64,000 nt of DNA from Stieleria varia (GTDB taxonomy: Bacteria; Planctomycetota; Planctomycetia; Pirellulales; Pirellulaceae), in NCBI RefSeq assembly GCF_038443385.1, contig NZ_CP151726.1, positions 5,766,001-5,830,000 of the forward strand, given 5' to 3'. This document shows, piece by piece, positions 1-64,000 of this stretch. Position 1 is the first letter of the stretch, and each line of letters begins with the position of its first letter. The translations under genes were made by a program, and so were the position numbers. The notes below the pieces were generated by a model, which made no database searches, was not told the origin of the DNA, and saw nothing but the letters and a program-made list of their open reading frames with translations.

Positions 1-9
1 CCGGCAGCA

Positions 10-162
10 GCCTCAGGCCCACGGCTAGCGCCTGAGGCTCACTGGGGGCCACCAGCTGCAGCCTCAGGCCCACGGCTAGCGCCTGAGGCTCACTGGGGGC
101 CACCAGCTGCAGCCTCAGGCCCACGGCTAGCGCCTGAGGCTCACTGGGGGCCGCCAGCTGCG
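10..162. repeat. Three tandem copies of a 51-bp palindromic unit
   Basis: Three consecutive 51-bp units start at 10, 61 and 112 and are nearly identical. Each contains the inverted repeat GCCTCAGGC - 11 nt - GCCTGAGGC, so each can fold into its own hairpin. The same core returns at 40699-40785, once inverted and once direct, so this is a dispersed family and not only a local duplication. No ORF uses the unit. Its role is unknown; it could be a REP-like element. Confidence 0.9.
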
Positions 163-200
163 CCGGCAGCAGGGACATAAACTTGCGCAAACCCAAAAAG

Positions 201-280
201 ACACAACACCAAACTTTGAGCAGTCCAGCGACAATCGTCGTTCGACTTTCCAAGTCGAAAACGAACACCACCACCCGTTG
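201..280. repeat. Truncated copy of the dispersed hairpin element
   Basis: Bases 203-226 resemble the outer end of the element at 16464-16982 (CAACACCAAACTTT then AGTCCA). They are followed at once by one arm of its internal hairpin (CGACAATCGTCG then TTCGACTTTCCAAGTCG) and by the shared flank AACGAACACCACC. The left hairpin arm and most of the interior are missing, so this looks like a deletion derivative. The rest of 1-313 holds the 51-bp tandem array and no gene. Confidence 0.7.
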
Positions 281-313
281 ATTTCGTCATACAGAGCATG
301 GACCTACGGTTAA

Positions 314-1441
314 TCAGCTCAACTGTTGCTGAAAGCGGTCAAACAGGTAGTGGCTATCGTGGGGCCCCGAGGAGGCTTCCGGGTGATACTGGATCCCGAA
401 TGCATTGTGTTCGCGGTGACGAATGCCAGCGATCGTGTCGTCATTCAAGTGGCGGTGGGTGATCTCCAGGCAATCCGGCAGCGATTCTTCTTCGACCGCG
501 AACCCGTGATTCTGAGTCGTGATTTCGACTTTGCCGGTCGTCAAATCAAATACCGGCTGGTTCGCACCGCGATGTCCGAATTTCAACTTGAACGTTTTTG
601 CGCCGCAAGCCAGAGCGAGTAATTGATGCCCCAGGCAAATTCCAAAGATCGGTTTTTTGCCGACCAACTGGCGAATCGTATCATGCGCGTAGGTGAGCGG
701 TTCTGGGTCACCCGGTCCGTTGGACAAAAAGATCCCATCGGGCTCGAGCGCCAAGACTTCGTCGGCACCTCGGTTTCCGGGAATGATCGTGACGCGATTC
801 CCACGCGAGACGAAGTGGCGAGGGATGTTCCACTTCATTCCAAAGTCGAGGCAGACGATATGCTTGCCGGCTGGAGCTTGGCCTTGTCGTCGTTGATTGA
901 TTTCGATTTCAGACCATTCATCCAGTCGTGAATCCCAGCCGACGACGGAGTCAGGCACAACTTCGCTGACCAAATCGCGTCCAACCATACTGGGCGACGC
1001 CTTGGCTTTGGCGATCAGGCTTTCGTCGTTCAGATCGGTGGTGGAGATCACGCCTCGCATTGCCCCGACCGTTCGGATGCGTCGCACCAAGGCTCGCGTA
1101 TCGATTCCTGAGAGTGCGATCACGCCGTGTTGTTTCAGGTACGAACCCAAGTCGCCGTTTGCGCGATAATTGCTGTACACGCGGCTTTCTTCACGGACGA
1201 TGAATCCGGAGAGTGCTGGGGATTCGTGTTCCACGTCGATCGCGTTGACGCCGTAGTTGCCGATTTCAGGATAAGTCATCGTGACGATCTGGCCGCAATA
1301 ACTTGGGTCCGTCAGGATTTCCTGGTAACCGGTCATCGAAGTGTTGAAAACGACTTCTCCGGCAATTTCACCTTCGGCACCGAACGCGTGTCCGGCGTAA
1401 ATCGATCCGTCTTCGAGGGCTAGCTTGGCAGTTGCGGGCAT
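314..1441 (-). CDS. carA: Carbamoyl-phosphate synthase small (glutaminase) subunit
   Basis: This is the glutamine-hydrolysing subunit of carbamoyl-phosphate synthase. It passes ammonia to CarB for arginine and pyrimidine synthesis in the cytoplasm. The N-terminal CarA domain (from LALEDGS, with FNTSMTGYQEILTDPSY) is followed by a class I glutamine amidotransferase domain. The nucleophile elbow is GICLGHQ, and the His/Glu pair sits in IQYHPEAS near the end. At 375 aa it is close to the usual CarA length. I start it at the ATG at 1441 (MPATAKLALEDGS) because the upstream in-frame extension to 1507 does not look like CarA. carB is not in the window, so the two subunits are not adjacent on this side. 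Assignment is very secure. Confidence 0.97.
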   Translation of the reverse strand: MPATAKLALEDGSIYAGHAFGAEGEIAGEVVFNTSMTGYQEILTDPSYCGQIVTMTYPEIGNYGVNAIDVEHESPALSGFIVREESRVYSNYRANGDLGSYLKQHGVIALSGIDTRALVRRIRTVGAMRGVISTTDLNDESLIAKAKASPSMVGRDLVSEVVPDSVVGWDSRLDEWSEIEINQRRQGQAPAGKHIVCLDFGMKWNIPRHFVSRGNRVTIIPGNRGADEVLALEPDGIFLSNGPGDPEPLTYAHDTIRQLVGKKPIFGICLGHQLLALACGAKTFKLKFGHRGANQPVFDLTTGKVEITTQNHGFAVEEESLPDCLEITHRHLNDDTIAGIRHREHNAFGIQYHPEASSGPHDSHYLFDRFQQQLS

Positions 1442-1526
1442 GATTTGGCAGATCGCAGATGCGGGAAACAAGGCAAGGGTGATTGGATGCCTGAGGATAC
1501 CCCGCAAATCGAATTTACAGAATCCC

Positions 1527-3365
1527 TCAGGTGTCGATCAAATCGTCGGGAGACAGGATAGGGATCGCGTTTTCCTCGGTCTCCTGCTTTTCCCGCCAAG
1601 GTTTGCTCTCCTTGTAGCTCTCCAGTTCTTCTTTGAGTTGGTCCAATTGCTCGTTTTCTTCCGCAGTTCCCTGCTCAACGGCTTTGGTGCTCCACTCGAT
1701 AGCCTTTTCAAAATTGCCAACTTCGGCGTGCGCCGCGGCCAGTGTACTGAGAATGTGCGCCTCCTTGGCTTCGGTCAGCTCGACCGCTTTTTCGGCCAAT
1801 TCCAGCGAGCGTTTTCCGTTTCGCACGCCATCTTTGGGAGAGGTAGCCAGTACCCACGCGAGGTTGTTCAGGATGCCCGAGAGGATCACGGGATCGGCAT
1901 CGTCGCCCGAGGCCTTGATGGCTCGCTCGTAGTCCTCGATCGCTTTGGTGTGATCGCCGACCGAGAGAAAAGTGTCGGCGCGGAGGCGTAGGACGTTGAC
2001 GTTCTTGGGGTCGCGGTCGATGACGATCGTCATCGGTTCCAGGGCCAAGCGAGGCCGGTCGTCTTGGAGATACAGATTGGCAAGTTGCAATTGGCGGTAG
2101 TCCGCCGATGGATCACGCGAGACAAGTTCTTTCATATCGTTGATCGCATCGGCCATTCGCTTTTCTTCGATGGCGATCAAGCAGCGTACAAAGATCGCTT
2201 GTTCAGAAGACGCGACTTGAGGGGCGATTTTGATGGCGGCTTCCAAGTCATCCTTGGCGCTCTTGACGTCTTCTCGGCCGATCGACATTTCGGCTCTTTG
2301 CAGCAAGGAGATGGGATCTTTGGGTTGCAGCGCCAAGGCTTTGTTGAAGTCCGCCATGGCTTCATCTTCTTTCAAAGCCATCCGATTCAGGATCGCTCGC
2401 ATCCGATAGAGTCCTTCGCTCGGTTTGGCTTCCAGTGCTTTGGTCATCAACGCGATGGCGTCATCGAGTCGATTCAATTCGATCAATTGGTTGACGGCTT
2501 CCTGGGCAACGATTTGGTTTGTGGGGTCTTGGGCCAGGATATTTTCCAGGTCTTCCATTGCCGCATCGACGTCCTGCATCCGCAACCTTTGAGCGGCGCG
2601 AGCCTGCAAGGCTTGAATGTTCTCCGGATCGCTCTTGATCGCTTCGTCCAGATCGGCCAGACGCTCGGCCTCTTGGCCGGGGGCGTACGTCATTGCTCGC
2701 ATCAAGAGAGCGGCACTGCGTTCTCCTGGCTCGTCTTTCAGGATCTCAATCGCTCGCGTGGTCGACTCGTAAACGGCGTCCTTGTCGCCGCCGGGTAGCA
2801 ACATGTGCAAGCGAGCTTTCAGCAGCAGTGCTTCGACCAACTCCGGGTCTTGCTCGATGGCACGGTCAAGTGTTTGCAGGGCATTGTCACGCAACAGCAG
2901 TGCTTGCTGTCCCCGTGCTTGGCCGATCGCGCCGATCATCTGCTGGCTTTCTTGCAACAGCACCGAGGCGAGCATTTGTTTGGCAAAGGAGAGGTTTTCG
3001 CCGGTGAGCCCTTTTTTGATGGACAAATTCAACAGTCGCTTGACCGCTTCGAGATCCCGGCTGGATTTGGCATCAAATCTCAGAATGGCGGCTTCATCCA
3101 GATCATCTTGACCAGCGTCCACTTTGTTTGCCGTTGCGGTGTCCGCTTCGCCACTGTCGGTCTTGGTTTCGGCTGGCTTTTGTTCTGATGGCTTGTCCTG
3201 CTCCGCTGGCTTGTCCTGCTCCGCTGGGGGAGCCACCTCGGTGTCTTGGGCGGCCACGCGGATATCGCTCGAAATCGTCGCCAGGATCACGACAAACGCG
3301 ATGCAACAGAGTGGCGTGATGGCTGAGTGACCAGGTGCAATCCGACGCAACAAAGACTCGTTCAT
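1527..3365 (-). CDS. Secreted or membrane-anchored TPR-repeat protein
   Basis: A 612-aa protein with an N-terminal hydrophobic export segment (about residues 15-40, ending near VAAQD). A low-complexity Glu/Lys/Pro linker with repeated AEQDKP units follows. The rest, about residues 90-590, is a helical solenoid of tetratricopeptide repeats, with typical spacing such as ALLLKARLHM, AMEDLENILAQDPTN and ALEPMTIVIDRDPKN. TPR solenoids bind protein partners; no catalytic motif is visible, so the role is probably scaffolding in the periplasm. It lies 85 bp downstream of carA on the same strand, which looks like chance proximity. The specific function is not recognised. Confidence 0.85.
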   Translation of the reverse strand: MNESLLRRIAPGHSAITPLCCIAFVVILATISSDIRVAAQDTEVAPPAEQDKPAEQDKPSEQKPAETKTDSGEADTATANKVDAGQDDLDEAAILRFDAKSSRDLEAVKRLLNLSIKKGLTGENLSFAKQMLASVLLQESQQMIGAIGQARGQQALLLRDNALQTLDRAIEQDPELVEALLLKARLHMLLPGGDKDAVYESTTRAIEILKDEPGERSAALLMRAMTYAPGQEAERLADLDEAIKSDPENIQALQARAAQRLRMQDVDAAMEDLENILAQDPTNQIVAQEAVNQLIELNRLDDAIALMTKALEAKPSEGLYRMRAILNRMALKEDEAMADFNKALALQPKDPISLLQRAEMSIGREDVKSAKDDLEAAIKIAPQVASSEQAIFVRCLIAIEEKRMADAINDMKELVSRDPSADYRQLQLANLYLQDDRPRLALEPMTIVIDRDPKNVNVLRLRADTFLSVGDHTKAIEDYERAIKASGDDADPVILSGILNNLAWVLATSPKDGVRNGKRSLELAEKAVELTEAKEAHILSTLAAAHAEVGNFEKAIEWSTKAVEQGTAEENEQLDQLKEELESYKESKPWREKQETEENAIPILSPDDLIDT

Positions 3366-3516
3366 GGGAGCAACTCGACGCTGTAATTGGAAATGAAACC
3401 CGTAGGCTTCATTATTACGCGTCGAGCAATCCGTGCGTAGGTGATTCCTGGCTTGTGATGCGGAATCAGAGCGATTTCATCAAGAAATGTCCCGCAACAG
3501 CGATCGGGCGGAGTTC

Positions 3517-3984
3517 TCAGGCGTCGACAGTTTCGCCCGAGCGTGCCGTCAATTCGGCTTCCAGCTCGGCATTTCGTGCCTTCAAGCGGTTGAACTCGGC
3601 AACCACTTTGTTGTAGTCCACGGCGACTTCTTGCCAGTAGTCTCCATCGCGAAACTTGATCGTTTCCACGGATTCGCCTTTGGCGACATTGGCCAAAGAT
3701 GATCTCAGGCGATACATCGGGCCGGCAAAACGGTTGCTGAGCACCAGCGTGTCGCGAATGAAAACAGGGACCAGCATCACCATCACGCAGACCAGAGGGG
3801 CTTGAGCCGCAGCCGCATCTGACAGGGCCGATGCAAACGACGTGGAGCCGGCAGAAAAGATCAGGCGGACGAACATGCTGATCATCCCGAGACAGAGCAG
3901 CAGCAGTGCCCAGTGGCAAAGGATTCGCCGCGCAATGGCCCACTGAACCTTAGGGTCGACGAGCATTCGGTTGCGTTGAGACAT
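3517..3984 (-). CDS. Small membrane protein with HAMP-like region and C-terminal coiled coil
   Basis: A 155-aa protein with two predicted transmembrane segments, about residues 22-46 and 60-82. After them comes a HAMP-like stretch (NRFAGPMYRLRSSLANVAKGE) and a short coiled coil near the C-terminus (EFNRLKARNAELEAELTAR). HAMP segments normally relay signals across the membrane, but no kinase, cyclase or chemoreceptor domain follows, so it may act by association with another protein. The family looks typical of planctomycetes; I know no tested function. An AAAGAAG stretch lies just upstream of the ATG. It shares its strand with the TPR gene, 151 bp apart. Confidence 0.8.
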   Translation of the reverse strand: MSQRNRMLVDPKVQWAIARRILCHWALLLLCLGMISMFVRLIFSAGSTSFASALSDAAAAQAPLVCVMVMLVPVFIRDTLVLSNRFAGPMYRLRSSLANVAKGESVETIKFRDGDYWQEVAVDYNKVVAEFNRLKARNAELEAELTARSGETVDA

Positions 3985-4306
3985 CTTCTTTGCCTGCAGG
4001 ATTTTGTAGAAACAGGGAGCTTTTTCGATCAGAAGTTCCGGACTTTTTCACCGGCGTTGAAACCGTAGCTCAGCAAGTGACATGAAATCTGTCGGGCGAC
4101 CGTCATCTGTCCGATCCGAGAGGTAAAGCAAGCGTCTGATTCGGACAATCCGCACAACCGGTGCCACATTGCACCGATTTGCCGCTCCCCCGATTTGAGC
4201 CACGCGGTCCAAAGACGCATTGTGCCGATTATTTCACAGGTGACCGGGCTGGCTGTCCGCTTACCCGCCGCAGTAATCACCACGTCACGGATGACAGGTC
4301 ACAGCA
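3985..4306. other. Divergent intergenic region
   Basis: This 322-bp gap separates the divergent starts of the HAMP-like gene and the Pro-rich secreted protein, so it should hold promoters for both. I see no clear sigma-70 or sigma-54 site, no strong hairpin and no convincing small gene. Confidence 0.5.
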
Positions 4307-5503
4307 ATGTTAGGAATGAAATCACAAAGCGTTCGCACCCGCATTCAGGGCATGGACAGTGGACGTGCGGCAGCAAACGATGCAAAAACGTCGCAAGACT
4401 CCCGTTCCCGGCGGCGAAAGCGTCTCGCTATAGGACTTTTGACGGCCGCTTCGATGATCCCGGGCGTCTTGGCCGCGGGTTCGCTCACGGCCGCCGAACC
4501 GGGGCCGATGGGTGCCATGATGGACCGCGTCGGACGTTTTTGGGGTTTCGGCTGGGGCGACGGATACAACGCGTGTCGCGACGGCGGCTGCCAGCCCGGC
4601 GCGGACTTGCCCCCCACCTCATACACCGACATGCGTGCGCGACAGAGCCGACAGTACATCGGCGGGCCGGTGGTCTTGGCGGCACACGCAAACCAGCCGC
4701 ATTCGCATGCTCCCTGCGCCAGCGGAACGTGTTATCCGACATCCCAGCAGACCTTTGCGACCCACAGCCAGAGCGTCCAGGTTCCGAGGCAATATGCTCC
4801 GACGCAATTTGTTCCGACACCGGCTCCGCAGCCCCAGTTCTCATCGCCGGCCATCGCACCCACGCAACAGGAGTTGATGCCGCAATACAAACCGGCCGAG
4901 CCCGTTCCTACGTATCCACCCGCAACCGTTCCGACGGACTCGTCGCGTAGGGAATCTGAGCAAAATGAAAGCCTGCTGCCCGAGTCTCCGGGCGAGCGAG
5001 AACCGGAGATCATTCGCCCGGGGCAACCTCAGCCGGACCCCCTCGATGCACTTGCACCTCCTCGGGGCAACCAGCCTCCGATGCAGGATCCGCTAATGGA
5101 AACAGAGGATAGCTCGACCGAGTCGCCCAGTGATAGCCTGCTGGAACCATCGCGTGACACGTTGTTGGAGCCATCGGATAATGGGGGAGGTAGAGGTTCA
5201 ATCGAAGAATTGCCCGCGCCCGCCCCATCCGCCCGTCAAAACATTACACCCCGTCCGCCGGGGATGAAGCGCAGCGGCATCATCCAGGGGCCACTGCAGA
5301 TCGAATCCGTCCCGGCGCCGGAAGGCCAATTGTTGCCTCCTAAGTCGACAGCCCCGGAGCTTGACAGCACGTACCACCGATCGCCTTACTCGCCCAGACA
5401 ATACACGCCCGCTAGGCGTCCGGAGGCGGAGACTCAAGCTGAGACACAGCAGGAGCGGATCGCCAACGTTCCGCCGTGGCTGGTCATTCGTCAGCCCCGC
5501 TGA
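4307..5503 (+). CDS. Secreted proline-rich protein, planctomycete-specific
   Basis: A 398-aa protein. A basic stretch (SRRRKRL) precedes a hydrophobic signal segment ending near SLTAAE at about residue 65, so export is likely although the N-region is long. The mature start contains FWGFGWGDGYNACRDGGC, a Gly/Trp/Cys motif I associate with planctomycete exported proteins. The remainder is low complexity, rich in Pro, Gln, Ser and Glu, and probably disordered; it includes near-repeats such as DSLLEPSRDTLLEPSD. No enzyme domain is visible. A second ATG lies three codons downstream. Its 3' end overlaps the convergent VanZ-like gene by 13 bp. Confidence 0.75.
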   Translation: MLGMKSQSVRTRIQGMDSGRAAANDAKTSQDSRSRRRKRLAIGLLTAASMIPGVLAAGSLTAAEPGPMGAMMDRVGRFWGFGWGDGYNACRDGGCQPGADLPPTSYTDMRARQSRQYIGGPVVLAAHANQPHSHAPCASGTCYPTSQQTFATHSQSVQVPRQYAPTQFVPTPAPQPQFSSPAIAPTQQELMPQYKPAEPVPTYPPATVPTDSSRRESEQNESLLPESPGEREPEIIRPGQPQPDPLDALAPPRGNQPPMQDPLMETEDSSTESPSDSLLEPSRDTLLEPSDNGGGRGSIEELPAPAPSARQNITPRPPGMKRSGIIQGPLQIESVPAPEGQLLPPKSTAPELDSTYHRSPYSPRQYTPARRPEAETQAETQQERIANVPPWLVIRQPR

Positions 5504-5913
5504 CGCCAGGACTGCCAAAGCGTTCGCAGGGTCAGGTAGCACACAAGGGCGGCCGCCAGCCCCACGACATCGGCCTGAAAATCTTTCCAATCCGGCGTTC
5601 TGCCGGGGACCATGCCTTGAGTCCATTCGTCGATGCCCGCGTAGGCGATCCCCAGCACCATCACCACGGCGAATCGGATCATCAATCTGCTCGTGCCGGC
5701 GGTTGACGCCGCTTTCGTGCCACCTGACACGTAGCAGCCCAGTATTCCGAGGCCAAAATACGCCACGCCGTGCTTGAGTTTGTCGCTGACGGTCGGGACA
5801 AATTCGGGCATCTTGGGCAGATGCGTCCCCACAAAAATCGCGATCCAATACAACACCAGGGCAATGACGCCGAGTCTGGCCCCGAGTATGGTTATGTTCG
5901 TGATCGGTCGCAC
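5491..5913 (-). CDS. VanZ-like membrane protein
   Basis: A 140-aa integral membrane protein with about four hydrophobic segments. The pattern DKLKHGVAYFGLGILG, then AGIDEWTQGMVPGRTPDWKDFQADVVG is typical of the VanZ-like family (Lys-His in the second segment, Asp-Glu-X-X-Q and a D-X-X-A/V-N/G motif near the last). VanZ confers low-level teicoplanin resistance in enterococci, but most relatives have no known role, so resistance should not be inferred. The start is GTG; no in-frame ATG would preserve the first segment. Its last 13 bp overlap the end of the convergent upstream gene. Confidence 0.85.
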   Translation of the reverse strand: MRPITNITILGARLGVIALVLYWIAIFVGTHLPKMPEFVPTVSDKLKHGVAYFGLGILGCYVSGGTKAASTAGTSRLMIRFAVVMVLGIAYAGIDEWTQGMVPGRTPDWKDFQADVVGLAAALVCYLTLRTLWQSWRQRG

Positions 5914-5946
5914 TTGGTTCTCTCAACGTGGGTTCAGACATCCGTC

Positions 5947-6858
5947 ATGACAAAACTATCTCACAAACATTTGGCCGCCAGCTCGCGAATTCGCAGCGCG
6001 CCTGTTCGATTCTCTGTCTGGTGCACAGCACGATTCTCTGCTCGGTTCACAGCCCGTATGCTGCTTGCGGCAGCCCTGCTGGCGTGCCCCACACTCACCA
6101 GCAACGTCCTGGCGCAAGACTCGGGGAAGACCGATTCTGTCGCGAATGCTGCTGCAGACCAAGAGGGCGCGTCACAGAAAGACAACCAAGCCGACGATTC
6201 GAAAACCGATTCGAAAACCGATTCGGCGGCTGCCGATGCGGCTGCGAAGAAAAAGAAAGACGGCTGGATTGAACTCAAGGATTCCTGGAAACCGTGCGAG
6301 TTCGGCGGCGATGGCGAAATCACCGTCAACGACGGAACGATCACTTTGGACTACGGTTCCCCCATCACCGGCGTCAAATGGGGCGGCTCCTTTGATGGCG
6401 ACAAGGGCCTGCCGCGTGACAACTTTGAGATCGAACTGGAAGCCCAGCGACTGGACGGGTTTGATTTCCTGTGTGCATTGACGTTTCCTGTTGCTAAATC
6501 CCATGCGAGTCTCGTCATGGGCGGCTGGGGCGGCGGCGTCACAGGGCTCAGCAGCATCGATGGTTACGATGCCAGTGACAACCAGACCACCGTGTTTCAA
6601 TCCTACGAAAACAAAAAGTGGTACCGTGCCCGCGTGCATGTGGATCAAAATCAAATCATCGTTTGGGTCAATGATCAAAAGATGTTTTCGCATCCCCGCT
6701 CCGGACACGACTTTGACATTCGATTCGAGATGCAAAGCTGCACTCCGCTGGGATTGGCGAACTATGAATGCAAGTCCCAGATTCGCAACGTCCGAATTCG
6801 CCGCTTGAAACCATCCGAAATCACCAAGCCAGAGTCGGACGACGACAACGCGAACTGA
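5947..6858 (+). CDS. Secreted DUF1080 (3-keto-disaccharide hydrolase-fold) protein
   Basis: A 303-aa protein. A basic N-region and hydrophobic segment (residues about 35-58, ending NVLAQD) indicate Sec export. An Asp/Lys/Ser/Ala-rich linker with repeated DSKTDSK units follows. From about residue 95 the sequence has the concanavalin-like sandwich of DUF1080: [21 protein letters not shown], then [10 protein letters not shown], and the terminal [22 protein letters not shown]1080 domains are abundant in planctomycetes, and some hydrolyse 3-keto-glycosides; the substrate here is unknown. I chose the ATG at 5947 because it places the signal peptide at the N-terminus. tadA follows after 8 bp, so the two are probably co-transcribed. 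Confidence 0.85.
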
Positions 6859-6866
6859 CGCTCGAT

Positions 6867-7385
6867 ATGAACTCACCAGATTCTGACACTCCCATGATCG
6901 ATGTCGACCAGCATTGGATGACGCGAGCATTGGAGTTGGCCCATCAAGCCGTCGAGTGCGACGAAGTTCCCGTCGGTGCGATCATTGTTCGTGACCACTC
7001 CATCATCGGAGCGGCCATGAACCAACGCGAAACGCTCAAGGACCCCACCGCGCACGCGGAAATGATTGCGATCACCCAAGCGGCCGCAGCAATGGAAGAT
7101 TGGCGTCTGGAGAAGACGACTCTGTATGTCACGCTGGAACCCTGCGTGATGTGCGCCGGCGCCATCCTGCAATCCCGAGTTCCCCGCGTGGTCTTTGGCG
7201 CGTCGGACCCCAAAGGCGGCGCGGTCACAAGTCTGTACGAATTGCTCAACGACAACCGCCTGAATCACCGTTGCGCCGTCACGGGAGGAATCTTAGCCGG
7301 CCCGTGCGGTCAAATCCTGACGGACTTCTTTGCCAGCAAACGCCAGGTCGGGCGACGCCCCTCTGCGGGGCGTTTGGACGTGTGA
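6867..7385 (+). CDS. tadA: tRNA-specific adenosine deaminase
   Basis: TadA deaminates adenosine 34 in the anticodon of tRNA-Arg(ACG) to inosine. The 172-aa product has the zinc deaminase signature: HAE at residues 63-65, with Glu the proton shuttle, and PCVMC with Cys 93 and 96 as zinc ligands. The segment [21 protein letters not shown] is characteristic of TadA within the cytidine/deoxycytidylate deaminase superfamily. [20 protein letters not shown] also fits the family. The ATG at 6867 follows the DUF1080 stop by 8 bp; an alternative ATG lies at 6894. The C-terminal [10 protein letters not shown] is an unconserved tail. Confidence 0.95.
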
Positions 7386-7700
7386 AACTGTGCCGGTTTT
7401 GCAGATTCTCGCATTTTTGCCATTTCTGTCAGCAAAGAAACTAAGCCTCGGCAAACCGACCGTCCGATACTACCGTCACAACCCGAACTTCCAACAGGTT
7501 CGACACTCCGCAAGAGCAATTTCGTGAGCACCAGTTTGATGCTTCGGATATCGGCGGCGAGGTCGTGTTCCAGAAAGAAACGATCGTGGGGGGACGTGAC
7601 CTGGGTCACGCACCAATCGATTTCGGGCGCCCAAATCCATGGCACGCGATGATTGAATCATCCGTGCTGCAAGAAACTTGATACAGATGGTGGAACAGCA
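7386..7700. other. Intergenic region with a short palindrome
   Basis: This 315-bp gap precedes the BBP7-type barrel gene. It contains the near-perfect palindrome CGTGACCTGGGTCACG at 7595-7610, which could be an operator or a weak hairpin. No promoter elements are clear enough to call, and I see no small gene. Confidence 0.5.
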
Positions 7701-8900
7701 ATGTCGGTACGGAAGCTGACGGCGAGTTTATTAACTGCCCTTTTGATGCTGAGCGGATTCGCAACCGCATCGGTCTCTGCACAGGAACACTTTCCCGCTG
7801 CAGATCCCCTTGCGTTTGATCCCGACTTTCGTTGGTTCGAGCCCATCTATGACATGGACTTGGCCGACCTCAAGCCCAAGCATCGAGCCAATACCGGTTG
7901 GTTTGCAACCTACGACCGACTGAACCTGTACGGTTCACGTCCTGAATTGAACGATCCCCAAGTTGCTGAAACCAAGTTGGACAGCGGTTGGGGCCATCGC
8001 TACGAAATCGGCTACATGTTGCCCGACGTAGACAGCGGCTGGCTTTTCAGCTCCGTTCAAAGCGGTGTCGGTGAGTTCTTCACCGTCGCACGTGAACGCG
8101 TCAACCGGGTCAACGAAGACGGATTTCAGCTGGGTGACGGCCTGGCCGGTCCACCCTTTGGATTCATCGTGCCCGCAGCCGACGACAACACACCCGGACT
8201 CAATACGCGGACGTACTTCGTCCAAGACACCGAGAACGTGTTCAGTTTCAACAGCTACGAACTGAGCAAGACTTGGCGAATGGAACCCTATCACTACGGC
8301 GGAATCATGGAGCCCATGGTCGGACTCCGCTGGTTCCGTATCGAAGACTTGGACTCGCGTCAAAACTACATTTCCTCGCTCGACATCGACCAGTCGATCG
8401 GCGGAAACCCGCCGCTGTCCGAATTCGGTGACGCGGTGGAGCAATTGACGACCAACCAATCGGTGACACAGAACGACACGCTGACCGCTCAATTGGGCTT
8501 CCGCTACACCAAGTTCCGTGATCGATTCACCTTCAGCAGCGATTTCCGAGCCTTTGCAGGCCACAACTGGCAGTGTGCTTACTCGACCACAGCAACTGAG
8601 ATCACGATCTACGACGGCACCGGAGTTGGTTCGGAAGTGGATAATATCCTGTATCGTCAGACTCGCCCCATCTATGAACGCAACGAAGAGTTTGTGGTCG
8701 GATTCGATGTTCGCGGCGAAGTCGGATACCAGGTCAGCAAGATGATCAAAGTGCGAACGGGGTTCCAGCTGATCGACATGGCTCGCGGCATCTGGCGAGG
8801 CGGTTCCAGCGCCAGCGGGGTCAACCCACTGGGCGGAGGCGACAACGATCAAGACCTGTTGCTCGTGGGTGCAACCTTCGGCATCGAGCTGAATCGATAG
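7701..8900 (+). CDS. BBP7-family outer-membrane beta-barrel protein
   Basis: A 399-aa exported protein. The signal peptide spans about residues 1-28 (hydrophobic core LTALLMLSGFATASV, cleavage near VSAQE). The remainder alternates aromatic and polar residues in amphipathic strands, with WFATYDRLNLYGSRPE near the start, GLRWFRIED mid-protein and a final strand LLLVGATFGIELNR. This matches the planctomycete BBP7 group, predicted beta-barrels of the outer membrane. Function is unknown; structural or porin-like roles are guesses. I chose the ATG at 7701, which begins the signal peptide. It is monocistronic, ending just before a strong terminator. Confidence 0.8.
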   Translation: MSVRKLTASLLTALLMLSGFATASVSAQEHFPAADPLAFDPDFRWFEPIYDMDLADLKPKHRANTGWFATYDRLNLYGSRPELNDPQVAETKLDSGWGHRYEIGYMLPDVDSGWLFSSVQSGVGEFFTVARERVNRVNEDGFQLGDGLAGPPFGFIVPAADDNTPGLNTRTYFVQDTENVFSFNSYELSKTWRMEPYHYGGIMEPMVGLRWFRIEDLDSRQNYISSLDIDQSIGGNPPLSEFGDAVEQLTTNQSVTQNDTLTAQLGFRYTKFRDRFTFSSDFRAFAGHNWQCAYSTTATEITIYDGTGVGSEVDNILYRQTRPIYERNEEFVVGFDVRGEVGYQVSKMIKVRTGFQLIDMARGIWRGGSSASGVNPLGGGDNDQDLLLVGATFGIELNR

Positions 8901-8930
8901 CCGCTCAGCAGACACGTCGCCCCACCATCA

Positions 8931-8972
8931 AAAAAAGCCGCGTCGAGGACTCGTCCTCAACGCGGCTTTTTT
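8931..8972 (+). terminator. Rho-independent terminator after the BBP7-type gene
   Basis: A GC-rich stem (GCCGCG..GAGGAC / GTCCTC..CGCGGC) with a two-base loop is preceded by a run of A and followed by a run of T. The A-run and T-run symmetry makes it potentially bidirectional, so it could also serve the convergent small gene ending at 9074. Confidence 0.9.
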
Positions 8973-9073
8973 CGTTGTGTGTGGTAAATACCAAAGTCGC
9001 TTTGGCAGGATGACTTTGGCAGGGCAAGTGGCCAATCTCACGCTTCATGCATGAAGAATCGGTTCCTTGATTC

Positions 9074-9256
9074 TCAGGCTTTCGCAGCCAACTCTCGCAG
9101 TTCGTCCAACTCCTGTGCCAAGCGGTGACGCAGCGGGCTCTCTGGACGCAACTCTTCTTCTAACAACACCTCAGCTCGATCAAATGTTTCTTCCCTGCGC
9201 TCAGGGGTAGCCATCAGTTCTCGAAACATTTTCTCAACGGTGGACTCGGTAAGCAA
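9074..9256 (-). CDS. Small acidic helical protein, unknown function
   Basis: A 60-aa hypothetical protein, largely charged and predicted all-helical, for example ERREETFDRAEVLLEEELRP and HRLAQELDELRELAAK. The proposed start is TTG at 9256, because AAGGAG lies six bases upstream, a near-ideal Shine-Dalgarno sequence. The nearest ATG at 9229 would drop nine residues and has a weaker site. It has no Cys, no membrane segment and no recognised domain. The ribosome-binding site and even amino-acid composition favour a real gene. Confidence 0.6.
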   Translation of the reverse strand: MLTESTVEKMFRELMATPERREETFDRAEVLLEEELRPESPLRHRLAQELDELRELAAKA

Positions 9257-9532
9257 AACAATCTCCTTGCATGGACCAAATCGAAACGGGACTTCCAGTC
9301 GAATGCCTGCCGACGAAGCATTCTGTCGCCATACCGGGAGCCGTCCGATCCTATACCAATTCTAAAATCACTTTCCCGTCCCGCAAGGGCTAACTCGGGC
9401 GGAACCTGAGGGTATTCGCTCTCCGCATCTGCACCCGAATTGCAGATCGCAATCTTTACCGACATCAAGATCGTAGGTTGGCCACTCTTTGCCGACAGTT
9501 CACACTCGCATTTCACACTCGAAAGGGCAAGA

Positions 9533-9790
9533 GTGCCCACTGTCAACTTTCCCACGGTACCCGGGGGAGATCGCGCTCAGCCATTCAGGCGAATACGAGG
9601 GAGTCGGGCTATCTGCGAAAACCACCGATTGACAATGGCAAAACGCTTGGCGAGGCACGCTATCGACTTGGAAAGTCGAGCGACGATTGTCGTTCGACTT
9701 TCCAAGTCGAAAACGAACACCACCATCCGCCCAAACACAAATCATCCGCCTTGTGCCATCGGCGCAACGCTTACGTCCCCAGCCGCGCCG
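9533..9790 (+). repeat. Copy of the dispersed hairpin element
   Basis: The core is a 48-nt hairpin at 9663-9710: TCGACTTGGAAAGTCGA, a 14-nt centre, then TCGACTTTCCAAGTCGA. It is preceded by AAACGCTTGGCGAGGCACGCTA and followed by AACGAACACCACCATCCGCCCAAACACA. Those flanks recur at 42190-42455 in the same orientation and at 16464-16982 inverted. An in-frame reading through the element exists in one frame but tracks the palindrome, so I do not call a gene. The rest of 9257-9856 holds nothing else I recognise. Confidence 0.8.
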
Positions 9791-9856
9791 GGAGACGTGA
9801 CAGAACCGTGGCTAACGCCAAAACGGCTAACCCCAAAATCAAGACCGGACGATGCA

Positions 9857-10960
9857 CTAGCCCGCTTCTTCATCCAACAATGCGATCGGATACGACCCAA
9901 GCACCTCCAAACGCGTCGTTTGGCCGCGTAACGACTCGACGGCATGAAGCACACTTTTGTGCCGAATGTGCCCGGTCAGCTCGACAAAGAACAGATACTC
10001 GCTGCGCGACTGAGGCGACGGAAAGGATTCGATCCAAGTCAGATTGAGACTTTGGTCTCGAAAGATGGTCATCACTTCGGCCAGGGCCCCCGGTCGATGC
10101 GGCACTTGAAAGAGGATCGATGTCTTGTCGTTGCCCGTGGGCTCAGGTTCATCGGTCCCCAAAACCGCGAATCGCGTAACGTTGTTGGCGTTGTCCTCGA
10201 TGTTTTCGCCGATCACGTTCAACCCGTACTTTCGACCAGCCGGCAAACTGGCCACGGCCGCTACGCCGGGCGTATCAGCCGCGTGCATCGCCGCCGCGGT
10301 CGTGCTGCTGACCTCCACCAACTTGGCTTGGGGCAAATTTCCTGCAAGCCACATGCGACATTGTGACAACGCTTGCGGTTTGCTCTGCACTTCACGGATT
10401 TCTTCTCGCGGACTGAGCGAAAGCAAATTGTGGTGAATCGGCAGCAGGACTTCCCCGCAGATTCGCATGTGTCGCCTGACAAACATGCCCAAGGTGTCGA
10501 CCACACGCCCGTCGGTGCTGTTTTCGATGGGCACTAGGCCACTGCGCGAGTCTCCGCGGTGAACCGACTCAAACACCGCCGCAATCGTCGCCACCGGAGC
10601 GAAATTCGCACCTTCGCCAAAGTACTTCATGGCAGCCAGATGGCTGTAGCTGTACTGAGGGCCAAGAAACGAAACGTATTGTGAATCCACTGCGGCACGA
10701 CAAGCACTTGCAATGTGCTTGAGAGTTTCCGAAATCATCGGCCGATCCAGAACGCCGGTTTGCGAACACTCGGCGGCCAAGGCTTCGATGCGTGAAAACT
10801 CGGCCTGGGTGGTCTCCCGATCCGGCTGCTGTGCGACCATGCGCGCGCGTCGGATCATCCACTGAGCGAGTTGATGATCGATGGAGTCGATCGATACTTG
10901 GGCATCGACGTCCTCGCCTTGCCTTTCTTCCTCGGAATGCGTGCGATCGTTGGTGGTCAT
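9857..10960 (-). CDS. pheA: Prephenate dehydratase (P-protein type)
   Basis: PheA converts prephenate to phenylpyruvate, the committed step to phenylalanine. In this 367-aa form a short helical region (residues about 20-90) occupies the place of a chorismate mutase domain. The dehydratase domain begins at VSFLGPQYSYSHLAA and contains GLVPIENSTDGRV (about 142-154) and the catalytic NNVTRFAVLG motif. A C-terminal ACT domain (TSILFQVPHRPGALAEV, then LTWIESFPS) should bind phenylalanine for feedback inhibition. The mutase-like region keeps IDHQLAQWMIRRA but I cannot find the usual Lys and D-X-X-R-E residues, so mutase activity is doubtful. ATG at 10960 is chosen; an ATG at 11005 is possible. Confidence 0.92.
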   Translation of the reverse strand: MTTNDRTHSEEERQGEDVDAQVSIDSIDHQLAQWMIRRARMVAQQPDRETTQAEFSRIEALAAECSQTGVLDRPMISETLKHIASACRAAVDSQYVSFLGPQYSYSHLAAMKYFGEGANFAPVATIAAVFESVHRGDSRSGLVPIENSTDGRVVDTLGMFVRRHMRICGEVLLPIHHNLLSLSPREEIREVQSKPQALSQCRMWLAGNLPQAKLVEVSSTTAAAMHAADTPGVAAVASLPAGRKYGLNVIGENIEDNANNVTRFAVLGTDEPEPTGNDKTSILFQVPHRPGALAEVMTIFRDQSLNLTWIESFPSPQSRSEYLFFVELTGHIRHKSVLHAVESLRGQTTRLEVLGSYPIALLDEEAG

Positions 10961-11644
10961 TTCCGAACATCCATCACAAAAAAGAGACTGAGGGCAGTGC
11001 GTCATGTCGGTTTCTTGCTGCCCAGCCGCGTTGCCGGGCAATCAAGCAGCAGTCTGCCATCAGCCTCGGGTTTGAAAAGCCCACGTGGCGACGAAAAAGC
11101 GGAATCTCATCGTCGCAATGCAGTTTCTGATCTTTGGACGGATCGACGCAATGAAAGCGACACAACGGAAAGCTGGACCTGCCTTTGCGGCTGAGCCGGC
11201 CTCCAGAACAAGTACACCCCGTGACAGCACCAACCGTTCTGTCATTTTGACATGGCCTCGGGTCCGACGGATCGACCCGTTTTTTGTTCCCTGCCAAAAA
11301 AGTGCTGGTGGACGCTGACACCCCGTCTGCTTTGACGGATTCCGCAATGTTTTGCGAGGTTTTGTCCGTGGTGAGCATTACGCGGAGAATCTTTTTCGAA
11401 AAAAAGCCGCCGACTGGCACACCCTTTGCCACTGCTTGGTCCTTCGACACGGCAGGGCGAAATCGACAGCCCCGCCAATACGAGCCGCCAGCCGTATGAA
11501 ACCGAGTTGGCGGAAACACGCATTCCAGCAGAACACTGTTTTTACTCTGCCAATGCCCTCTCATCCCTGAGCCGCAACCCAACGGAGCTGCGACGGATGG
11601 CTGGCACATCGGCGAGGCCAACATCAGCGTCAGGAGATTACGAA
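10961..11644. other. pheA-dnaK divergent region and dnaK leader
   Basis: This 684-bp gap separates pheA and dnaK, which diverge. The only strong element I recognise is a sigma-54-like site at 11415-11430. Transcription from it would begin near 11441 and give a dnaK leader of about 200 nt. I found no CIRCE-type inverted repeat (TTAGCACTC-N9-GAGTGCTAA). The open frame upstream of dnaK is an extension without coding character. Confidence 0.55.
11415..11430 (+). promoter_or_regulatory. Sigma-54-type (-24/-12) promoter match upstream of dnaK
   Basis: The sequence CTGGCACACCCTTTGCC (from 11414) matches the sigma-54 consensus TGGCAC-N5-TTGC, with ten bases between the GG and GC elements as required. 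It is correctly oriented toward dnaK, 215 bp before the start codon. I see no matching enhancer-binding-protein site. A single chance match cannot be excluded. Confidence 0.5.
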
Positions 11645-13573
11645 ATGGCACAAGGCGAAAAGATCATCGGAATTGACTTGGGGACCACCAACAGCGTTGT
11701 CGCGGTGATGGAGGGTAGCGAGCCCAAGGTCATTCCCAATCCCGAAGGCAACCGACTGACTCCCAGTGTCGTCGCTTTCACGGACAAGAAAGAAACCATT
11801 GTGGGCGAACCCGCGCGTCGCCAAGCGGTGACCAACCCACAACGCACGGTTTACTCGGCCAAGCGTTTCATGGGACGTCGTCACCATGAGGTCGAGTCGG
11901 AAGAAAAGATGGTGCCCTACGGCGTGACCGGTGCCGCCGATGAATACGTCAAAATCAAGGTCGGTGACGAAGAGTACACCCCCCAGGAAATCTCCGCCAA
12001 GGTCCTGCGTAAACTGAAGGAATCCGCCGAGTCTTACTTGGGTCACAAGGTCAGCAAAGCCGTCATCACGGTCCCGGCCTATTTCAACGACGCCCAACGT
12101 CAGGCGACCAAGGACGCCGGACAGATCGCGGGCCTCGAAGTCGCTCGGATCATCAATGAACCGACCGCCGCCGCTCTGGCCTACGGCCTGGACAAGAAGA
12201 AAGACGAACGCATCATCGTGTTCGACCTCGGCGGTGGTACCTTCGACGTCTCGGTCCTCGAAGTCGCCGACACGGGTGACGACGAACAAGAAAGCCGAGT
12301 GTTCCAAGTGATCAGCACCAACGGTGATACGCACCTCGGTGGCGATGACTTTGACGAAGCTCTGATTCACTACGTCGCCGACTCCTTCAAGAAAGACAAC
12401 GCGATCGATCTTCGCAACGACCCAATGGCTCTGCAACGTCTGCAGGAAGCCTGCGAGAAGGCGAAGAAGGAACTCAGCACGTTGCCCGAAACGGACATCA
12501 ACCTGCCGTTCATCACGATGGACCAGTCGGGACCCAAACACTTGACGATGAAAATCACTCGCAGCAAGTTCGAGGAACTCATCGACCCGCTGGTCTCCCG
12601 CTGTAAACAGCCCGTCATGCAGGCTTTGGAAGACGCAGGCATCAAGCCGAGTGAAATCGACGAGATCGTGTTGGTCGGCGGCAGCACCCGCGTGCCCATG
12701 GTCCGCGATATGGTCAAATCGATCTTCGGCAAAGAACCGCACCAAGGAGTCAACCCCGACGAAGTTGTCGCGGTGGGCGCCGCCATCCAAGGCAGCGTGC
12801 TCGCCGGAGACCGTACCGACGTGTTGTTGCTGGACGTCACCCCGCTGACTCTCGGTATCGAGACCGAAGGCTCGGTGATGACCCCATTGGTCGAGCGTAA
12901 TACGACGATTCCGGTGGAAAAGAAGAACGTCTTCAGCACCGCCGCGGACAATCAAACCGCAGTGACCGTTCGTGTGTTCCAAGGCGAACGCAAAATGGCG
13001 GCACACAACCGACTACTCGGCGAGTTCAACCTCGAAGGCATCCCCGCACAACCGCGTGGCGTTCCTCAAATCGAAGTCAAATTTGATATCGACCAGAACG
13101 GTATCCTCAGCGTTTCAGCCAAAGAACTGAAAACGGGCAAGGAAGCGTCGGTCGAGATCAAGGAAGCCGGCGCGCTGAGCGAGGAAGACATCGAGAAGAT
13201 GAGAAAGGACGCCGAAGTCAACGCGGAAGAAGATCGTCGTCAGTTCGAATTGGCCGAAGCTCGCAATCGTGCAAACCAACAGATTCATCAGTTGGAAAAG
13301 GAGATGACCGAGAACGCGGACAAGTTGAGCGACGACGACAAGGAACCGTTGACCAAAGCGATCGAAAAAGTCAAAACCGCAGCACTGGGCGAAGACAAAG
13401 ACGCGATCAAGCAGGCGACGGACGAGTTGACGATGGCCCAACAAGCGTTCAGCAAAGTGCTGTACGAAAAGGCCGCCAGCAGCGAATCCGCTAACCCGTC
13501 CGCTGCCGGTGCGGCGACCGGAGATTCGGACGACGATGACGCCATCGATGCCGATTTCGAAGTCAAAAGCTGA
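11645..13573 (+). CDS. dnaK: Molecular chaperone DnaK (Hsp70)
   Basis: DnaK is the ATP-dependent Hsp70 that binds unfolded polypeptides with DnaJ and GrpE. The 642-aa product has [18 protein letters not shown] at the N-terminus, [34 protein letters not shown] and [14 protein letters not shown] in the nucleotide-binding domain, [14 protein letters not shown] at the linker, and an acidic tail ending DADFEVKS. The ATG at 11645 is preceded by AGGAG. No dnaJ or grpE flanks it; instead clpB lies 231 bp downstream on the same strand. Because a terminator separates them, the disaggregase pair is adjacent but probably not one transcript. Regulation may involve the sigma-54-like site upstream. Confidence 0.98.
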
Positions 13574-13661
13574 CATTGATTCATTCGGTTGGCAACGTGA
13601 ATCGCTCTCAAAATGATCGATTCACGCTGGGCAACTGAATCCCAGACCCACCGAGTTTGCA

Positions 13662-13689
13662 AGGCGGGCCTCAGGGCCCGTCTTTTTTT
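13662..13689 (+). terminator. Rho-independent terminator after dnaK
   Basis: A GGCGGGCC-TCA-GGGCCCGTC hairpin is followed by seven T residues. A second inverted repeat lies upstream at 13597-13627 (CGTGAATCG and CGATTCACG). The pair ends the dnaK transcript before clpB. Confidence 0.85.
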
Positions 13690-13804
13690 GCGCCTCCTCC
13701 GAAATCCATTCCCACCCCATTTCTCGCCCCCATCTCTCGCCCCACGACGTTTCTTTTCCTGAGACACGCGCTATCGCACGGCGGTCCGACTAGGAGTTTT
13801 CACG

Positions 13805-16453
13805 ATGACGTTTCGATTTGACAAACTGACCACCAAAGCACAATCGCTGGTCGCGGACGCTCAAGGCCGCGCGGGCGAATCGGGTACTCCCGAGATTTCA
13901 CCGCTGCACCTGATGGCAGCCATGCTGGCCGAAACTGATGGCATCACCCGACCGCTCATGAGCAAAATGAAGGTCGACCAACAGCAATTACAAGGACTCG
14001 TCGACAGCGAGATCGCCAAACTGCCCAGGGTCAGCGGTGGCCGACAGGCCGGCATCTCCGCGGAACTGCAAAATGTGTTCAACGAAGCCGCCAAGGTGGC
14101 GCAGTCGCTCAAAGACGAATACGTCAGCACCGAACACTTGTTGATGGGGCTCGCCAAAGCCGACAACAAGGTCAAGAAACTGCTGAGTCTCTGCGGCGTG
14201 ACTGCCGACGATGTGCTCAAAGCGATGAGCCAAGTCCGCGGTTCAGCTCGCGTGACCGATCAGAACGCGGAAGACACTTACCAGGCTCTCGAGAAATACG
14301 GCATCGACCTCACCCAGCTCGCCGCCGCCGGAAAACTGGATCCCGTCATCGGACGTGACAACGAGATCCGCCGCGTGATCCAAGTCCTCTCTCGCCGCAC
14401 CAAAAACAATCCGGTGCTGATCGGACAGCCCGGCGTCGGTAAAACGGCGATCGCCGAAGGCTTGGCGCTGCGGATTTTTGAGGGCGACGTGCCCACGAGC
14501 TTGAAAGAAAAACGGGTGATCGCGTTGGACATGGGAGCACTCGTTGCCGGGGCCAAATTCCGCGGCGATTTCGAAGAGCGTCTCAAAGCGGTCTTGCGCG
14601 AAGTGAAAGACTCCGACGGACAAGTCGTCTTATTCATCGACGAGTTGCACTTAGTTGTCGGTGCCGGTAAAGCAGAGGGTTCCGCCGACGCCGCCAATTT
14701 GCTCAAACCAGAACTCGCCCGCGGCGCGCTACGCTGCGTCGGCGCGACGACGTTGGACGAGTACCGTCAGTTCATCGAGAAAGACGCTGCGCTGGAACGA
14801 CGCTTCCAACCGGTCTACGTCGATCAACCGTCGGTCGAAGACACCATCGCGATCTTGCGAGGTTTGAAATCACGCTACGAGTCGCACCACGGCGTTCGCA
14901 TCACGGACAACGCCTTGGTTGCCGCAGCGACCCTCTCGAATCGGTACATCACCGACCGCTTCCTGCCCGATAAAGCGATCGACCTCGTCGATGAAGCCGC
15001 CAGTCGATTGGCGATGGAAAAGGAAAGCGTGCCCGAACCGATCGACCAAATCCAACGGCGATTGCGCCAACTGGAACTTGCCCACCGTCAACTGCTCGAC
15101 GAAGAAGAACCGTCGGCGATCGCTCGCAAGGAGGAGATCGAAGCCGAAATGGAGTCGCTGACTCGCGAACTGGCAAATCTGAGAGAGCAGTGGGAAAGCG
15201 AGAAAATGGGACTGGACGACGTGCAATCGATCCGACAAGAAATCGATCAGCTCGATCATCGTTTCGCCACTCTGGACGCCGAAGTCAAACAGAGACAACT
15301 GCGAGGTGAAATCGCTGAGGAGTTGTTCCAAGAAATGCTGGACGTGAGCGAGAAACGCAAGAAGCTGACCGAGCGACTGGAGGCGGCCGAGCATCAGGAG
15401 GAAAGCAAGAGCACGTCTGATGAGGAGAGCGGCACCCACCGCCGCTTGTTGCGTCGCGACGTGACCGATGATGAGATCGCGGAAGTCGTTAGCGCATGGA
15501 CGGGAGTTCCCGTCACTCGCATGCTCGAAACCGAACGCGCGAAGCTATTGGTCATGGAAGAACGATTGCACACCCGCGTGGTCGGTCAAGACAAAGCGGT
15601 CGCCGCCGTCTCAGATGCCGTGCGAAGAAGCCGTAGCGGGCTGCAAGATCCCCGTCGTCCGATCGGTTCGTTCCTGTTCCTGGGACCAACCGGCGTCGGC
15701 AAGACCGAGCTATGCAAAGCGCTTGCCGAGATCATGTTCGATGACGAGTCCGCCATGGTCCGTATCGACATGAGTGAATTCATGGAACGTCACAGCGTGT
15801 CGCGAATGATCGGGGCACCTCCTGGATACGTGGGGTACGAGGAAGGTGGAAAGTTGACCGAAGCCGTCCGAAGACGTCCCTACTGCGTGATCCTGTTGGA
15901 CGAAATGGAAAAGGCTCACCCCGATGTGTTCAACATTCTGTTGCAGGTGCTGGACGACGGACGGTTGACGGACGGCCAAGGTCGTACGGTTGATTTCACC
16001 AACACGGTGATCGTCATGACCAGCAATGCGGGCAGTCACGAAATCCAAAAGATCACCGAAGCGGGAGGTTCTCAGGAAGAACTGGAAGAGGCGGTGGGAG
16101 AAGTCCTGCGGGCGAGGTTCTTGCCAGAGTTCCTCAACCGAATCGACGACACCGTGATCTTTCATCCGCTGGGCAAAGAACAGATCCGCAAGATCGTCCG
16201 TCTGCAACTGACGTCCCTGGAGGCTCGGGTGAAAGAAAACGGCTTGATCCTGCAAGTCACCGACGCTGCAGTGGATCGTATCGCTGCTGTCGGCTACGAC
16301 CCCGCCTACGGAGCCCGACCCTTGAAGCGGGTCATCCAACGTGAAATCGAAAATCAGCTTGCCTCGTCACTGCTGAAACACGATTACGCCGAAGGCTCCG
16401 TCGTCCACGTGGACTTCAACGGAACGCACTTCGTGTTTTCGGGCGAAGAGTAA
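13805..16453 (+). CDS. clpB: ATP-dependent disaggregase ClpB
   Basis: ClpB is the Hsp100 hexamer that extracts polypeptides from aggregates and hands them to DnaK. The 882-aa product has the N-terminal Clp repeat domain (residues about 1-145), a first AAA+ module with Walker A GQPGVGKT near 207, a long coiled-coil middle domain (about 410-560, rich in Glu/Leu/Arg), and a second AAA+ module with GPTGVGKT near 628. It also has the sensor and C-terminal region [17 protein letters not shown]. The middle domain distinguishes it from ClpA and ClpC. AGGAG nine bases upstream supports the ATG at 13805. It is slightly longer than the E. coli protein. The dnaK-clpB order suggests joint heat-shock use. 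Confidence 0.97.
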
Positions 16454-16463
16454 GACTCGCGCT

Positions 16464-16982
16464 GGGCTGTTGAAAATTTGGCGTTGACTTGATGTTTCCG
16501 CGTTTTTCTATGAGCCGTTTCTTGTCCACTGTCACCACCCCAAGGAACGAGACTGCTGATTTAATCGAAACCAGGACCCCAAAGGTGAGTCGTGGGCCGT
16601 AAGGCACCGGGCAATGCGGTAGGCCCGGCCGCTTACCCGTCACGGCTCACTAAGGCAGCAGTCTCCTGCGCCGGGGGAGGAGACAGAAACTTGCGCAGCA
16701 CAATGCGTATGGTTTGTGTTTGGGCGGATCGTGGTGTTCGTTCTCGACTTGGAAAGTCGAACGACAATCGTCGCTCGACTTTCCAAGTCGATAGCGTGCC
16801 CCGCCAATCGATTTGCCACTGCCAATCGTTGACTTGCGCAGACAGGCCTCCTCCTTTGCATTGGCCTAAACCGCCAAGCGCGACCTAACCCAAGTTCCCT
16901 AGGGGAGATGACAGTGGACAAGAAATGGCTCAAAAAACAATCGCCTAAACATCGAGTCAACACCAAACTTTAACAGCCCATC
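16464..16982. mobile_element. Gene-free repeat element with about 73-bp inverted ends
   Basis: The left end, TGGGCTGTTGAAAATTTGGCG onward (16464-16535), is an imperfect inverted copy of the right end (about 16910-16982, ending AACTTTAACAGCCCA). Both ends include GAGCC(A/G)TTTCTTGTCCACTGTCA when read inward. Inside is the 48-nt hairpin at 16744-16791. Parts of the element recur at 201-280, 9533-9790, 30785-30875, 35095-35262 and 42190-42455. It encodes no protein I accept. The structure is MITE-like: it could be moved in trans or spread by recombination. I see no obvious target-site duplication. It fills most of the 16454-17072 gap. Confidence 0.7.
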
Positions 16983-17072
16983 GCTATTCCCAATTTGACC
17001 CTGTAGCCAAACGGTGACATGGGGGGGGTGACCAATTATGCTGGGGACGACCTTTCGTTACCAGCAGTTGCC

Positions 17073-19184
17073 ATGAATGATTTTTCCCAGGACTGGACTT
17101 CGAGCTACACGCCCCAATGGTTGCGTGTTCTGCATCATTTGATCGGGGCCGTCCGGGTTCGCGGCCTCGAAATCGGCTGTTTCGAAGGTCGGACGTCACT
17201 CTGGCTGGCGGAACACATTCTGACGGGACCGGATTCTTCGCTAGATTGCGTCGATTCCTGGGCGAATCCGTCCACTGGCATTGAAGCTCGATTCGATCGA
17301 AACACGGCCGCCCATCAGGATGTCATCCGCAAATACCAAGTGCCCAGCAGTACATGGCTTGCGTCACAGGTCACTCATTGGAACTCGCCACCGTACGACT
17401 TCATCTATGTCGACGGCGATCACCGTGCCGATGCGGTACTGACGGACTTGACGCTCTGCTGGCCTCTGCTGCGGCCCGGTGGAGTGCTGATTTGTGATGA
17501 CTATCAACACTCGGCGGTCGAACCGTGCACCAAGCTGGGAATCGACGCATTCTTTTCATGCCGACGGGACTGGCACCTCCTGCACCAGGACTACCAGTTC
17601 ATTGTTCGCAAAACGGTGGGCATCGAAGCCGTCGTGGTATCGGTCAACTACAGCGACTACTTGGCACAAACGTTGCCGATACTGATGCGGTACGTGGATC
17701 AAGCCGTTGTGGTGACCGATCACGATGACCCAGAAACCGCTCGCGTCGTCAGTCGCAACCCTGGGGCAAAGGTGGTGAAGACCGATCAGTTCTACCGAAA
17801 TGGAGCGCGTTTCAACAAAGGCGCCGCCATCAATGTCGGTTTGAAGGAACTTCATCGAGACAACTGGGTTCTTTTGCTCGATGCCGACATTGGTATCACC
17901 CAACCGATACCGATCCCCCAGGACAGGCGAACGATCTGGGGCGTGACGCGGCGAAAGGTGGTCGGCCCTGAGAGGTTTCACAAGGCGATGCTCGTTGGAG
18001 CAGACGACCTGCCGAAACTCAACCTGATTCATATGCACGATGGCTACACTCCGATTGGGTTCTTTCAGATGTGGCATTGGCCGACGTGCCCTCAATGGAT
18101 GCCGGAAAATTACGGTGATGCGAGCACGTCGGACATTGAATTGGCTTGCCGTTGGCCGGCTCAGCGGCGTCGACTGATACCAGGTTTTGACGTCTTGCAC
18201 CTGGAAACCAACGACATGGAACAGGGCATCAATTGGCATGGTCGCGTGACGCGCCGTTTCGGACACGACACTCCGGCTCCCCAATGTGAAGGTTCGCAGA
18301 GTGAACCGTTGCAAGATCAAGGTTCGCTGTCTGAAACTATCCAAAGTCAAACGCCGGCCGACCCAATGGAACGAGGAGTCTTGACGGCCGCCAACTCGCT
18401 CTACTGGCCCGTCCTACGTCTGCTCGTGCAAGCCACGCGGCAGATGGGCGAATCGATTGCCGTTGTCGACCATGGTTTGACAACGATTCAGCGACAATGG
18501 CTTGTGCAGGAAGGCGTCTTGATCCCGGAGATTCCGATGCCTGCTGAGTGGGAACAGATCATGGAGGGACAACAACGTGTCGAGTTGGCGATCACTCCCC
18601 AGGCTTGGATCAAACCCTGGATCTGCATGCACAGTCCGTTCTCAAAAACAATCTGGATTGATTCCGATGCCGTGCCGGTCAGAGACCTGCATCGTCTCTT
18701 TGGCTTGTTGGACGAGAGTCCTTGGGTGACTCTCGAGAGCTGGATCTCGAGCGACATTGCAAGGTACCTTCACGAGCCATTGTTCCATGAACTCAGCGGG
18801 CACCGCCCCCATCGTTTCGAAAACGCTCATCGCGTCAACACAGGAGTCTTTGGGTTCCATCCAGACGATGCTTGGATCGCCAAGTGGTGGGAAATGTGCA
18901 TGAGGATCAGCTCGGATGAAAACCTGCTCGGCAAGTGCCGCCTGCGCGATCAAGGCGCTCTCGTCGCTTGTTTGTGCACCGTCGCTCCGACGGTCCAAAC
19001 CCCGCGGATCCAACTCGATCGAGGACTCAATTGGCCTGTCAATGGAGTGAAGTCACAGAACAAGGGCGACCGACGAGTTTACGATTGGAGAGACAAAGAT
19101 CTCCTGAAACAACTGCAAGCGGACCATCCTGATGTGTCTGTGATTCACTGGATGGGGACGCCAAAACCATGGCAGCTTCAGTAA
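17073..19184 (+). CDS. Methyltransferase-glycosyltransferase-glycosyltransferase fusion
   Basis: A 703-aa cytoplasmic protein with three apparent modules. Residues about 1-180 form a class I SAM methyltransferase: VRGLEIGCFEGRTSLWLAEH is motif I, and DFIYVDGDHRADAV and LLRPGGVLICDDY follow. Residues about 185-400 resemble a GT-A glycosyltransferase (NYSDYLAQTLPILMRYVDQAVVV, with LLLDADIG as the DXD-type metal site). Residues about 440-700 form another nucleotide-sugar transferase-like domain with WIDSDAVPVRDLHRLF. Together these suggest modification of a surface glycan or glycoprotein, but substrates cannot be read. An in-frame ATG at 17019 sits at a run of eight G and seems less likely. It precedes the large kinase gene by 47 bp, a possible operon. 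Confidence 0.75.
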   Translation: MNDFSQDWTSSYTPQWLRVLHHLIGAVRVRGLEIGCFEGRTSLWLAEHILTGPDSSLDCVDSWANPSTGIEARFDRNTAAHQDVIRKYQVPSSTWLASQVTHWNSPPYDFIYVDGDHRADAVLTDLTLCWPLLRPGGVLICDDYQHSAVEPCTKLGIDAFFSCRRDWHLLHQDYQFIVRKTVGIEAVVVSVNYSDYLAQTLPILMRYVDQAVVVTDHDDPETARVVSRNPGAKVVKTDQFYRNGARFNKGAAINVGLKELHRDNWVLLLDADIGITQPIPIPQDRRTIWGVTRRKVVGPERFHKAMLVGADDLPKLNLIHMHDGYTPIGFFQMWHWPTCPQWMPENYGDASTSDIELACRWPAQRRRLIPGFDVLHLETNDMEQGINWHGRVTRRFGHDTPAPQCEGSQSEPLQDQGSLSETIQSQTPADPMERGVLTAANSLYWPVLRLLVQATRQMGESIAVVDHGLTTIQRQWLVQEGVLIPEIPMPAEWEQIMEGQQRVELAITPQAWIKPWICMHSPFSKTIWIDSDAVPVRDLHRLFGLLDESPWVTLESWISSDIARYLHEPLFHELSGHRPHRFENAHRVNTGVFGFHPDDAWIAKWWEMCMRISSDENLLGKCRLRDQGALVACLCTVAPTVQTPRIQLDRGLNWPVNGVKSQNKGDRRVYDWRDKDLLKQLQADHPDVSVIHWMGTPKPWQLQ

Positions 19185-19231
19185 TGTGATATGATCACCC
19201 CATCACGGAGCATGCACGGCAGGGAATCGAG

Positions 19232-22200
19232 ATGAGTGACTCGGACGATCCAGATTTAGAAACGCGAATCGAGCAGACCACGTCCAGCCGTGCCGGCGTA
19301 TCACAAGACTTGGTCGACGATTCACAGGAGCAGCCCTCCGTTCGATTGCCATCGCGTCTGGGGCGTTACGAAGTCAAACAGACGCTGGGCGAAGGCGGCT
19401 TTGGGACGGTGGTCTTGGCGTTGGACACCGAGCTAGATCGTCTGGTGGCGGTCAAAATCCCCAACTCCAAGCGATTCAAGAACAAAGCGGCCGTGAGCTT
19501 GTTCTTGTCCGAAGCCAAAATGGCGGCTTGCCTGCGTCACGACGGGATCGTGACCGTGTTTGATGTGGGTTGGGAAAGTGACGTTCCGTTCATTGTCCTG
19601 GAGTACATTCGAGGACGTACGCTGGCGGATTTCATCAGGTATGAGAAATGGTCTCATGAGTTCACCGCCGCCACCATCATGGCGATCGCTCAAGCCCTGC
19701 ATCATGCGCACCGCGAGGGTTTCATTCATCGAGACCTCAAGCCGCACAATATCTTGCTGGACAATGAGGACCGCCCTCGAATCAGTGATTTCGGACTCGC
19801 CGTTCGCCATCGCGATCTGAATCAATACACCAACCAAGTCGTCGGTACCCCGATGTACATGGCCCCCGAACAAGCGACCGGCGAGAACCATCGGATCGAT
19901 GAACGCACTGACATTTGGTCGGTCGGTGTGATGCTGTATCAGATGCTTTGTCGCAAACGGCCCTTCGCCGCAGACGACGACGGCGACTTGATTCCGAGGA
20001 TCATCCGAGCGGAGTTTGTTCCGCCTGCGACCGTCGATCCCACGGTTCCCCCGGAGTTGCAACGGATCTGTTTGCGGTGCTTATCACGTCGAATGTCGCA
20101 GCGTTACCGAACGGCGGAGGAACTCGCACGTGATTTGGAGTTGTGGATTGATCGCTCCAAGCAGCATTCAGGTTCGGGTATCTCGGTTGGCTCGGATCTT
20201 GGTTCGAATGAACGAGCCTTGGCGGCCAACGAATCACCGGCCGTCGTTTCACGTGGCCTGCGGCCCTTCAAATCGGAAGACTTCGTTTTCTTTACCCGCT
20301 TGTTGCCTGGGCCACACGATCGTAACGGGCTGCCGATCACGCTGAGTTTTTGGATTTCCACGCTTCGACAACGTGACCCTGACACTGCCGTCAGTGTTGG
20401 TTTGCTGTACGGACCATCGGGATGCGGAAAATCGTCTTTCGTGAGAGCCGGCATCATTCCACTGCTCGGTTCGACGACGACCTCCATCTACGTCGATTCA
20501 ACGAGTCCTGATCTCACGGGGAGGATCATGAAAGCGTTGTCGGACCGATTTGATTTCCTCAAACCGTTTGACACTTTGGCGGGAATGCTCAGCGAACTGA
20601 GGGAGTCCTATTCCGCCAGCGACGACCCGACGGATCGCCCCAAAGTGATCGTGTTCATTGATCAGTTCGAGCAGTGGCTGGCACAAGATCAAGCCAATCC
20701 GACATCCTCTCTGGTACAAGCCCTGCGTCAATGCGACGGGGGATGCGTCCAATGCATGTTGATCGTTCGAGACGACTTCTGGTTGCCCATCAGTCGCTTC
20801 ATGAGCCTGTTGGAAGTCAGTATCGTCGATGGCGAAAACGCGATGTTGATCGATTCCTTTGACCCCGAGCATGCCAAGAAAGTGTTGATGGAGCTCGGGC
20901 GTTCCATGTCTTGTTTGCCAGCGGCCGAATCGGAGATCACCGATAGCCAGCGACAGTTTCTCGATCGCGCGATCGACGAACTGAGTCATCACGGTCGATT
21001 GTATCCGGTCCGCTTGGCGATCTTTGCCGAACTGGTACGAAAGCAACCCTGGAACGCCGCGACTTTGGATCGACTGGGTGGAGCCGAAGGAGTCGGAGTG
21101 TCTTATTTGGATCATGCCGTCGGGCACCTGTCGACCGCCGCGCGGCAAGTTCACAGTGATGCTGCCCGCAGAGTGCTCGGCGAGTTGCTGCCCACGCGTG
21201 GCGATATCAAGAAATCGGCTGTTGCTCGCGAACGACTGTTGGAAGTCTCGGGCTATGCGGATTCTCATCGAGATTTTGATTCCCTGATACGATTGCTCGA
21301 CAGTGAACTTAGGCTGTTGACTCCCGTCTTGGCCGACGATTCGGGAGCGGAGATGGACAGCCTGGGTTCCCAATCGGGCGGTCATCAAGTCACATCGTAT
21401 CGCTTGACACACGACTTTCTTGTGCCCTCCATTCGCGAATGGCTGGAACGAGATCTGCGTGGCCAGCGCGGTGGACGTCAGCAGTTGCTGCTCAAAGAAC
21501 AAGCAGCGATGTGGAACGATCGGCAATCCTCTCGTTTCTTGCCATCACTCTCTGAGTACTTGCTCATCCGCTTCTACACACAACGCGGCGATTGGACGGC
21601 TGATCAAGCCAAGATGATGTTGTTCGCCGGGCAACGTATCGGTCGTCGGTTGCTGATGATTGCAGCCATCATCACAGTGTTCGCGATCGCCGGCGGAATG
21701 GTTTATCGTCAACAGGCTTTGCGAAACCAAGTCGCCACCACGCAGCGTCTGCTCAGCACATTGCAAGACGTCAATAACGATGACGTCCCTGGTGTCTTGG
21801 ATCAGTTGGAACCACTCCAAAAGCATGCCATTGGTCCCGCGTTCCGGGTGTTTGATGACGCCGAACAATCCATCAACAAACGACTGCGTGCCGGATTGGT
21901 CTGTTTGCGATCGGACGATGATCCGCTGGGGAAAATCGTGCAGTGGATCAAACTCGCGGAAATCAGACCGTCTGATGTCGCTGTTGTCTGTGCCGAATTG
22001 CATCCGCACCGCAACGCCACCGTCCCATTGCTGGAGACGGCTCTGCGTGACGAGCAATTGGATCCCACATCGCGTTTGCGGTTTGCATCCGTCTTGGCTC
22101 AGCTTTCGCCGGAAAACACTACGCTCCCACGGATGAATGGTGAATTGGTTCAAACGCTGCTGCAACAACCTGCGCCCGACTGCCATGTTTGGGTCCGAAT

Positions 22201-23569
22201 GCTGGTTCCCATCGGTGATCAATTGCTGACGCCGCTCAGGACCGCCTTTGACGACAATCTGGACCTGCAGTCGGCCCGGGTCATCGTTGCCGCCATGGAT
22301 CAGTATTCCGTTCAATTGTCCCGTGATGTTCCACACTTATTGGCCGCGGCTGACGGGGCACAATTCCGAGCGATCATCGAGAACTGGCAGCATCGCGGTG
22401 ATGAAATGAATCGCTGGATCAAGGATCATGTCCCGCAGCACAGCGATGCGGCAGACCAACGTGTCGCCACATCCAACCTAGCGATCGCGTCACTCCTCTT
22501 GGGCAATCCGACCGCAATCAAGCAAATCGCTCGGCAACGCCATTCTCCACAGCGAACGATGCTGGTCTCGATGCTCAATGCTGACCGATTGGACCTGTGG
22601 CGATTGATCGACATGATTGAGCAGTACGGAGACGACAAAGATCTCCTCGCAGCCTTTGTCCTCGCGTCGGACGCCTTTTCGGATCGCGCGTCCAGTCAAC
22701 GTCAACGTGATCGGCTGCAGGAAATTCTGACACAGGCTCACCAAAGTCAGGTAGATGCAGAATTGCATGTCGCCGCAACCGTCATCGCTCGGCACTGGGG
22801 ACTCACACTTGATCCACCGCCAGAAACGAAAATTTCAAACTCAGACGACAGAGCATGGAACGTCAACACGTCGGGGCAAAAGTGGATCGCTCTCTCCATC
22901 GACCGTGGCGATGAAGTCCCTGGGTATCACGTGGCGATCAGCGTAACGGAGGTCCCCAATGGGCTGTTTCGCGAATTCGCCAATGAAACCAATGCCGGAT
23001 TGGAAATCACTGGCGCGGACCAAGTCCCGGCCAGTTTCATTCCCCTGCATAACATCACTGCGTTCTGCAATTGGCTCAGCAAGAGAGAAAACATTCCTCG
23101 CGACCAGTGGTGCTACGAACCCAGCGAATCAGACAATGCAGCCAGCTATTACCCAAAACCCGATTTCATCAATCGCTCCGGATTTCGCTTGCCGACCAAA
23201 TCGGAGTGGTTGGCGGCCGTCGGCGGTTCAGGGCCGCACTGGCTCGCTGACTGCGAGCCAGTGGTGACGCGACGCTACCTCTGGGATCGCACGAGTGCAG
23301 AAATGATCATCCGCGGTGTGGGCCAGCGTTTACCCAACCCCAGTGGATTCCAGGATCTCTACGGAAACGTCAGCGAGATCGTGTTGGACGAAGAGTTGTT
23401 TCGTCGGGGTGCCGCCGAAAAAGCTCTCTTTCTCCTCGGCGGCAACGCTCTGACCCCGCTACGCGAGTTCGAATCGCTGTCTTCACAAAAGCCCCTCAAC
23501 CCCCGGATCATCAATTCATACGCTGGCTTTCGTGTGGTAAGGACGCTGCCCAGCACGAACGCCGACTAA
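19232..23569 (+). CDS. Ser/Thr kinase - STAND-like NTPase - TM - FGE-fold fusion
   Basis: A 1445-aa signalling protein. Residues about 45-310 are a Hanks-type kinase: LGEGGFGTVVLALD, VAVKIP, HRDLKPHN near 166 and DFGLAV. Residues about 340-780 form a P-loop NTPase of STAND type, with GPSGCGKSSFVRAG near 393 and a Walker B VIVFIDQFEQWL near 472. One transmembrane helix lies at about 805-825. An alpha-helical HEAT-like region follows (about 850-1190). The C-terminus (about 1220-1440) is an FGE-sulfatase/C-type-lectin fold (GYHVAISVTEVPNGLF, SGFRLPTKSEWLAAV, YGNVSEI, SYAGFRVVRTLP). It lacks the usual RGGSW and CR-X-A-X-R signature, so it is probably a binding domain. Kinase and NTPase would be cytoplasmic and the FGE fold outside. 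Confidence 0.85.
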   Translation: MSDSDDPDLETRIEQTTSSRAGVSQDLVDDSQEQPSVRLPSRLGRYEVKQTLGEGGFGTVVLALDTELDRLVAVKIPNSKRFKNKAAVSLFLSEAKMAACLRHDGIVTVFDVGWESDVPFIVLEYIRGRTLADFIRYEKWSHEFTAATIMAIAQALHHAHREGFIHRDLKPHNILLDNEDRPRISDFGLAVRHRDLNQYTNQVVGTPMYMAPEQATGENHRIDERTDIWSVGVMLYQMLCRKRPFAADDDGDLIPRIIRAEFVPPATVDPTVPPELQRICLRCLSRRMSQRYRTAEELARDLELWIDRSKQHSGSGISVGSDLGSNERALAANESPAVVSRGLRPFKSEDFVFFTRLLPGPHDRNGLPITLSFWISTLRQRDPDTAVSVGLLYGPSGCGKSSFVRAGIIPLLGSTTTSIYVDSTSPDLTGRIMKALSDRFDFLKPFDTLAGMLSELRESYSASDDPTDRPKVIVFIDQFEQWLAQDQANPTSSLVQALRQCDGGCVQCMLIVRDDFWLPISRFMSLLEVSIVDGENAMLIDSFDPEHAKKVLMELGRSMSCLPAAESEITDSQRQFLDRAIDELSHHGRLYPVRLAIFAELVRKQPWNAATLDRLGGAEGVGVSYLDHAVGHLSTAARQVHSDAARRVLGELLPTRGDIKKSAVARERLLEVSGYADSHRDFDSLIRLLDSELRLLTPVLADDSGAEMDSLGSQSGGHQVTSYRLTHDFLVPSIREWLERDLRGQRGGRQQLLLKEQAAMWNDRQSSRFLPSLSEYLLIRFYTQRGDWTADQAKMMLFAGQRIGRRLLMIAAIITVFAIAGGMVYRQQALRNQVATTQRLLSTLQDVNNDDVPGVLDQLEPLQKHAIGPAFRVFDDAEQSINKRLRAGLVCLRSDDDPLGKIVQWIKLAEIRPSDVAVVCAELHPHRNATVPLLETALRDEQLDPTSRLRFASVLAQLSPENTTLPRMNGELVQTLLQQPAPDCHVWVRMLVPIGDQLLTPLRTAFDDNLDLQSARVIVAAMDQYSVQLSRDVPHLLAAADGAQFRAIIENWQHRGDEMNRWIKDHVPQHSDAADQRVATSNLAIASLLLGNPTAIKQIARQRHSPQRTMLVSMLNADRLDLWRLIDMIEQYGDDKDLLAAFVLASDAFSDRASSQRQRDRLQEILTQAHQSQVDAELHVAATVIARHWGLTLDPPPETKISNSDDRAWNVNTSGQKWIALSIDRGDEVPGYHVAISVTEVPNGLFREFANETNAGLEITGADQVPASFIPLHNITAFCNWLSKRENIPRDQWCYEPSESDNAASYYPKPDFINRSGFRLPTKSEWLAAVGGSGPHWLADCEPVVTRRYLWDRTSAEMIIRGVGQRLPNPSGFQDLYGNVSEIVLDEELFRRGAAEKALFLLGGNALTPLREFESLSSQKPLNPRIINSYAGFRVVRTLPSTNAD

Positions 23570-23674
23570 AAAATGATCTCGCATAGCTTGATTCTCAGTG
23601 ATGAGGGCCTAGTATGCCACTCTGACGGGGGCTGTCTGTGTGTAACCTGAACTCGAACAACTGAATGCACTGAA

Positions 23675-24604
23675 ATGAATCGTGACAAAAGTATCAGTTT
23701 GGATGAAACCTTTGACGACGCAATGGACCCCCAGTCACTCCATCAGATTTCGCGTCGTTCGCCGATTGCATCGCGGGCATCGATCGGTCATGGCGAGTAT
23801 TTGGTGCGTCTGAAACCCAACTTGCGTGTCCCTCGCAACCCCGACTTTCTTTATGAAGATCCGCCGTGCCCCGATTGGGCTTATGAAGGCTCACCGCAAT
23901 GCGAAGGGATCTGTGTCTTTGTTCCAGATTATGACGAGGTCTCGTCCGAACCGGTCATCATTGGTTGGATTGAATGCTGCTTTGGATGCGGACCTGATCA
24001 GCTATGCGCCACTCCCGGCAGCGGTCTGCAGTTCTACACCGAGCGGTTTCGCGAAACCGATTATTCGGCGGTCGTCACGGAATGCTTTGATGAGTATGAA
24101 AGCGAAGCGTTTGATACCGGTACGCCGACCAGCCAGAGACCTGCAATGGGGAGACACGCTGGCCAAGCACGAAAGGGCTTGGACACGGTCTTCTTAAAGG
24201 TTCCATCGATCTACAACCCGGGCAGCTTTAGTGCTCGAAACTTGAGAGTGGGTAGCGAGCCCGTTCGCCTGAGTATGCCTCAAACGGGATGGAGGGTGTC
24301 GGTCACGAGAAACCACTTGCCCACGTCCACTGATTCGCGTTCAAAGCCTCCCGTCGCAGCCCAACACCCTGGCGTGACTCCGACGACATCCATCGACCAG
24401 AATGACGAAGCTCTGTCGGCGTGTGTGATTCTGCCAGAGGCGTGCGGACTACAGCAACACTGGATCACGGTTCCAGAAAGCAGTCGCCATCCGCAATCAC
24501 CATTTTGCTATGGTCAACTGATCACACCCAGTTGGACGGTCATTCTGTACCGATTGCCGATGCCCGAGAGCAACAAAAGAAAACCTGACTGCGGCTGCCA
24601 TTGA
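23675..24604 (+). CDS. Cys-rich orphan protein next to the kinase-NTPase
   Basis: A 309-aa protein I do not recognise. It has no signal peptide or membrane segment. Cysteines cluster in a central region (PPCPDWAYEGSPQCEGICVF, then WIECCFGCGPDQLC), and the last residues are CGCH, so metal binding or disulfides are possible. The region between about residues 150 and 270 is low in structure, rich in Ser, Thr and Pro. It starts 105 bp after the kinase-NTPase gene on the same strand, which makes it a candidate partner or substrate, but nothing proves that. The start ATG has only a weak upstream site. It could be a lineage-specific gene. Confidence 0.6.
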   Translation: MNRDKSISLDETFDDAMDPQSLHQISRRSPIASRASIGHGEYLVRLKPNLRVPRNPDFLYEDPPCPDWAYEGSPQCEGICVFVPDYDEVSSEPVIIGWIECCFGCGPDQLCATPGSGLQFYTERFRETDYSAVVTECFDEYESEAFDTGTPTSQRPAMGRHAGQARKGLDTVFLKVPSIYNPGSFSARNLRVGSEPVRLSMPQTGWRVSVTRNHLPTSTDSRSKPPVAAQHPGVTPTTSIDQNDEALSACVILPEACGLQQHWITVPESSRHPQSPFCYGQLITPSWTVILYRLPMPESNKRKPDCGCH

Positions 24605-24807
24605 ATGAAGGCACCAGTCGGATGGGCACTCTTGCCCGTGCGTGCAATGAATGTCGGCCAAGAGTGACCCGCCTACGCTTAACTCAACGGCCCGCAAGCT
24701 CGCACGGATTCGTCTTGGCATGCCCCTGGGAAACTTCGTAGGGTCTTGCTGGAAGCTGCCTCAGGAGCATGTGCTGGCAGTGGCGTCACGCGTCCGGCGA
24801 GCCTCGC

Positions 24808-25122
24808 ATGAAAACTTTCTCCGCGTCTCTCAACATTTCTGCAGCCGTCGTTGTGATGGCATTCGTTCCCGTCTCCCTGGGCTGTCTTGGCATGACCAAT
24901 CGGCCGTTGATTGCAGGGCCGGGGCCGATGAACTATCAACAAGCCAACGCGGTGGTCCACGACCCGTTTCCGCAAGAAGACCTGGGGCCAAGTGACTTGG
25001 GAGCCCGGCCACCAAGCTATCAAAATCCGCTGCCGTTGCCCGTTCGAAACCGAACCGTGGACGACATGATGCCGTGGCTAAAGATCACCGATCCGGCACC
25101 ACCAAGATACCCCGGATTCTGA
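24808..25122 (+). CDS. Small proline-rich lipoprotein
   Basis: A 104-aa protein with a classical lipoprotein signal: a short basic start (MKTFSAS), a hydrophobic core (AAVVVMAFVPV) and the lipobox SLGC, so Cys 26 should be lipidated. The mature part is short and Pro-rich (GPGPMNYQQAN, QNPLPLPVRN, PAPPRYPGF) and probably disordered. No homologue is recognised. It ends just before a palindromic repeat and converges on the nucleotide-sugar dehydrogenase gene. The ATG at 24808 is chosen because upstream in-frame codons would disrupt the signal. Confidence 0.7.
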   Translation: MKTFSASLNISAAVVVMAFVPVSLGCLGMTNRPLIAGPGPMNYQQANAVVHDPFPQEDLGPSDLGARPPSYQNPLPLPVRNRTVDDMMPWLKITDPAPPRYPGF

Positions 25123-25139
25123 TCACGCACTTGGTAATG

Positions 25140-25205
25140 GGATTCGCCAGAATTCCCCCTTGCGCAGATGGATTTCTGGCGAAATCCACTACCACATTGA
25201 TCGAT
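25140..25205. repeat. Hairpin repeat with ATTTCTGGCGAAATCC arm
   Basis: GGATTCGCCAGAAT at 25140-25153 pairs with ATTTCTGGCGAAATCC at 25172-25187, forming a hairpin between two convergent genes. The right arm and its flank (ATGGATTTCTGGCGAA, then CACTAC) recur at 51104-51135. It may double as a bidirectional terminator, though there is no T-run. Confidence 0.7.
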
Positions 25206-25214
25206 GATGCGTCC

Positions 25215-26546
25215 CTACGCCTTGCGAATCCTGTCACGCCCCACGCTGACTTTGGCCGTGGCATTACGCGTATCAATCACGAGCGCTGCGTTCTGAACGA
25301 TGCATTCGTAATCAAACGCGGTGTGGTCCGTTGCGATCAATACAGCGTCGAGCGACTGCAGATACTCCGGCGTCAATTCCTGACTCGTCATCGCGGGCAA
25401 ATCGTGATGTCGCATTTTGGGTAGCGATGGAACGTGTGGATCGCTGTAACTCAGCTCGGCGCCCTGTTGCAGCAGCAGCTCCATCAACTCAAACGAAGGG
25501 CTTTCACGCGGGTCATCGACATCCTTTTTGTAGGCGACTCCGAGCAAGCAGATTTTGCTGCCGCGAATCGGTTTCTTGACCTCGTTAAGAAATTCCGACG
25601 CGCGTGAAACGACGTACTTCGGCATCGCGCGGTTGACTTCGCCCGCCAGTTCGATGAAACGTGCGTTACTGCCTTGCTTGCGAGCCAGCCAAGACAAGTA
25701 AAATGGGTCGATCGGGATGCAATGTCCTCCGAGTCCGGGGCCGGGATAAAAGGCGTGGAAACCGAACGGCTTGGTTTTGGCCGCATTGATGACTTCCCAA
25801 ACATCGATGCCCATCTCATCAAAGAGCACTTTGAGTTCGTTGACCAACGCGATGTTGACCGCACGATAGATGTTCTCCAGGACTTTGGCCGCCTCGGCCA
25901 CTTCGCAATTGCTGACCGGAACGACGCCTGCGACGGCACACTTGTACAAGGCCGATGCACACTGCTGACTTTCCTCATTGATCGCGCCGACCACCTTGGG
26001 GATTCCGGCTGCGGAGAAATCTGGGTTCCCTGGATCTTCACGCTCGGGGCTGTACGCGACAAAGAAATCCGTGCCGGCGGCCAATCCGTTCTGCTCCAGA
26101 ATCGGGACCATGACGTCGCGTGTGGTCGTGGGATAGGTCGTGCTTTCCAAAACCACCAGTTGCCCGGGGCGGAGTGCTTTGGCGATCGATTCACAAGTGC
26201 CCACGACGTATTTCAAATCAGGATCTCTTGCCGAGTCCAACGGTGTCGGCACGCAGATCAACAGGGCATCCGGCTCGCAAAGACGTGCCATGTCGCTGGT
26301 CGCGTCAAAGAGCCCTTTCTCCAACCATGCGGCAATCTTCTCATTGCCAATGTGCTTGATGTAACTACGTCCCTGCAACAGCGTGTCGACTTTACTTTGA
26401 TCAACGTCAAATCCCATGCAGGAAAAGCCGGCTGAAGTGAACGCGTCGATCAACGGCAGGCCGACGTAACCAAGACCAATCACACCAACGGTGCACGTGC
26501 GTTGCTCAATGGAGGTTAAAAGGTTCTGACAGGCTGTGGTTGCCAT
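25215..26546 (-). CDS. UDP-N-acetyl-hexosamine/nucleotide-sugar 6-dehydrogenase
   Basis: A 443-aa NAD-dependent enzyme that oxidises the C6 hydroxyl of a UDP-sugar to a uronic acid for surface polysaccharide synthesis. The N-terminal Rossmann domain starts with VGVIGLGYVGLPLIDAF (about 20-36). The central domain has VSNCEVAEAAKVLENIYRAVNIALVNEL. The active-site motif GLGGHCIPIDPFYL has its nucleophilic Cys near 276, and this form of the motif points to the WbpA/WbpO branch (UDP-GlcNAc or UDP-GalNAc/ManNAc) over UDP-glucose dehydrogenase. The C-terminal domain contains GVAYKKDVDDPRESP. The ATG at 26546 is chosen; the longer upstream frame has no similarity. No other capsule genes are adjacent. 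Confidence 0.92.
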   Translation of the reverse strand: MATTACQNLLTSIEQRTCTVGVIGLGYVGLPLIDAFTSAGFSCMGFDVDQSKVDTLLQGRSYIKHIGNEKIAAWLEKGLFDATSDMARLCEPDALLICVPTPLDSARDPDLKYVVGTCESIAKALRPGQLVVLESTTYPTTTRDVMVPILEQNGLAAGTDFFVAYSPEREDPGNPDFSAAGIPKVVGAINEESQQCASALYKCAVAGVVPVSNCEVAEAAKVLENIYRAVNIALVNELKVLFDEMGIDVWEVINAAKTKPFGFHAFYPGPGLGGHCIPIDPFYLSWLARKQGSNARFIELAGEVNRAMPKYVVSRASEFLNEVKKPIRGSKICLLGVAYKKDVDDPRESPSFELMELLLQQGAELSYSDPHVPSLPKMRHHDLPAMTSQELTPEYLQSLDAVLIATDHTAFDYECIVQNAALVIDTRNATAKVSVGRDRIRKA

Positions 26547-26683
26547 GAATATCCTTTGCCGGTCCGGGAAATGGACACCGGATCTGCGAGAGTGAGAACG
26601 GGGGTGGAATCGGTGTGATCGAGAAGACGCTGGGCAGTGTAATCTCGCCCCCGTGAGCTTGGAACACGTCGCCTGCAAGGTGA

Positions 26684-27877
26684 TCAATACCGGCGAACGC
26701 GTGCCAGCAGAATCACCCCAATCGTTCCAAGTAGGACGTTCCCCAGCCAGACTCCGTAAGGCGGAATGTTCGCATCCTTGGCTTGCTCCAGCCCAAGAAT
26801 GAACAGTGGGTAATAGATCAGCAAAATCGGCAGGAAGCAGATCCCGAACGTCGTCCAATAGTCACTCGTCTTGGCGATCATCGCCAACGGGGCTCCGATC
26901 AATACAAAAAAGAAGCAGCTACAGCCCTCTGCCCAGCGACGCCAAGGCTCTAGCTTCAGCCTGACCAGACGCTCCCGACTGGCTCGAAGCTGATTGGCGA
27001 CGGACACTTCGGTGATTCCACCGATCTCATCCAGACGTGACGTCATGATGGAGAAACCAACTTGCGCAGCGCGAGTGCCTGCGATCGTGCGTGTTTGGCT
27101 CTCTTGATAAACGCGTTCATCGTCCAGCAGACGCAGTGGCAACTCTTGCGGACGCGTCGTGCCCGGACCCGAGCGACTCAGGGAACCCGAAAGCGGTATT
27201 TCGTAATCCGTTGTGCCCGGCATGATCCCCGTCACGGTCCCGCTTTGGTCAAACCGACAGTCGACCAGTTGCAACATCAGGGACTCCGATTGGGCATCCA
27301 TCGTCAAACGTCCCTCGCGTGCCGAGATCTTCATCGGCCGGCTGCCGGATTTGATCGTCACGCGAGGAGCGATCAAGGACTTGCCGGACACGTCGTGAAC
27401 GTAGATCGAAAAGCCGTGGTCCCCGTCGGCATACGTGTGCTGCGCCCGGAGCGTGCGATAAACAATGTCTTCAATGGACAGCATCACGATCCGATTGACA
27501 CCCGGGCGCCCCCACGAAACCGCCAAATCGGACAGACCGACCGAAATCGGACTGAGCAAGGCAGCGAGCACGAAAGCGGGACTGACCAAACGCAGTGGCG
27601 AGACGCCAGACGCTTTGATGGCTGCTATTTCCCCGTCGCTCGCCATCCGTCCGTACACGCAACAAACGGCGAACAACGCCGTCGCCGGAAACGAAAACTG
27701 GAGCGCAATCGGCAACACGTATGGCAGCAATTGAATGATCGCCAACGGACCCAGCCCCTCGCGCAGCAGCGTTCGTGCCACACCGATCAACAGGATCAGC
27801 AGCGTCAAAGCGATCAACGCGACCACAAAGATCTTGAGGATCTCGGCCACGATGTACCATGTCATCCGAGTGGGCAT
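26684..27877 (-). CDS. LptF/LptG-family permease
   Basis: A 397-aa membrane protein with three N-terminal transmembrane segments, a soluble beta-jellyroll domain (about residues 130-285) and three C-terminal segments. This is the layout of LptF/LptG, which with LptB extract lipopolysaccharide from the inner membrane. ILLIGVARTLLREGLGPLAIIQLLPYVLPIALQFSFPATALFAVCCVYGRMASDGEI would be typical of the family start, and the conserved SDGEI is visible. It supports a Gram-negative-type envelope with LPS transport. Whether this copy is F or G cannot be decided. lptB is not in the window. It lies 137 bp upstream of the nucleotide-sugar dehydrogenase on the same strand. Confidence 0.88.
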   Translation of the reverse strand: MPTRMTWYIVAEILKIFVVALIALTLLILLIGVARTLLREGLGPLAIIQLLPYVLPIALQFSFPATALFAVCCVYGRMASDGEIAAIKASGVSPLRLVSPAFVLAALLSPISVGLSDLAVSWGRPGVNRIVMLSIEDIVYRTLRAQHTYADGDHGFSIYVHDVSGKSLIAPRVTIKSGSRPMKISAREGRLTMDAQSESLMLQLVDCRFDQSGTVTGIMPGTTDYEIPLSGSLSRSGPGTTRPQELPLRLLDDERVYQESQTRTIAGTRAAQVGFSIMTSRLDEIGGITEVSVANQLRASRERLVRLKLEPWRRWAEGCSCFFFVLIGAPLAMIAKTSDYWTTFGICFLPILLIYYPLFILGLEQAKDANIPPYGVWLGNVLLGTIGVILLARVRRY

Positions 27878-28057
27878 GCTGAGCCGTTGGAGCGAAACAT
27901 CCGGCGGGCTACCCTTGCGCCCGCATCCGGCCCGGATATAGCACGATTGCCCATCTGCCAGGTAGGCGAATCCGCCGAAAACAGACTTGTCTCGAAATGA
28001 GACGACTGACAGAGGCTGCCTTGGCCGAACAAACCGAATCAGTTGGTTCGGCAGCGA

Positions 28058-28804
28058 TCAGTCTGACTGCCGGCGACTCAGCTCGTCTCGAAGCCGCGCG
28101 GCCAGCTCGTATTGTTCCTGTTCGACGGCGTCGCTGAGCTTTTCGTACAGCGTCTTGCCGACTTCGTATTCCGTTCTCAGTTGCTCTCGCAACTCGACCA
28201 GCCGGACCACCAGTTCGTCTTCTTCGTAGAACTCCTCGGCTTCGTGTTTGACGAAGAATTCCTCGATGGTTTTCAGCCCCGAATTGATCGCCTGGATCGC
28301 CTCCTCCGCCGTAGCATCCTCCAACGCTCCCAACGCAGCCGCCTGCGTGCGGTGAAAAAGCACGAAAGGACGATACTGCTCGTGGGACCGATTCCACTCT
28401 TCATCAGGCCCGATCCGCTCACACAAGTCCATCAGTCTTAATGTGTGATCGGCATCCATCACCGCCCGATGGTAATACTGCAACCTCAGCCAACAGATGC
28501 GGCGGTGGTAAAACTGCATGAATTCGCGGTCAACCTCCATGCATTGGTCGTCAGTGAGCACGAAACTGGGGTTTGCCAGAACGAGTTCCAACAGATGATC
28601 CAAGTAGGTAGGTGCCCCTTCGATCTTTTCGCCGTCGGGACGACCGGTCGTTTCAAGCTGCAGAATGCCCATGTCGACACGCATTTGGATGACGTCACGT
28701 TCGTCTTTGCCTTTGGCCAATCGAACATTCAGGGCGTTCGGGTCGAACTCCCAATTCGAGAGGATGTCGTCGAGATGCATCTTTCGCTTCATCAATCCAT
28801 TCAT
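28058..28804 (-). CDS. UvrB/UvrC-motif protein
   Basis: A 248-aa soluble protein. The last 50 residues contain a UVR motif (LSDAVEQEQYELAARLRDELSRRQ), as found in UvrB, UvrC and McsA, where it mediates protein contacts. The N-terminal three quarters resemble no repair enzyme I know: DDILSNWEFDPNALNVRLAKGKDERDVIQMRVDMGILQLE suggests a planctomycete-conserved helical domain. It has no catalytic motif or Cys pairs, so McsA-like adaptor roles are only a guess. Starts at 28804 (MNGLMKRKM) and 28792 (MKRKM) are both plausible. A small inverted-repeat element lies directly upstream. Confidence 0.8.
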   Translation of the reverse strand: MNGLMKRKMHLDDILSNWEFDPNALNVRLAKGKDERDVIQMRVDMGILQLETTGRPDGEKIEGAPTYLDHLLELVLANPSFVLTDDQCMEVDREFMQFYHRRICWLRLQYYHRAVMDADHTLRLMDLCERIGPDEEWNRSHEQYRPFVLFHRTQAAALGALEDATAEEAIQAINSGLKTIEEFFVKHEAEEFYEEDELVVRLVELREQLRTEYEVGKTLYEKLSDAVEQEQYELAARLRDELSRRQSD

Positions 28805-28819
28805 CACTAAAAGCGTGTG

Positions 28820-28902
28820 GAAAAAGGGGTCTGACCCTTGTCGTGACACGCAACTTCACTGGATTTCCATGTGTTCGGAGCGGGTCAGACCCCGTCTAAA
28901 AA
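28820..28902. repeat. Small element bounded by GGGGTCTGACCC inverted repeats
   Basis: GGGGTCTGACCC at 28826-28837 and GGGTCAGACCCC at 28882-28893 are inverted copies separated by 44 bp, each bordered by A-rich sequence (AAAAAGGGG and CCCCGTCTAAAAA). The pair looks like a small mobile or REP-like unit. It sits just upstream of the UvrB/C-motif gene. The remainder of the 629-bp gap to csrA (28805-29433) holds the promoter match described separately and no gene. Confidence 0.7.
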
Positions 28903-29353
28903 CACGTTCCGCAGAGTAACCGACGGGCAAAGACACGCAACCGGCCGGCAAAGCCACCGATTGATCTTCGGCATTCCCCGCTAAAAAACCTCCGACAATC
29001 CAAAGCCGGAGCCGCTGTCGCCCAATACGCGAGTATAGCAGCCGTGGTTTTCACGTCGATGGACGCCTTTTTCTCGGCCAAACAGCTTCTTTTTTTCCGC
29101 ATGACCGCTGGTGTCACGCCCCTTTACGATCATTCCCCTCAGTGAAGGAGAGCACGACAGACGAACGCCCAACCTGTGATTTGCCTTTCTCAAAACGAGA
29201 CAGGAAAACCAAAATGGGAGCGATCTGGCGGCTCATCAATCACTACAAAGAGCTCAGAATGATGCGTCCAAGAAAAAAAATGGGCACTAATGTCCGTTTT
29301 TTCTCAAGTTCCGTTGTTTTAATGCTCACCAACCCCCGACCTGAGGCAGTTTT

Positions 29354-29369
29354 TGGCACGAATATTGTT
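29354..29369 (+). promoter_or_regulatory. Weak sigma-54-like match upstream of csrA
   Basis: TTGGCACGAATATTGTT has a perfect -24 element (TGGCACG) and the correct spacing, but the -12 element is TTGT in place of TTGC. It lies 65 bp before the csrA start in the correct orientation. The -12 change makes the call tentative. Confidence 0.3.
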
Positions 29370-29433
29370 CCTCGTTGGAATTGTGCAAAACACACCTCTT
29401 TTCTAGATCCATTTCAGTCAAGGAAGCTTAGCC

Positions 29434-29667
29434 ATGTTGGTACTCAGTCGCAAAACCGGTGAACAGTTGATGATCGGTGATGACATCGTCGTGACGATCA
29501 ATCGAATCTCGGGCAACCGCGTCGCCATCGGAATCGAAGCCCCCCGAGACGTTCGCATCGTGCGTGGAGAGTTGGACGTCAAACAAGTCGCCACCGGCGG
29601 CGTGGCCTCCAACACAGCCCCCATGGGCGAAACCAATGTCGCCGTAGCCAGCCATCCCGACTGCTAG
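29434..29667 (+). CDS. csrA: Carbon storage regulator CsrA
   Basis: CsrA is a homodimeric RNA-binding protein that recognises GGA in mRNA leaders and controls translation or decay. The 77-aa product begins MLVLSRKTGEQLMIGDDIVVTI and contains GNRVAIGIEAPRDVRIVRGEL, the full core with the conserved Arg residue of the last strand (RIVRGE). The tail after residue 50 is longer than in E. coli CsrA and unconserved. AAGGAAG nine bases upstream supports the ATG. No fliW or flagellar gene flanks it, so its target set cannot be inferred here. Confidence 0.96.
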   Translation: MLVLSRKTGEQLMIGDDIVVTINRISGNRVAIGIEAPRDVRIVRGELDVKQVATGGVASNTAPMGETNVAVASHPDC

Positions 29668-29731
29668 AAGCGACACATCCACAATGTCCCGATTGGCGGC
29701 GTCAGATGAAGCGACATCAGATCGCGGTGAA

Positions 29732-30541
29732 TCAGTACACGATCTGAATATCGCCTTGACGTCGCGATTGGTAAGTTGCGGCGTCACTGGGTGATACGTT
29801 GGTTCTTGCAACCCTGAGTGATCGAAGTCCCCTTAACTGCTGGAGCGGCTCGAGGCTAGTCCCCGAGACATCTGTGCCGCAAAGATCCAGTTCTTGGAGG
29901 TCAGCGAGTTTGGCGACGCTCACTAGACCGGGACCTTCGATATCGCATTCACACAGCCAGAGAGTCCGCAACTGGTCGCAATGAATTAGATTCGGTAAGC
30001 CGGCATCCGTAATGTCGGCTCCCCAAATAACCAGTGTTTGCAGATTCTTGAGTTTTGAAATTTGCTCTAACGTACTGTTGGTAATCTGTGACGAGAGCGA
30101 ATTTGGGGCCGCCACAGGTGGGCATGACTTGTTCAGTTTCAGCGACCGAATGGTAGATATCTGACTCAGATGGACCAATCCTTTATCTGAAATCGTCGAC
30201 CACCTCATATCGACATTCTCAAGCTCTCTTAAGCCGCAAAGATGACGAACACTTTCGTTAGAGAATTCGGCAAACTGTAACGTCAGATCTCTGAGGTTGG
30301 TGAGCTGTCCGATCAATGGCATGTACTCGTCCAACCGCTTGGGACCAGTCATTTTGATCGCGGTGACGACCGGAAAATACGATCCTTGAAACTCGACGGA
30401 TGCTCCAGCTTTGATCAGATCTTGGGCAATTGATCTTTGACGTAATGATTCTCGATACCGAATTCCAACAAACCCAAAAACGGCTGCCAATAAAGTAGTC
30501 GCGATCAGGCAAGATCGTAGACCAAACTGTAATCGTCGCAT
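29732..30541 (-). CDS. Membrane-anchored leucine-rich-repeat protein
   Basis: A 269-aa protein. It starts MRRLQFGLRSCLIATTLLAAVFGF, a basic N-terminus and one transmembrane helix of a kind common in planctomycete proteins. Residues about 60-255 form leucine-rich repeats (NLRDLTLQFAEFSNESVRHLCGLRELENVDM, ADLQELDLCGTDVSGTSLEPLQQLRGLRSLRV give the repeat spacing). LRR arcs bind proteins; there is no enzyme domain, so it is probably an adhesive or sensing surface protein. The ATG at 30541 is preferred to one nine codons upstream. It converges on csrA with a 64-bp gap. Confidence 0.85.
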   Translation of the reverse strand: MRRLQFGLRSCLIATTLLAAVFGFVGIRYRESLRQRSIAQDLIKAGASVEFQGSYFPVVTAIKMTGPKRLDEYMPLIGQLTNLRDLTLQFAEFSNESVRHLCGLRELENVDMRWSTISDKGLVHLSQISTIRSLKLNKSCPPVAAPNSLSSQITNSTLEQISKLKNLQTLVIWGADITDAGLPNLIHCDQLRTLWLCECDIEGPGLVSVAKLADLQELDLCGTDVSGTSLEPLQQLRGLRSLRVARTNVSPSDAATYQSRRQGDIQIVY

Positions 30542-30628
30542 ATCGAAATCCGTCGGATGAGAGACCACACCGGTCTAGCGGATTTAGTCGACAGAAAGAT
30601 AGACCGGAATACTTGATGTCGGTCGTCG

Positions 30629-30678
30629 TCTGTCCCCAGTCGCGGAGCCCCCATCTGTCCCCAGTCGCGGAGCCCCCA
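30629..30678. repeat. Two tandem 25-bp units
   Basis: TCTGTCCCCAGTCGCGGAGC plus CCCCA occurs twice in direct succession (30629-30653 and 30654-30678). It is a simple recent duplication in the intergenic region upstream of the leucine-rich-repeat gene. Confidence 0.9.
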
Positions 30679-30784
30679 GTCGAGAATGCGACGGCAGCGT
30701 GCAGCTTGGGGGGAAAGCTCGAAGTTTGATACCGGCATGAAAATCCGCAAGCCGCGGGGGACGTGCGATTAATAAGTTACCGCT

Positions 30785-30875
30785 TGCGGATTGTCGTTCG
30801 ACTCTCCGAGTCGACAACGTACAGCGGAGAACGCTATCGACTTGGAAAGTCGAGCGACAATTGTTTACCGATCGT
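30785..30875. repeat. Rearranged (inside-out) copy of the hairpin element
   Basis: The two hairpin arms of the dispersed element occur here in swapped order. ATTGTCGTTCGACTCTCCGA lies at about 30790-30809, and CGCTATCGACTTGGAAAGTCGAGCGACAATTG follows at about 30832-30863. The outer ends now pair (ATTGTCG and CGACAAT), so a hairpin still forms but with the spacer on the inside. The rest of 30542-30967 holds only the 25-bp tandem repeat. Confidence 0.65.
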
Positions 30876-30967
30876 CCCGAGCGGCGACATCAGGAGTCCT
30901 CTCGTCCCCGACAAGGTTCCTTTTCTGGCAAAGTGCTGTTCCCCAGCATTCTGTCCCCCGGATAACT

Positions 30968-31891
30968 TCACTTTGGTGAAATTTCATCGTCTTGGTTGCC
31001 GTCCAATTCGGCAAGAAATTGGTCGATCAATCCTGCGGGAGCTTTGACGATATGTTCGGGGCCTGGAAACCGTCCACTCTTGACATCGTCGATGTACTCG
31101 CGAAAACCTTCGACGCGTTCTACTTGGATTTCCTGCTCCATCTTGTAGAGGTTCCGATACTGCTTGGTGTGTCGTGGATAGGGAGGCGCATGGTTGCCCA
31201 GGATATCTTCGGCAAACATGAATTGAATGTCACCGCCGCTGCCTGCTCCAATGGACGAGGTGACCAGACGGGTGCGTTTGGAAATTTGCGTCAGCAAGTC
31301 GGCCGGAATGACTTCCACTTCAACGGCCCAGGCCCCAGCTTGTTCGAACGCCTGAATTTGCTCAAAGACCCACATCGCCTCTTCAATGGTCTTGCCAACT
31401 GCCCTCAAGCCTCCGGTCCAGGTGCTGAGGCGAGGCACGAGCCCAGCGTGAGCTTCAACCGGAATTCCAGCATCAGCCACAGCCCGAATGAATTCCGGTC
31501 CCCATTGGCACATGATTCCATCGGCGCCAAAGTCCATCGCGTCATAGCCGGCACGGACCGCTTCGGCCGCAGTCGCAATCTTGGTTAACCCAATACAGAA
31601 CGTCATGAAGGTATGGGGCGCGGCGTTTCGAATGGCAATGGCACCGGCCGGATCCGCTGGATCAAACTTGACTTTCAGCGTATCGATTCCGGCCTCCTCT
31701 GCCGCTACTGCCTCGCTGGTCGTGAATGGCATCGTCTCGGTGAGAACTGTTTTCCCTTTCAAGTCTTGCAGATGCTTGACGGTATGGTTACGAGTTGCAT
31801 ATTTGCCGCCCAACGTCATGGTTCGGTGCAATCCATGTTTGCTGGCGTCTCTGGGAGGCAATGCGTTGGCAGGGGTTTCATTGGATTTCAT
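30968..31891 (-). CDS. Divergent PanB-like (ketopantoate hydroxymethyltransferase superfamily) protein
   Basis: A 307-aa protein with the TIM-barrel fold of PanB and the PEP mutase/isocitrate lyase superfamily. LKGKTVLTETMPFTTSEAVAAEEAGIDTLKVKFD aligns with the PanB start, VEAHAGLVPRLSTWTGGLRAVGKT with the PanB GH-X-GL-X-PQ region, and WAVEVEVIPADL and SSIGAGSGGD with the last motifs. The Glu in EVEVIP that corresponds to the PanB base is kept. The region that carries the second metal Asp (here FMTFCIGL) and the catalytic Lys (here AMDFGADGIM) differs. It is therefore probably a paralogue with another substrate and should not be named panB. It stands alone, 65 bp from the kinase gene on the same strand. 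Confidence 0.75.
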   Translation of the reverse strand: MKSNETPANALPPRDASKHGLHRTMTLGGKYATRNHTVKHLQDLKGKTVLTETMPFTTSEAVAAEEAGIDTLKVKFDPADPAGAIAIRNAAPHTFMTFCIGLTKIATAAEAVRAGYDAMDFGADGIMCQWGPEFIRAVADAGIPVEAHAGLVPRLSTWTGGLRAVGKTIEEAMWVFEQIQAFEQAGAWAVEVEVIPADLLTQISKRTRLVTSSIGAGSGGDIQFMFAEDILGNHAPPYPRHTKQYRNLYKMEQEIQVERVEGFREYIDDVKSGRFPGPEHIVKAPAGLIDQFLAELDGNQDDEISPK

Positions 31892-31956
31892 CGGTTTGGC
31901 TTTCGGTTCCAGGCAACGGTTTCAGCGGGTCCATCCGAGATTTTAACGACAGATAG

Positions 31957-33918
31957 TCAATGCGATTGTTCCCCGCCAAACGTTTCACGTATGGCGCGGC
32001 TTCGTAAAACCCACATGGTCCAAATTCCGATCGGTTGACCGAAAACGCTGGCGATAATCGCCCAGGTGATGGAAGTGCGATTCAAGACTGCCCTAGCACC
32101 GCGAATGACAGCCACTCCCGCAACCGCAACTGCGACCCAGCCTCCAAAAAGAAAAGCGACGACAACGTTGTTAGAATGTAGAACTTGCCCCGGCAATACA
32201 CCGGCCAATGCAAGAGAGAAAACAATGAGGTTGACAAGGCCGGCTAGCACGGCAGCGATTCCAGTAACGAGCAAGCCAAACCCTGAGATGCGAAGTTGAA
32301 GCTCTGGATCGAGTTGAAGCGCATCGTGAACAGCTTGAAACACCATGGTCACGATGACGAGACTGAATCCAATGAACATCAACAAGGGTGGCAATCGCAA
32401 TTGCTCCAACCCCTGCATGAGAGCGCACGTCACCATTCCGGAGTGAACCATTCCGTAGAGAGCCACCAACAGAAGCAGCAAAGACGCCGCCCATTTTGCA
32501 ACGATTCCGAATTGTCTGGAAACGATGACTCCAATCAAGACGCCCGCGGCCACCAATAGAAACGTGTTGGGGATTTCCACGAACCAGTCCGGAACGATGG
32601 ACCCAGTGGCCTTTTCACGAAATGCCAGGGCCGAGTGCCAAATTGAGAGAGGCGTTTGGCTTGCACTGACACCAAATTGCCAGTCCTCCAACTTGACGGC
32701 TCCGACGGAGGCAGGACCACCATCAAAACGTCCGGCATCGAGTGACGAATGCCAGCTAAACACCGCGAAAAAGAGAATGGCAATAGCAGCCAACAAAATG
32801 CAGAACTCGGATCGACTGGGGCGTCGTGCGGGGGCTGGGCGGTCAGACGTTGCCGTTCCGGTTTCACCCAATCTGCTCGAGCCTGATGAGGCCGACGCCG
32901 ACGAGAATGGAGTTGCTGCGACCTCGTCACCACCGTTGACGATCGAATCGACATCGTGTTTGACATCGCTCACCTGTTGGTAGCGAAGGTGGGGTTCGGA
33001 TGAAAGCGATCGGAGTACAACTTCATCCAAGCGAACGTCGATCTGAACTTTCTTTGAGGGTGGCGCAAAGTGGCCAGCTGGAATCTGGCCAGTCAGCATC
33101 TCGTAAAAGACAACGCCCAGCGAGTAGATGTCGGCACGATGGTCGACGGCATGAGATCCCTTCAGTTGCTCGGGAGCCATGTAGCGCGGCGTGCCCATCA
33201 CTTGATGAGCGGCCGTCAGCGTGAAGTCTTGGTCTGATTCGGACGCCAGCTTCGCCAATCCAAAGTCAGCAATTTTGACTTGGCCGTGCCGATCGATCAG
33301 AATGTTCGCTGGCTTGATGTCTCGGTGCACGACGCCGTGGTCATGTGCATATTGCAGGGCGTCGCATATCGGAGGAACAATTGCAAGCGCCTGTTCAGGC
33401 TTTAGTTCGCCTCCTTCGATCACGTGCCGAAGGTCGGTTCCATCCACGTACTCCATTAGGAAGTAGTAGAGCCTACTTGGTGCGGCCGACTCACCATCGG
33501 ATGCTGGAATCGTCACTTCACCAAAATCGTAGATCGCAACAATATTCGGATGGCTGAGCCGGGCGAGCGCGCGGGCTTCGCGACCGAATCGCTCAGCAAA
33601 AGCTTGGTCGCTTGCCGATTCCGGACGGATAATCTTGAGGGCCACGTCCCGGTATAGCTTCTTTTGCCGGGCCTTGTACACGGCCCCCATCCCACCGTGA
33701 CCCAACAGCTGCGAAATTTCCAATTGCGGAAAGTGCGGAGCAAGTGACTCGGCGTTCGGCGGCACGAAAGGTCCCGATTGAGCACTCGTCTGCGCACTTC
33801 CAGGTGTTGCCTGTGAGTCATCGAGGCTGTCCAACCCTGCACCCAAGAGGCATTTCGGACACATTCCGGCAGGAGAATTCTCCGCCAATTCGCCCCCACA
33901 TTTCGGACATTGATTCAT
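31957..33918 (-). CDS. Membrane Ser/Thr protein kinase with N-terminal zinc ribbon
   Basis: A 653-aa kinase. The first 30 residues contain two CPKC pairs (NQCPKCGGEL, GMCPKCLLG), a zinc ribbon. The Hanks kinase domain (about 65-330) has LLGHGGMGAVYKARQ, VALKII, HRDIKPANIL, DFGLAK and the GTPRYMAPEQ activation segment, so it should be active. The C-terminal half, from about 365, is unusual: six or seven hydrophobic transmembrane segments with no folded extracellular domain, so the sensor, if any, is within the membrane. ATG at 33918 has GGAAAGA upstream. The ECF sigma gene at 34019-34759 is immediately upstream on the same strand, 100 bp away, and is a likely functional partner. Confidence 0.92.
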   Translation of the reverse strand: MNQCPKCGGELAENSPAGMCPKCLLGAGLDSLDDSQATPGSAQTSAQSGPFVPPNAESLAPHFPQLEISQLLGHGGMGAVYKARQKKLYRDVALKIIRPESASDQAFAERFGREARALARLSHPNIVAIYDFGEVTIPASDGESAAPSRLYYFLMEYVDGTDLRHVIEGGELKPEQALAIVPPICDALQYAHDHGVVHRDIKPANILIDRHGQVKIADFGLAKLASESDQDFTLTAAHQVMGTPRYMAPEQLKGSHAVDHRADIYSLGVVFYEMLTGQIPAGHFAPPSKKVQIDVRLDEVVLRSLSSEPHLRYQQVSDVKHDVDSIVNGGDEVAATPFSSASASSGSSRLGETGTATSDRPAPARRPSRSEFCILLAAIAILFFAVFSWHSSLDAGRFDGGPASVGAVKLEDWQFGVSASQTPLSIWHSALAFREKATGSIVPDWFVEIPNTFLLVAAGVLIGVIVSRQFGIVAKWAASLLLLLVALYGMVHSGMVTCALMQGLEQLRLPPLLMFIGFSLVIVTMVFQAVHDALQLDPELQLRISGFGLLVTGIAAVLAGLVNLIVFSLALAGVLPGQVLHSNNVVVAFLFGGWVAVAVAGVAVIRGARAVLNRTSITWAIIASVFGQPIGIWTMWVLRSRAIRETFGGEQSH

Positions 33919-34018
33919 TCTTTCCATCAGACCTGCCACCTCATTGTTTTCCGATTAGTACATCTCTCTACTCCTTATGACGGAAACAGGGACGATGGTG
34001 ACCTCGTTTTTTCGGATT

Positions 34019-34759
34019 TCATAACTCCAGGACAGCAAGCAGGTTACGCATCTCGTCCTCGACTTCTTCTGGTCCGGACACCGTCTGGCAGATTTCTTCA
34101 CGTAACCGCTCTCGATAGCGATGCCGAAGCCTCGAACCCGCTTTCTTCGCTGCCGCCTCGGTCATGTCCAGCCGGCTGGCGACCTCTGCATAGGTTGCCC
34201 CAGCGTGGTCTCCCAATATGAATCCTTTCAATTCCGCAAAATGGTCCGCCTGCCCCTTTGCGGCAAACTCCGCCTCCAGAGATTCCATGACCCGCGTCAA
34301 CATCGTGATCGCCCATTGCTTATCGTAAAGCTGTTCGGCGGTCAGGCCGGACGCCGGCTCGATGCAGATCTGTGAATCGGCAGATTCGAAATCCAGCGAA
34401 ATTGGCGGTCGTCCACCACCACGTTTCAACGCCTTGGACTTGTCCCACTCTTTGGAGAGGAAGTGCTTGAAAGCCGTGATGAGGAAGGCGCGAAAACGAC
34501 CGCGCTGAGGGTTTGCATCGGCGAGGTAATGCTTTTCTAGCAACCGCTCAAAGAAGGCTTGCGTCAGGTCCTGAGCTTCATGGCTGTCTTGGACGCGGCG
34601 ACGCACATAAGCGTAGAGCGGTGGCCAATAAGTACGACACAATGTCTCAAGAGCTTGATTCGCGTTTTCGCTTTCACAATTTCCAGCCGCAACGACGAGA
34701 CTCCATTGAGTCGTCGCGAAATCGCCGAACGGGTTCCCTGGAGAATGAGTACTTTCCAT
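34019..34759 (-). CDS. ECF-type RNA polymerase sigma factor (paired with kinase, first pair)
   Basis: A 246-aa extracytoplasmic-function sigma factor. Region 2 spans about residues 25-105 (TLCRTYWPPLYAYVRRRVQDSHEAQDLTQAFFERLLEKHYL), and region 4 spans about 175-225 (GDHAGATYAEVASRLDMTEAAAKKAGSRLRHRYRERL). A linker of about 60 residues joins them, longer than in most ECF factors. I place the start at 34759 (MESTHSPGNPFGDFATTQWSLV), where planctomycete relatives typically begin; an upstream frame to 34879 is less likely. No anti-sigma gene is adjacent. The kinase gene directly downstream suggests control by phosphorylation, known for planctomycete ECF groups. Confidence 0.88.
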   Translation of the reverse strand: MESTHSPGNPFGDFATTQWSLVVAAGNCESENANQALETLCRTYWPPLYAYVRRRVQDSHEAQDLTQAFFERLLEKHYLADANPQRGRFRAFLITAFKHFLSKEWDKSKALKRGGGRPPISLDFESADSQICIEPASGLTAEQLYDKQWAITMLTRVMESLEAEFAAKGQADHFAELKGFILGDHAGATYAEVASRLDMTEAAAKKAGSRLRHRYRERLREEICQTVSGPEEVEDEMRNLLAVLEL

Positions 34760-35094
34760 GCGCGCCAGTGTACACACATTGCATGCTGTTTGTGCGAAGG
34801 GGTATTCGAAAAGATGAAGGGGGTTTCTAGAGTTTCGTGGCAGACGAACACTCCTGCGATTTTGCGGCAACAGAGCCAAAGTTCACTCTCGAAAAACTGC
34901 CCGGTGCTCAATGGTGCAGACCGAAAACGGTAGAAGATTACTGGTAGAAGATGTCACAGAAAACGGATCGCCCGTGCAGTGGCAACCAGCAATCTTCTAC
35001 CAAATCGCATTTGGCAAACTGGATGGCATGACCTTTGTGATGAATACGACCGGCAATGGGTGACAACCACCAAACGTCCAGGGGGCGATACACG

Positions 35095-35262
35095 CCGCAA
35101 TCGTCGCTCAATTTTCCAAGTCGATAGCGTGCCCCGCCAAACGTTTTGCCGATTCGAAACGCTTGCTTACGCAGACAGGCCCCCTCCCTCGCGATCGCCT
35201 CAACGGCTCCGCTCGACCTACCCCAAGTTCCTTGGGGGGAGGTGTCAGTGGACAAAACATCG
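35095..35262. repeat. Left-truncated copy of the dispersed element
   Basis: GCAATCGTCGCTCAATTTTCCAAGTCGATAGCGTGCCCCGCCAAACG matches the right arm and flank of the 16464-16982 element, and continues through CTTACGCAGACAGG and CCCCAAGTTCCTTGGGGGGAGGTGTCAGTGGACAA. The left hairpin arm and left end are missing. Elsewhere in 34760-35416, GGTAGAAGAT occurs twice (34929, 34942) with its inverted copy at 34992-35001. I see no gene there. Confidence 0.7.
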
Positions 35263-35416
35263 TGGCAAACCGAGTCTTGTACAGCCCAGACCAACACCCT
35301 CCGGCTGATTGGGAGCCTTGACGAACCGAACCGTGTTGGCGTCAAACGAGAAAGCTCTGCTGGCTACATGCGTGCTCCTCGTCAGTTAGACTGTCGGGTT
35401 CTCGCTTTTCAACCAC

Positions 35417-35675
35417 ATGTACCCAATCATGAAATCAACTCTACTGCTGTTTGCCACGATCGCTGTTCTTGCATGCTCAGCGTTGTCGAATCGATGTGAT
35501 GCCCAAGAGGACATTCTGTTCGACGACTTTGAATCGGGGGCTTACGGAAAGTGGACGATCAGTGTTGAAGCGTTTGGGGGACGAGCCTGCATCGGGGACG
35601 CTGCCCGGTCAGACCGCTCAACTGAAAATCTTTGACCGTGCGACGGGTGGTGGACTGGTAGACCTTGCTCAATAG
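35417..35675 (+). pseudogene. 5' remnant of a secreted glycoside-hydrolase-like gene, frameshifted
   Basis: The first frame encodes a signal peptide (MKSTLLLFATIAVLACSALS, from the second Met, ending near CDAQ) and DILFDDFESGAYGKWTISVEAFG. This resembles the N-terminus of planctomycete GH32/levanase-like secreted proteins. The expected continuation, EPASGTLPGQTAQL, is found in the next frame from about 35590, so one base has been lost near 35580. The second frame stops at 35675 and nothing downstream continues the protein. The gene is therefore a fragment of under 90 codons. Family assignment is from memory of the N-terminal pattern. Confidence 0.6.
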
Positions 35676-35994
35676 ACTCTATCCGGCCTGTGACGGTGGT
35701 GAATCGACTGATCCGCTATTACGTTCCGGTAGGTCATGCTTTGCATGAATTCATCCGTATACCGCCGGATCTCATTCGACGTCACCGAAAGTGTTTCACG
35801 AATCCATGCCACCACGCGTGAGGTCGGGCGTGCCGTACTTCGTCATGTACAGCGTGACGCATGGTTTATGCAGATATGGTTTTCACAGAAACGGCGAGTG
35901 GGAGTTCTCACCCGCGCTGGTGTCAGGAAGGCATTCACAGACACCCGCGCCGATCAGTCTTACCCGATCGCCACTCGCCGCTTGGTTCGATGAA
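35676..35994. other. Intergenic remnant between pseudogene and cusA-like gene
   Basis: About 320 bp with short open frames in more than one phase and no convincing start site or domain. It may be debris of the same decayed locus. No promoter or hairpin stands out. Confidence 0.4.
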
Positions 35995-38900
35995 TCAGTG
36001 GAGTGTCGGTTCGGGCTCGCCATGATGCGTCAACTCGATGTCCTTGAGTCCTCGAGCGAACCATGGATAGATACACGGAACGACCAGTGACGTCAGCAAG
36101 GTCGATGTGACCAGACCGCCGATGACGACCGTTGCCAGCGGGCGCTGCATTTCGGCTCCGTCGCTGGTGGACAACGCCATCGGCAAGAAACCAAGGCTGG
36201 CAACCAACGCGGTCATCAGCACGGGACGCAAGCGAACCAATGCGGTCTCGTGGCTGACCTCGTCTAACGGCACTCCCGATTTTCGCAAGTTTTCCGCTGC
36301 ACTGACCCAAACGAGTCCGTTGAGCACCGCCACGCCGAACAGGGCGATGAAGCCGACGCCGGCCGAGATGCTGAACGGCATTCCACGCAGGTACAAGGCG
36401 ATCACACCGCCGGAGGCTGCCATGGGCACGGCCAGGAAAATCAGCAAGGCCAAGCGAAGTGATCCCAAGCTGGTGTGCAGCAGCAGCATGATGATGACCA
36501 AGACGATCGGCAAAATGATTGCCAAGCGTCGGCTAGCCGATTGCAGATTTTCAAAGTCGCCGCCCCAGCGGATTTCGTAGCCCGGCGCAAAGTCAATCTT
36601 CTCCTCCACCGCTGCTTGAGCTTCCTGAACAAAGGTCGCGACGTCTCGTCCACGGACGTTGGCGGAGATGAAGGTCCTGCGGCGGTTGCCCTCGTGCTCG
36701 ATCGCTGGCGGTGTCTCTTCCAAGCGTATATCGGCCAGCTCCTTGAGCGGGATCACATTGCCGTTGGAATCTGAAACAGGGATTTGCTCCAGCAGTGAAA
36801 GATCTTCACGCCAGTGAATTGGGACTCTCACCATGATGGGATAGCGAGCGCGTCCTTCGAAGATCTGACCGACTTGATGTCCACCGATGGACGAAACAAC
36901 ATCGAGTACCGTTTGCGCGTCGATCCCGTATTGTGCCAGTGCCTGAGGTTTGGTGTTGATCGTCAGCGTCGACAAATTGGCTTGATAGTCTGCCTTGACA
37001 TCGACGGCACCGGGAATCGAACGCAGCAGGGCTTCGATTTCTTTGCCTTTGGCTCCCAGGATTTCCATGTCATCACCGTAGAGCAAGACCGCCACGTCCG
37101 CTTTGACGCCTGCAACGAGTTCATCGACACGCATTTCGATCGGTTGCGTGAATCCGAAAGCCACGCCGGGAACATTGGAATTGAGTTCCTCTGACATCTG
37201 TTGGATCAGTTCGTCACGCGTCTTGGGCTGCGGCCAACTTTGGATCGGCTTGAGCAGTACCCAGACGTCGGTTTGGTGAACTCCCATGACGTCGTTGGCG
37301 ATCTCGGGGCGTCCTGTCTTGGAGAAAACCGTTTGGACTTCGGGGTACTTTGTCAGGATCTGTTCGATCTGCGTCGACATTTCGATCGAGCCTTCCAGGG
37401 TCGCGCTGGGCAACCGCAGAGCTTCGACCAACAAGTCTCCTTCCTCCAGTCGCGGCATGAACTCTGCGCCGAGGTGCCTGGCCATTGGCAAGCTGACGGC
37501 AAATAGCGTCAGCGCCATGACGATGGTCACGACCGGATGCTTGATTGCGCGGGTGACCAAGGGCTCGTAAAAGAACTTGACGATCCGCACCAGAAAGACA
37601 TCTTCCTCCTTCATTTTCTTGGGCAAGAAAATCGATGCCATCGCGGGCATGAACGAGAGCGAAAGGATCAAAGATCCGCCCAGGGCGAACAGCACGGTCA
37701 AAGCCATTGGGCGGAAGAGTTTTCCCTCGGTGCCTTCGAGCAAAAGGATCGGCAAGAACACGACGGCGATGATCAGTTCGCCAAACATGGTCGGCTTACG
37801 GACTTCAACGGCGGCGTCTCGGATGATGTCTTCGTGACTGGCGTCGCCGTTGTCATGCGAAAGTTTTCGGATACAGTTTTCGACCATGATCACACTGCTG
37901 TCGACGATCAAACCAAAGTCGATCGCGCCAAGACTCATCAAGCTGGCCGTGACTCCGGTGTAGGCCATCACGTTGGTGGCAAACAGCATCGACAATGGGA
38001 TCGCCAGGGCAACAATGATGCCAGCCCTGAGGTTGCCCAGCATCAACAGCAGCACCACGATCACCAACATGCCGCCTTCGGTCAGGTTGGTCAGCACCGT
38101 TTTCAGCGTTCGCCCGATCAGCGCCGCGCGGTCGTAGGTCACTTCTAGTCGGACGCCATCGGGCAGGGTGACTTCGATTTCCTGCAGACGTTCTTTGGCG
38201 GCCATGACGACGGTGCGAGAATTTTCGCCGATCAGCATCATCACCAATCCGGTCACTGCTTCGCCACGTCCATCGCGGGTAACGGCTCCTTGGCGGGTCA
38301 TCGGTTCGATGCATACTTTGGCGATGTCGCGAACCAAGATCGGATTTCCGTCGGCCTCGCGTCGAATGACCACCGATTCGATGTCGTCGGGCGTTTTGAG
38401 AAGCGAAACGCCGCGGATAAACCGCTGCTCGCCGTGATGGATCACGTATCCGCCGCCGGATGTGCTGTTGTTTTGCTCCAGCCGTTGGAACAGCAATTCC
38501 ATTGATATGCCGTAGCTGGTCATCCGATCGGGATCGGGCTGTACCTCAAACGTTTTGTAGTAGCCCCCGTGGGTATTGATCTCCGTCACCCCTTTGACTT
38601 CCCGCAATCGTGGCGCGATGTCCCATTCGAGCATCGTGCGCAGTTCCATCGGCGAGTGGTTGGGGCTGCGGACTTCGAATTGCAGGATTTCGCCCAGTGC
38701 GGTGGTGAGCGGGCCTACCGTAGGGTTGCCGTAGCCGGGTGGGATGTTGCTTGCAGCGTCGGGAAGTCGTTCGGTAACAAGATTTCGGGCACGATAAATA
38801 TCGGTGCCTTCCTCGAAAACGATGGTGACCACCGAGATGCCGAACTTGGAGACACTGCGGAGTTCTTCCACATTGGGCAACCCGCCCATGGTGCTTTCCA

Positions 38901-39105
38901 CGGGATAGGTCACGTACCGTTCGACTTCGACCGGCGACAGCGATCCCGCGTCGGTCACCACTTGGACTTGGACATTGGTCATGTCCGGAACGGCGTCGAT
39001 CGGCAGGTTCAGAGCCGAGTAAAGTCCGGCTCCCGCCATCAGCAGGGTCAAAATGATGACGAGCCCGCGATTGGTCAGCGAGAGTTCAATGATTCGGGTC
39101 AGCAT
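35995..39105 (-). CDS. CusA/CzcA-family heavy-metal efflux RND pump
   Basis: The inner-membrane proton-driven pump of a tripartite metal-efflux system. The 1036-aa product begins MLTRIIELSLTNRGLVI and has the usual duplicated RND layout: one N-terminal transmembrane helix, a large periplasmic domain, five more helices, a second periplasmic domain and the last helices. Family markers are FGISVVTIVFEEGTDIYRARN, ERLPDAASNIPP, and GAIDFGLIVDSSVIMVEN in transmembrane segment 4, the heavy-metal type of the proton-relay motif. Substrate could be copper/silver or cobalt/zinc/cadmium; the sequence does not decide. The start ATG at 39105 follows the adaptor stop by 8 bp, so they form an operon. No TolC-like outer-membrane channel is nearby. 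Confidence 0.94.
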   Translation of the reverse strand: MLTRIIELSLTNRGLVIILTLLMAGAGLYSALNLPIDAVPDMTNVQVQVVTDAGSLSPVEVERYVTYPVESTMGGLPNVEELRSVSKFGISVVTIVFEEGTDIYRARNLVTERLPDAASNIPPGYGNPTVGPLTTALGEILQFEVRSPNHSPMELRTMLEWDIAPRLREVKGVTEINTHGGYYKTFEVQPDPDRMTSYGISMELLFQRLEQNNSTSGGGYVIHHGEQRFIRGVSLLKTPDDIESVVIRREADGNPILVRDIAKVCIEPMTRQGAVTRDGRGEAVTGLVMMLIGENSRTVVMAAKERLQEIEVTLPDGVRLEVTYDRAALIGRTLKTVLTNLTEGGMLVIVVLLLMLGNLRAGIIVALAIPLSMLFATNVMAYTGVTASLMSLGAIDFGLIVDSSVIMVENCIRKLSHDNGDASHEDIIRDAAVEVRKPTMFGELIIAVVFLPILLLEGTEGKLFRPMALTVLFALGGSLILSLSFMPAMASIFLPKKMKEEDVFLVRIVKFFYEPLVTRAIKHPVVTIVMALTLFAVSLPMARHLGAEFMPRLEEGDLLVEALRLPSATLEGSIEMSTQIEQILTKYPEVQTVFSKTGRPEIANDVMGVHQTDVWVLLKPIQSWPQPKTRDELIQQMSEELNSNVPGVAFGFTQPIEMRVDELVAGVKADVAVLLYGDDMEILGAKGKEIEALLRSIPGAVDVKADYQANLSTLTINTKPQALAQYGIDAQTVLDVVSSIGGHQVGQIFEGRARYPIMVRVPIHWREDLSLLEQIPVSDSNGNVIPLKELADIRLEETPPAIEHEGNRRRTFISANVRGRDVATFVQEAQAAVEEKIDFAPGYEIRWGGDFENLQSASRRLAIILPIVLVIIMLLLHTSLGSLRLALLIFLAVPMAASGGVIALYLRGMPFSISAGVGFIALFGVAVLNGLVWVSAAENLRKSGVPLDEVSHETALVRLRPVLMTALVASLGFLPMALSTSDGAEMQRPLATVVIGGLVTSTLLTSLVVPCIYPWFARGLKDIELTHHGEPEPTLH

Positions 39106-39113
39106 TTCGGGTT

Positions 39114-40691
39114 CTACTCGCCTTCGCCTTGCAGCAGCAACTCTGACTTCAGCAAGAAAGCGCCGTTGGTGACAACCAACTGGCCAGGCGAAAGCCCCTC
39201 GGTGACTTCGACCCACTCATCGGAGGCTTGTCCGGTTGTGATGTCGACTCGTTTGAACTGCCCACCATTGAGATCCACGAAAACGAACTGTTGATTCTCG
39301 TGTTGAATGACCGACTCAGGTTTGACTGAGAGAGCCTGTTTGGCGTGGCCGATCGGAACCGTGACGCGAACAAACATGCCGGGACGCAGGAGTCCGTCGG
39401 TGTTGTTGATCGAAGCGACGAGGGGGACCGAATTGGTATCCGATTGAACTTCGCGACCCAAGTAATTCACGGTGGCGGTAAACTGCTGGCCCTGGAGCGC
39501 CGGAACGGCGACTGAAACGGGCGTTCCGGTCTGCAGAGAGACCGCCGACCAGTCGCTCTCGCGAATGCTAGCCTCAACGTAGAGCGAATCCGTGTTGGCG
39601 AGGACGATTAAGCAATCACCGCGGGCGACCCGTTCGCTGCCAGCGAAATGGCGAGCTTCCACCGTTCCGGAAAATGGCGCTCGTATCTCCAGTCGCGAGA
39701 GGGCTTCCTCATTGCTCAAATTTGCGTTGGCCCGATCTTCTTTGTAGCCCAACAGGGTCTCGACCGCTTGCCAAGCGAGGTTCAACTGGCGATCCGCTTC
39801 GTCCAAGTCCGCTTGGGCGCTAAGCAAGGCTTGATCGGCGGCAAAGGTGGCTTGGTCACGTGCGGTGCGAAACTCGGTTTCGGCCAACTGACGTTCGCCT
39901 TCACGCTCCCGTACCGTTCGGCCGGAGACGGAGCCCGAAGCCACCAGCGGTCGTACTTTTTCCAGCAACTCGTCGGCCAATCGCATTTTGGAGTAAGCCG
40001 ACAGGATCTGTTGTCGATAGGTTCCCAGTGCCCGGTTGTTCAAGGCGGCTTCGATCGTCTTCATCGAATCTCCTTGATCCAGCATCTGGGACAATTCTCG
40101 CAAGTTGCTTGCGATCGTCGCTTCACGTTGGAAAACTTGCTGAGCGATCTCACGTTCCTGTCGGCGTTTCAGGATTTCTGCTCTCGCTTGTCCGATTTCA
40201 GGACTTCGCAAAATCGCGATCAAATCACCGGTCTGAACATGCTGCCCCGGGGTAACGTGCATTTCCGCCAAGATTCCGTCCATAGGAGCTTTGACATCGA
40301 CATGCTTGGTCTCGTCGTACCTCAGACGTCCGGGCACGGTATGAAAATGCTGCACTGCCTGCGATTGGGCAGGCGCGCTCTGTAATTGAGCGACCCTGAC
40401 TTTGCCTGCGGGCAGTACCAACGTATCTGCCAACGGCGTCTCAGAGTCGGCAGATTCCGCGTCGGCAGATTCCGCTTCCTCGATTGGTCCGCTTTTCGAA
40501 TTGATATGATGCATCACCAACCAACCGCCCCCCATCACGGCCAAGACGAGCAGCGTTGGCAAACCTTTGAGAAGATTTTGAATCGGACTGGTTTTCGGAG
40601 TTTCCACAGGTGCTTCGATCATCGGGGCGGGGTTCTTGTGTTGGTGTTGGCATTGTTTTCTCAGTCCATGTTTTTGTCCCATGCATCGCAA
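39114..40691 (-). CDS. Efflux RND periplasmic adaptor (CusB/CzcB-like)
   Basis: The membrane-fusion partner of the downstream RND pump. One transmembrane helix near residues 46-63 anchors it to the inner membrane. The periplasmic part has the barrel-sandwich lipoyl halves (VKAPMDGILAEMHVTPGQHVQTGDLIAIL and IRAPFSGTVEARHFAGSERVARGD) flanking a long alpha-hairpin (about 170-320), then beta-barrel and membrane-proximal domains ending with GLSPGQLVVTNGAFLLKSELL. The N-terminal cytoplasmic stretch before the helix is His/Lys/Gln-rich (HQHKNPAP). The start is uncertain: ATG at 40691, 40682 or 40622 all keep the helix. A palindromic repeat begins 8 bp upstream of the first, which argues for a later start. 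Confidence 0.88.
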   Translation of the reverse strand: MRCMGQKHGLRKQCQHQHKNPAPMIEAPVETPKTSPIQNLLKGLPTLLVLAVMGGGWLVMHHINSKSGPIEEAESADAESADSETPLADTLVLPAGKVRVAQLQSAPAQSQAVQHFHTVPGRLRYDETKHVDVKAPMDGILAEMHVTPGQHVQTGDLIAILRSPEIGQARAEILKRRQEREIAQQVFQREATIASNLRELSQMLDQGDSMKTIEAALNNRALGTYRQQILSAYSKMRLADELLEKVRPLVASGSVSGRTVREREGERQLAETEFRTARDQATFAADQALLSAQADLDEADRQLNLAWQAVETLLGYKEDRANANLSNEEALSRLEIRAPFSGTVEARHFAGSERVARGDCLIVLANTDSLYVEASIRESDWSAVSLQTGTPVSVAVPALQGQQFTATVNYLGREVQSDTNSVPLVASINNTDGLLRPGMFVRVTVPIGHAKQALSVKPESVIQHENQQFVFVDLNGGQFKRVDITTGQASDEWVEVTEGLSPGQLVVTNGAFLLKSELLLQGEGE

Positions 40692-40698
40692 TCAGAGT

Positions 40699-40785
40699 GA
40701 GCCTCAGGCGCTAGCCGTGGGCTGGCACCACAAATCCGCCTCAGGCCCACGGCTAGCGCCTGAGGCTCACTGGGGGCCACCAACT
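40699..40785. repeat. Inverted and direct copies of the 51-bp palindromic unit
   Basis: GAGCCTCAGGCGCTAGCCGT at 40699 is an inverted copy of the unit at 10-162, and GCCTCAGGCCCACGGCTAGC at about 40738 is a direct copy followed by GCCTGAGGCTCACTGGGGGCC. Two copies face each other with 11-12 bases between them. The repeat lies upstream of the metal-efflux operon, so it may affect its promoter or simply mark an insertion-tolerant gap. Confidence 0.85.
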
Positions 40786-41405
40786 TCGCCGGGTGCGTGG
40801 AGCATCGGCTCGATTTAAGCGATCAGTTAAGCACGAGTTGTGCCAAAGCGACCAGAAGGGATTTCTCAATGGAATCCTCGTGATTTGCGAGCCGGGTTGC
40901 GTTGAGGAGCGATGCCGGATGCACAAACAGTCTCCACGCAGTGGACAGAAACTTTCCAGTGCCACCCCGCTGCCGGACCTGATCATTGATGCTGCTCAAC
41001 GCCCCTCCAGGGAGGTGCGACTGTGCGGCGGAAATGGAAACTCAATAATTTTGGAAAAACGGTGGCGGTCTTCGCCGATTGATTTGCCTTTACCTCATGA
41101 GGGCAAATTCGGTCGCCGTTGTTCGTTGAGTGCATGCGTTGAGTGCATGCTCTGGTCGGACGCGCAACTGAACGGGACAAGCGAGTGTGGTTGCGATGGG
41201 GCATCCCTACTTTCCTAGGCAGCAGGGACAGAGCAACCATGCTCGTTTGTTTTTTGACGCAGGATTTTGCATTTTGACGGAGAATTCACCAAAATAGACG
41301 CTGCCGGACGTCCCCGCAAAATGCTCAAGACGCTTGAGTAATGGTCGTCGTCTGGTTAAGGTAGAGCGTGCATTTTGAACGCCCCTCATTACCAGCGAGC
41401 CTGCC
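40786..41405. other. Intergenic region upstream of the second ECF sigma gene
   Basis: About 620 bp with no credible gene. GTTGAGTGCATGC is repeated in tandem at 41125-41150. The promoter of the sigma gene must lie in the last 150 bp, but I see no confident -35/-10 pair. Confidence 0.45.
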
Positions 41406-42029
41406 GTGGACATCGAGGCCTCGAGTTCAGATTCCGCGTCTCAGCCGGACCGTTCTCTTGTCATGCAGATAAGGAATGGTGACGAATACGCTGCATCGCT
41501 TCTTTATCAACGCTACGCCCATCGGCTCATTGGTCTGATCCACAGCAAGATGAACGGTCACGTTTCGGTAGGAACAGAGCCGGAAGACATCGTGCAGTCG
41601 GTTTTTCGCAGTGTGTTTGGTCGCATGAAGTCGGATAACTACGATGCCCCGGAAGGCTCGACGTTATGGAGTCTGCTGGCTGTAGTAGCCGTCCGCAAGC
41701 TGAACAAGAACCGCACTTACCATCGAGCGCAGCGCCGCGACATCGGGCGTAACGTTGCGTTGGATGAAGCGAATGAGCCGTACGATAGTGATGACAACTC
41801 GCCCGATTCGTTCGCTGTGTGTCTCCGTGAGGCGATGGAACTGCTACTACCGATCGAGCAAACCGTCCTGCTATTGCGCATGGATGGCTACAACGTCGAG
41901 GAGATAGCCAAAAAGACGAAACGCGCAAAGCGAACGGTTGAACGCAGCTTTCGGAACATACGCGTTCGTCTCTCAGAGAGCTTGCTGCAGGAAGAACCCG
42001 AGCACCAGCCTGCGGACCAAGCGTCATAG
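41406..42029 (+). CDS. ECF-type sigma factor (paired with kinase, second pair)
   Basis: A 207-aa sigma factor. Region 2 is at about residues 18-90 (LLYQRYAHRLIGLIHSKMNGHVSVGTEPEDIVQSVFRSVF), with a longer insertion before DIVQSVF than usual. Region 4 is at about 135-195 (AMELLLPIEQTVLLLRMDGYNVEEIAKKTKRAKRTVERSFRNIRVRL). The start is GTG at 41406. Alternative starts further in would remove part of region 2. The stop codon lies inside the first copy of a 22-bp triplicate (42009-42074), so its last residues (PADQAS) come from repeat sequence. The kinase gene lies downstream on the same strand, with a dispersed element between them. Confidence 0.88.
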   Translation: MDIEASSSDSASQPDRSLVMQIRNGDEYAASLLYQRYAHRLIGLIHSKMNGHVSVGTEPEDIVQSVFRSVFGRMKSDNYDAPEGSTLWSLLAVVAVRKLNKNRTYHRAQRRDIGRNVALDEANEPYDSDDNSPDSFAVCLREAMELLLPIEQTVLLLRMDGYNVEEIAKKTKRAKRTVERSFRNIRVRLSESLLQEEPEHQPADQAS

Positions 42030-42074
42030 TCCTGCGGACCAAGCGTCATAGTCCTGCGGACCAAGCGGCACAGT
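42009..42074. repeat. Three tandem 22-bp units at the 3' end of the sigma gene
   Basis: CCTGCGGACCAAGCGTCATAGT occurs at 42009 and 42031, with a variant (GGCACAGT end) at 42053. The TAG stop of the sigma gene is within the first copy, so extra copies are untranslated. It looks like a recent slippage duplication. Confidence 0.9.
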
Positions 42075-42189
42075 GTGGCGAGTTCTGTCTCGTCAGCATG
42101 CTGCGATTGGCGCTGGCGAAACCGGTTGCGATGAGAACCAAGGGGCTCGTGATCCATCCGGGCAAACGCAGGGCAGTCCATTCTTCGGT

Positions 42190-42455
42190 ATTGATTGGAT
42201 GTTGCGGTGTTGCTCTTGAGCCATTTCTTGTCCACAGCCACCTCCCCCAAGGAACTTGGGGGAGGTCGAGCAAAGCCCTTTAGGCGAATGCGAGGGAGGG
42301 GGCCTGTCTGGGCAGCAATACGTTTGAGCAAGGTAAAACGCTTGGCGGGGCACGCTATCGACTTGGAAATCTGAGCGACGATTGTCGTGCGACTTTCCAA
42401 GTCGAGAACGAACACCACGATCCGCCCAAACACAAGCCATACGCTTTGTCCTGTG
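42190..42455 (+). repeat. Long copy of the dispersed hairpin element
   Basis: It contains the outer end (GAGCCATTTCTTGTCCACAG at 42219 onward), CCCCCAAGGAACTTGGGGGA, the TTTAGGCGAATGCGAGGGAG segment, AAACGCTTGGCGGGGCACGC and the hairpin at about 42358-42405, then AACGAACACCACGATCCGCCCAAACACA. One mismatch in the left arm (GGAAATCTGAG) weakens the stem. It sits between the ECF sigma and kinase genes in the 42030-42735 gap, which otherwise holds a short direct repeat (TACACCGTGGC at about 42623 and 42650). Confidence 0.8.
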
Positions 42456-42735
42456 CTGCGGGTCAAGCGACGGCATCGTGGTGTCATTTGCCGATCGACA
42501 TCAAGTTTTTTGTCATTCTGGAAAACGATGGCGGGTTGATTAGATAGATTTGCCTAAACCTATTGAGCCGTTGAATCGGAAAACATGCTCAGTGGTTCGA
42601 GGAACTGAATGGCGTCGTAGCGGTACACCGTGGCTGTACAACGAACCTGTACACCGTGGCGCTGCACAGTTGATTCAACCGTTTGTGTCATTGCCGTTTG
42701 TGCATCTCAACAACTTGGATGAAAAGGTGTTTCCC

Positions 42736-45700
42736 ATGATCAACTCCATCGTATCAGACCCTGTGGAGGACGCGATTGATGATTTTGAAGAAGACTGGAG
42801 TGCGGAATCCCTGTCGACGATCCCTGAGTTGCTCAGACAATATGATCTGCTGGGCGATCAGGAAGCGTTGACAGAGCTATTGCGCATCGACATCGAGTTG
42901 CGTTACGCGCACGGCAAGTCCGTCGATTTGCAGAAATGCATCAAGGAGTTTGCGAATCTACTGACGAAGAAAGAGCACACGCAGATGGTTGCGTATGAGG
43001 ACTATCGTTCTCGGCGTGACCACGGCCTCTCGCTTCCGCTCGCTCGATGGCGTGATGTACCTGGGGTGTCAGACGCCTCCTGGTTCCGTGAGTTGATGCT
43101 GTCTCCCAACGCTTTTCACGGCATGCCTGCAATGTCAGCGTCAGCCATTCGACGCAATGGGCAGTCCGGTGTGGAATCTGTCGACTCCGACGAAGACTTG
43201 CTCGACAACCGATTCATGGCAGCGTTACGAGAGTCTGGATTTCAGCTCGTGGAGGAGATCGGCGCAGGAGAGCTCAGTCGTGTGTTCTTAGCGACTCAGC
43301 ATGAGCTGGCTGAACGATATGTCGTATTGAAAATCGTTCGCCGTCCGATGACGGAGCCGCAAGCGATGGCGATGTTGCAGCATACCAACATCGTTCCGAT
43401 CTATTCCTATCACTTGATCCAGTCGCACTGCGTCATTTGCATGCCGTACGCAGGACGTTTGACGCTGCAAGAATATCTCAATGGCCAACAGGACGCCAAC
43501 TCACGAAGTGGGCAAAGCTTGGTACGGACGGTACAAGCAAGCGTCAATGACACCAAGCTGTCGTTCGATGAGGATGCGACCGCGGACGGGTTATCCATCC
43601 CGACGGTTTTGTCGCCGGCTGCTGATGACACGGCTGTTCGCAAGCCGTTGGAAAAACTATCTGAATTGGGCCGCGACAAGCTGGCGTTATGGTTATTCAA
43701 ACGCTTGGCTGCCGCTCTCGCTCATGCTCACGCTCGCGGTGTGATGCACAACGACCTTAAACCCGGAAATATCCTGATTCGCAACGACGGCGAACCGGCA
43801 CTATTGGATTTCAATCTGGCACACCATGTCGGCGAAGCAAAACCACAGGCGATCGGTGGGACGCTGCCCTACATGGCACCCGAAGCCCTGCAGGCTTTGC
43901 TGGGAGACGATGCACGGTCCACCGAAGTGACTGATGTCTATGGGCTGGGGGCCATCATGTTTCAGTTCGTTACCGGACGACTGCCCTTTGAGGGACCAGG
44001 GTCTGCCGATCCAGAGCAATTGAAACGAGCGATCGAGAATCGACGAGGATCTCCAAGCTGGAGACCGACAGACAAACTGAGCGTCGGGTTGAAATCGATC
44101 ATCAACCTCACCTTGCATGCCGATCCGGCTCTTCGTTATTCGTCGGCCGAATCTCTGGCAGGAGATTTGAAAAGGGAGTTCAGCAATCAGCCCTTGCTGG
44201 TGGCCCCAGAGGCGTTGAGGCAGCGAATTGCCAAGTGGTTTCGGCGAAATCCAAGAGCGACCTCCGGTGGCGCAGTCGCGGCGTTGCTGTTGTCCGCGTT
44301 GATTCCGCTAGCGGTCTTTGCCAGTGTGGCGATCGAAAACACAAAGTCGCTTGCGGCGTTCAACCGTGCCCGTGATTTCTCTGCACGGTCAGATGACGCA
44401 CTTTCCATCATGATGGCCGACCCTAGACGCAATGAGCTGTCACCGATCCAAGACGCCATGGCTCCTCTTTCTGATTTTGATCTGCTGACCCCTGATGGCG
44501 TGGACGATCTCGTTTCCGAATATCTGCCCGCAGCAAATCGACAGGAAATGAGGCAACGTGTACTTCGCCACGCCGGGCAAGTCGCGTTTTTTGAAATCGA
44601 CCGACTGGAGCCGATGGCCTACAAAGGCGAGCTGACACCGGGCGACCTCGACACGGCAACCTCACTTGTGGATACCGTCCGTCGAGTGACCTCCGACTCC
44701 ACGTCGCGCTCGAGCCTCTGGCTGCAGTCCATGCTCGCAGGACTGCGAGGCGACAAGGCAAACGAGGCGAAATTTGCGACCGCAGCCGAAGATTGCAAGA
44801 TGACAAATGATTCCGAGGAATACCTCGAAGCCGTTCGTTTGATGTCGCTGCAGCGGTACGAGGAAGCCCGGGAGATGCTGACGATCTTGGCGGACCGAGA
44901 CACAATCCCGTCGGCATTGCGGTGGACCGGGTTGGGGAGATCGCAGTTGCAGAACGGGCAGTACGAGGACGCAAAGCTCTCCTTCACCCAATCCATCAAT
45001 CGCGCCAAAGACTCTACAGCGTTGTACTTCCTTCGTGGCCTCTGCTTTGAGAACCTGCGACAAAGAGATCGAGCAATCGAAGACTTCAACAAGTCAATCG
45101 AATTGAATCCTGAGAACACCTTTGCCTTGGGGCATCGCAGTTCCATTTACCAGAACACCAAACGCCATCGAGAAGCCATCGATGACCTGAACCGACTGCT
45201 TGAACTTCGCCCAGAAAGTGCCCGCAACTTGCTCGCTCGAGCACGCTCCTACCGAGCCATCGGTGAACAAGAACTGGCGGATCAGGATTTCAAGCGAGCG
45301 TTTGAAGTTGAAAGCAGCGATTTCAATTCGTCCAATGCGAGAGCCAGTGTGTTGATGGCCAAGCAAGACTACGAAGGCGCTCTGCAAGAGTACTTGAGGG
45401 CTGATGCAGAGAATCCCAACGATGCGGTCACGTTGAAAAAGATCGCTGACTTGCTTTCAATCCATCTGCATCGCGAATCCGAAGCCATCGAGATGTACAG
45501 TCGCGTGATCGAGATACAGAAACTCAACGAGTCAGCGCTCATTGATCGTGCCGTGCTGCTCGCTCGGGCTGGCAGATTTGAGGAAGCCAAAGAGGACATG
45601 GAAAAAGCGCTCAAGCAACCCAATGCAAAGGCAACCTTGTATCAAGCCGCTTGTGTCTGTGCGTTGATGCCGTTCGAGCAGAGCCACAAACGTGCCCTTC

Positions 45701-45849
45701 GATTTCTGGCTTTGGCCCATGCAGCGGGATACCAGAGTAGCAGTATCGAAACGGGCGACCTGGCGACAGACCCTGACCTCGCCTCTCTCCATGGCCTGGA
45801 TGGCTTCCAAGAAATCCTTCGCGTCTATCAGCTCTCCGCTGCCAGGTAA
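42736..45849 (+). CDS. Ser/Thr kinase-like protein with TPR domain and atypical catalytic motifs
   Basis: A 1037-aa protein. The kinase-like domain (about residues 168-490) has IGAGELSRVFLATQ in place of the G-X-G-X-X-G loop, VVLKIV with Lys 199, HNDLKPGN in place of HRD, DFNLAHH in place of DFG, and GGTLPYMAPEAL. An insertion of about 70 residues lies between the hinge and the HND motif. One transmembrane segment follows at about 555-580 (AALLLSALIPLAVFASVAI), then TPR repeats to the C-terminus (for example AIEDFNKSIELNPEN, AIDDLNRLLELRPES). Loss of the third glycine, of the HRD Arg and of the DFG Gly suggests reduced or altered catalysis. AAGGTG precedes the ATG. It is paired with the upstream ECF sigma gene. 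Confidence 0.88.
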   Translation: MINSIVSDPVEDAIDDFEEDWSAESLSTIPELLRQYDLLGDQEALTELLRIDIELRYAHGKSVDLQKCIKEFANLLTKKEHTQMVAYEDYRSRRDHGLSLPLARWRDVPGVSDASWFRELMLSPNAFHGMPAMSASAIRRNGQSGVESVDSDEDLLDNRFMAALRESGFQLVEEIGAGELSRVFLATQHELAERYVVLKIVRRPMTEPQAMAMLQHTNIVPIYSYHLIQSHCVICMPYAGRLTLQEYLNGQQDANSRSGQSLVRTVQASVNDTKLSFDEDATADGLSIPTVLSPAADDTAVRKPLEKLSELGRDKLALWLFKRLAAALAHAHARGVMHNDLKPGNILIRNDGEPALLDFNLAHHVGEAKPQAIGGTLPYMAPEALQALLGDDARSTEVTDVYGLGAIMFQFVTGRLPFEGPGSADPEQLKRAIENRRGSPSWRPTDKLSVGLKSIINLTLHADPALRYSSAESLAGDLKREFSNQPLLVAPEALRQRIAKWFRRNPRATSGGAVAALLLSALIPLAVFASVAIENTKSLAAFNRARDFSARSDDALSIMMADPRRNELSPIQDAMAPLSDFDLLTPDGVDDLVSEYLPAANRQEMRQRVLRHAGQVAFFEIDRLEPMAYKGELTPGDLDTATSLVDTVRRVTSDSTSRSSLWLQSMLAGLRGDKANEAKFATAAEDCKMTNDSEEYLEAVRLMSLQRYEEAREMLTILADRDTIPSALRWTGLGRSQLQNGQYEDAKLSFTQSINRAKDSTALYFLRGLCFENLRQRDRAIEDFNKSIELNPENTFALGHRSSIYQNTKRHREAIDDLNRLLELRPESARNLLARARSYRAIGEQELADQDFKRAFEVESSDFNSSNARASVLMAKQDYEGALQEYLRADAENPNDAVTLKKIADLLSIHLHRESEAIEMYSRVIEIQKLNESALIDRAVLLARAGRFEEAKEDMEKALKQPNAKATLYQAACVCALMPFEQSHKRALRFLALAHAAGYQSSSIETGDLATDPDLASLHGLDGFQEILRVYQLSAAR

Positions 45850-45931
45850 ATTCCAACAGCATTCCACCAGATTCGTGGATTCGAAACAACATCTCAATCA
45901 GTACACCTTTTACTAAAAGTCCCGCCCAACC

Positions 45932-47956
45932 ATGTCGAAACTTTCATCCAAAAACATCCTGACAAATAGTCAATTTCAGACGCTGGAAGACCGCCGAATG
46001 CTGGTCAGCTACGCTACTCCATGGCCAGACGCCCACGGCCTGACCATCAGTTTCCCAAATGATGGCGTTGAAATCGCAAGTCATCAGAACAACGTCAATG
46101 AAACGTTGGACGCCGTTGCCTCAACGGAGCAGTGGCAGGAACTGGTGCTGCGTGCCTACCAAACGTGGGCGATTCATGCGGACATCAATGTTGGCGTTCG
46201 AAATGATTTTGATTCTCCCTTCGGAACGCCCGGTATGACGACCGGCGATCCACGGTTCGGTGAATTCAGGATCGGTGCCATTCCTCAGGAGGGCGCCTTG
46301 GCAAATTCGATTCCGTTCCAAGCCGCTGCGGGGACTTACTCTGGCGACCTGGTTCTCAATTCAAACGAATCGTTTCACTACCACGATTGGGCCGGCGGCG
46401 TGGGACCAGACCCGAGCTCATTGAATGCGGAGGACAGAGACTTGTTCAGTCTCTTGCTGCACGAAACTGGCAACACACTCGGGCTGGAGGACACCAGCGA
46501 CTCGTGGATGGTCATGTTCCGCCAGTACACGACTCCCCGAGGAATTCTGAGCCAGGAGGACATCGACGCGATTCAGTCCATCTATGGGGCTCGCACGGAC
46601 CCGTACGAGCAAGTCGACAATGGCCAAATCCAAGTATCCACCGTGATCAGCACCCCAACCGGCTTCAGCCCGACAACGGAAGTGCTCCGAGTTCCAGGCA
46701 GTCTGTACCAGTCATCCGACGTCGACCACTACAAAATCGTTCCGGCCGCCGGACAAGATGCTGTCACCATCCGCTTGCGCGCCTCAGGAATCAGCCTCCT
46801 CAAATCACGACTGCAATTGCTGGACGCGAGTGGACAAATTCTTTCAGAAAGCTTGTCCGAATCGGTCACTGACAACGACAACGTTTTGCAAGTCAACGGG
46901 ATTGCGGGACTGGATGCGATTTACATTCGCGTGGTCCCCTCAGACCCCACAGATGTTTACTCTGTCGGGGATTACGAGTTGCAGATCGACTACCGCGACG
47001 TGGCGGTTCAAGCGATGGACGTGACACCAGGGGTGTACGACGCAGGTCCCGATGCAGTCTTTGCAAACTTTGAATTGATTACCGATGAGCTTTCAGCCAA
47101 CAACACGATCGCGGATGCGGAAACGCTTGTGGCTGAGACCGCGACTGGAGTTTCCGATCGATATGAGTTCGAGTCATCGGTCTCGGCAGCAACAGACATC
47201 GACTTCTTTAAGATCACCGCTCCCAACGATGTGCAAGGCAGGCTCGTGGTTCACGTCAATGGTGTCGGCGCTGATCACCCGGATGTTCGAGTCAGTGTTG
47301 TCGATTCCAACGGCCAACCCGTGGGGACCTCTGCACGGCTTCGTAGCGATGGTACTTACACGCTCGAAGTCGCTCAGCCCGCACCCAATGCGGACTACTT
47401 TCTACGAATCAGCGTTGATCCGAATTCCGCAGTCGGTGTCGGGAACTACGTAGCGCTCGCGCATTTTGAAAGCCCCAGCACCGTGATGGCTCCAATGTTT
47501 GCTGGGCAAGCGTCGGATGATGGCGACACGTTCCTGCGATGGACCGCGGAAAAGTCAAAGCTGTTCCGCTTTGACCTTGCAGTTTCCGGCGGATTGCCAG
47601 ATCAGTCGGTGCGATTGTCGATCTATGACGCACACACGCGTCAATTGCAGTTGACGTTCTTGTCAGCAACCGAGTTGACTCGAAGTGCGATGAGCTGGTT
47701 AGAGCAAGGCGATTACATCCTGCAGTTTACGGCCAACTCTGTTGATGGTCAGTCTGTCCAGGGTTTGACATATTCCATTTCGTGCGATGGTCTGTCAGAC
47801 GACCAAGATGGGGACTCGGAGGATCCGTCTCAGAATCCCTATTACGAACCTAATAACTACACTTACGAGTACCCCAATTACGAGTACGAGTACCAGTATG
47901 AGTACCAATACCCGCCTTATACCTACTACGATCCCTATGCCTACTACCAACCTTGA
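45932..47956 (+). CDS. Secreted matrixin-like protein with degenerate zinc site and Tyr-rich tail
   Basis: A 674-aa protein. Near the N-terminus TLEDRRML (about 17-24) is a LEPR-XLL-like motif of planctomycete exported proteins; no ordinary signal peptide is obvious. Residues about 40-225 resemble a matrixin-type metalloprotease, but the zinc motif reads HETGNTLGLED (His 177, Asn 181, Asp 187) where HE-X-X-H-X-X-G-X-X-H/D is expected. The Met-turn could be in SDSWMVMF. Residues about 240-360, 380-490 and 500-610 look like pre-peptidase C-terminal-type beta domains. The last 39 residues contain 17 Tyr, with EYEYQYEYQY and YTYYDPYAYY. The kinase-like gene ends 82 bp upstream; the sulfotransferase gene follows after 343 bp. 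Confidence 0.8.
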   Translation: MSKLSSKNILTNSQFQTLEDRRMLVSYATPWPDAHGLTISFPNDGVEIASHQNNVNETLDAVASTEQWQELVLRAYQTWAIHADINVGVRNDFDSPFGTPGMTTGDPRFGEFRIGAIPQEGALANSIPFQAAAGTYSGDLVLNSNESFHYHDWAGGVGPDPSSLNAEDRDLFSLLLHETGNTLGLEDTSDSWMVMFRQYTTPRGILSQEDIDAIQSIYGARTDPYEQVDNGQIQVSTVISTPTGFSPTTEVLRVPGSLYQSSDVDHYKIVPAAGQDAVTIRLRASGISLLKSRLQLLDASGQILSESLSESVTDNDNVLQVNGIAGLDAIYIRVVPSDPTDVYSVGDYELQIDYRDVAVQAMDVTPGVYDAGPDAVFANFELITDELSANNTIADAETLVAETATGVSDRYEFESSVSAATDIDFFKITAPNDVQGRLVVHVNGVGADHPDVRVSVVDSNGQPVGTSARLRSDGTYTLEVAQPAPNADYFLRISVDPNSAVGVGNYVALAHFESPSTVMAPMFAGQASDDGDTFLRWTAEKSKLFRFDLAVSGGLPDQSVRLSIYDAHTRQLQLTFLSATELTRSAMSWLEQGDYILQFTANSVDGQSVQGLTYSISCDGLSDDQDGDSEDPSQNPYYEPNNYTYEYPNYEYEYQYEYQYPPYTYYDPYAYYQP

Positions 47957-48299
47957 TCGATGAGTCTTCTGACTCTGCGTAGGCTCTGCTAATTTTCAGC
48001 AAAGACCATCGACGTACAGCACTTCCTCGTTGGCGAACTGATGTGATTGGCCAGAATGGCTTGATTTGTTGAGTCGCTTCTCGTCGCGAGATTGAGTGAA
48101 CGAACCTCTTAGGAGAGCGGTGAAAGAGCGAATGCCCATGGAACGGCGCGTTCGTGATCACTTCGATCGAGACGAACAAAAGACCACGTTCATCGGTGAT
48201 CCCTAAGCGTCCCTTGCCGCTCGCCTTGCCAAACTAAGCTGCGTTTCGCAGTTCCGCTACCCGTACGCGCCTACATCAATTTTACTCGGAGTTGAGAAC
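47957..48299. other. Intergenic region between the Tyr-rich protein and sulfotransferase genes
   Basis: A 343-bp gap. I see no terminator, dispersed repeat or gene. The last bases before the GTG at 48300 include CGGAG, a plausible ribosome-binding site. The promoter is not identifiable. Confidence 0.45.
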
Positions 48300-50321
48300 G
48301 TGATTTCGAATCAGTCCCCTTCAGAAACATTGCTTGTTCAGCTCTGTGATCGTGGACGCAAATCTGCGGTGCAGTCGCGAGAATCGATCATCCGAGATGC
48401 TCGTCAACAACTGCAGCGTTCACCCATTAGCGTCAATGATGTGCATGTCGTGGCTGCTGCTGCGTTGACACGTCGCCGGCCAGATCGGACTCTTGATCTG
48501 TTGGATCGCTATGCTACTTTTTTGCTCGCCGATCCGACTGCCCGGCGAATCGAAGGATACGCTTTCCTCGAATCGGGGAATCTGTCCAAAGCAACCGAGT
48601 GCTTCAAACTCGCACTGGAGCTTGACCCCTGCTTGCCCGATTGCTGGTTTTTGCTGGGGCAGATCTCTGAACAGAGTGGAGAGATTCAGGGAGCGATGCA
48701 GTACTATCAGCGCGGGACGGTCATCGGCGATTATCAGCACCAATCCGCACTTGCGCTCGCCAATCTACAGTCGAAATCGGTCAGTCTCATCGACGCCATC
48801 CATACACTGAGGGTCAGCTTGCTCAGGGATCAACGAAGTGTTCCATTGAACAAAGCGTTGGCGGGGTTGCTCCGTCGACACGCACGAGTCCTGAGTCGAA
48901 AACGCAGGCCGTTGGAACAGCGGCGAGTTTGCGAAGAATCATTGCAGTGCTATCGAGTGGTGAACGCAGCCGCGCCGACATCTCGAACCGTATTGGCACA
49001 GGGGCAGTTGGAACAGCATCTTGAGATGTTTTCGCAATCGCTGAAAAGTCTCCAGAAGGCTGTCGAGCTGGATCCGACTTGTCCGCTCGCCCTGACGCAT
49101 TTGGCGAGTGCAAATGTGGACGATGGCAATATCGGCTTGGCTCTCGAGCAATTTCAAGCCGCGATGGCGATTGATCCCACGATGGCAATCACGCACTTTC
49201 GTTACACGCGGGCCAAGCGTTTTCAACCAGGCAAAGACACTGATCACTATTTGGCGGATCTGAAGGAGCTGGTTTCTCGACCGCAGCTCGCCGGTCCAAA
49301 GAAGCTGCACCTGCATTTTGCGATCGCGAAAATCTTGGAAGACATCGGCGAGTTTGAACAAGCCTGGTTCCACTACGATCAAGCCAACCATTTCAATCCC
49401 GGGCACAGCCAAACCAAGATTCGCAGACGGAGAATCTCAAAGCAGGCGGCGTCCCCTCTGCAGCAAACCGCGGACAGTGCGATCGCCTATTTTTCACAAG
49501 AGCGTATTCAAGCGTATCACAGGAACGCGAATCTCAGCGACAAACCAGTCTTCATCATTGGGATGCCTCGCTCTGGAACCACTCTGACGGAACAGATCTT
49601 AACCAGTCATGACCAGATCGCCGGTGCCGGAGAGTTGAAAGACATTGAACAGATCCGATGCCAGATCCAAAAGCAACATGGGCGATTGATGCGTTTGAAT
49701 CCTGAAACGGATGAACTGTCACCCCAACACCTGTACCCCAATATCTTGTCGAGTGTTCCCGCTGCGGAGATTCGTCGTTTTGCGGACATCTATCTGGAGC
49801 GACTCGATTCGTTTGGAGCCGAGCAATTGCGGGTCACCGATAAAATGCCGACCAATTTCATGCAGCTTGGATTGATTGCGATGATGTTTCCCAACGCAAC
49901 GATCATCCATTGTCGTCGCCATCCGATGGACGTTTTGGTTTCATCCTACTGTCAAAACCTCAGTGCGCCGTTCTGTGATTTGGAGCAGTGGATGTGCTAT
50001 CACCGTCAGTACCGACGAATGATCAGGCACTGGGAGTCGGTTTTACCGATGCCCATTCACACCGTAGACTACGAGGACTTGGTGTCCGATCCAGAGACCC
50101 ACAGTCGTGCACTGATCCGGCATTGCGGCCTGGAATGGCAAGAGAGTTGTCTGCAATTCCACAACAACGATCGCAGCGTTCACACGCCCAGCAAATGGCA
50201 GGTCAGACAACCAATGTACCGATCATCGGTTGAAAAGTGGCGTCGTTTTGAACCGCAACTGAGGACGATCCATCAGCGGATGGAGAGCGAACTGGCGGCC
50301 GAAGGTTGGCTAGAAAGCTGA
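48300..50321 (+). CDS. TPR-repeat sulfotransferase
   Basis: A 673-aa protein. TPR repeats occupy about residues 70-370 (DLLDRYATFLLADPTARRIEGYAFLESGNLSKATECF and similar). The C-terminal half is a PAPS-dependent sulfotransferase. The 5'-phosphosulfate loop is VFIIGMPRSGTTLTEQIL (about 416-433), and the 3'-phosphate motif is IIHCRRHPMDVLVSSY (about 535-550). The PRSGTTL form is shared with protein-tyrosine sulfotransferases and with other family members, so substrate is open. Start is GTG at 48300, with CGGAG upstream. TPR fused to sulfotransferase is common in planctomycetes. It directly follows the gene for the Tyr-rich secreted protein. Confidence 0.88.
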   Translation: MISNQSPSETLLVQLCDRGRKSAVQSRESIIRDARQQLQRSPISVNDVHVVAAAALTRRRPDRTLDLLDRYATFLLADPTARRIEGYAFLESGNLSKATECFKLALELDPCLPDCWFLLGQISEQSGEIQGAMQYYQRGTVIGDYQHQSALALANLQSKSVSLIDAIHTLRVSLLRDQRSVPLNKALAGLLRRHARVLSRKRRPLEQRRVCEESLQCYRVVNAAAPTSRTVLAQGQLEQHLEMFSQSLKSLQKAVELDPTCPLALTHLASANVDDGNIGLALEQFQAAMAIDPTMAITHFRYTRAKRFQPGKDTDHYLADLKELVSRPQLAGPKKLHLHFAIAKILEDIGEFEQAWFHYDQANHFNPGHSQTKIRRRRISKQAASPLQQTADSAIAYFSQERIQAYHRNANLSDKPVFIIGMPRSGTTLTEQILTSHDQIAGAGELKDIEQIRCQIQKQHGRLMRLNPETDELSPQHLYPNILSSVPAAEIRRFADIYLERLDSFGAEQLRVTDKMPTNFMQLGLIAMMFPNATIIHCRRHPMDVLVSSYCQNLSAPFCDLEQWMCYHRQYRRMIRHWESVLPMPIHTVDYEDLVSDPETHSRALIRHCGLEWQESCLQFHNNDRSVHTPSKWQVRQPMYRSSVEKWRRFEPQLRTIHQRMESELAAEGWLES

Positions 50322-50354
50322 GCATCGCGAGGATACGAAGAACGGAGGCCGCCG

Positions 50355-51080
50355 CTAACCGTTCAGCGGGGGACTGATAAACATTGCCGCTCGGCGTGCA
50401 CACTCGTGCGATAGATAGACCAGTGTGCCCAAATTAGGAAAGTGGACGGTGGCATGAATCAAGTAAAAGTGATCTCCCAGCATTGTGTCGATGGCACGAC
50501 GATCCGCTTCGCTGTGATACTCGACGTAGACCGAGTCGATCCGATCAAGCCAATCTCGCAAGTCACGTAGGATCGGCACCTCGCATCCTTCGGTGTCGAT
50601 TTTCAAGATGGAGATCCGAGAGACTCCCAGAGCAGTGAGTTCACTGGATGCTTGCCGCAGAAAGACCGTCTCCGTTTGACCGCTCGTGGCATCGTGGGCG
50701 ATCACTGAGTTCTGCGCCGCATTGTTCGCACCGAGATAGAGAAGCGACTCCGTGTCTCGATCGTAGAGCCCGACGTTGCAGATGTTGATCTGCTGGATGT
50801 TGTGGGTGTTTCGTTCGAGATACTCGAACAGCCCTGGCGAAGGTTCGTAGGAAATGATCTTTGCGTCGGGGTATTTTGCATGAAACCAAATCGCTGCGGC
50901 ACCGACGTTTGCCCCCACATCGACGATTAGTTGCGGACGAAACTCGCCCGGCAAGACGAGAGGGTATTCCCGCCCGTCAAAAACGTCCTGAATGACGGTT
51001 CCCAGAATCTCGGACGTCGGGTGACGGATCAAGAAAGACCGCCCGTTTGCGGTTACGGTCCGGGAAGATGTCTCTGTCAT
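50355..51080 (-). CDS. FkbM-family methyltransferase
   Basis: A 241-aa SAM-dependent methyltransferase. Motif I is LIVDVGANVGAAAIWFHAKYP (about 52-72), followed by IISYEPSPGLFEYLERN and the post-motif ISILKIDTEGCEVPILRDL, the FkbM hallmark (K-X-D-X-E-G). FkbM enzymes O-methylate sugars, lipids or antibiotics, and here surface glycans are a likely target. No signal peptide, so cytoplasmic. It converges on the sulfotransferase gene with a 33-bp gap. Confidence 0.9.
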   Translation of the reverse strand: MTETSSRTVTANGRSFLIRHPTSEILGTVIQDVFDGREYPLVLPGEFRPQLIVDVGANVGAAAIWFHAKYPDAKIISYEPSPGLFEYLERNTHNIQQINICNVGLYDRDTESLLYLGANNAAQNSVIAHDATSGQTETVFLRQASSELTALGVSRISILKIDTEGCEVPILRDLRDWLDRIDSVYVEYHSEADRRAIDTMLGDHFYLIHATVHFPNLGTLVYLSHECARRAAMFISPPLNG

Positions 51081-51444
51081 CGCCCGTCACTATTCCCTTT
51101 GCAATGGATTTCTGGCGAAGTTCACTACATCAATCGGTGACGGCTGATGTTTTCCGCACGGATTGTAGAACGTCGATTCAGCCGCATGGCATGCTGTCGT
51201 GTTGAGCCGCAAGACGCCAGTCCGGATTGTTCACGCGATTCACTACGATACTCGCAAAATGTTCGCACAAAACGGCTTACGTGGATTTGTACGAAAACAG
51301 TCTGCGCAAACGTGCCGCCACGCGATAGCGTCATCCGCTTAGATACATTGAGCTGTTGCGGATTGAATCCAAAGATCTCGCAAGACGCTGTGATCCCCGA
51401 GCGTCTTTCCGCGGACAACCCTAAAACCTAGCTGTAACGGACCA
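51081..51444. repeat. Gap with a second copy of the ATTTCTGGCGAA repeat
   Basis: ATGGATTTCTGGCGAAGTTCACTACATCAATC at 51104-51135 matches the arm and flank at 25168-25205; only one arm is present, so no hairpin is evident. The remainder of this 364-bp stretch shows no gene or terminator I can support. Confidence 0.65.
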
Positions 51445-52320
51445 CTAGTGGAAACCATAATTCGTATTGTACGGATCGAAGTCGGCGTCTGTTAGTCCCA
51501 CGTTGACCTGCAAGTTGAGATAGTTGTACTCCTCGATAACTTCCAGTGGCCCATTGGGTTGTTTGGGCCAATCGTATGCGATGTATCGGATCGGCAACTG
51601 GCTGGCGTCGTCCATGTAGACTTTGGCCTGATGGAACTCCAGTCCGGGACGCGGCGTCGGCTGGACGACTTTCAGCAGCGTGCAGGTACGGTCATTGAGC
51701 TTGGTGCCTCGGATCAGTTCGCACGTGACGTCCTTTTGCTTCTGAGCCAGCTCGCCACGCTCGATCAGTTTCTGAATCAGGTTCTCGACACCGATTTCGG
51801 TCATCGGGTACCGTTGACCGCTCATTGCCAACGCACCGGTTGGCGCCAGGTTCACGGTCGGCAAGAACTTGCCTTTGAATCCGCCTTCGTGTGCAATGAT
51901 GTTTCCGTCGTTCTTTCCTTCGACGTAAATCACTTCGCGGCCCTTGACGGCCGTGGGCTTGATGAAATTGATGTACACGCTCAGCGGCTGAACGATTCGT
52001 CCGTTGACCACTTTGCGATTGCGGATCTTGACTTGCATGTACTCCAACTGTCCCAGCTCGCCACCAACACGTTCGCGTTTGACCAGCAGTGCCGTATAGT
52101 CGTTGACGCTCGCGCGGCAGTTTGCCAGTGCGCGACGGGCGGAGTCCAACGCTTGGTCCATCGGACTGACCGCCGGTGGTGGCGGAGCGAGGCTCGTTGC
52201 GTTAGCAACTCGATGGACAGGCTCCGTCAGATGCGGCTCTTTCGCAGCAGCAACTCCCGTTACGCTTGCCAGCGAGAGAGAGCTCACGAGTGTCAGAAAA
52301 TGTCGACGTTCCATGTCCAT
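51445..52320 (-). CDS. DUF1571 exported protein
   Basis: A 291-aa protein. It starts MDMERRHFLTLVSSLSLASVTGVAAA, a twin-arginine-like motif (ERRHFL) with a short hydrophobic core, so Tat export is possible. A Pro-rich linker precedes the DUF1571 domain (about residues 60-285): NDYTALLVKRERVGGELGQLEYMQVKIRNRK, INFIKPTAVKGREVIYVEGKN, ILKVVQP-type strands and a final YNYLNLQVNVGLTDADFDP. The fold resembles LolA/LolB-type lipoprotein carriers, and DUF1571 is common in planctomycetes; its ligand is unknown. Two close ATGs (52320 and 52314) both keep the RR motif. Confidence 0.85.
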   Translation of the reverse strand: MDMERRHFLTLVSSLSLASVTGVAAAKEPHLTEPVHRVANATSLAPPPPAVSPMDQALDSARRALANCRASVNDYTALLVKRERVGGELGQLEYMQVKIRNRKVVNGRIVQPLSVYINFIKPTAVKGREVIYVEGKNDGNIIAHEGGFKGKFLPTVNLAPTGALAMSGQRYPMTEIGVENLIQKLIERGELAQKQKDVTCELIRGTKLNDRTCTLLKVVQPTPRPGLEFHQAKVYMDDASQLPIRYIAYDWPKQPNGPLEVIEEYNYLNLQVNVGLTDADFDPYNTNYGFH

Positions 52321-52756
52321 TTGGGGCTTCCTTGCACACAACGAAAAGGCCAGACCGTGGCTCCGTTAAGGTATCGCCGCCGATGTGCTTGCTAAATGAA
52401 GAGATTATTGGAGGTGTGATTGGCCCGCGTATTCGTTGAAATTGTTTTACCGTGACGTGGCCTGCGAAATGTGTTTAATGGGAATTTCGCAATGCCGAGT
52501 CATTCCACGTCGCGAGCATACCGGCGCCCGAGATCCGATCGCCAGAGGAATCCGCCGTCATTTTGAGATCACAGTTTCACGGCAGCGTGTTTCATGATGA
52601 TTGGGCGTCCTTGGACATGGGATTCCGCTGGCTAACCTCAAAACACGATCGAATGTTCGCTTTTTGCTGATTCAACAATCCCTGTCGAAAGCGGGTCCAA
52701 ACCACTAAAATCATTGACAGTGTTTCCATCCGACGAATCCTCAGCAGCATCTGAAC
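52321..52756. other. Divergent intergenic region upstream of the HemQ-like gene
   Basis: This 436-bp gap separates the diverging DUF1571 and HemQ-like genes. I see no repeat, hairpin or small gene. Promoters for both must lie here, but no site is clear enough to call. Confidence 0.45.
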
Positions 52757-53596
52757 ATGAATTCCCGTCCCGGTCCGCCGTCCGCACCCCCGCCAGAACC
52801 GTCCGTCATCCCCGATCACGGTTGGCACTGCACGCACTTCTTCTATCGATTCCGACGCGATGTGCTTGATGGGCCGATGCCGTCGAGCGCTCAAGAACAA
52901 TTCCTGCGGGCGTTGCACCCCACAGGCGATGCGTGCCCAGAGCGTTTGGGTAGGTATTGGATCAGCGGGCATCGCGCCGATTTTGGAATCGTGGTGATGG
53001 ACCCTCATCCGGCGAAGGTTGACGCGATTCACCAGTCATTGATCTCGGGGCCACTTGGCAAATACATCGAGCCGACTTGGTCGTTCGTTTCGCTCAGTGA
53101 AGTCAGCGAGTACGTGCCCACGATCGAGCGATATCGGGATCGACTGATCGCCGAAGGCAGCGAGCCGGGGTCGGATGAGCTCAATGCCAAGGTTGCTGCG
53201 TACGAGCGTCGTTTGCCGATGATGAACGAACAGCGATTGCGTCCGGAGTTTCCCGACTGGCCCGCGGCTTGTTTTTATCCCATGAACAAGAGTCGCGTGC
53301 CAGGCGCGAACTGGTTCACCGAGCCATTCAGTCGCCGCAATTCGATGATGGCTGAGCATGCTCAGAGCGGCATCGCATTCGCCGGTCGAGTGTCCCAATT
53401 GATCACTGTCGGGGTTGGCTTGGATGACTGGGAATGGATGGTCACCTTGTGGGCTCGCAATCCGGACTACTTGAAAGAGATCGTCTACACGATGCGATTC
53501 GACGTCGCGAGTGCCAAGTACGCAGAGTTCGGGCCGTTCTACGTCGGCTACAAAGCGGATGCGGACGAGATTTTGGACCATTGCCGGCTGACTTGA
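52757..53596 (+). CDS. hemQ: Coproheme decarboxylase-like protein (HemQ/ChdC, chlorite dismutase family)
   Basis: A 279-aa protein of the chlorite-dismutase fold. YPMNKSR, NWFTEPFSRRNSMMAEH, GRVSQLITVGVGLDDWEWMVTLWA and YTMRFDVASAKYAEFGPFYVGY match the HemQ branch almost motif for motif; His 201 in the AEH motif is the expected proximal haem ligand. HemQ decarboxylates coproporphyrin-III haem to haem b in the coproporphyrin-dependent pathway. The Pro-rich first 20 residues are extra. No other haem gene is adjacent, so the pathway is inferred from this gene alone. The start ATG has no strong ribosome-binding site. Confidence 0.9.
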   Translation: MNSRPGPPSAPPPEPSVIPDHGWHCTHFFYRFRRDVLDGPMPSSAQEQFLRALHPTGDACPERLGRYWISGHRADFGIVVMDPHPAKVDAIHQSLISGPLGKYIEPTWSFVSLSEVSEYVPTIERYRDRLIAEGSEPGSDELNAKVAAYERRLPMMNEQRLRPEFPDWPAACFYPMNKSRVPGANWFTEPFSRRNSMMAEHAQSGIAFAGRVSQLITVGVGLDDWEWMVTLWARNPDYLKEIVYTMRFDVASAKYAEFGPFYVGYKADADEILDHCRLT

Positions 53597-53612
53597 AAAG
53601 CGATTGAATTCC

Positions 53613-54059
53613 ATGCCAGATGCTGTCCACACCGGGGAGATCCTTCACGACGTTCTTGGATTGACTGTGATAGCTCTGTTGGTTTGGGGATTCGGTCGGT
53701 TGGTCCACTTTCTCCAGGCAAGAAAGAGTCGAGTCCATCGTCTGCTTGGACACTTCGTACCAGAATGGAGTGCCGCGGTTTCGTTGCTTTTTGGTCTGAT
53801 CTGCTTGACTTGGAATGCTGTGTACGGAGACCTTGCTTCAGCAACGCCGCAGTACCCGGATGGATTTGCTCCACCCACACAGCAGTTTGAACATGGCATT
53901 TTTGCAATGTTCGGTATGCTCGTCGGTCTCGTGTTCGGGTTGATCCATGGCGTCATTCTCTTGACAAGGACGCCAAAATCGGAGTTAACCGGTCACGCAG
54001 ACCCAAAAATGGCCTCGCCGATCGAAGACGGGAATCCCTACCGTCCTCCGAGCGTGTGA
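53613..54059 (+). CDS. Small membrane protein with NPYRPPSV tail
   Basis: A 148-aa protein with three predicted transmembrane segments (about residues 12-32, 53-73 and 92-116). The C-terminus ends GNPYRPPSV, a short motif I associate with small planctomycete membrane proteins. No domain of known function is visible. The start is set at the ATG at 53613, nine bases after an in-frame TTG. It follows the HemQ-like gene by 16 bp, so co-transcription is likely. Confidence 0.7.
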   Translation: MPDAVHTGEILHDVLGLTVIALLVWGFGRLVHFLQARKSRVHRLLGHFVPEWSAAVSLLFGLICLTWNAVYGDLASATPQYPDGFAPPTQQFEHGIFAMFGMLVGLVFGLIHGVILLTRTPKSELTGHADPKMASPIEDGNPYRPPSV

Positions 54060-54128
54060 CCTTGCGCCGATTGGTTATGATGGGGCAGCCCTTCCCGCTC
54101 TTCGCTTATCTGCTATTTCGTACGCCTC

Positions 54129-55175
54129 ATGAATTCGCCTGGAAAACCGCCGCCCCCCGCAGGTGCTCCACCCGTTGTCGCTCAACCAGCACGCCGAACC
54201 AATGACGCCGGTGGCAACGTCGCCGCGGCGGGCGCGGTTGCTGATTTGGCCAAGCGGATCATCGGCAACGTCGAGAACGCGATCGTCGGCAAACGCAAAC
54301 AGCTTGTGCTTTCCATGGTCGCTTGGCTGAGCGGCGGGCACATTTTGTTGGAAGACGTTCCGGGGGTGGCCAAGACGATGCTGGCTCGCGCGATGGCGCT
54401 CAGCCTGGGTTGTCACTTCAAACGTGTGCAATGCACGCCCGACCTGTTGCCCTCTGACGTCACCGGTACATCGATTTTCAATCAAAAGAATTCCGAGTTT
54501 GAGTTTCGCCCCGGTCCGGTTTTCACACAGATCTTACTGGCGGATGAAATCAACCGCGCCACGCCGCGAACCCAAGCCTCCCTGTTGGAGGCGATGGCGG
54601 AGGGCCGAGTGACGGTCGACGGAACGACTCACGTGCTAGACAAACCGTTCCTGGTCATCGCCACGCAGAACCCGGTCGATCACGAAGGAACGTTTCCGCT
54701 GCCGGAAGCACAACTGGATCGTTTCCTGATGCGATTCAGTTTGGGCTATCCGACGATGGACGAAGAGCTACGTATGTTGGATCTGCTGCAGTTCGGCCAT
54801 CCGGTCGACAAATTGCAGCCGGTGGCCAAGGCCGAGGAGTTGGTGCAAGCACAACAGGAGATCTGTAAGGTTCACGTCGATCCACGTGTTCGGCAATACT
54901 TGTTGCAGATCGTGAACATGACACGGTCCCATGAGGATTTGGCGCTCGGAGGCAGTCCCCGAGCCACGATCGCGTTATTTCGCTGCGGCCAAGCCATGGC
55001 GGCGATTCGCGGGCGCGCATTCGTCACGCCAGACGACGTCAAAAAGATCATCGCGCCGGTGATGAACCATCGATTGATCCTGCGCCCCGAGAGTCGATTG
55101 AGAAAAGTCACGACCGAAAGCGTGCTCGACGAAATCGTCGGTGACGTGGCGGTTCCCACCATCGACGCGAATTGA
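54129..55175 (+). CDS. MoxR-family AAA+ ATPase
   Basis: A 348-aa AAA+ ATPase. Walker A is EDVPGVAKT (about 75-83), Walker B LLADE (136-140), and the family-typical [18 protein letters not shown] and [22 protein letters not shown] follow. MoxR proteins act as chaperones for assembly or activation of partner proteins, often with DUF58 and von Willebrand-factor-A proteins. The next gene encodes a DUF58 protein with only 16 bp between them, so the two probably work together. The Pro-rich first 30 residues are poorly conserved. Confidence 0.93.
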
Positions 55176-55191
55176 TTGCGGGGCCGATGCC

Positions 55192-56601
55192 ATGTCGCTC
55201 GCCATCGATGATTTGGAGGCCGCCAACGTTTCGCCAACGAAAGAACAGCCGACCGCTACGGCAAACGAGGGTTCCGGACCTGGATTCACACTGATCGCGA
55301 TCATCAGCGCGGTGATCTTGGCTGGCATGGTGTTCGGAGGTGCCTTGTGGGTATTCGCCGGCATCGCCGCCGGCATCATCGTCTTCCTGAACCACTTTCT
55401 GGCCAAGACATGGTCGCAATGCTGCGTCGCCGTCAGATCGCACAACAACGATGATGACGAGCTGAAGGTTGGTGGGCGAGTTGCCGTCGAACTGGCGGTC
55501 ACCAACACGGGTCGGTTGCCGGTGTTCTGGGTGCTGGTGGAGGACCTATTGCCGCGATGGGCGACTCGTAGCGAGCATCCGACGTTGCGTGTGGAAGGAG
55601 ACCGCATCCAGGTCATGCTGCTTTGGCCCGGCGTGACCCGCAAACTGAACTACGAAATCGTCTGCCATCGACGCGGCTATTTTCAAATCGGCCCTACCGT
55701 GCTGGAGACCGGTGATCTGATGGGCTTATATCGACGTTATCGCGTCGGCACTGATCCACAATACGTCACGGTCTTGCCAAACGTGGTGTCCCTGTCCGGT
55801 TACGACATCGGATCGCGACGCCCGATCGGTGAGATCCGCATGCGCGACAACGTCATGGACGACCCCACACGCTTGCGTGGCATTCGGCGTTGGCAACCCG
55901 GCGACCCGATGCGCAGCGTTCACTGGGCTGCCACAGCCAGGACGGGAGTGCTGCATAGCAAAGTGTACGAACCGTCATCGATCGCCGGCGCGACGATCGT
56001 GCTGGACTTGCATGTGCAAAGCAATCCCGATCGCGACGAGCCTGTTCGCAGTGACTTGGCGATCACCGCGGCGGCTTCGATCGCATCGGCACTGCATGAA
56101 TCTGGTGAACCGTTTGGCATGGTATCCAACGGACGTGACGCCGCGGATCGCATTCGTACCGAAGGTTGGATGGGAGATCATCGCGTTCGTGATTCGGCGA
56201 CTCAAGCCGCTGCGATGAAATCGGACAACGATCGCATGCGTCCGGTGGTTCTGCCAGCCGATCGTGGGCCCGTGCATCTGAGAGAAGTCATCCGAACACT
56301 GGCTCGATTGGAGCGAACCGACGCGTTGAAACTGCCCGAGTTGTTGATGGAGGCGGAATCACGGATTTCAAGTGAGACGACCGTGTTGGCAATCGTCCAG
56401 CGATGTGACGAACAATCGATCGCCGCGCTGCTGGGACTTTCGCGACGCGGCAGGGCCGTTGCGGTGATCGTCAACACTTATGACGTGAACGACTTTTCAT
56501 CGATCGCAGGCCCCTTCATCGCCCTGAACATCCCAGTCTTTCACCTCGCGGGCGAGCAATCCATTTCTGACGTCTGCCGGTCATTCGCACTGCGTGGCTA
56601 G
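55192..56601 (+). CDS. DUF58 membrane protein
   Basis: A 469-aa protein. Two transmembrane segments lie at about residues 32-70. A beta-rich domain follows (about 90-200), then the DUF58 core with RRWQPGDPMRSVHWAATARTG (about 232-252). The C-terminal part resembles a VWA-type fold, but I do not see a clear DXSXS metal site. DUF58 proteins pair with MoxR ATPases, as here. Start is ATG at 55192, 16 bp after the MoxR stop. Operon-like with the preceding gene. Confidence 0.9.
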   Translation: MSLAIDDLEAANVSPTKEQPTATANEGSGPGFTLIAIISAVILAGMVFGGALWVFAGIAAGIIVFLNHFLAKTWSQCCVAVRSHNNDDDELKVGGRVAVELAVTNTGRLPVFWVLVEDLLPRWATRSEHPTLRVEGDRIQVMLLWPGVTRKLNYEIVCHRRGYFQIGPTVLETGDLMGLYRRYRVGTDPQYVTVLPNVVSLSGYDIGSRRPIGEIRMRDNVMDDPTRLRGIRRWQPGDPMRSVHWAATARTGVLHSKVYEPSSIAGATIVLDLHVQSNPDRDEPVRSDLAITAAASIASALHESGEPFGMVSNGRDAADRIRTEGWMGDHRVRDSATQAAAMKSDNDRMRPVVLPADRGPVHLREVIRTLARLERTDALKLPELLMEAESRISSETTVLAIVQRCDEQSIAALLGLSRRGRAVAVIVNTYDVNDFSSIAGPFIALNIPVFHLAGEQSISDVCRSFALRG

Positions 56602-56776
56602 CCCGGTTGAATCATCAGCCGCAGCACGATCGCATCCGGTTCCCACAGGCAGGAGAAAAACACGTACAGGCGAAAGAACCGGACGCTATCGAGAACGTCC
56701 AGCGTACGTCGACGAAAGTCAACAAAATACGAGCTCGACGCGCAAGTGAGCGACTGGAGGTGCGTTCAACACAATC

Positions 56777-57016
56777 ATGGCTCCCCTCTCCCCCAAATCC
56801 TGGCGAGCCTAAGCGAGCCAGGATTTGGGGGAGAGGGGCAGGGGGGTGAGGGGGGCAACGCGTACTGGCAAGCATGCTTGCCTAAGAGTAGGTTTGAGAT
56901 ACCTTGCAGACAATTCCATCGTGAATCAGATCATCAGTTTCGATCGGTTTCAGCCCCTCTCCCCACAAAGTAAGGCAAGCATCACTTGCCTTACTTTGCG
57001 GGAAGAGGGGAGCCAT
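56777..57016. repeat. Hairpin cluster with CCCCTCTCCC stems and outer inverted repeats
   Basis: Three hairpins lie in 240 bp. A perfect 22-bp stem (56783-56804 with 56817-56838) starts CCCCTCTCCCCCAAATCCTGGC. A second, imperfect stem (56954-56979 with 56985-57010) has CCCCTCTCCC outside and CAAAGTAAGGCAAG inside. Between them, GGCAAGCATGCTTGCC (56867-56882) is a perfect palindrome. ATGGCTCCCCTC at 56777 and GAGGGGAGCCAT at 57005 bracket the whole region as inverted repeats. No gene is present in 56602-57130. Function is unknown; the stems could be terminators of the DUF58 operon, or the region a repeat-type element. Confidence 0.8.
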
Positions 57017-57130
57017 GTTCTGTGACGTCGACTTAAGCCGTTCCCTATCGCGTGGCGGCTGATTTGCGCCGACTGCCCTCGCGAGCCGCTTATGCGTCGC
57101 GGCTCACTAGATCAACAGCCGTTAGACGGC

Positions 57131-57703
57131 TCAAACGTTGCCGCCGAGTGTTTTCATGGCGCGTACCCATAACATGCGGACGGCCGCGTTGGTGCGTCCT
57201 AACTTGGCCGCGATTTCCTCGTAGCTCATCTCGTCAATGTGTCGCATCGTCACGACGCTGCGTTGATCTTCTGGCAGACTTTCGATCGCAGCGGCCAAGG
57301 CCAGAGTTTCCTCCGCGGATTGCAGCACGGCACTGACGGTTGGATCTGGTGCGATGGCCAAGATATCGATCGGCTCATATTCTTGCGTTTCGCAATCGAC
57401 CGCATTTTGTAGCTCCCGACCACCACGCTTTTTTGTGCCGACCAAACGACGCTGTTGGTCGCGAATCGTGTTTTTCAAAATGGCCCTCAGCCAAGCCAGT
57501 CGCTGGGCGTGGCAGGTGCCTTGAAATCCCGCCTCGCCTCGCCAAGCTTGCAGCAGCGTTTGCTGAACGATATCGGATGCTTCCACACGACCACGTAGTG
57601 CATCGGGCAACTCACGGTCGGCGATCATCTGCAACCACGGTCTCAGCCGTCCAATGGACCAACTTTGCCGCAATCCCGTTTCTGGATCAATCTCATCGTT
57701 CAT
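57131..57703 (-). CDS. ECF-type sigma factor (paired with kinase, third pair)
   Basis: A 190-aa sigma factor. Region 2 includes ELPDALRGRVEASDIVQQTLLQAW (about 30-55), and region 4 AAAIESLPEDQRSVVTMRHIDEMSYEEIAAKLGRTNAAVRMLWVRAM (about 136-183). Its ATG overlaps the stop of the upstream kinase gene as TGATG, so translation is probably coupled and the two are expressed together. No anti-sigma gene is seen. Kinase first and sigma second is the reverse of the other two pairs in the window. Confidence 0.92.
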   Translation of the reverse strand: MNDEIDPETGLRQSWSIGRLRPWLQMIADRELPDALRGRVEASDIVQQTLLQAWRGEAGFQGTCHAQRLAWLRAILKNTIRDQQRRLVGTKKRGGRELQNAVDCETQEYEPIDILAIAPDPTVSAVLQSAEETLALAAAIESLPEDQRSVVTMRHIDEMSYEEIAAKLGRTNAAVRMLWVRAMKTLGGNV

Positions 57704-60700
57704 CAGTCAGCCAACCTAGCTTGCACTCGGAGTCTCTTCCAATGACCCGCGGCGATTGCAGGCAAAATGAACACCAACACTCCAACGGAAATCAACAAAA
57801 CGTCTTGCGGCCTGATCCAATAGACGACTCCGGGAATTTTGTCGAATTGAGTATTCCATGACATCATGACCATCGCGAACCCGCCCGCAAGGGAGGCTAC
57901 TACGCTGACCATGAGTGCTTTCCAGGCACATCGCCTGAGCAAATACACCAGGCTCACAACGGCGAGAGCGATCATCGTGCCGGCGATCCAATTAGATACC
58001 GCTGACTCTGCCTGTGGGGTGTGATTTGACATCGCTCGCCAAGAATAGAGTGCCAACAAGGCGATCGGTGGAGCCAGCAACAATGCTCTTAGCGAGAGCT
58101 GTCGTCGACGGACATAGCGGATCACGTAAGCCAGTGGCAACAGAATCCCGCCTGTGGCAAAGAGCGATATCAATAGCTGATGGATATACAGTCGGCGGTC
58201 GATGAAGACGCCGGTGATGTTCAGCGATCGGTGGTACCGTGGATCGTCATCGGGCGACTGAAGCTTGACGCTGGGGGCCGAATCCATGGAGACGGACTGG
58301 CTCTCCAGTCGATGCACATAGATTCCTTCGTTGGTCAAGCCAACCACCATCCGATCGGACTCACTGTCCCGCTGATCATAGATCAGCGTCGGGTAGGAGT
58401 CACCAGCGAACATCATCGTTGCGTGTCGATGCTTGCTTTCGTGGACCAGGCTGCCATCACGCAAGTCCCACCACATCGCGATACTGTCCTTTGTCGTACC
58501 CTTCAGTAGCGGTTGTCCTGACGCGTAAATAACGCGTGAATTATAGACTTGTGGATGTTCTACTTGGTAAAGGATCTCTGGCGAATCCAACGATCGGCAC
58601 TCGATAGAGTCCGAGGTGTAGCTGATGCGATATGTGCCTGCCCCGACTCGGCCTTCTTGGACTTGGCCAGCCTCCTCCGGAAATTCCACCACGGCAACAT
58701 CCTGACTCGGGGCTGCCTCCTCTCGATACGTTTCTCGAAATCGACCGTCCTGATTTGTCCACTGCAATTGTGTCCATACAGTCATGCGGTTTCGAGCCCC
58801 CTGTAACTTGGTCACCAACCCTATCGTTGCCTGATCACCGTCCTGGCTGATGATGTGCAATGCCAGATGATCGGTGTTGTACCGTAGTTGTTTCAAGTCT
58901 TGTGAGACCAGCGATCGTCCCAGCGTTTCTCCTGTTCTTGTATTGAGGCAGCGAGCATCCAACATCTCGCCAACGGGGTCGGCCCCGAGAACAAACATGC
59001 AATCGGTTTCGTTGGCAACGGTGATTTTTGGCCATGATTGGTTTCTCGCCCATTGATTTTCCACGGCTTGCAGCCCCAGTTTGGCGGTCCAAATGACCGC
59101 TCCAGTCTTTCCGTCCAATCCACGGACCACGATATCTTCGTTGTCGATGTCGCCGACGACGATATCCGGCACCTTGTCGCCGTTGATGTCTGCTTCGTAC
59201 ACATCGGAGGGACGCATCCACGGTTTAGACGCATCGAGTCCCTCGAAACAGGGGCGATGCCAAAGCACTCGCTTCGCTTGACGATCGACCTTGAACAGAA
59301 CAAATCCAGAGCTTCCCTTTACCAATCGTCCAGAACGGTTCCGAAACTCCGCATCGGCAAGAGCGTAGAAATATCGCGACGGCTCTGCGAAACTTGGCCA
59401 GAGATACTGAAACTCGCCGGCAATGTGTTCTTCGTTCACAGCAAACCGAAGCTTTCCCGTTTCGCCGTCGATGATGGTCGAGACCGTTTCCATCACGCTA
59501 CTTTGCTGCAGCAGCAAATCAGAGGATCCGTCCGCGTTGGGCAAAACAAAGACTGGCGCACTGCCGTCACACTCCACTGGGGTCTGCCAATTCACAACAC
59601 CGTCGCGCAAATTGACACAGCGAGCGAGTTCACCCTGCGAAATCATGAGCAATTGTTTGCCGTTCGTGATCGAGTCAAACGTGGTCCCCATTTGGTACGA
59701 ATTGAGCCATAACGTCGAATTCATTGGGCCATCCCAGACGGCCGCATCATTGATCAGCCCAAAGGGACCGGGACGACGTCGGTAGTAACGCGATCCGCTT
59801 TGCCCTACATTCAATGCCCGGTTGTCCAGGAATGTCAGTCCTCTGGCCATGCTGGTCCGTTGCTCATCTCGCATGTCCATGACGACGGTCAAACTGTCCA
59901 ACTCCAGCTCACGGGGGCCGCCAACGACGACGGAGGTCAGTAACTGAGCACTTTGAGAGTCGTAAACAAACGAATCGATCTCGACGACATTGGCGACCGT
60001 TGCATCGTTGAACAAAGGCGTGTGCCGCCAACCGATGCGAGAACCATCTCGACCGCTCAAGACATCAATACAAACCTGGAGGGCCGCGATGTCTCCTGTT
60101 GCAGTGACCGGCTCCGGCACGGCAAGGCTGGCGACCGCCACGTCTTGCACGCCGTCGCGGTCAACATCACCCACGACTTGGCAGTTCTGTACGGCTTGAT
60201 CAACACCAATGATCGTCGCCGGTATGTCCCATTTCGACTTTCCCGTCAACGCATCCAAACACTGGATCTTGGGAAAACTATTCCACGAATCATCAATCAT
60301 GCTGAGCAGAATTTCGTCGATACCGTCGCCATCCAAATCGGCGCAGATTGGCAAGTCAGACTTCGCCGCGTTTGCGATCTGATTCAGTAGCTTGGCCTCG
60401 TAAGGGATCCTCCAACGCAATCGATCTTCGCCAGGAACATAGAGGTTGAGATGGGGATCGTCAAAACCGTTGGATGCGTTGCGTGAGAGCATGATGACTC
60501 CCCACTGGTCCTCGCCAAGCTCAACTCGTTGGGGGCCATCAAAGAGTGATTCAGGCAATGCAACGGCGACGACCGAGTCTGGGGCGTCATTGTGTAGGTC
60601 GAACACTCGCAGTGTTCGCTCCGTCGCCGTCACAGCGACCAGTCGTTCATTCACCATCCCCAACTGTGGCGTGGACAGCGTCATCAAGCCCGTTCCAGTT

Positions 60701-62988
60701 CGTCCTCCACCCCATGTCGTCCCATAGACTTGATGCAGCTCAGATCTGCGAAGGTCTTGACCAGCACGTGGGAAAATGTTCAACGTGTTTCGATCGTCAT
60801 CCGAGTACTGACGTCGATATCGCAACAGTCCCGAGTTGGGCCATGCCTTGTGCGAAGTCATGTCCACGACCGGCAAGGCTTGCCGTCTCAGCGTCTCAGA
60901 ACTCTTGCCTGAAACCAATACCAGCATGTGCTGAGCGATCCCGCTGTCCTCGAATCGAGCCGCATTGATGAGCAGGTCGATGACGTCGTCCCCATTTGTG
61001 TCTTCGACAGGAATCACGTCAACGATGACCGACACGGGAAATCCATCCAACGGATACTTCGACAGCACGTAAGCGGGATCCTCGGGGAACTGCAACGCAA
61101 CGCTCCACAGGGGCTCGCCATCATGGCTGATCGCTGCGATGGCGGCGTGCTGTGCCGCAGTGACCAACAAGTCTTTTCTGCCGTCACCATCCAGATCAAT
61201 TGTCTCGCGAACCACCCTTGGGATTCGAGCGAACGGTGATCGCAAGACATTGTGGTCACCTTGAAAATTCGACTCGGGGTCGAACGCAAAACTGACGGCA
61301 AGATTTTTTGCTTCAGGTCTCTTCGCTTTGTCTCCTTTACCGTTCTCTGCGACCGATTCGAGGTCAGCCTGCACTGGCAACAATTTCGAGCACTCGATGG
61401 AAAACCGCTTCGTTGCGGCTGCGCCGAATACCTCCAGCTCGTTTCTGCCCAGAACCGCGAGACCTCCATCGTCCAATGGCACGGCGAGCCGCTCGGTCAA
61501 GTCGATTGACTTGGGTTCAATGCGACGATCGACATAGCGGACCTTGGTCGTTTCACCTCCCAGGACATCCACTCTTGCAGACTCCGAAAATCGCCCTTGG
61601 CTATCCAATCGCACTGCATACTCATCTGCTTTCAACTCGATCGGTTGTAAATTGGGGGTCGTCATCAAAAAGGAAGCGTCTGCGCCGTCGTCAGCAGGCT
61701 GCACCGAGGCCAAATGCAATTGTCCGTCGGTCGCGATTCGCAAATGTCCTCGTTGCGTTTGCCGATACTGTTGCAGCAATCCCAGCAGCAGCAACAAAGC
61801 AACCGCGGTAGCCAGTGCGGCGGCCGCAACACTGCGAACCGGTGTTTCGTGCCTGCGGTACCAACGGGTCGCACGCACCCAAACGGGTAAGCCGCGTGCG
61901 GAGATGGGCAAGTGATCGCGGACGGCTCGCAAATCATCGGCAAACGCCTGTGCGGTTTGGTATCGACGGTCGCGATCTTTGTCCAGCGATTTGAGCAACA
62001 CCAAGTTCAGTTCACGAGAAACCGCCGGACTGATCGTTGCGGGCGGCGTCGGATCATCGTTTTGGATTTTGGCAAGCAGTTTCAGGGGCGAATCGGCATC
62101 AAAGAGGGGCTTGCCGGTCACCAGTTCGTACAAAGTGGCCCCAAGTGAATAAATGTCGGTTCGGTGATCGACGTTTTCATCGGAAACCGAAATCTGTTCA
62201 ACGCTCATGTAACGTGGCGTACCGATCATCGCACCGGTAACTGTTGCGGTGACGTCTGCACTGCGGCGGGCCAATCCAAAGTCCGTCAGCCACAAATGGC
62301 CGCATTCGTCGAGCAGCAGATTTCCCGGCTTGACGTCACGGTGAATCACACCCCGGTCGTGCGCGTGCTGCAGCGCATTCGCGGCACCGATGCCGATTTC
62401 GATCGCCTTGTCGATAGCATCGCCAGGTCTTGCCGGTTTGATCGTGTTCCAATCGACCAACGAGTTTCCTTCAATACACTGCATCGCGTACCAGTGGAGC
62501 CCGTTGTGGTGCCCCACTGCATGGATCGGAACGATGTGTGTGTGATGCAGCGTCGCAGCCAATTCGGCTTCGCGAACAAACCGCTCCGCAGCCCGAGGAT
62601 CCACGCTGCCGGTCGGCAGGACTTTGAGGGCAACGACGCGATCAAGTGATTCCTGGCGAGCCCGATAGACGATCCCCATACCGCCTCGGCCGAGTTCACC
62701 TAGAATTTCAAAGCCAGGGATTTCCGGAGTCGACTGCGTGTCTGAGGGGTTGTTGGGGGCATCGCCGACTGTGGTGCTGTCACACCGCAGACCATCGACC
62801 CCGCGCCGTATCCGGAGCAAACCGTCCAAGCACGACCGTAAACCGGGGGCCAGCTCGGGATGCGCAGCAACCAGTTCTTCGACCGAGGGCCGCGTCGCTT
62901 CATCGGATTCCACCCACTGGTCGATGATTTCCGAAATGATTTCCGCGTTCCTGAGATCCACGCTCGATTCGTTTTCGTCTTCCGCCAC
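57703..62988 (-). CDS. Giant Ser/Thr kinase with FG-GAP-like extracytoplasmic region
   Basis: A 1761-aa membrane kinase. After a short helical N-terminus, the Hanks domain (about residues 90-360) has LGELGRGGMGIVYRARQ, Lys 122, HRDVKPGNLLLD (216 onward), DFGLARR (236) and GTPRYMSVEQ. One transmembrane helix lies at about 385-405. The following 1100 residues are a beta-propeller-like region with at least five calcium-type repeats (DLDGDGRKD, EDTNGDDVID, DLDGDGIDE, DVDRDGVQD, DINGDKVPD), as in FG-GAP/VCBS proteins. The C-terminus carries four more hydrophobic segments. The layout suggests an outside sensor coupled to an inside kinase. The stop codon overlaps the start of the ECF sigma gene. Confidence 0.93.
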   Translation of the reverse strand: MAEDENESSVDLRNAEIISEIIDQWVESDEATRPSVEELVAAHPELAPGLRSCLDGLLRIRRGVDGLRCDSTTVGDAPNNPSDTQSTPEIPGFEILGELGRGGMGIVYRARQESLDRVVALKVLPTGSVDPRAAERFVREAELAATLHHTHIVPIHAVGHHNGLHWYAMQCIEGNSLVDWNTIKPARPGDAIDKAIEIGIGAANALQHAHDRGVIHRDVKPGNLLLDECGHLWLTDFGLARRSADVTATVTGAMIGTPRYMSVEQISVSDENVDHRTDIYSLGATLYELVTGKPLFDADSPLKLLAKIQNDDPTPPATISPAVSRELNLVLLKSLDKDRDRRYQTAQAFADDLRAVRDHLPISARGLPVWVRATRWYRRHETPVRSVAAAALATAVALLLLLGLLQQYRQTQRGHLRIATDGQLHLASVQPADDGADASFLMTTPNLQPIELKADEYAVRLDSQGRFSESARVDVLGGETTKVRYVDRRIEPKSIDLTERLAVPLDDGGLAVLGRNELEVFGAAATKRFSIECSKLLPVQADLESVAENGKGDKAKRPEAKNLAVSFAFDPESNFQGDHNVLRSPFARIPRVVRETIDLDGDGRKDLLVTAAQHAAIAAISHDGEPLWSVALQFPEDPAYVLSKYPLDGFPVSVIVDVIPVEDTNGDDVIDLLINAARFEDSGIAQHMLVLVSGKSSETLRRQALPVVDMTSHKAWPNSGLLRYRRQYSDDDRNTLNIFPRAGQDLRRSELHQVYGTTWGGGRTGTGLMTLSTPQLGMVNERLVAVTATERTLRVFDLHNDAPDSVVAVALPESLFDGPQRVELGEDQWGVIMLSRNASNGFDDPHLNLYVPGEDRLRWRIPYEAKLLNQIANAAKSDLPICADLDGDGIDEILLSMIDDSWNSFPKIQCLDALTGKSKWDIPATIIGVDQAVQNCQVVGDVDRDGVQDVAVASLAVPEPVTATGDIAALQVCIDVLSGRDGSRIGWRHTPLFNDATVANVVEIDSFVYDSQSAQLLTSVVVGGPRELELDSLTVVMDMRDEQRTSMARGLTFLDNRALNVGQSGSRYYRRRPGPFGLINDAAVWDGPMNSTLWLNSYQMGTTFDSITNGKQLLMISQGELARCVNLRDGVVNWQTPVECDGSAPVFVLPNADGSSDLLLQQSSVMETVSTIIDGETGKLRFAVNEEHIAGEFQYLWPSFAEPSRYFYALADAEFRNRSGRLVKGSSGFVLFKVDRQAKRVLWHRPCFEGLDASKPWMRPSDVYEADINGDKVPDIVVGDIDNEDIVVRGLDGKTGAVIWTAKLGLQAVENQWARNQSWPKITVANETDCMFVLGADPVGEMLDARCLNTRTGETLGRSLVSQDLKQLRYNTDHLALHIISQDGDQATIGLVTKLQGARNRMTVWTQLQWTNQDGRFRETYREEAAPSQDVAVVEFPEEAGQVQEGRVGAGTYRISYTSDSIECRSLDSPEILYQVEHPQVYNSRVIYASGQPLLKGTTKDSIAMWWDLRDGSLVHESKHRHATMMFAGDSYPTLIYDQRDSESDRMVVGLTNEGIYVHRLESQSVSMDSAPSVKLQSPDDDPRYHRSLNITGVFIDRRLYIHQLLISLFATGGILLPLAYVIRYVRRRQLSLRALLLAPPIALLALYSWRAMSNHTPQAESAVSNWIAGTMIALAVVSLVYLLRRCAWKALMVSVVASLAGGFAMVMMSWNTQFDKIPGVVYWIRPQDVLLISVGVLVFILPAIAAGHWKRLRVQARLAD

Positions 62989-63170
62989 GACGGATCACCT
63001 TTGTGCAAAAAGTCAACTTGCCCCGATTTCCCAGACGCAAGAGAAATGGCGGCGCAACGCGGCAAAATTGTTTTGCGAGATTTCTTTTCGTTTTGCAAAC
63101 CCGCTTTGAATTGGGCGGGGTGTTATCATAAGCGAGACAACTTTCATTCCCTCTTTTCCATGATAAAAAC

Positions 63171-64000
63171 ATGACGCGATTTGCACTCATCGGCGGGTTT
63201 CTTGGGGCCGGCAAAACCACCCTCATTGGTCAGATCGCGAAAAAGTACATCGAAGCGGGAAAAACGGTGGGGATCATCACCAATGATCAAGCCGCAGACT
63301 TGGTGGATACGCACAACTTGAGATCCCAGGGATTTTCCGTCGGAGAGGTCGCCGGAGCTTGTTTCTGCTGCAGTTTCGATGACCTTGTCGGGACGGCAGA
63401 TTCTCTCTCAGCCGTTTCGCCGCCCGATTTGCTGATCGCGGAACCGGTCGGCAGTTGCACCGACTTGGTTGCCACGGTCATCTTGCCACTGCAGCAATTG
63501 CTGGGCGAACGATTTGAACTGGCACCGTTTGGGGTGATCCTGAAACCATCCCATGGCCAGCGCATCCTGTCACTTGGCAAGGAAACGACGACACGCAGTG
63601 GTTTTTCGCCTCAAGCCGAATACATCTTTCGAAAACAACTTGAGGAAGCCGACTACTTGATGATCGGACGAAGCGATCAATTGAGCGATGAACAACGCGA
63701 TGAGTTGGTCGCCGCGTTGGCCGAGATTGCGCCAGGAGTCCCCGTGCTGTCGATCAGCCCCAAAACGGGTGACGGCGTCGACGAAGTCATTGGTTACATC
63801 GAGTCACCGATGGCCGCCGGTCGTCGATTGCTGGACATCGACTACGACACCTATGCCGACGGCGAAGCCGAGTTGGGGTGGGTGAACTTGGCTGTGACAG
63901 GCAACGCCGAATCACAAGTCGACTTGGATCAATTCGCATCGCAGATCGTCGGATCCATTGCCAACGCGATCGATCAGTCGGGTAGCGGCGCGATCGCGCA
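63171..64000 (+). CDS. CobW/COG0523-type GTPase, 3' end beyond the window
   Basis: The first 276 codons of a G3E-family P-loop GTPase; the frame stays open to the window end. The N-terminus reads MTRFALIGGFLGAGKTTLIG, with Walker A GGFLGAGKTT (residues 8-17). The metal motif C-X-C-C is present at residues 64-67 (ACFCC), followed by a Walker B-like LLIAEPVGSCTDL. Such proteins insert or deliver metals (zinc, cobalt, nickel) to partner enzymes. It diverges from the giant kinase gene across 182 bp. The C-terminal domain is cut off, so the subfamily cannot be fixed. Confidence 0.9.
   Translation, partial: MTRFALIGGFLGAGKTTLIGQIAKKYIEAGKTVGIITNDQAADLVDTHNLRSQGFSVGEVAGACFCCSFDDLVGTADSLSAVSPPDLLIAEPVGSCTDLVATVILPLQQLLGERFELAPFGVILKPSHGQRILSLGKETTTRSGFSPQAEYIFRKQLEEADYLMIGRSDQLSDEQRDELVAALAEIAPGVPVLSISPKTGDGVDEVIGYIESPMAAGRRLLDIDYDTYADGEAELGWVNLAVTGNAESQVDLDQFASQIVGSIANAIDQSGSGAIA

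Follow-up and report, generated by a model that had tools for sequence, protein, structure and literature searches.

The window analysed here is a 64,000-nucleotide stretch of the Stieleria varia genome. On its forward strand lies a four-gene cassette in the order ECF-type sigma factor, membrane kinase, MATX and ST. The sigma factor gene (41406–42026; PF07638, 7.5e-18) comes first; almost every locus, whether or not it has ST, likewise starts its cassette with a homologue of this gene. It is followed by the gene for a membrane Ser/Thr kinase with a C-terminal TPR domain (42730–45849; PF00069, 4.6e-34, plus TPRs), whose reading frame is open from a TTG at 42550 and whose transmembrane segment lies at about residue 516. 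The kinase gene is directly upstream of MATX here and in nearly every locus, ST-bearing and ST-less alike. MATX (45932–47956) encodes a 674-aa exported pseudo-matrixin, the proposed substrate, and ST (48300–50321, GTG start) encodes a 673-aa TPR-sulfotransferase, proposed to be a cytoplasmic tyrosylprotein sulfotransferase (TPST). As the earlier note had described, ST begins 343 bp after the MATX stop codon on the same strand and carries the motifs PRSGTTL and RRHPMDVLVSSY. An FkbM methyltransferase gene (50355–51080, minus strand) was discarded as a partner, because no homologue of it lies beside the pair in relatives.

The matrixin domain of MATX is recognized by a Pfam profile (PF00413, 1.9e-9). 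The zinc site HExxHxxGxxH was not found in MATX, where the degenerate site reads HETGNTLGLED (46460–46492). The second and third His are replaced in nearly all homologues, giving the pattern HExGN..G..D, and a canonical HEAGHVFGLDH is retained in homologue L116. Orthologues with ∼46–58% identity are found in 16 further genomes, including a frameshifted copy in G006 in which the tail survives. Direct reading of the N-terminus gives LEDRRML (45983–46003), a planctomycete LExRxxL-type start. Thus the description of MATX as a secreted-type protein holds with respect to export by this type of N-terminus, but not in the sense of a classical signal peptide. Signal-peptide-like starts occupy the LEDRRML position in some ST-less homologues.

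The C-terminal 48 residues of MATX (47810–47953), the proposed sulfation region, form an acidic tail with 17 Tyr, 9 Asp/Glu and no Lys or Arg, ending in NPYYEPNNYTYEYPNYEYEYQYEYQYPPYTYYDPYAYYQP. Direct counting bore out the claim of 17 Tyr in the last 38–39 residues: the last 38 codons contain all 17, as 13 TAC and 4 TAT. A background for Tyr content in the last 40 residues was taken from 464 kb of the same genome, containing 246 complete ORFs of at least 150 aa. The mean was 0.87 and the maximum 5, nowhere near the 17 of MATX. Since none of these 246 other ORFs has more than 5 Tyr in its last 40 residues, the MATX tail is not a product of chance. At the DNA level, the only repeat beneath it is a TACGAG tandem that is short and weak, which means that simple repetition of DNA does not account for the tail either. 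A chance or low-complexity DNA origin was therefore rejected on the ORF background, codon use and the tails of relatives. The genome also encodes other Tyr-rich proteins. The earlier note had stressed Tyr residues beside Glu. The tail is indeed strongly acidic, but adjacency of Asp/Glu and Tyr in the tails is that expected from composition, with 130 of 277 observed against 129.9 ± 7.5 in shuffled tails; by this shuffled-tail test there is no positional Tyr-acid motif beyond composition.

ST has the TPR-Sulfotransfer_3 layout, with Sulfotransfer_3 (PF13469, 2.3e-47) preceded by N-terminal TPRs. An AlphaFold2 model (pLDDT 90, pTM 0.86) places a TPR superhelix at residues ∼27–410 (48378–49529), with a net charge of +11 and a match to the TPRs of O-GlcNAc transferase (OGT; Z 17.6); this superhelix of ST is the proposed tail-binding guide. 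The sulfotransferase domain, delimited by structural matches, covers residues ∼410–673 (49527–50318). Pfam, the invariant motifs and the model all agree on a PAPS sulfotransferase fold with a PRSGTTL 5′-phosphosulfate loop (49566–49586) and a 3′-phosphate loop, RRHPMDVLVSSY (49914–49949), in which R540 and S548 are invariant. In HMMER alignments, the TPST1 catalytic residues R79, E100 and K159 (PMC5562738) correspond to R424 in the PRSGTTL loop, E445 (49632–49634, aligned gap-free) and K515 (49842–49844), a set that is not specific to Tyr acceptors. All three, and the PRSGTTL loop as a whole, are invariant in both alignments (19 and 40 rows), as are T629, S631 and Q634 in the motif TPSKWQVRQP (50184–50213). 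S631, which lies beyond the end of the TPST1 alignment, is by motif the candidate counterpart of TPST1 S286.

Kinship to TPSTs, suggested earlier from the shared loop, was upheld by structure. In VIA-align the ST domain matches TPSTs at ranks 1–7 (Z 22.8–23.4 over 236–243 residues) and other sulfotransferases at Z 19.5 and 18.9, although the ranking also depends in part on the set of sulfotransferases for which structures have been solved. A profile search with the ST domain alone found TPST1 at 3.9e-19. The TPST-like fold and catalytic residues are also common to TPR-sulfotransferases with unassigned substrates, and the structural matches include CurM and OLS, in which the sulfotransferase fold is used on small molecules and polyketides.

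We examined the two genes across 241 Pirellulaceae genomes, defining close homologues by E < 1e-180 for MATX (the G006 copy being frameshifted) and E < 1e-90 for ST. The synteny that the earlier note had proposed as a check was found: one set of 17 genomes, from four genera, contains both a close MATX and a close ST, always side by side, and all the others lack both. This joint gain and loss suggests that a heavily sulfated protein tail is made. The tails follow the same division, as 16 of 16 intact ST-linked MATX proteins have 12–19 Tyr in the last 40 residues while 16 of 17 ST-less homologues have 0–5 (Fisher 1.5e-8, kinship ignored). The one ST-less homologue with such a tail has mixed aromatics (Phe, Trp and Tyr). 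The MATX-linked STs form one clade (support 100/99), and all 17 pairs come from it, so that many of these counts are not independent events.

Within the ST-linked group, every one of the 17 tails is acidic and rich in Tyr, with no conservation of sequence: 12–25 Tyr, 9–17 Asp/Glu and 0–1 Lys/Arg are maintained while positions drift. Close tail pairs have 91 Tyr–Tyr columns, 14 of them with TAT/TAC switches, against 17 Tyr/non-Tyr columns. Tyr makes up 97% of tail aromatics at ST-linked loci but 31% at ST-less loci. From these sequence comparisons, the Tyr hydroxyl appears to matter in ST-linked tails.

These patterns bear on two other explanations. ST might sulfate a different surface target, such as a MATX glycan or an exopolysaccharide, with the Tyr tail having a job of its own (adhesion, dityrosine cross-linking or aromatic stacking) and the genes being merely co-regulated. 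The use of the fold on small molecules and polyketides fits this, as do the unrelated genes adjoining members of the wide TPR-sulfotransferase family and genome G039, in which a 12-Tyr tail occurs without a TPR-sulfotransferase, so such tails can also have some other cause. We nevertheless consider this explanation unlikely, as it predicts neither the tracking of ST presence by Tyr-rich tails nor the exclusion of Phe and Trp only at ST-bearing loci, and no glycosyltransferase or polysaccharide gene is fixed in the cassette across the loci of relatives. Alternatively, the upstream kinase could phosphorylate the tail tyrosines, with ST incidental. Its position directly 5′ in nearly every locus would favour this; however, the same kinase stands before MATX at loci that have neither ST nor a Tyr tail, Pfam assigns it best to the general protein kinase family (Ser/Thr type), and Tyr tails go with ST rather than with the kinase. 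Phosphorylation by the kinase is thus highly improbable.

The charge of the TPR region gives a further correlate that sulfation of another target does not predict. All 17 MATX-linked STs are basic in this region, with a median of +12, whereas other planctomycete TPR-sulfotransferases stand at −16 and the majority of the sister group at −13; the basic TPR half is thus complementary in charge to the acidic tail. The kinase next door also has TPRs, but these show no such shift in charge and were rejected as a reader of the tail.

Taken from sequence and the structural model, ST is probably a bacterial TPST whose dedicated target is the MATX C-terminal tail. The earlier reading of the two genes as a tyrosine-sulfation pair thus gains support from synteny, tails and the TPST-like fold. 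We infer the tail as substrate, the number of tyrosines modified, modification before export and a role for the modified tail. In this mechanism, MATX would be made in the cytoplasm from the four-gene cassette, and the basic TPR superhelix of ST would bind the flexible acidic tail and feed it to the TPST-like catalytic domain, which, using PAPS, would O-sulfate several of the 12–25 tail tyrosines. APS kinase genes, encoding PAPS-making enzymes, are present. MATX would then be exported via its N-terminal signal, displaying a dense polyanionic sulfotyrosine tail outside the cytoplasm, probably as a binding site for basic proteins or other matrix at the surface. By analogy, sulfation is most probably cytoplasmic and precedes export, as with RaxST, with an OGT-like TPR guide.

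Tyrosine sulfation is considered rare in bacteria and is known there mainly from one small plant-pathogen peptide, and we know of no earlier bacterial system of multi-site tyrosine sulfation. A literature search, to which most subscription papers were closed, did not turn up any description of this modification in Planctomycetes. According to a 2022 review, most bacteria do not encode a TPST, and Xanthomonas RaxST–RaxX is named as the case in which sulfotyrosine is produced (PMC9372746). In that system the precursor, RaxX, has 60 residues; it is sulfated on Tyr-41 and leaves the cell by type I export (PMC6637879, PMC9372746). What is proposed for ST and MATX is similar, in that a bacterial cytoplasmic sulfotransferase acts on the product of an adjacent gene that is then exported; however, MATX has 674 aa, 12–25 candidate Tyr and an LExRxxL-type start, and ST has a TPR fusion. 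No raxA/raxB-type genes or small RaxX precursor were recognized at the locus, where the neighbours are the sigma factor, kinase and MATX. Animal TPSTs (human TPST1 and TPST2, tick TPST) share with ST the catalytic fold (Z ∼23), the PRSGTTL loop and the Arg/Glu/Lys in register, and they act on exported proteins at flexible, acidic stretches containing Tyr, like the MATX tail. In contrast, ST, known from sequence and model, is bacterial, fused to a TPR superhelix and only ∼20% identical. The N-terminal anchor of metazoan Golgi TPSTs (type II) was not found by Pfam or in the model, the ST N-terminus being soluble TPR; RaxST also lacks a membrane anchor (PMC9372746). A TPR superhelix before a protein-modifying transferase is likewise seen in OGT and SPINDLY, although catalysis there is by a glycosyltransferase domain that has no relation to ST. 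The tail itself resembles the sulfotyrosine-rich acidic extensions of matrix proteins such as fibromodulin and osteoadherin, for several of which sulfation has been demonstrated (PMC7310474, PMC9372746): a terminal Tyr and acidic extension on a secreted protein, constant in composition and variable in sequence. Those are unrelated proteins of vertebrate extracellular matrix, whereas sulfation of MATX is a proposal.

The fuller picture, a Pirellulaceae poly-sulfotyrosine tail made by a TPR-guided, OGT-like TPST that modifies many Tyr of one exported protein, we regard as evenly balanced between right and wrong. If true, bacteria would have their own equivalent of fibromodulin-like sulfated tails, in an ECF sigma factor and membrane kinase cassette. 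This would also be a second bacterial sulfotyrosine system, set apart from RaxST–RaxX by gene content, one that has numerous candidate sites and a predictable substrate guided by TPRs. Bacteria would then show sulfotyrosine on large surface proteins, and ST could provide a soluble tool enzyme for sulfotyrosine installation. Part of the wider TPR-sulfotransferase family would become readable as protein sulfotransferases, giving this large family a testable function.

Bacterial TPR-sulfotransferases, such as those of Blastopirellula marina and proteobacteria, have the same domain layout and catalytic motifs as ST, but usually an acidic or neutral TPR region and, outside Pirellulaceae, no Tyr-rich neighbour. 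A Tyr-rich neighbour was found at 2 of 79 loci of the wide family, both in Blastopirellula, and a general partnership of TPR-sulfotransferases with Tyr-rich proteins was rejected. Thus the earlier expectation that relatives of the sulfotransferase keep a Tyr-rich partner holds in the MATX-linked clade but fails in the wide family, and our claim is limited to that clade. By synteny, STs of the sister clade sit beside a gene for a giant exported protein of the LExRxxL type, and some of these proteins are Tyr-rich (5–7.7% Tyr in the Blastopirellula group). Together with the other Tyr-rich proteins of the S. varia genome, this would suit a wider version of the dedicated pair, compatible with it, in which ST modifies several Tyr-rich exported proteins, MATX among them. 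We hold this extension to be possible but doubtful: the Tyr of the giant proteins comes partly from repeated domains (GTYYxGVSS, RHS-like) and so is not strong support, and the fixed adjacency of ST and MATX and their joint absence point to a dedicated pair.

MATX, the putatively exported pseudo-matrixin with an acidic tail, and ST, the adjoining TPR-sulfotransferase, are the last two genes of a conserved four-gene cassette in the window's genome (one contig, 9.72 Mb). The cassette comprises an ECF sigma factor (41406-42026; PF07638), a membrane Ser/Thr kinase with a TPR C-terminus (42730-45849), MATX (45932-47956; 674 aa, a matrixin by profile) and ST (48300-50321; 673 aa, TPRs plus Sulfotransfer_3, PF13469, 2.3e-47). 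ORFs and Pfam matches thus bear out the earlier note's description of a 674-aa protein with a Tyr-rich end, followed 343 bp on by a TPR-sulfotransferase. The sigma-kinase-MATX arrangement is old and spread across the order; ST is confined to part of the family. Close homologues of ST and MATX share exactly 17 of 241 Pirellulaceae genomes (11 of the 14 in the window's genus, two in another, one in a third and three in a fourth); the other three in the window's genus lack both genes. The synteny check that the earlier note proposed came out in favour of the pair, which adjoins on the same strand in 17/17 carriers, with a spacing of usually about 0-200 bp. In one carrier (G006, locus L086) frameshifts split MATX over three reading frames, through either pseudogene formation or assembly errors; its tail is still Tyr-rich and the adjacent ST open.

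The MATX tail has 17 Tyr within its final 38 residues, encoded by mixed codons (13 TAC, 4 TAT), and its DNA shows no more than a short, weak TACGAG array. None of 246 other complete ORFs from this genome exceeds 5 Tyr in its last 40 residues. Intact ST-linked tails (n = 16) span 41-58 aa and contain 12-25 Tyr, 9-17 Asp/Glu and, save one residue in one tail, no Lys/Arg; their composition stays constant while sequence drifts. Close tail pairs align 91 Tyr with Tyr (14 with a silent TAT/TAC change) versus 17 Tyr with non-Tyr. Among 17 distinct ST-less MATX homologues whose sequence extends to the C-terminus, the final 40 residues contain 0-2 Tyr in 15, 5 in G055 and 12 in G039. Tyr accounts for 263/270 tail aromatics in ST-linked and 26/83 in ST-less homologues, the ST-linked counts being non-independent, since all such cases share one clade's descent. 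In these sequences the aromatic that bears a hydroxyl is favoured only in the presence of ST, as expected if the enzyme modifies Tyr. G039 (L113:4475-6553) is the one clear exception to the pairing: its tail mixes Tyr, Phe, Trp and Cys, and no TPR-sulfotransferase was found in that genome, whose PF13469 proteins are all TPR-less by open-frame length.

Against solved structures, the best match of the ST domain was human tyrosylprotein sulfotransferase TPST1 (1.3e-6 by single sequence, 3.9e-19 by profile). When Foldseek matches to the AlphaFold2 model (mean pLDDT 90.2, pTM 0.86) were re-aligned, seven TPST entries led for this predicted structure (Z 22.8-23.4, 236-243 residues, 2.6-3.0 A), ahead of two sulfotransferases from polyketide pathways (19.5, 18.9); further down came TPR domains, including that of O-GlcNAc transferase (17.6). 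The TPST1 catalytic residues R79, E100 and K159 (PMC5562738) align with ST R424, E445 and K515, which do not vary among 19 close or 40 distant TPR-STs; S631 is the likely counterpart of S286. Because they are common to TPR-STs of unknown substrate, the catalytic residues show the chemistry and not the acceptor.

The TPR part is net positive in 17/17 MATX-linked STs (+2 to +21), with a median charge of +12 as against -16 for other planctomycete TPR-STs and -13 for the sister group; this is a single evolutionary change. No comparable shift was seen in the TPR part of the same-cassette kinase, ruling out genome composition as the explanation. A basic groove in the TPR part suits an acidic tail.

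MATX itself is probably not an active protease, as HExGN..G..D (46460-46492) replaces HExxHxxGxxH in nearly all homologues. The form HE[AT]GN..G..D is conserved across L083-L122, with and, mostly, without ST (L116 has the canonical site), and could mark a pseudo-protease or an unusual metal site. MATX begins with an LExRxxL motif, at a place where several ST-less homologues (L108 and L111 among them) have a signal-peptide-like start, which supports export of MATX.

The most likely scheme is that cytoplasmic ST would use its TPR superhelix to bind newly synthesised MATX at the acidic tail and would sulfate many Tyr there, with PAPS as donor (APS kinases were found), and that modified MATX would then be exported; sulfation, number of sites, export route and partner are what we infer. 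RaxST offers a precedent for this timing, as sulfation in the cytoplasm precedes export (PMC9372746). Once displayed, the tail would have a role like that of the acidic, sulfotyrosine-rich tracts in fibromodulin-type proteins; those tracts bind collagen and heparin-binding proteins (PMC7310474, PMC9372746). Bacterial tyrosine sulfation is known from RaxST-RaxX, at one Tyr of a 60-residue precursor (PMC6637879), and a review mentions, as an unpublished observation, that TPST genes of bacteria are often found close to those for extracytoplasmic proteins and their export (PMC9372746). Our searches of a literature library for tyrosine sulfation found no report from Planctomycetes.

A 63-ST tree places the MATX-linked enzymes in one clade (100/99), nested in a Pirellulaceae group (99/95); most of the group's other members adjoin giant LExRxxL-type exported proteins, some Tyr-rich (<=7.7%). 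Outside this group, 77 of 79 TPR-ST loci had no Tyr-rich neighbour, which restricts the pairing claim to the MATX-linked clade. The concern that most relatives might lack a Tyr-rich partner therefore holds for the wider TPR-STs and fails for the MATX-linked ones, all 17 of which are paired.

Further Tyr-rich proteins and sulfotransferase loci were seen. In the Blastopirellula group, a TPR-sulfotransferase sits immediately upstream of giant exported proteins (L254, L255 and L256, from G084 and G085) that reach at least 4,900-5,500 aa, have about 6% Tyr and contain repeats such as YYIGVSSYYNRYY; these proteins are possible further substrates. L251 (G213; about 244-756 and 5606-14499) carries an APS kinase gene ~5 kb from a second TPR-sulfotransferase, after which comes a large exported protein of the LExRxxL type that has RHS-like repeats. 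The window's genome also encodes a 1424-aa coiled-coil protein (L261:7065-11336, minus strand) with another Tyr-acid segment, made of acidic Tyr repeats (GYSEDGYSEDGYSETGY) toward its C-terminal part.
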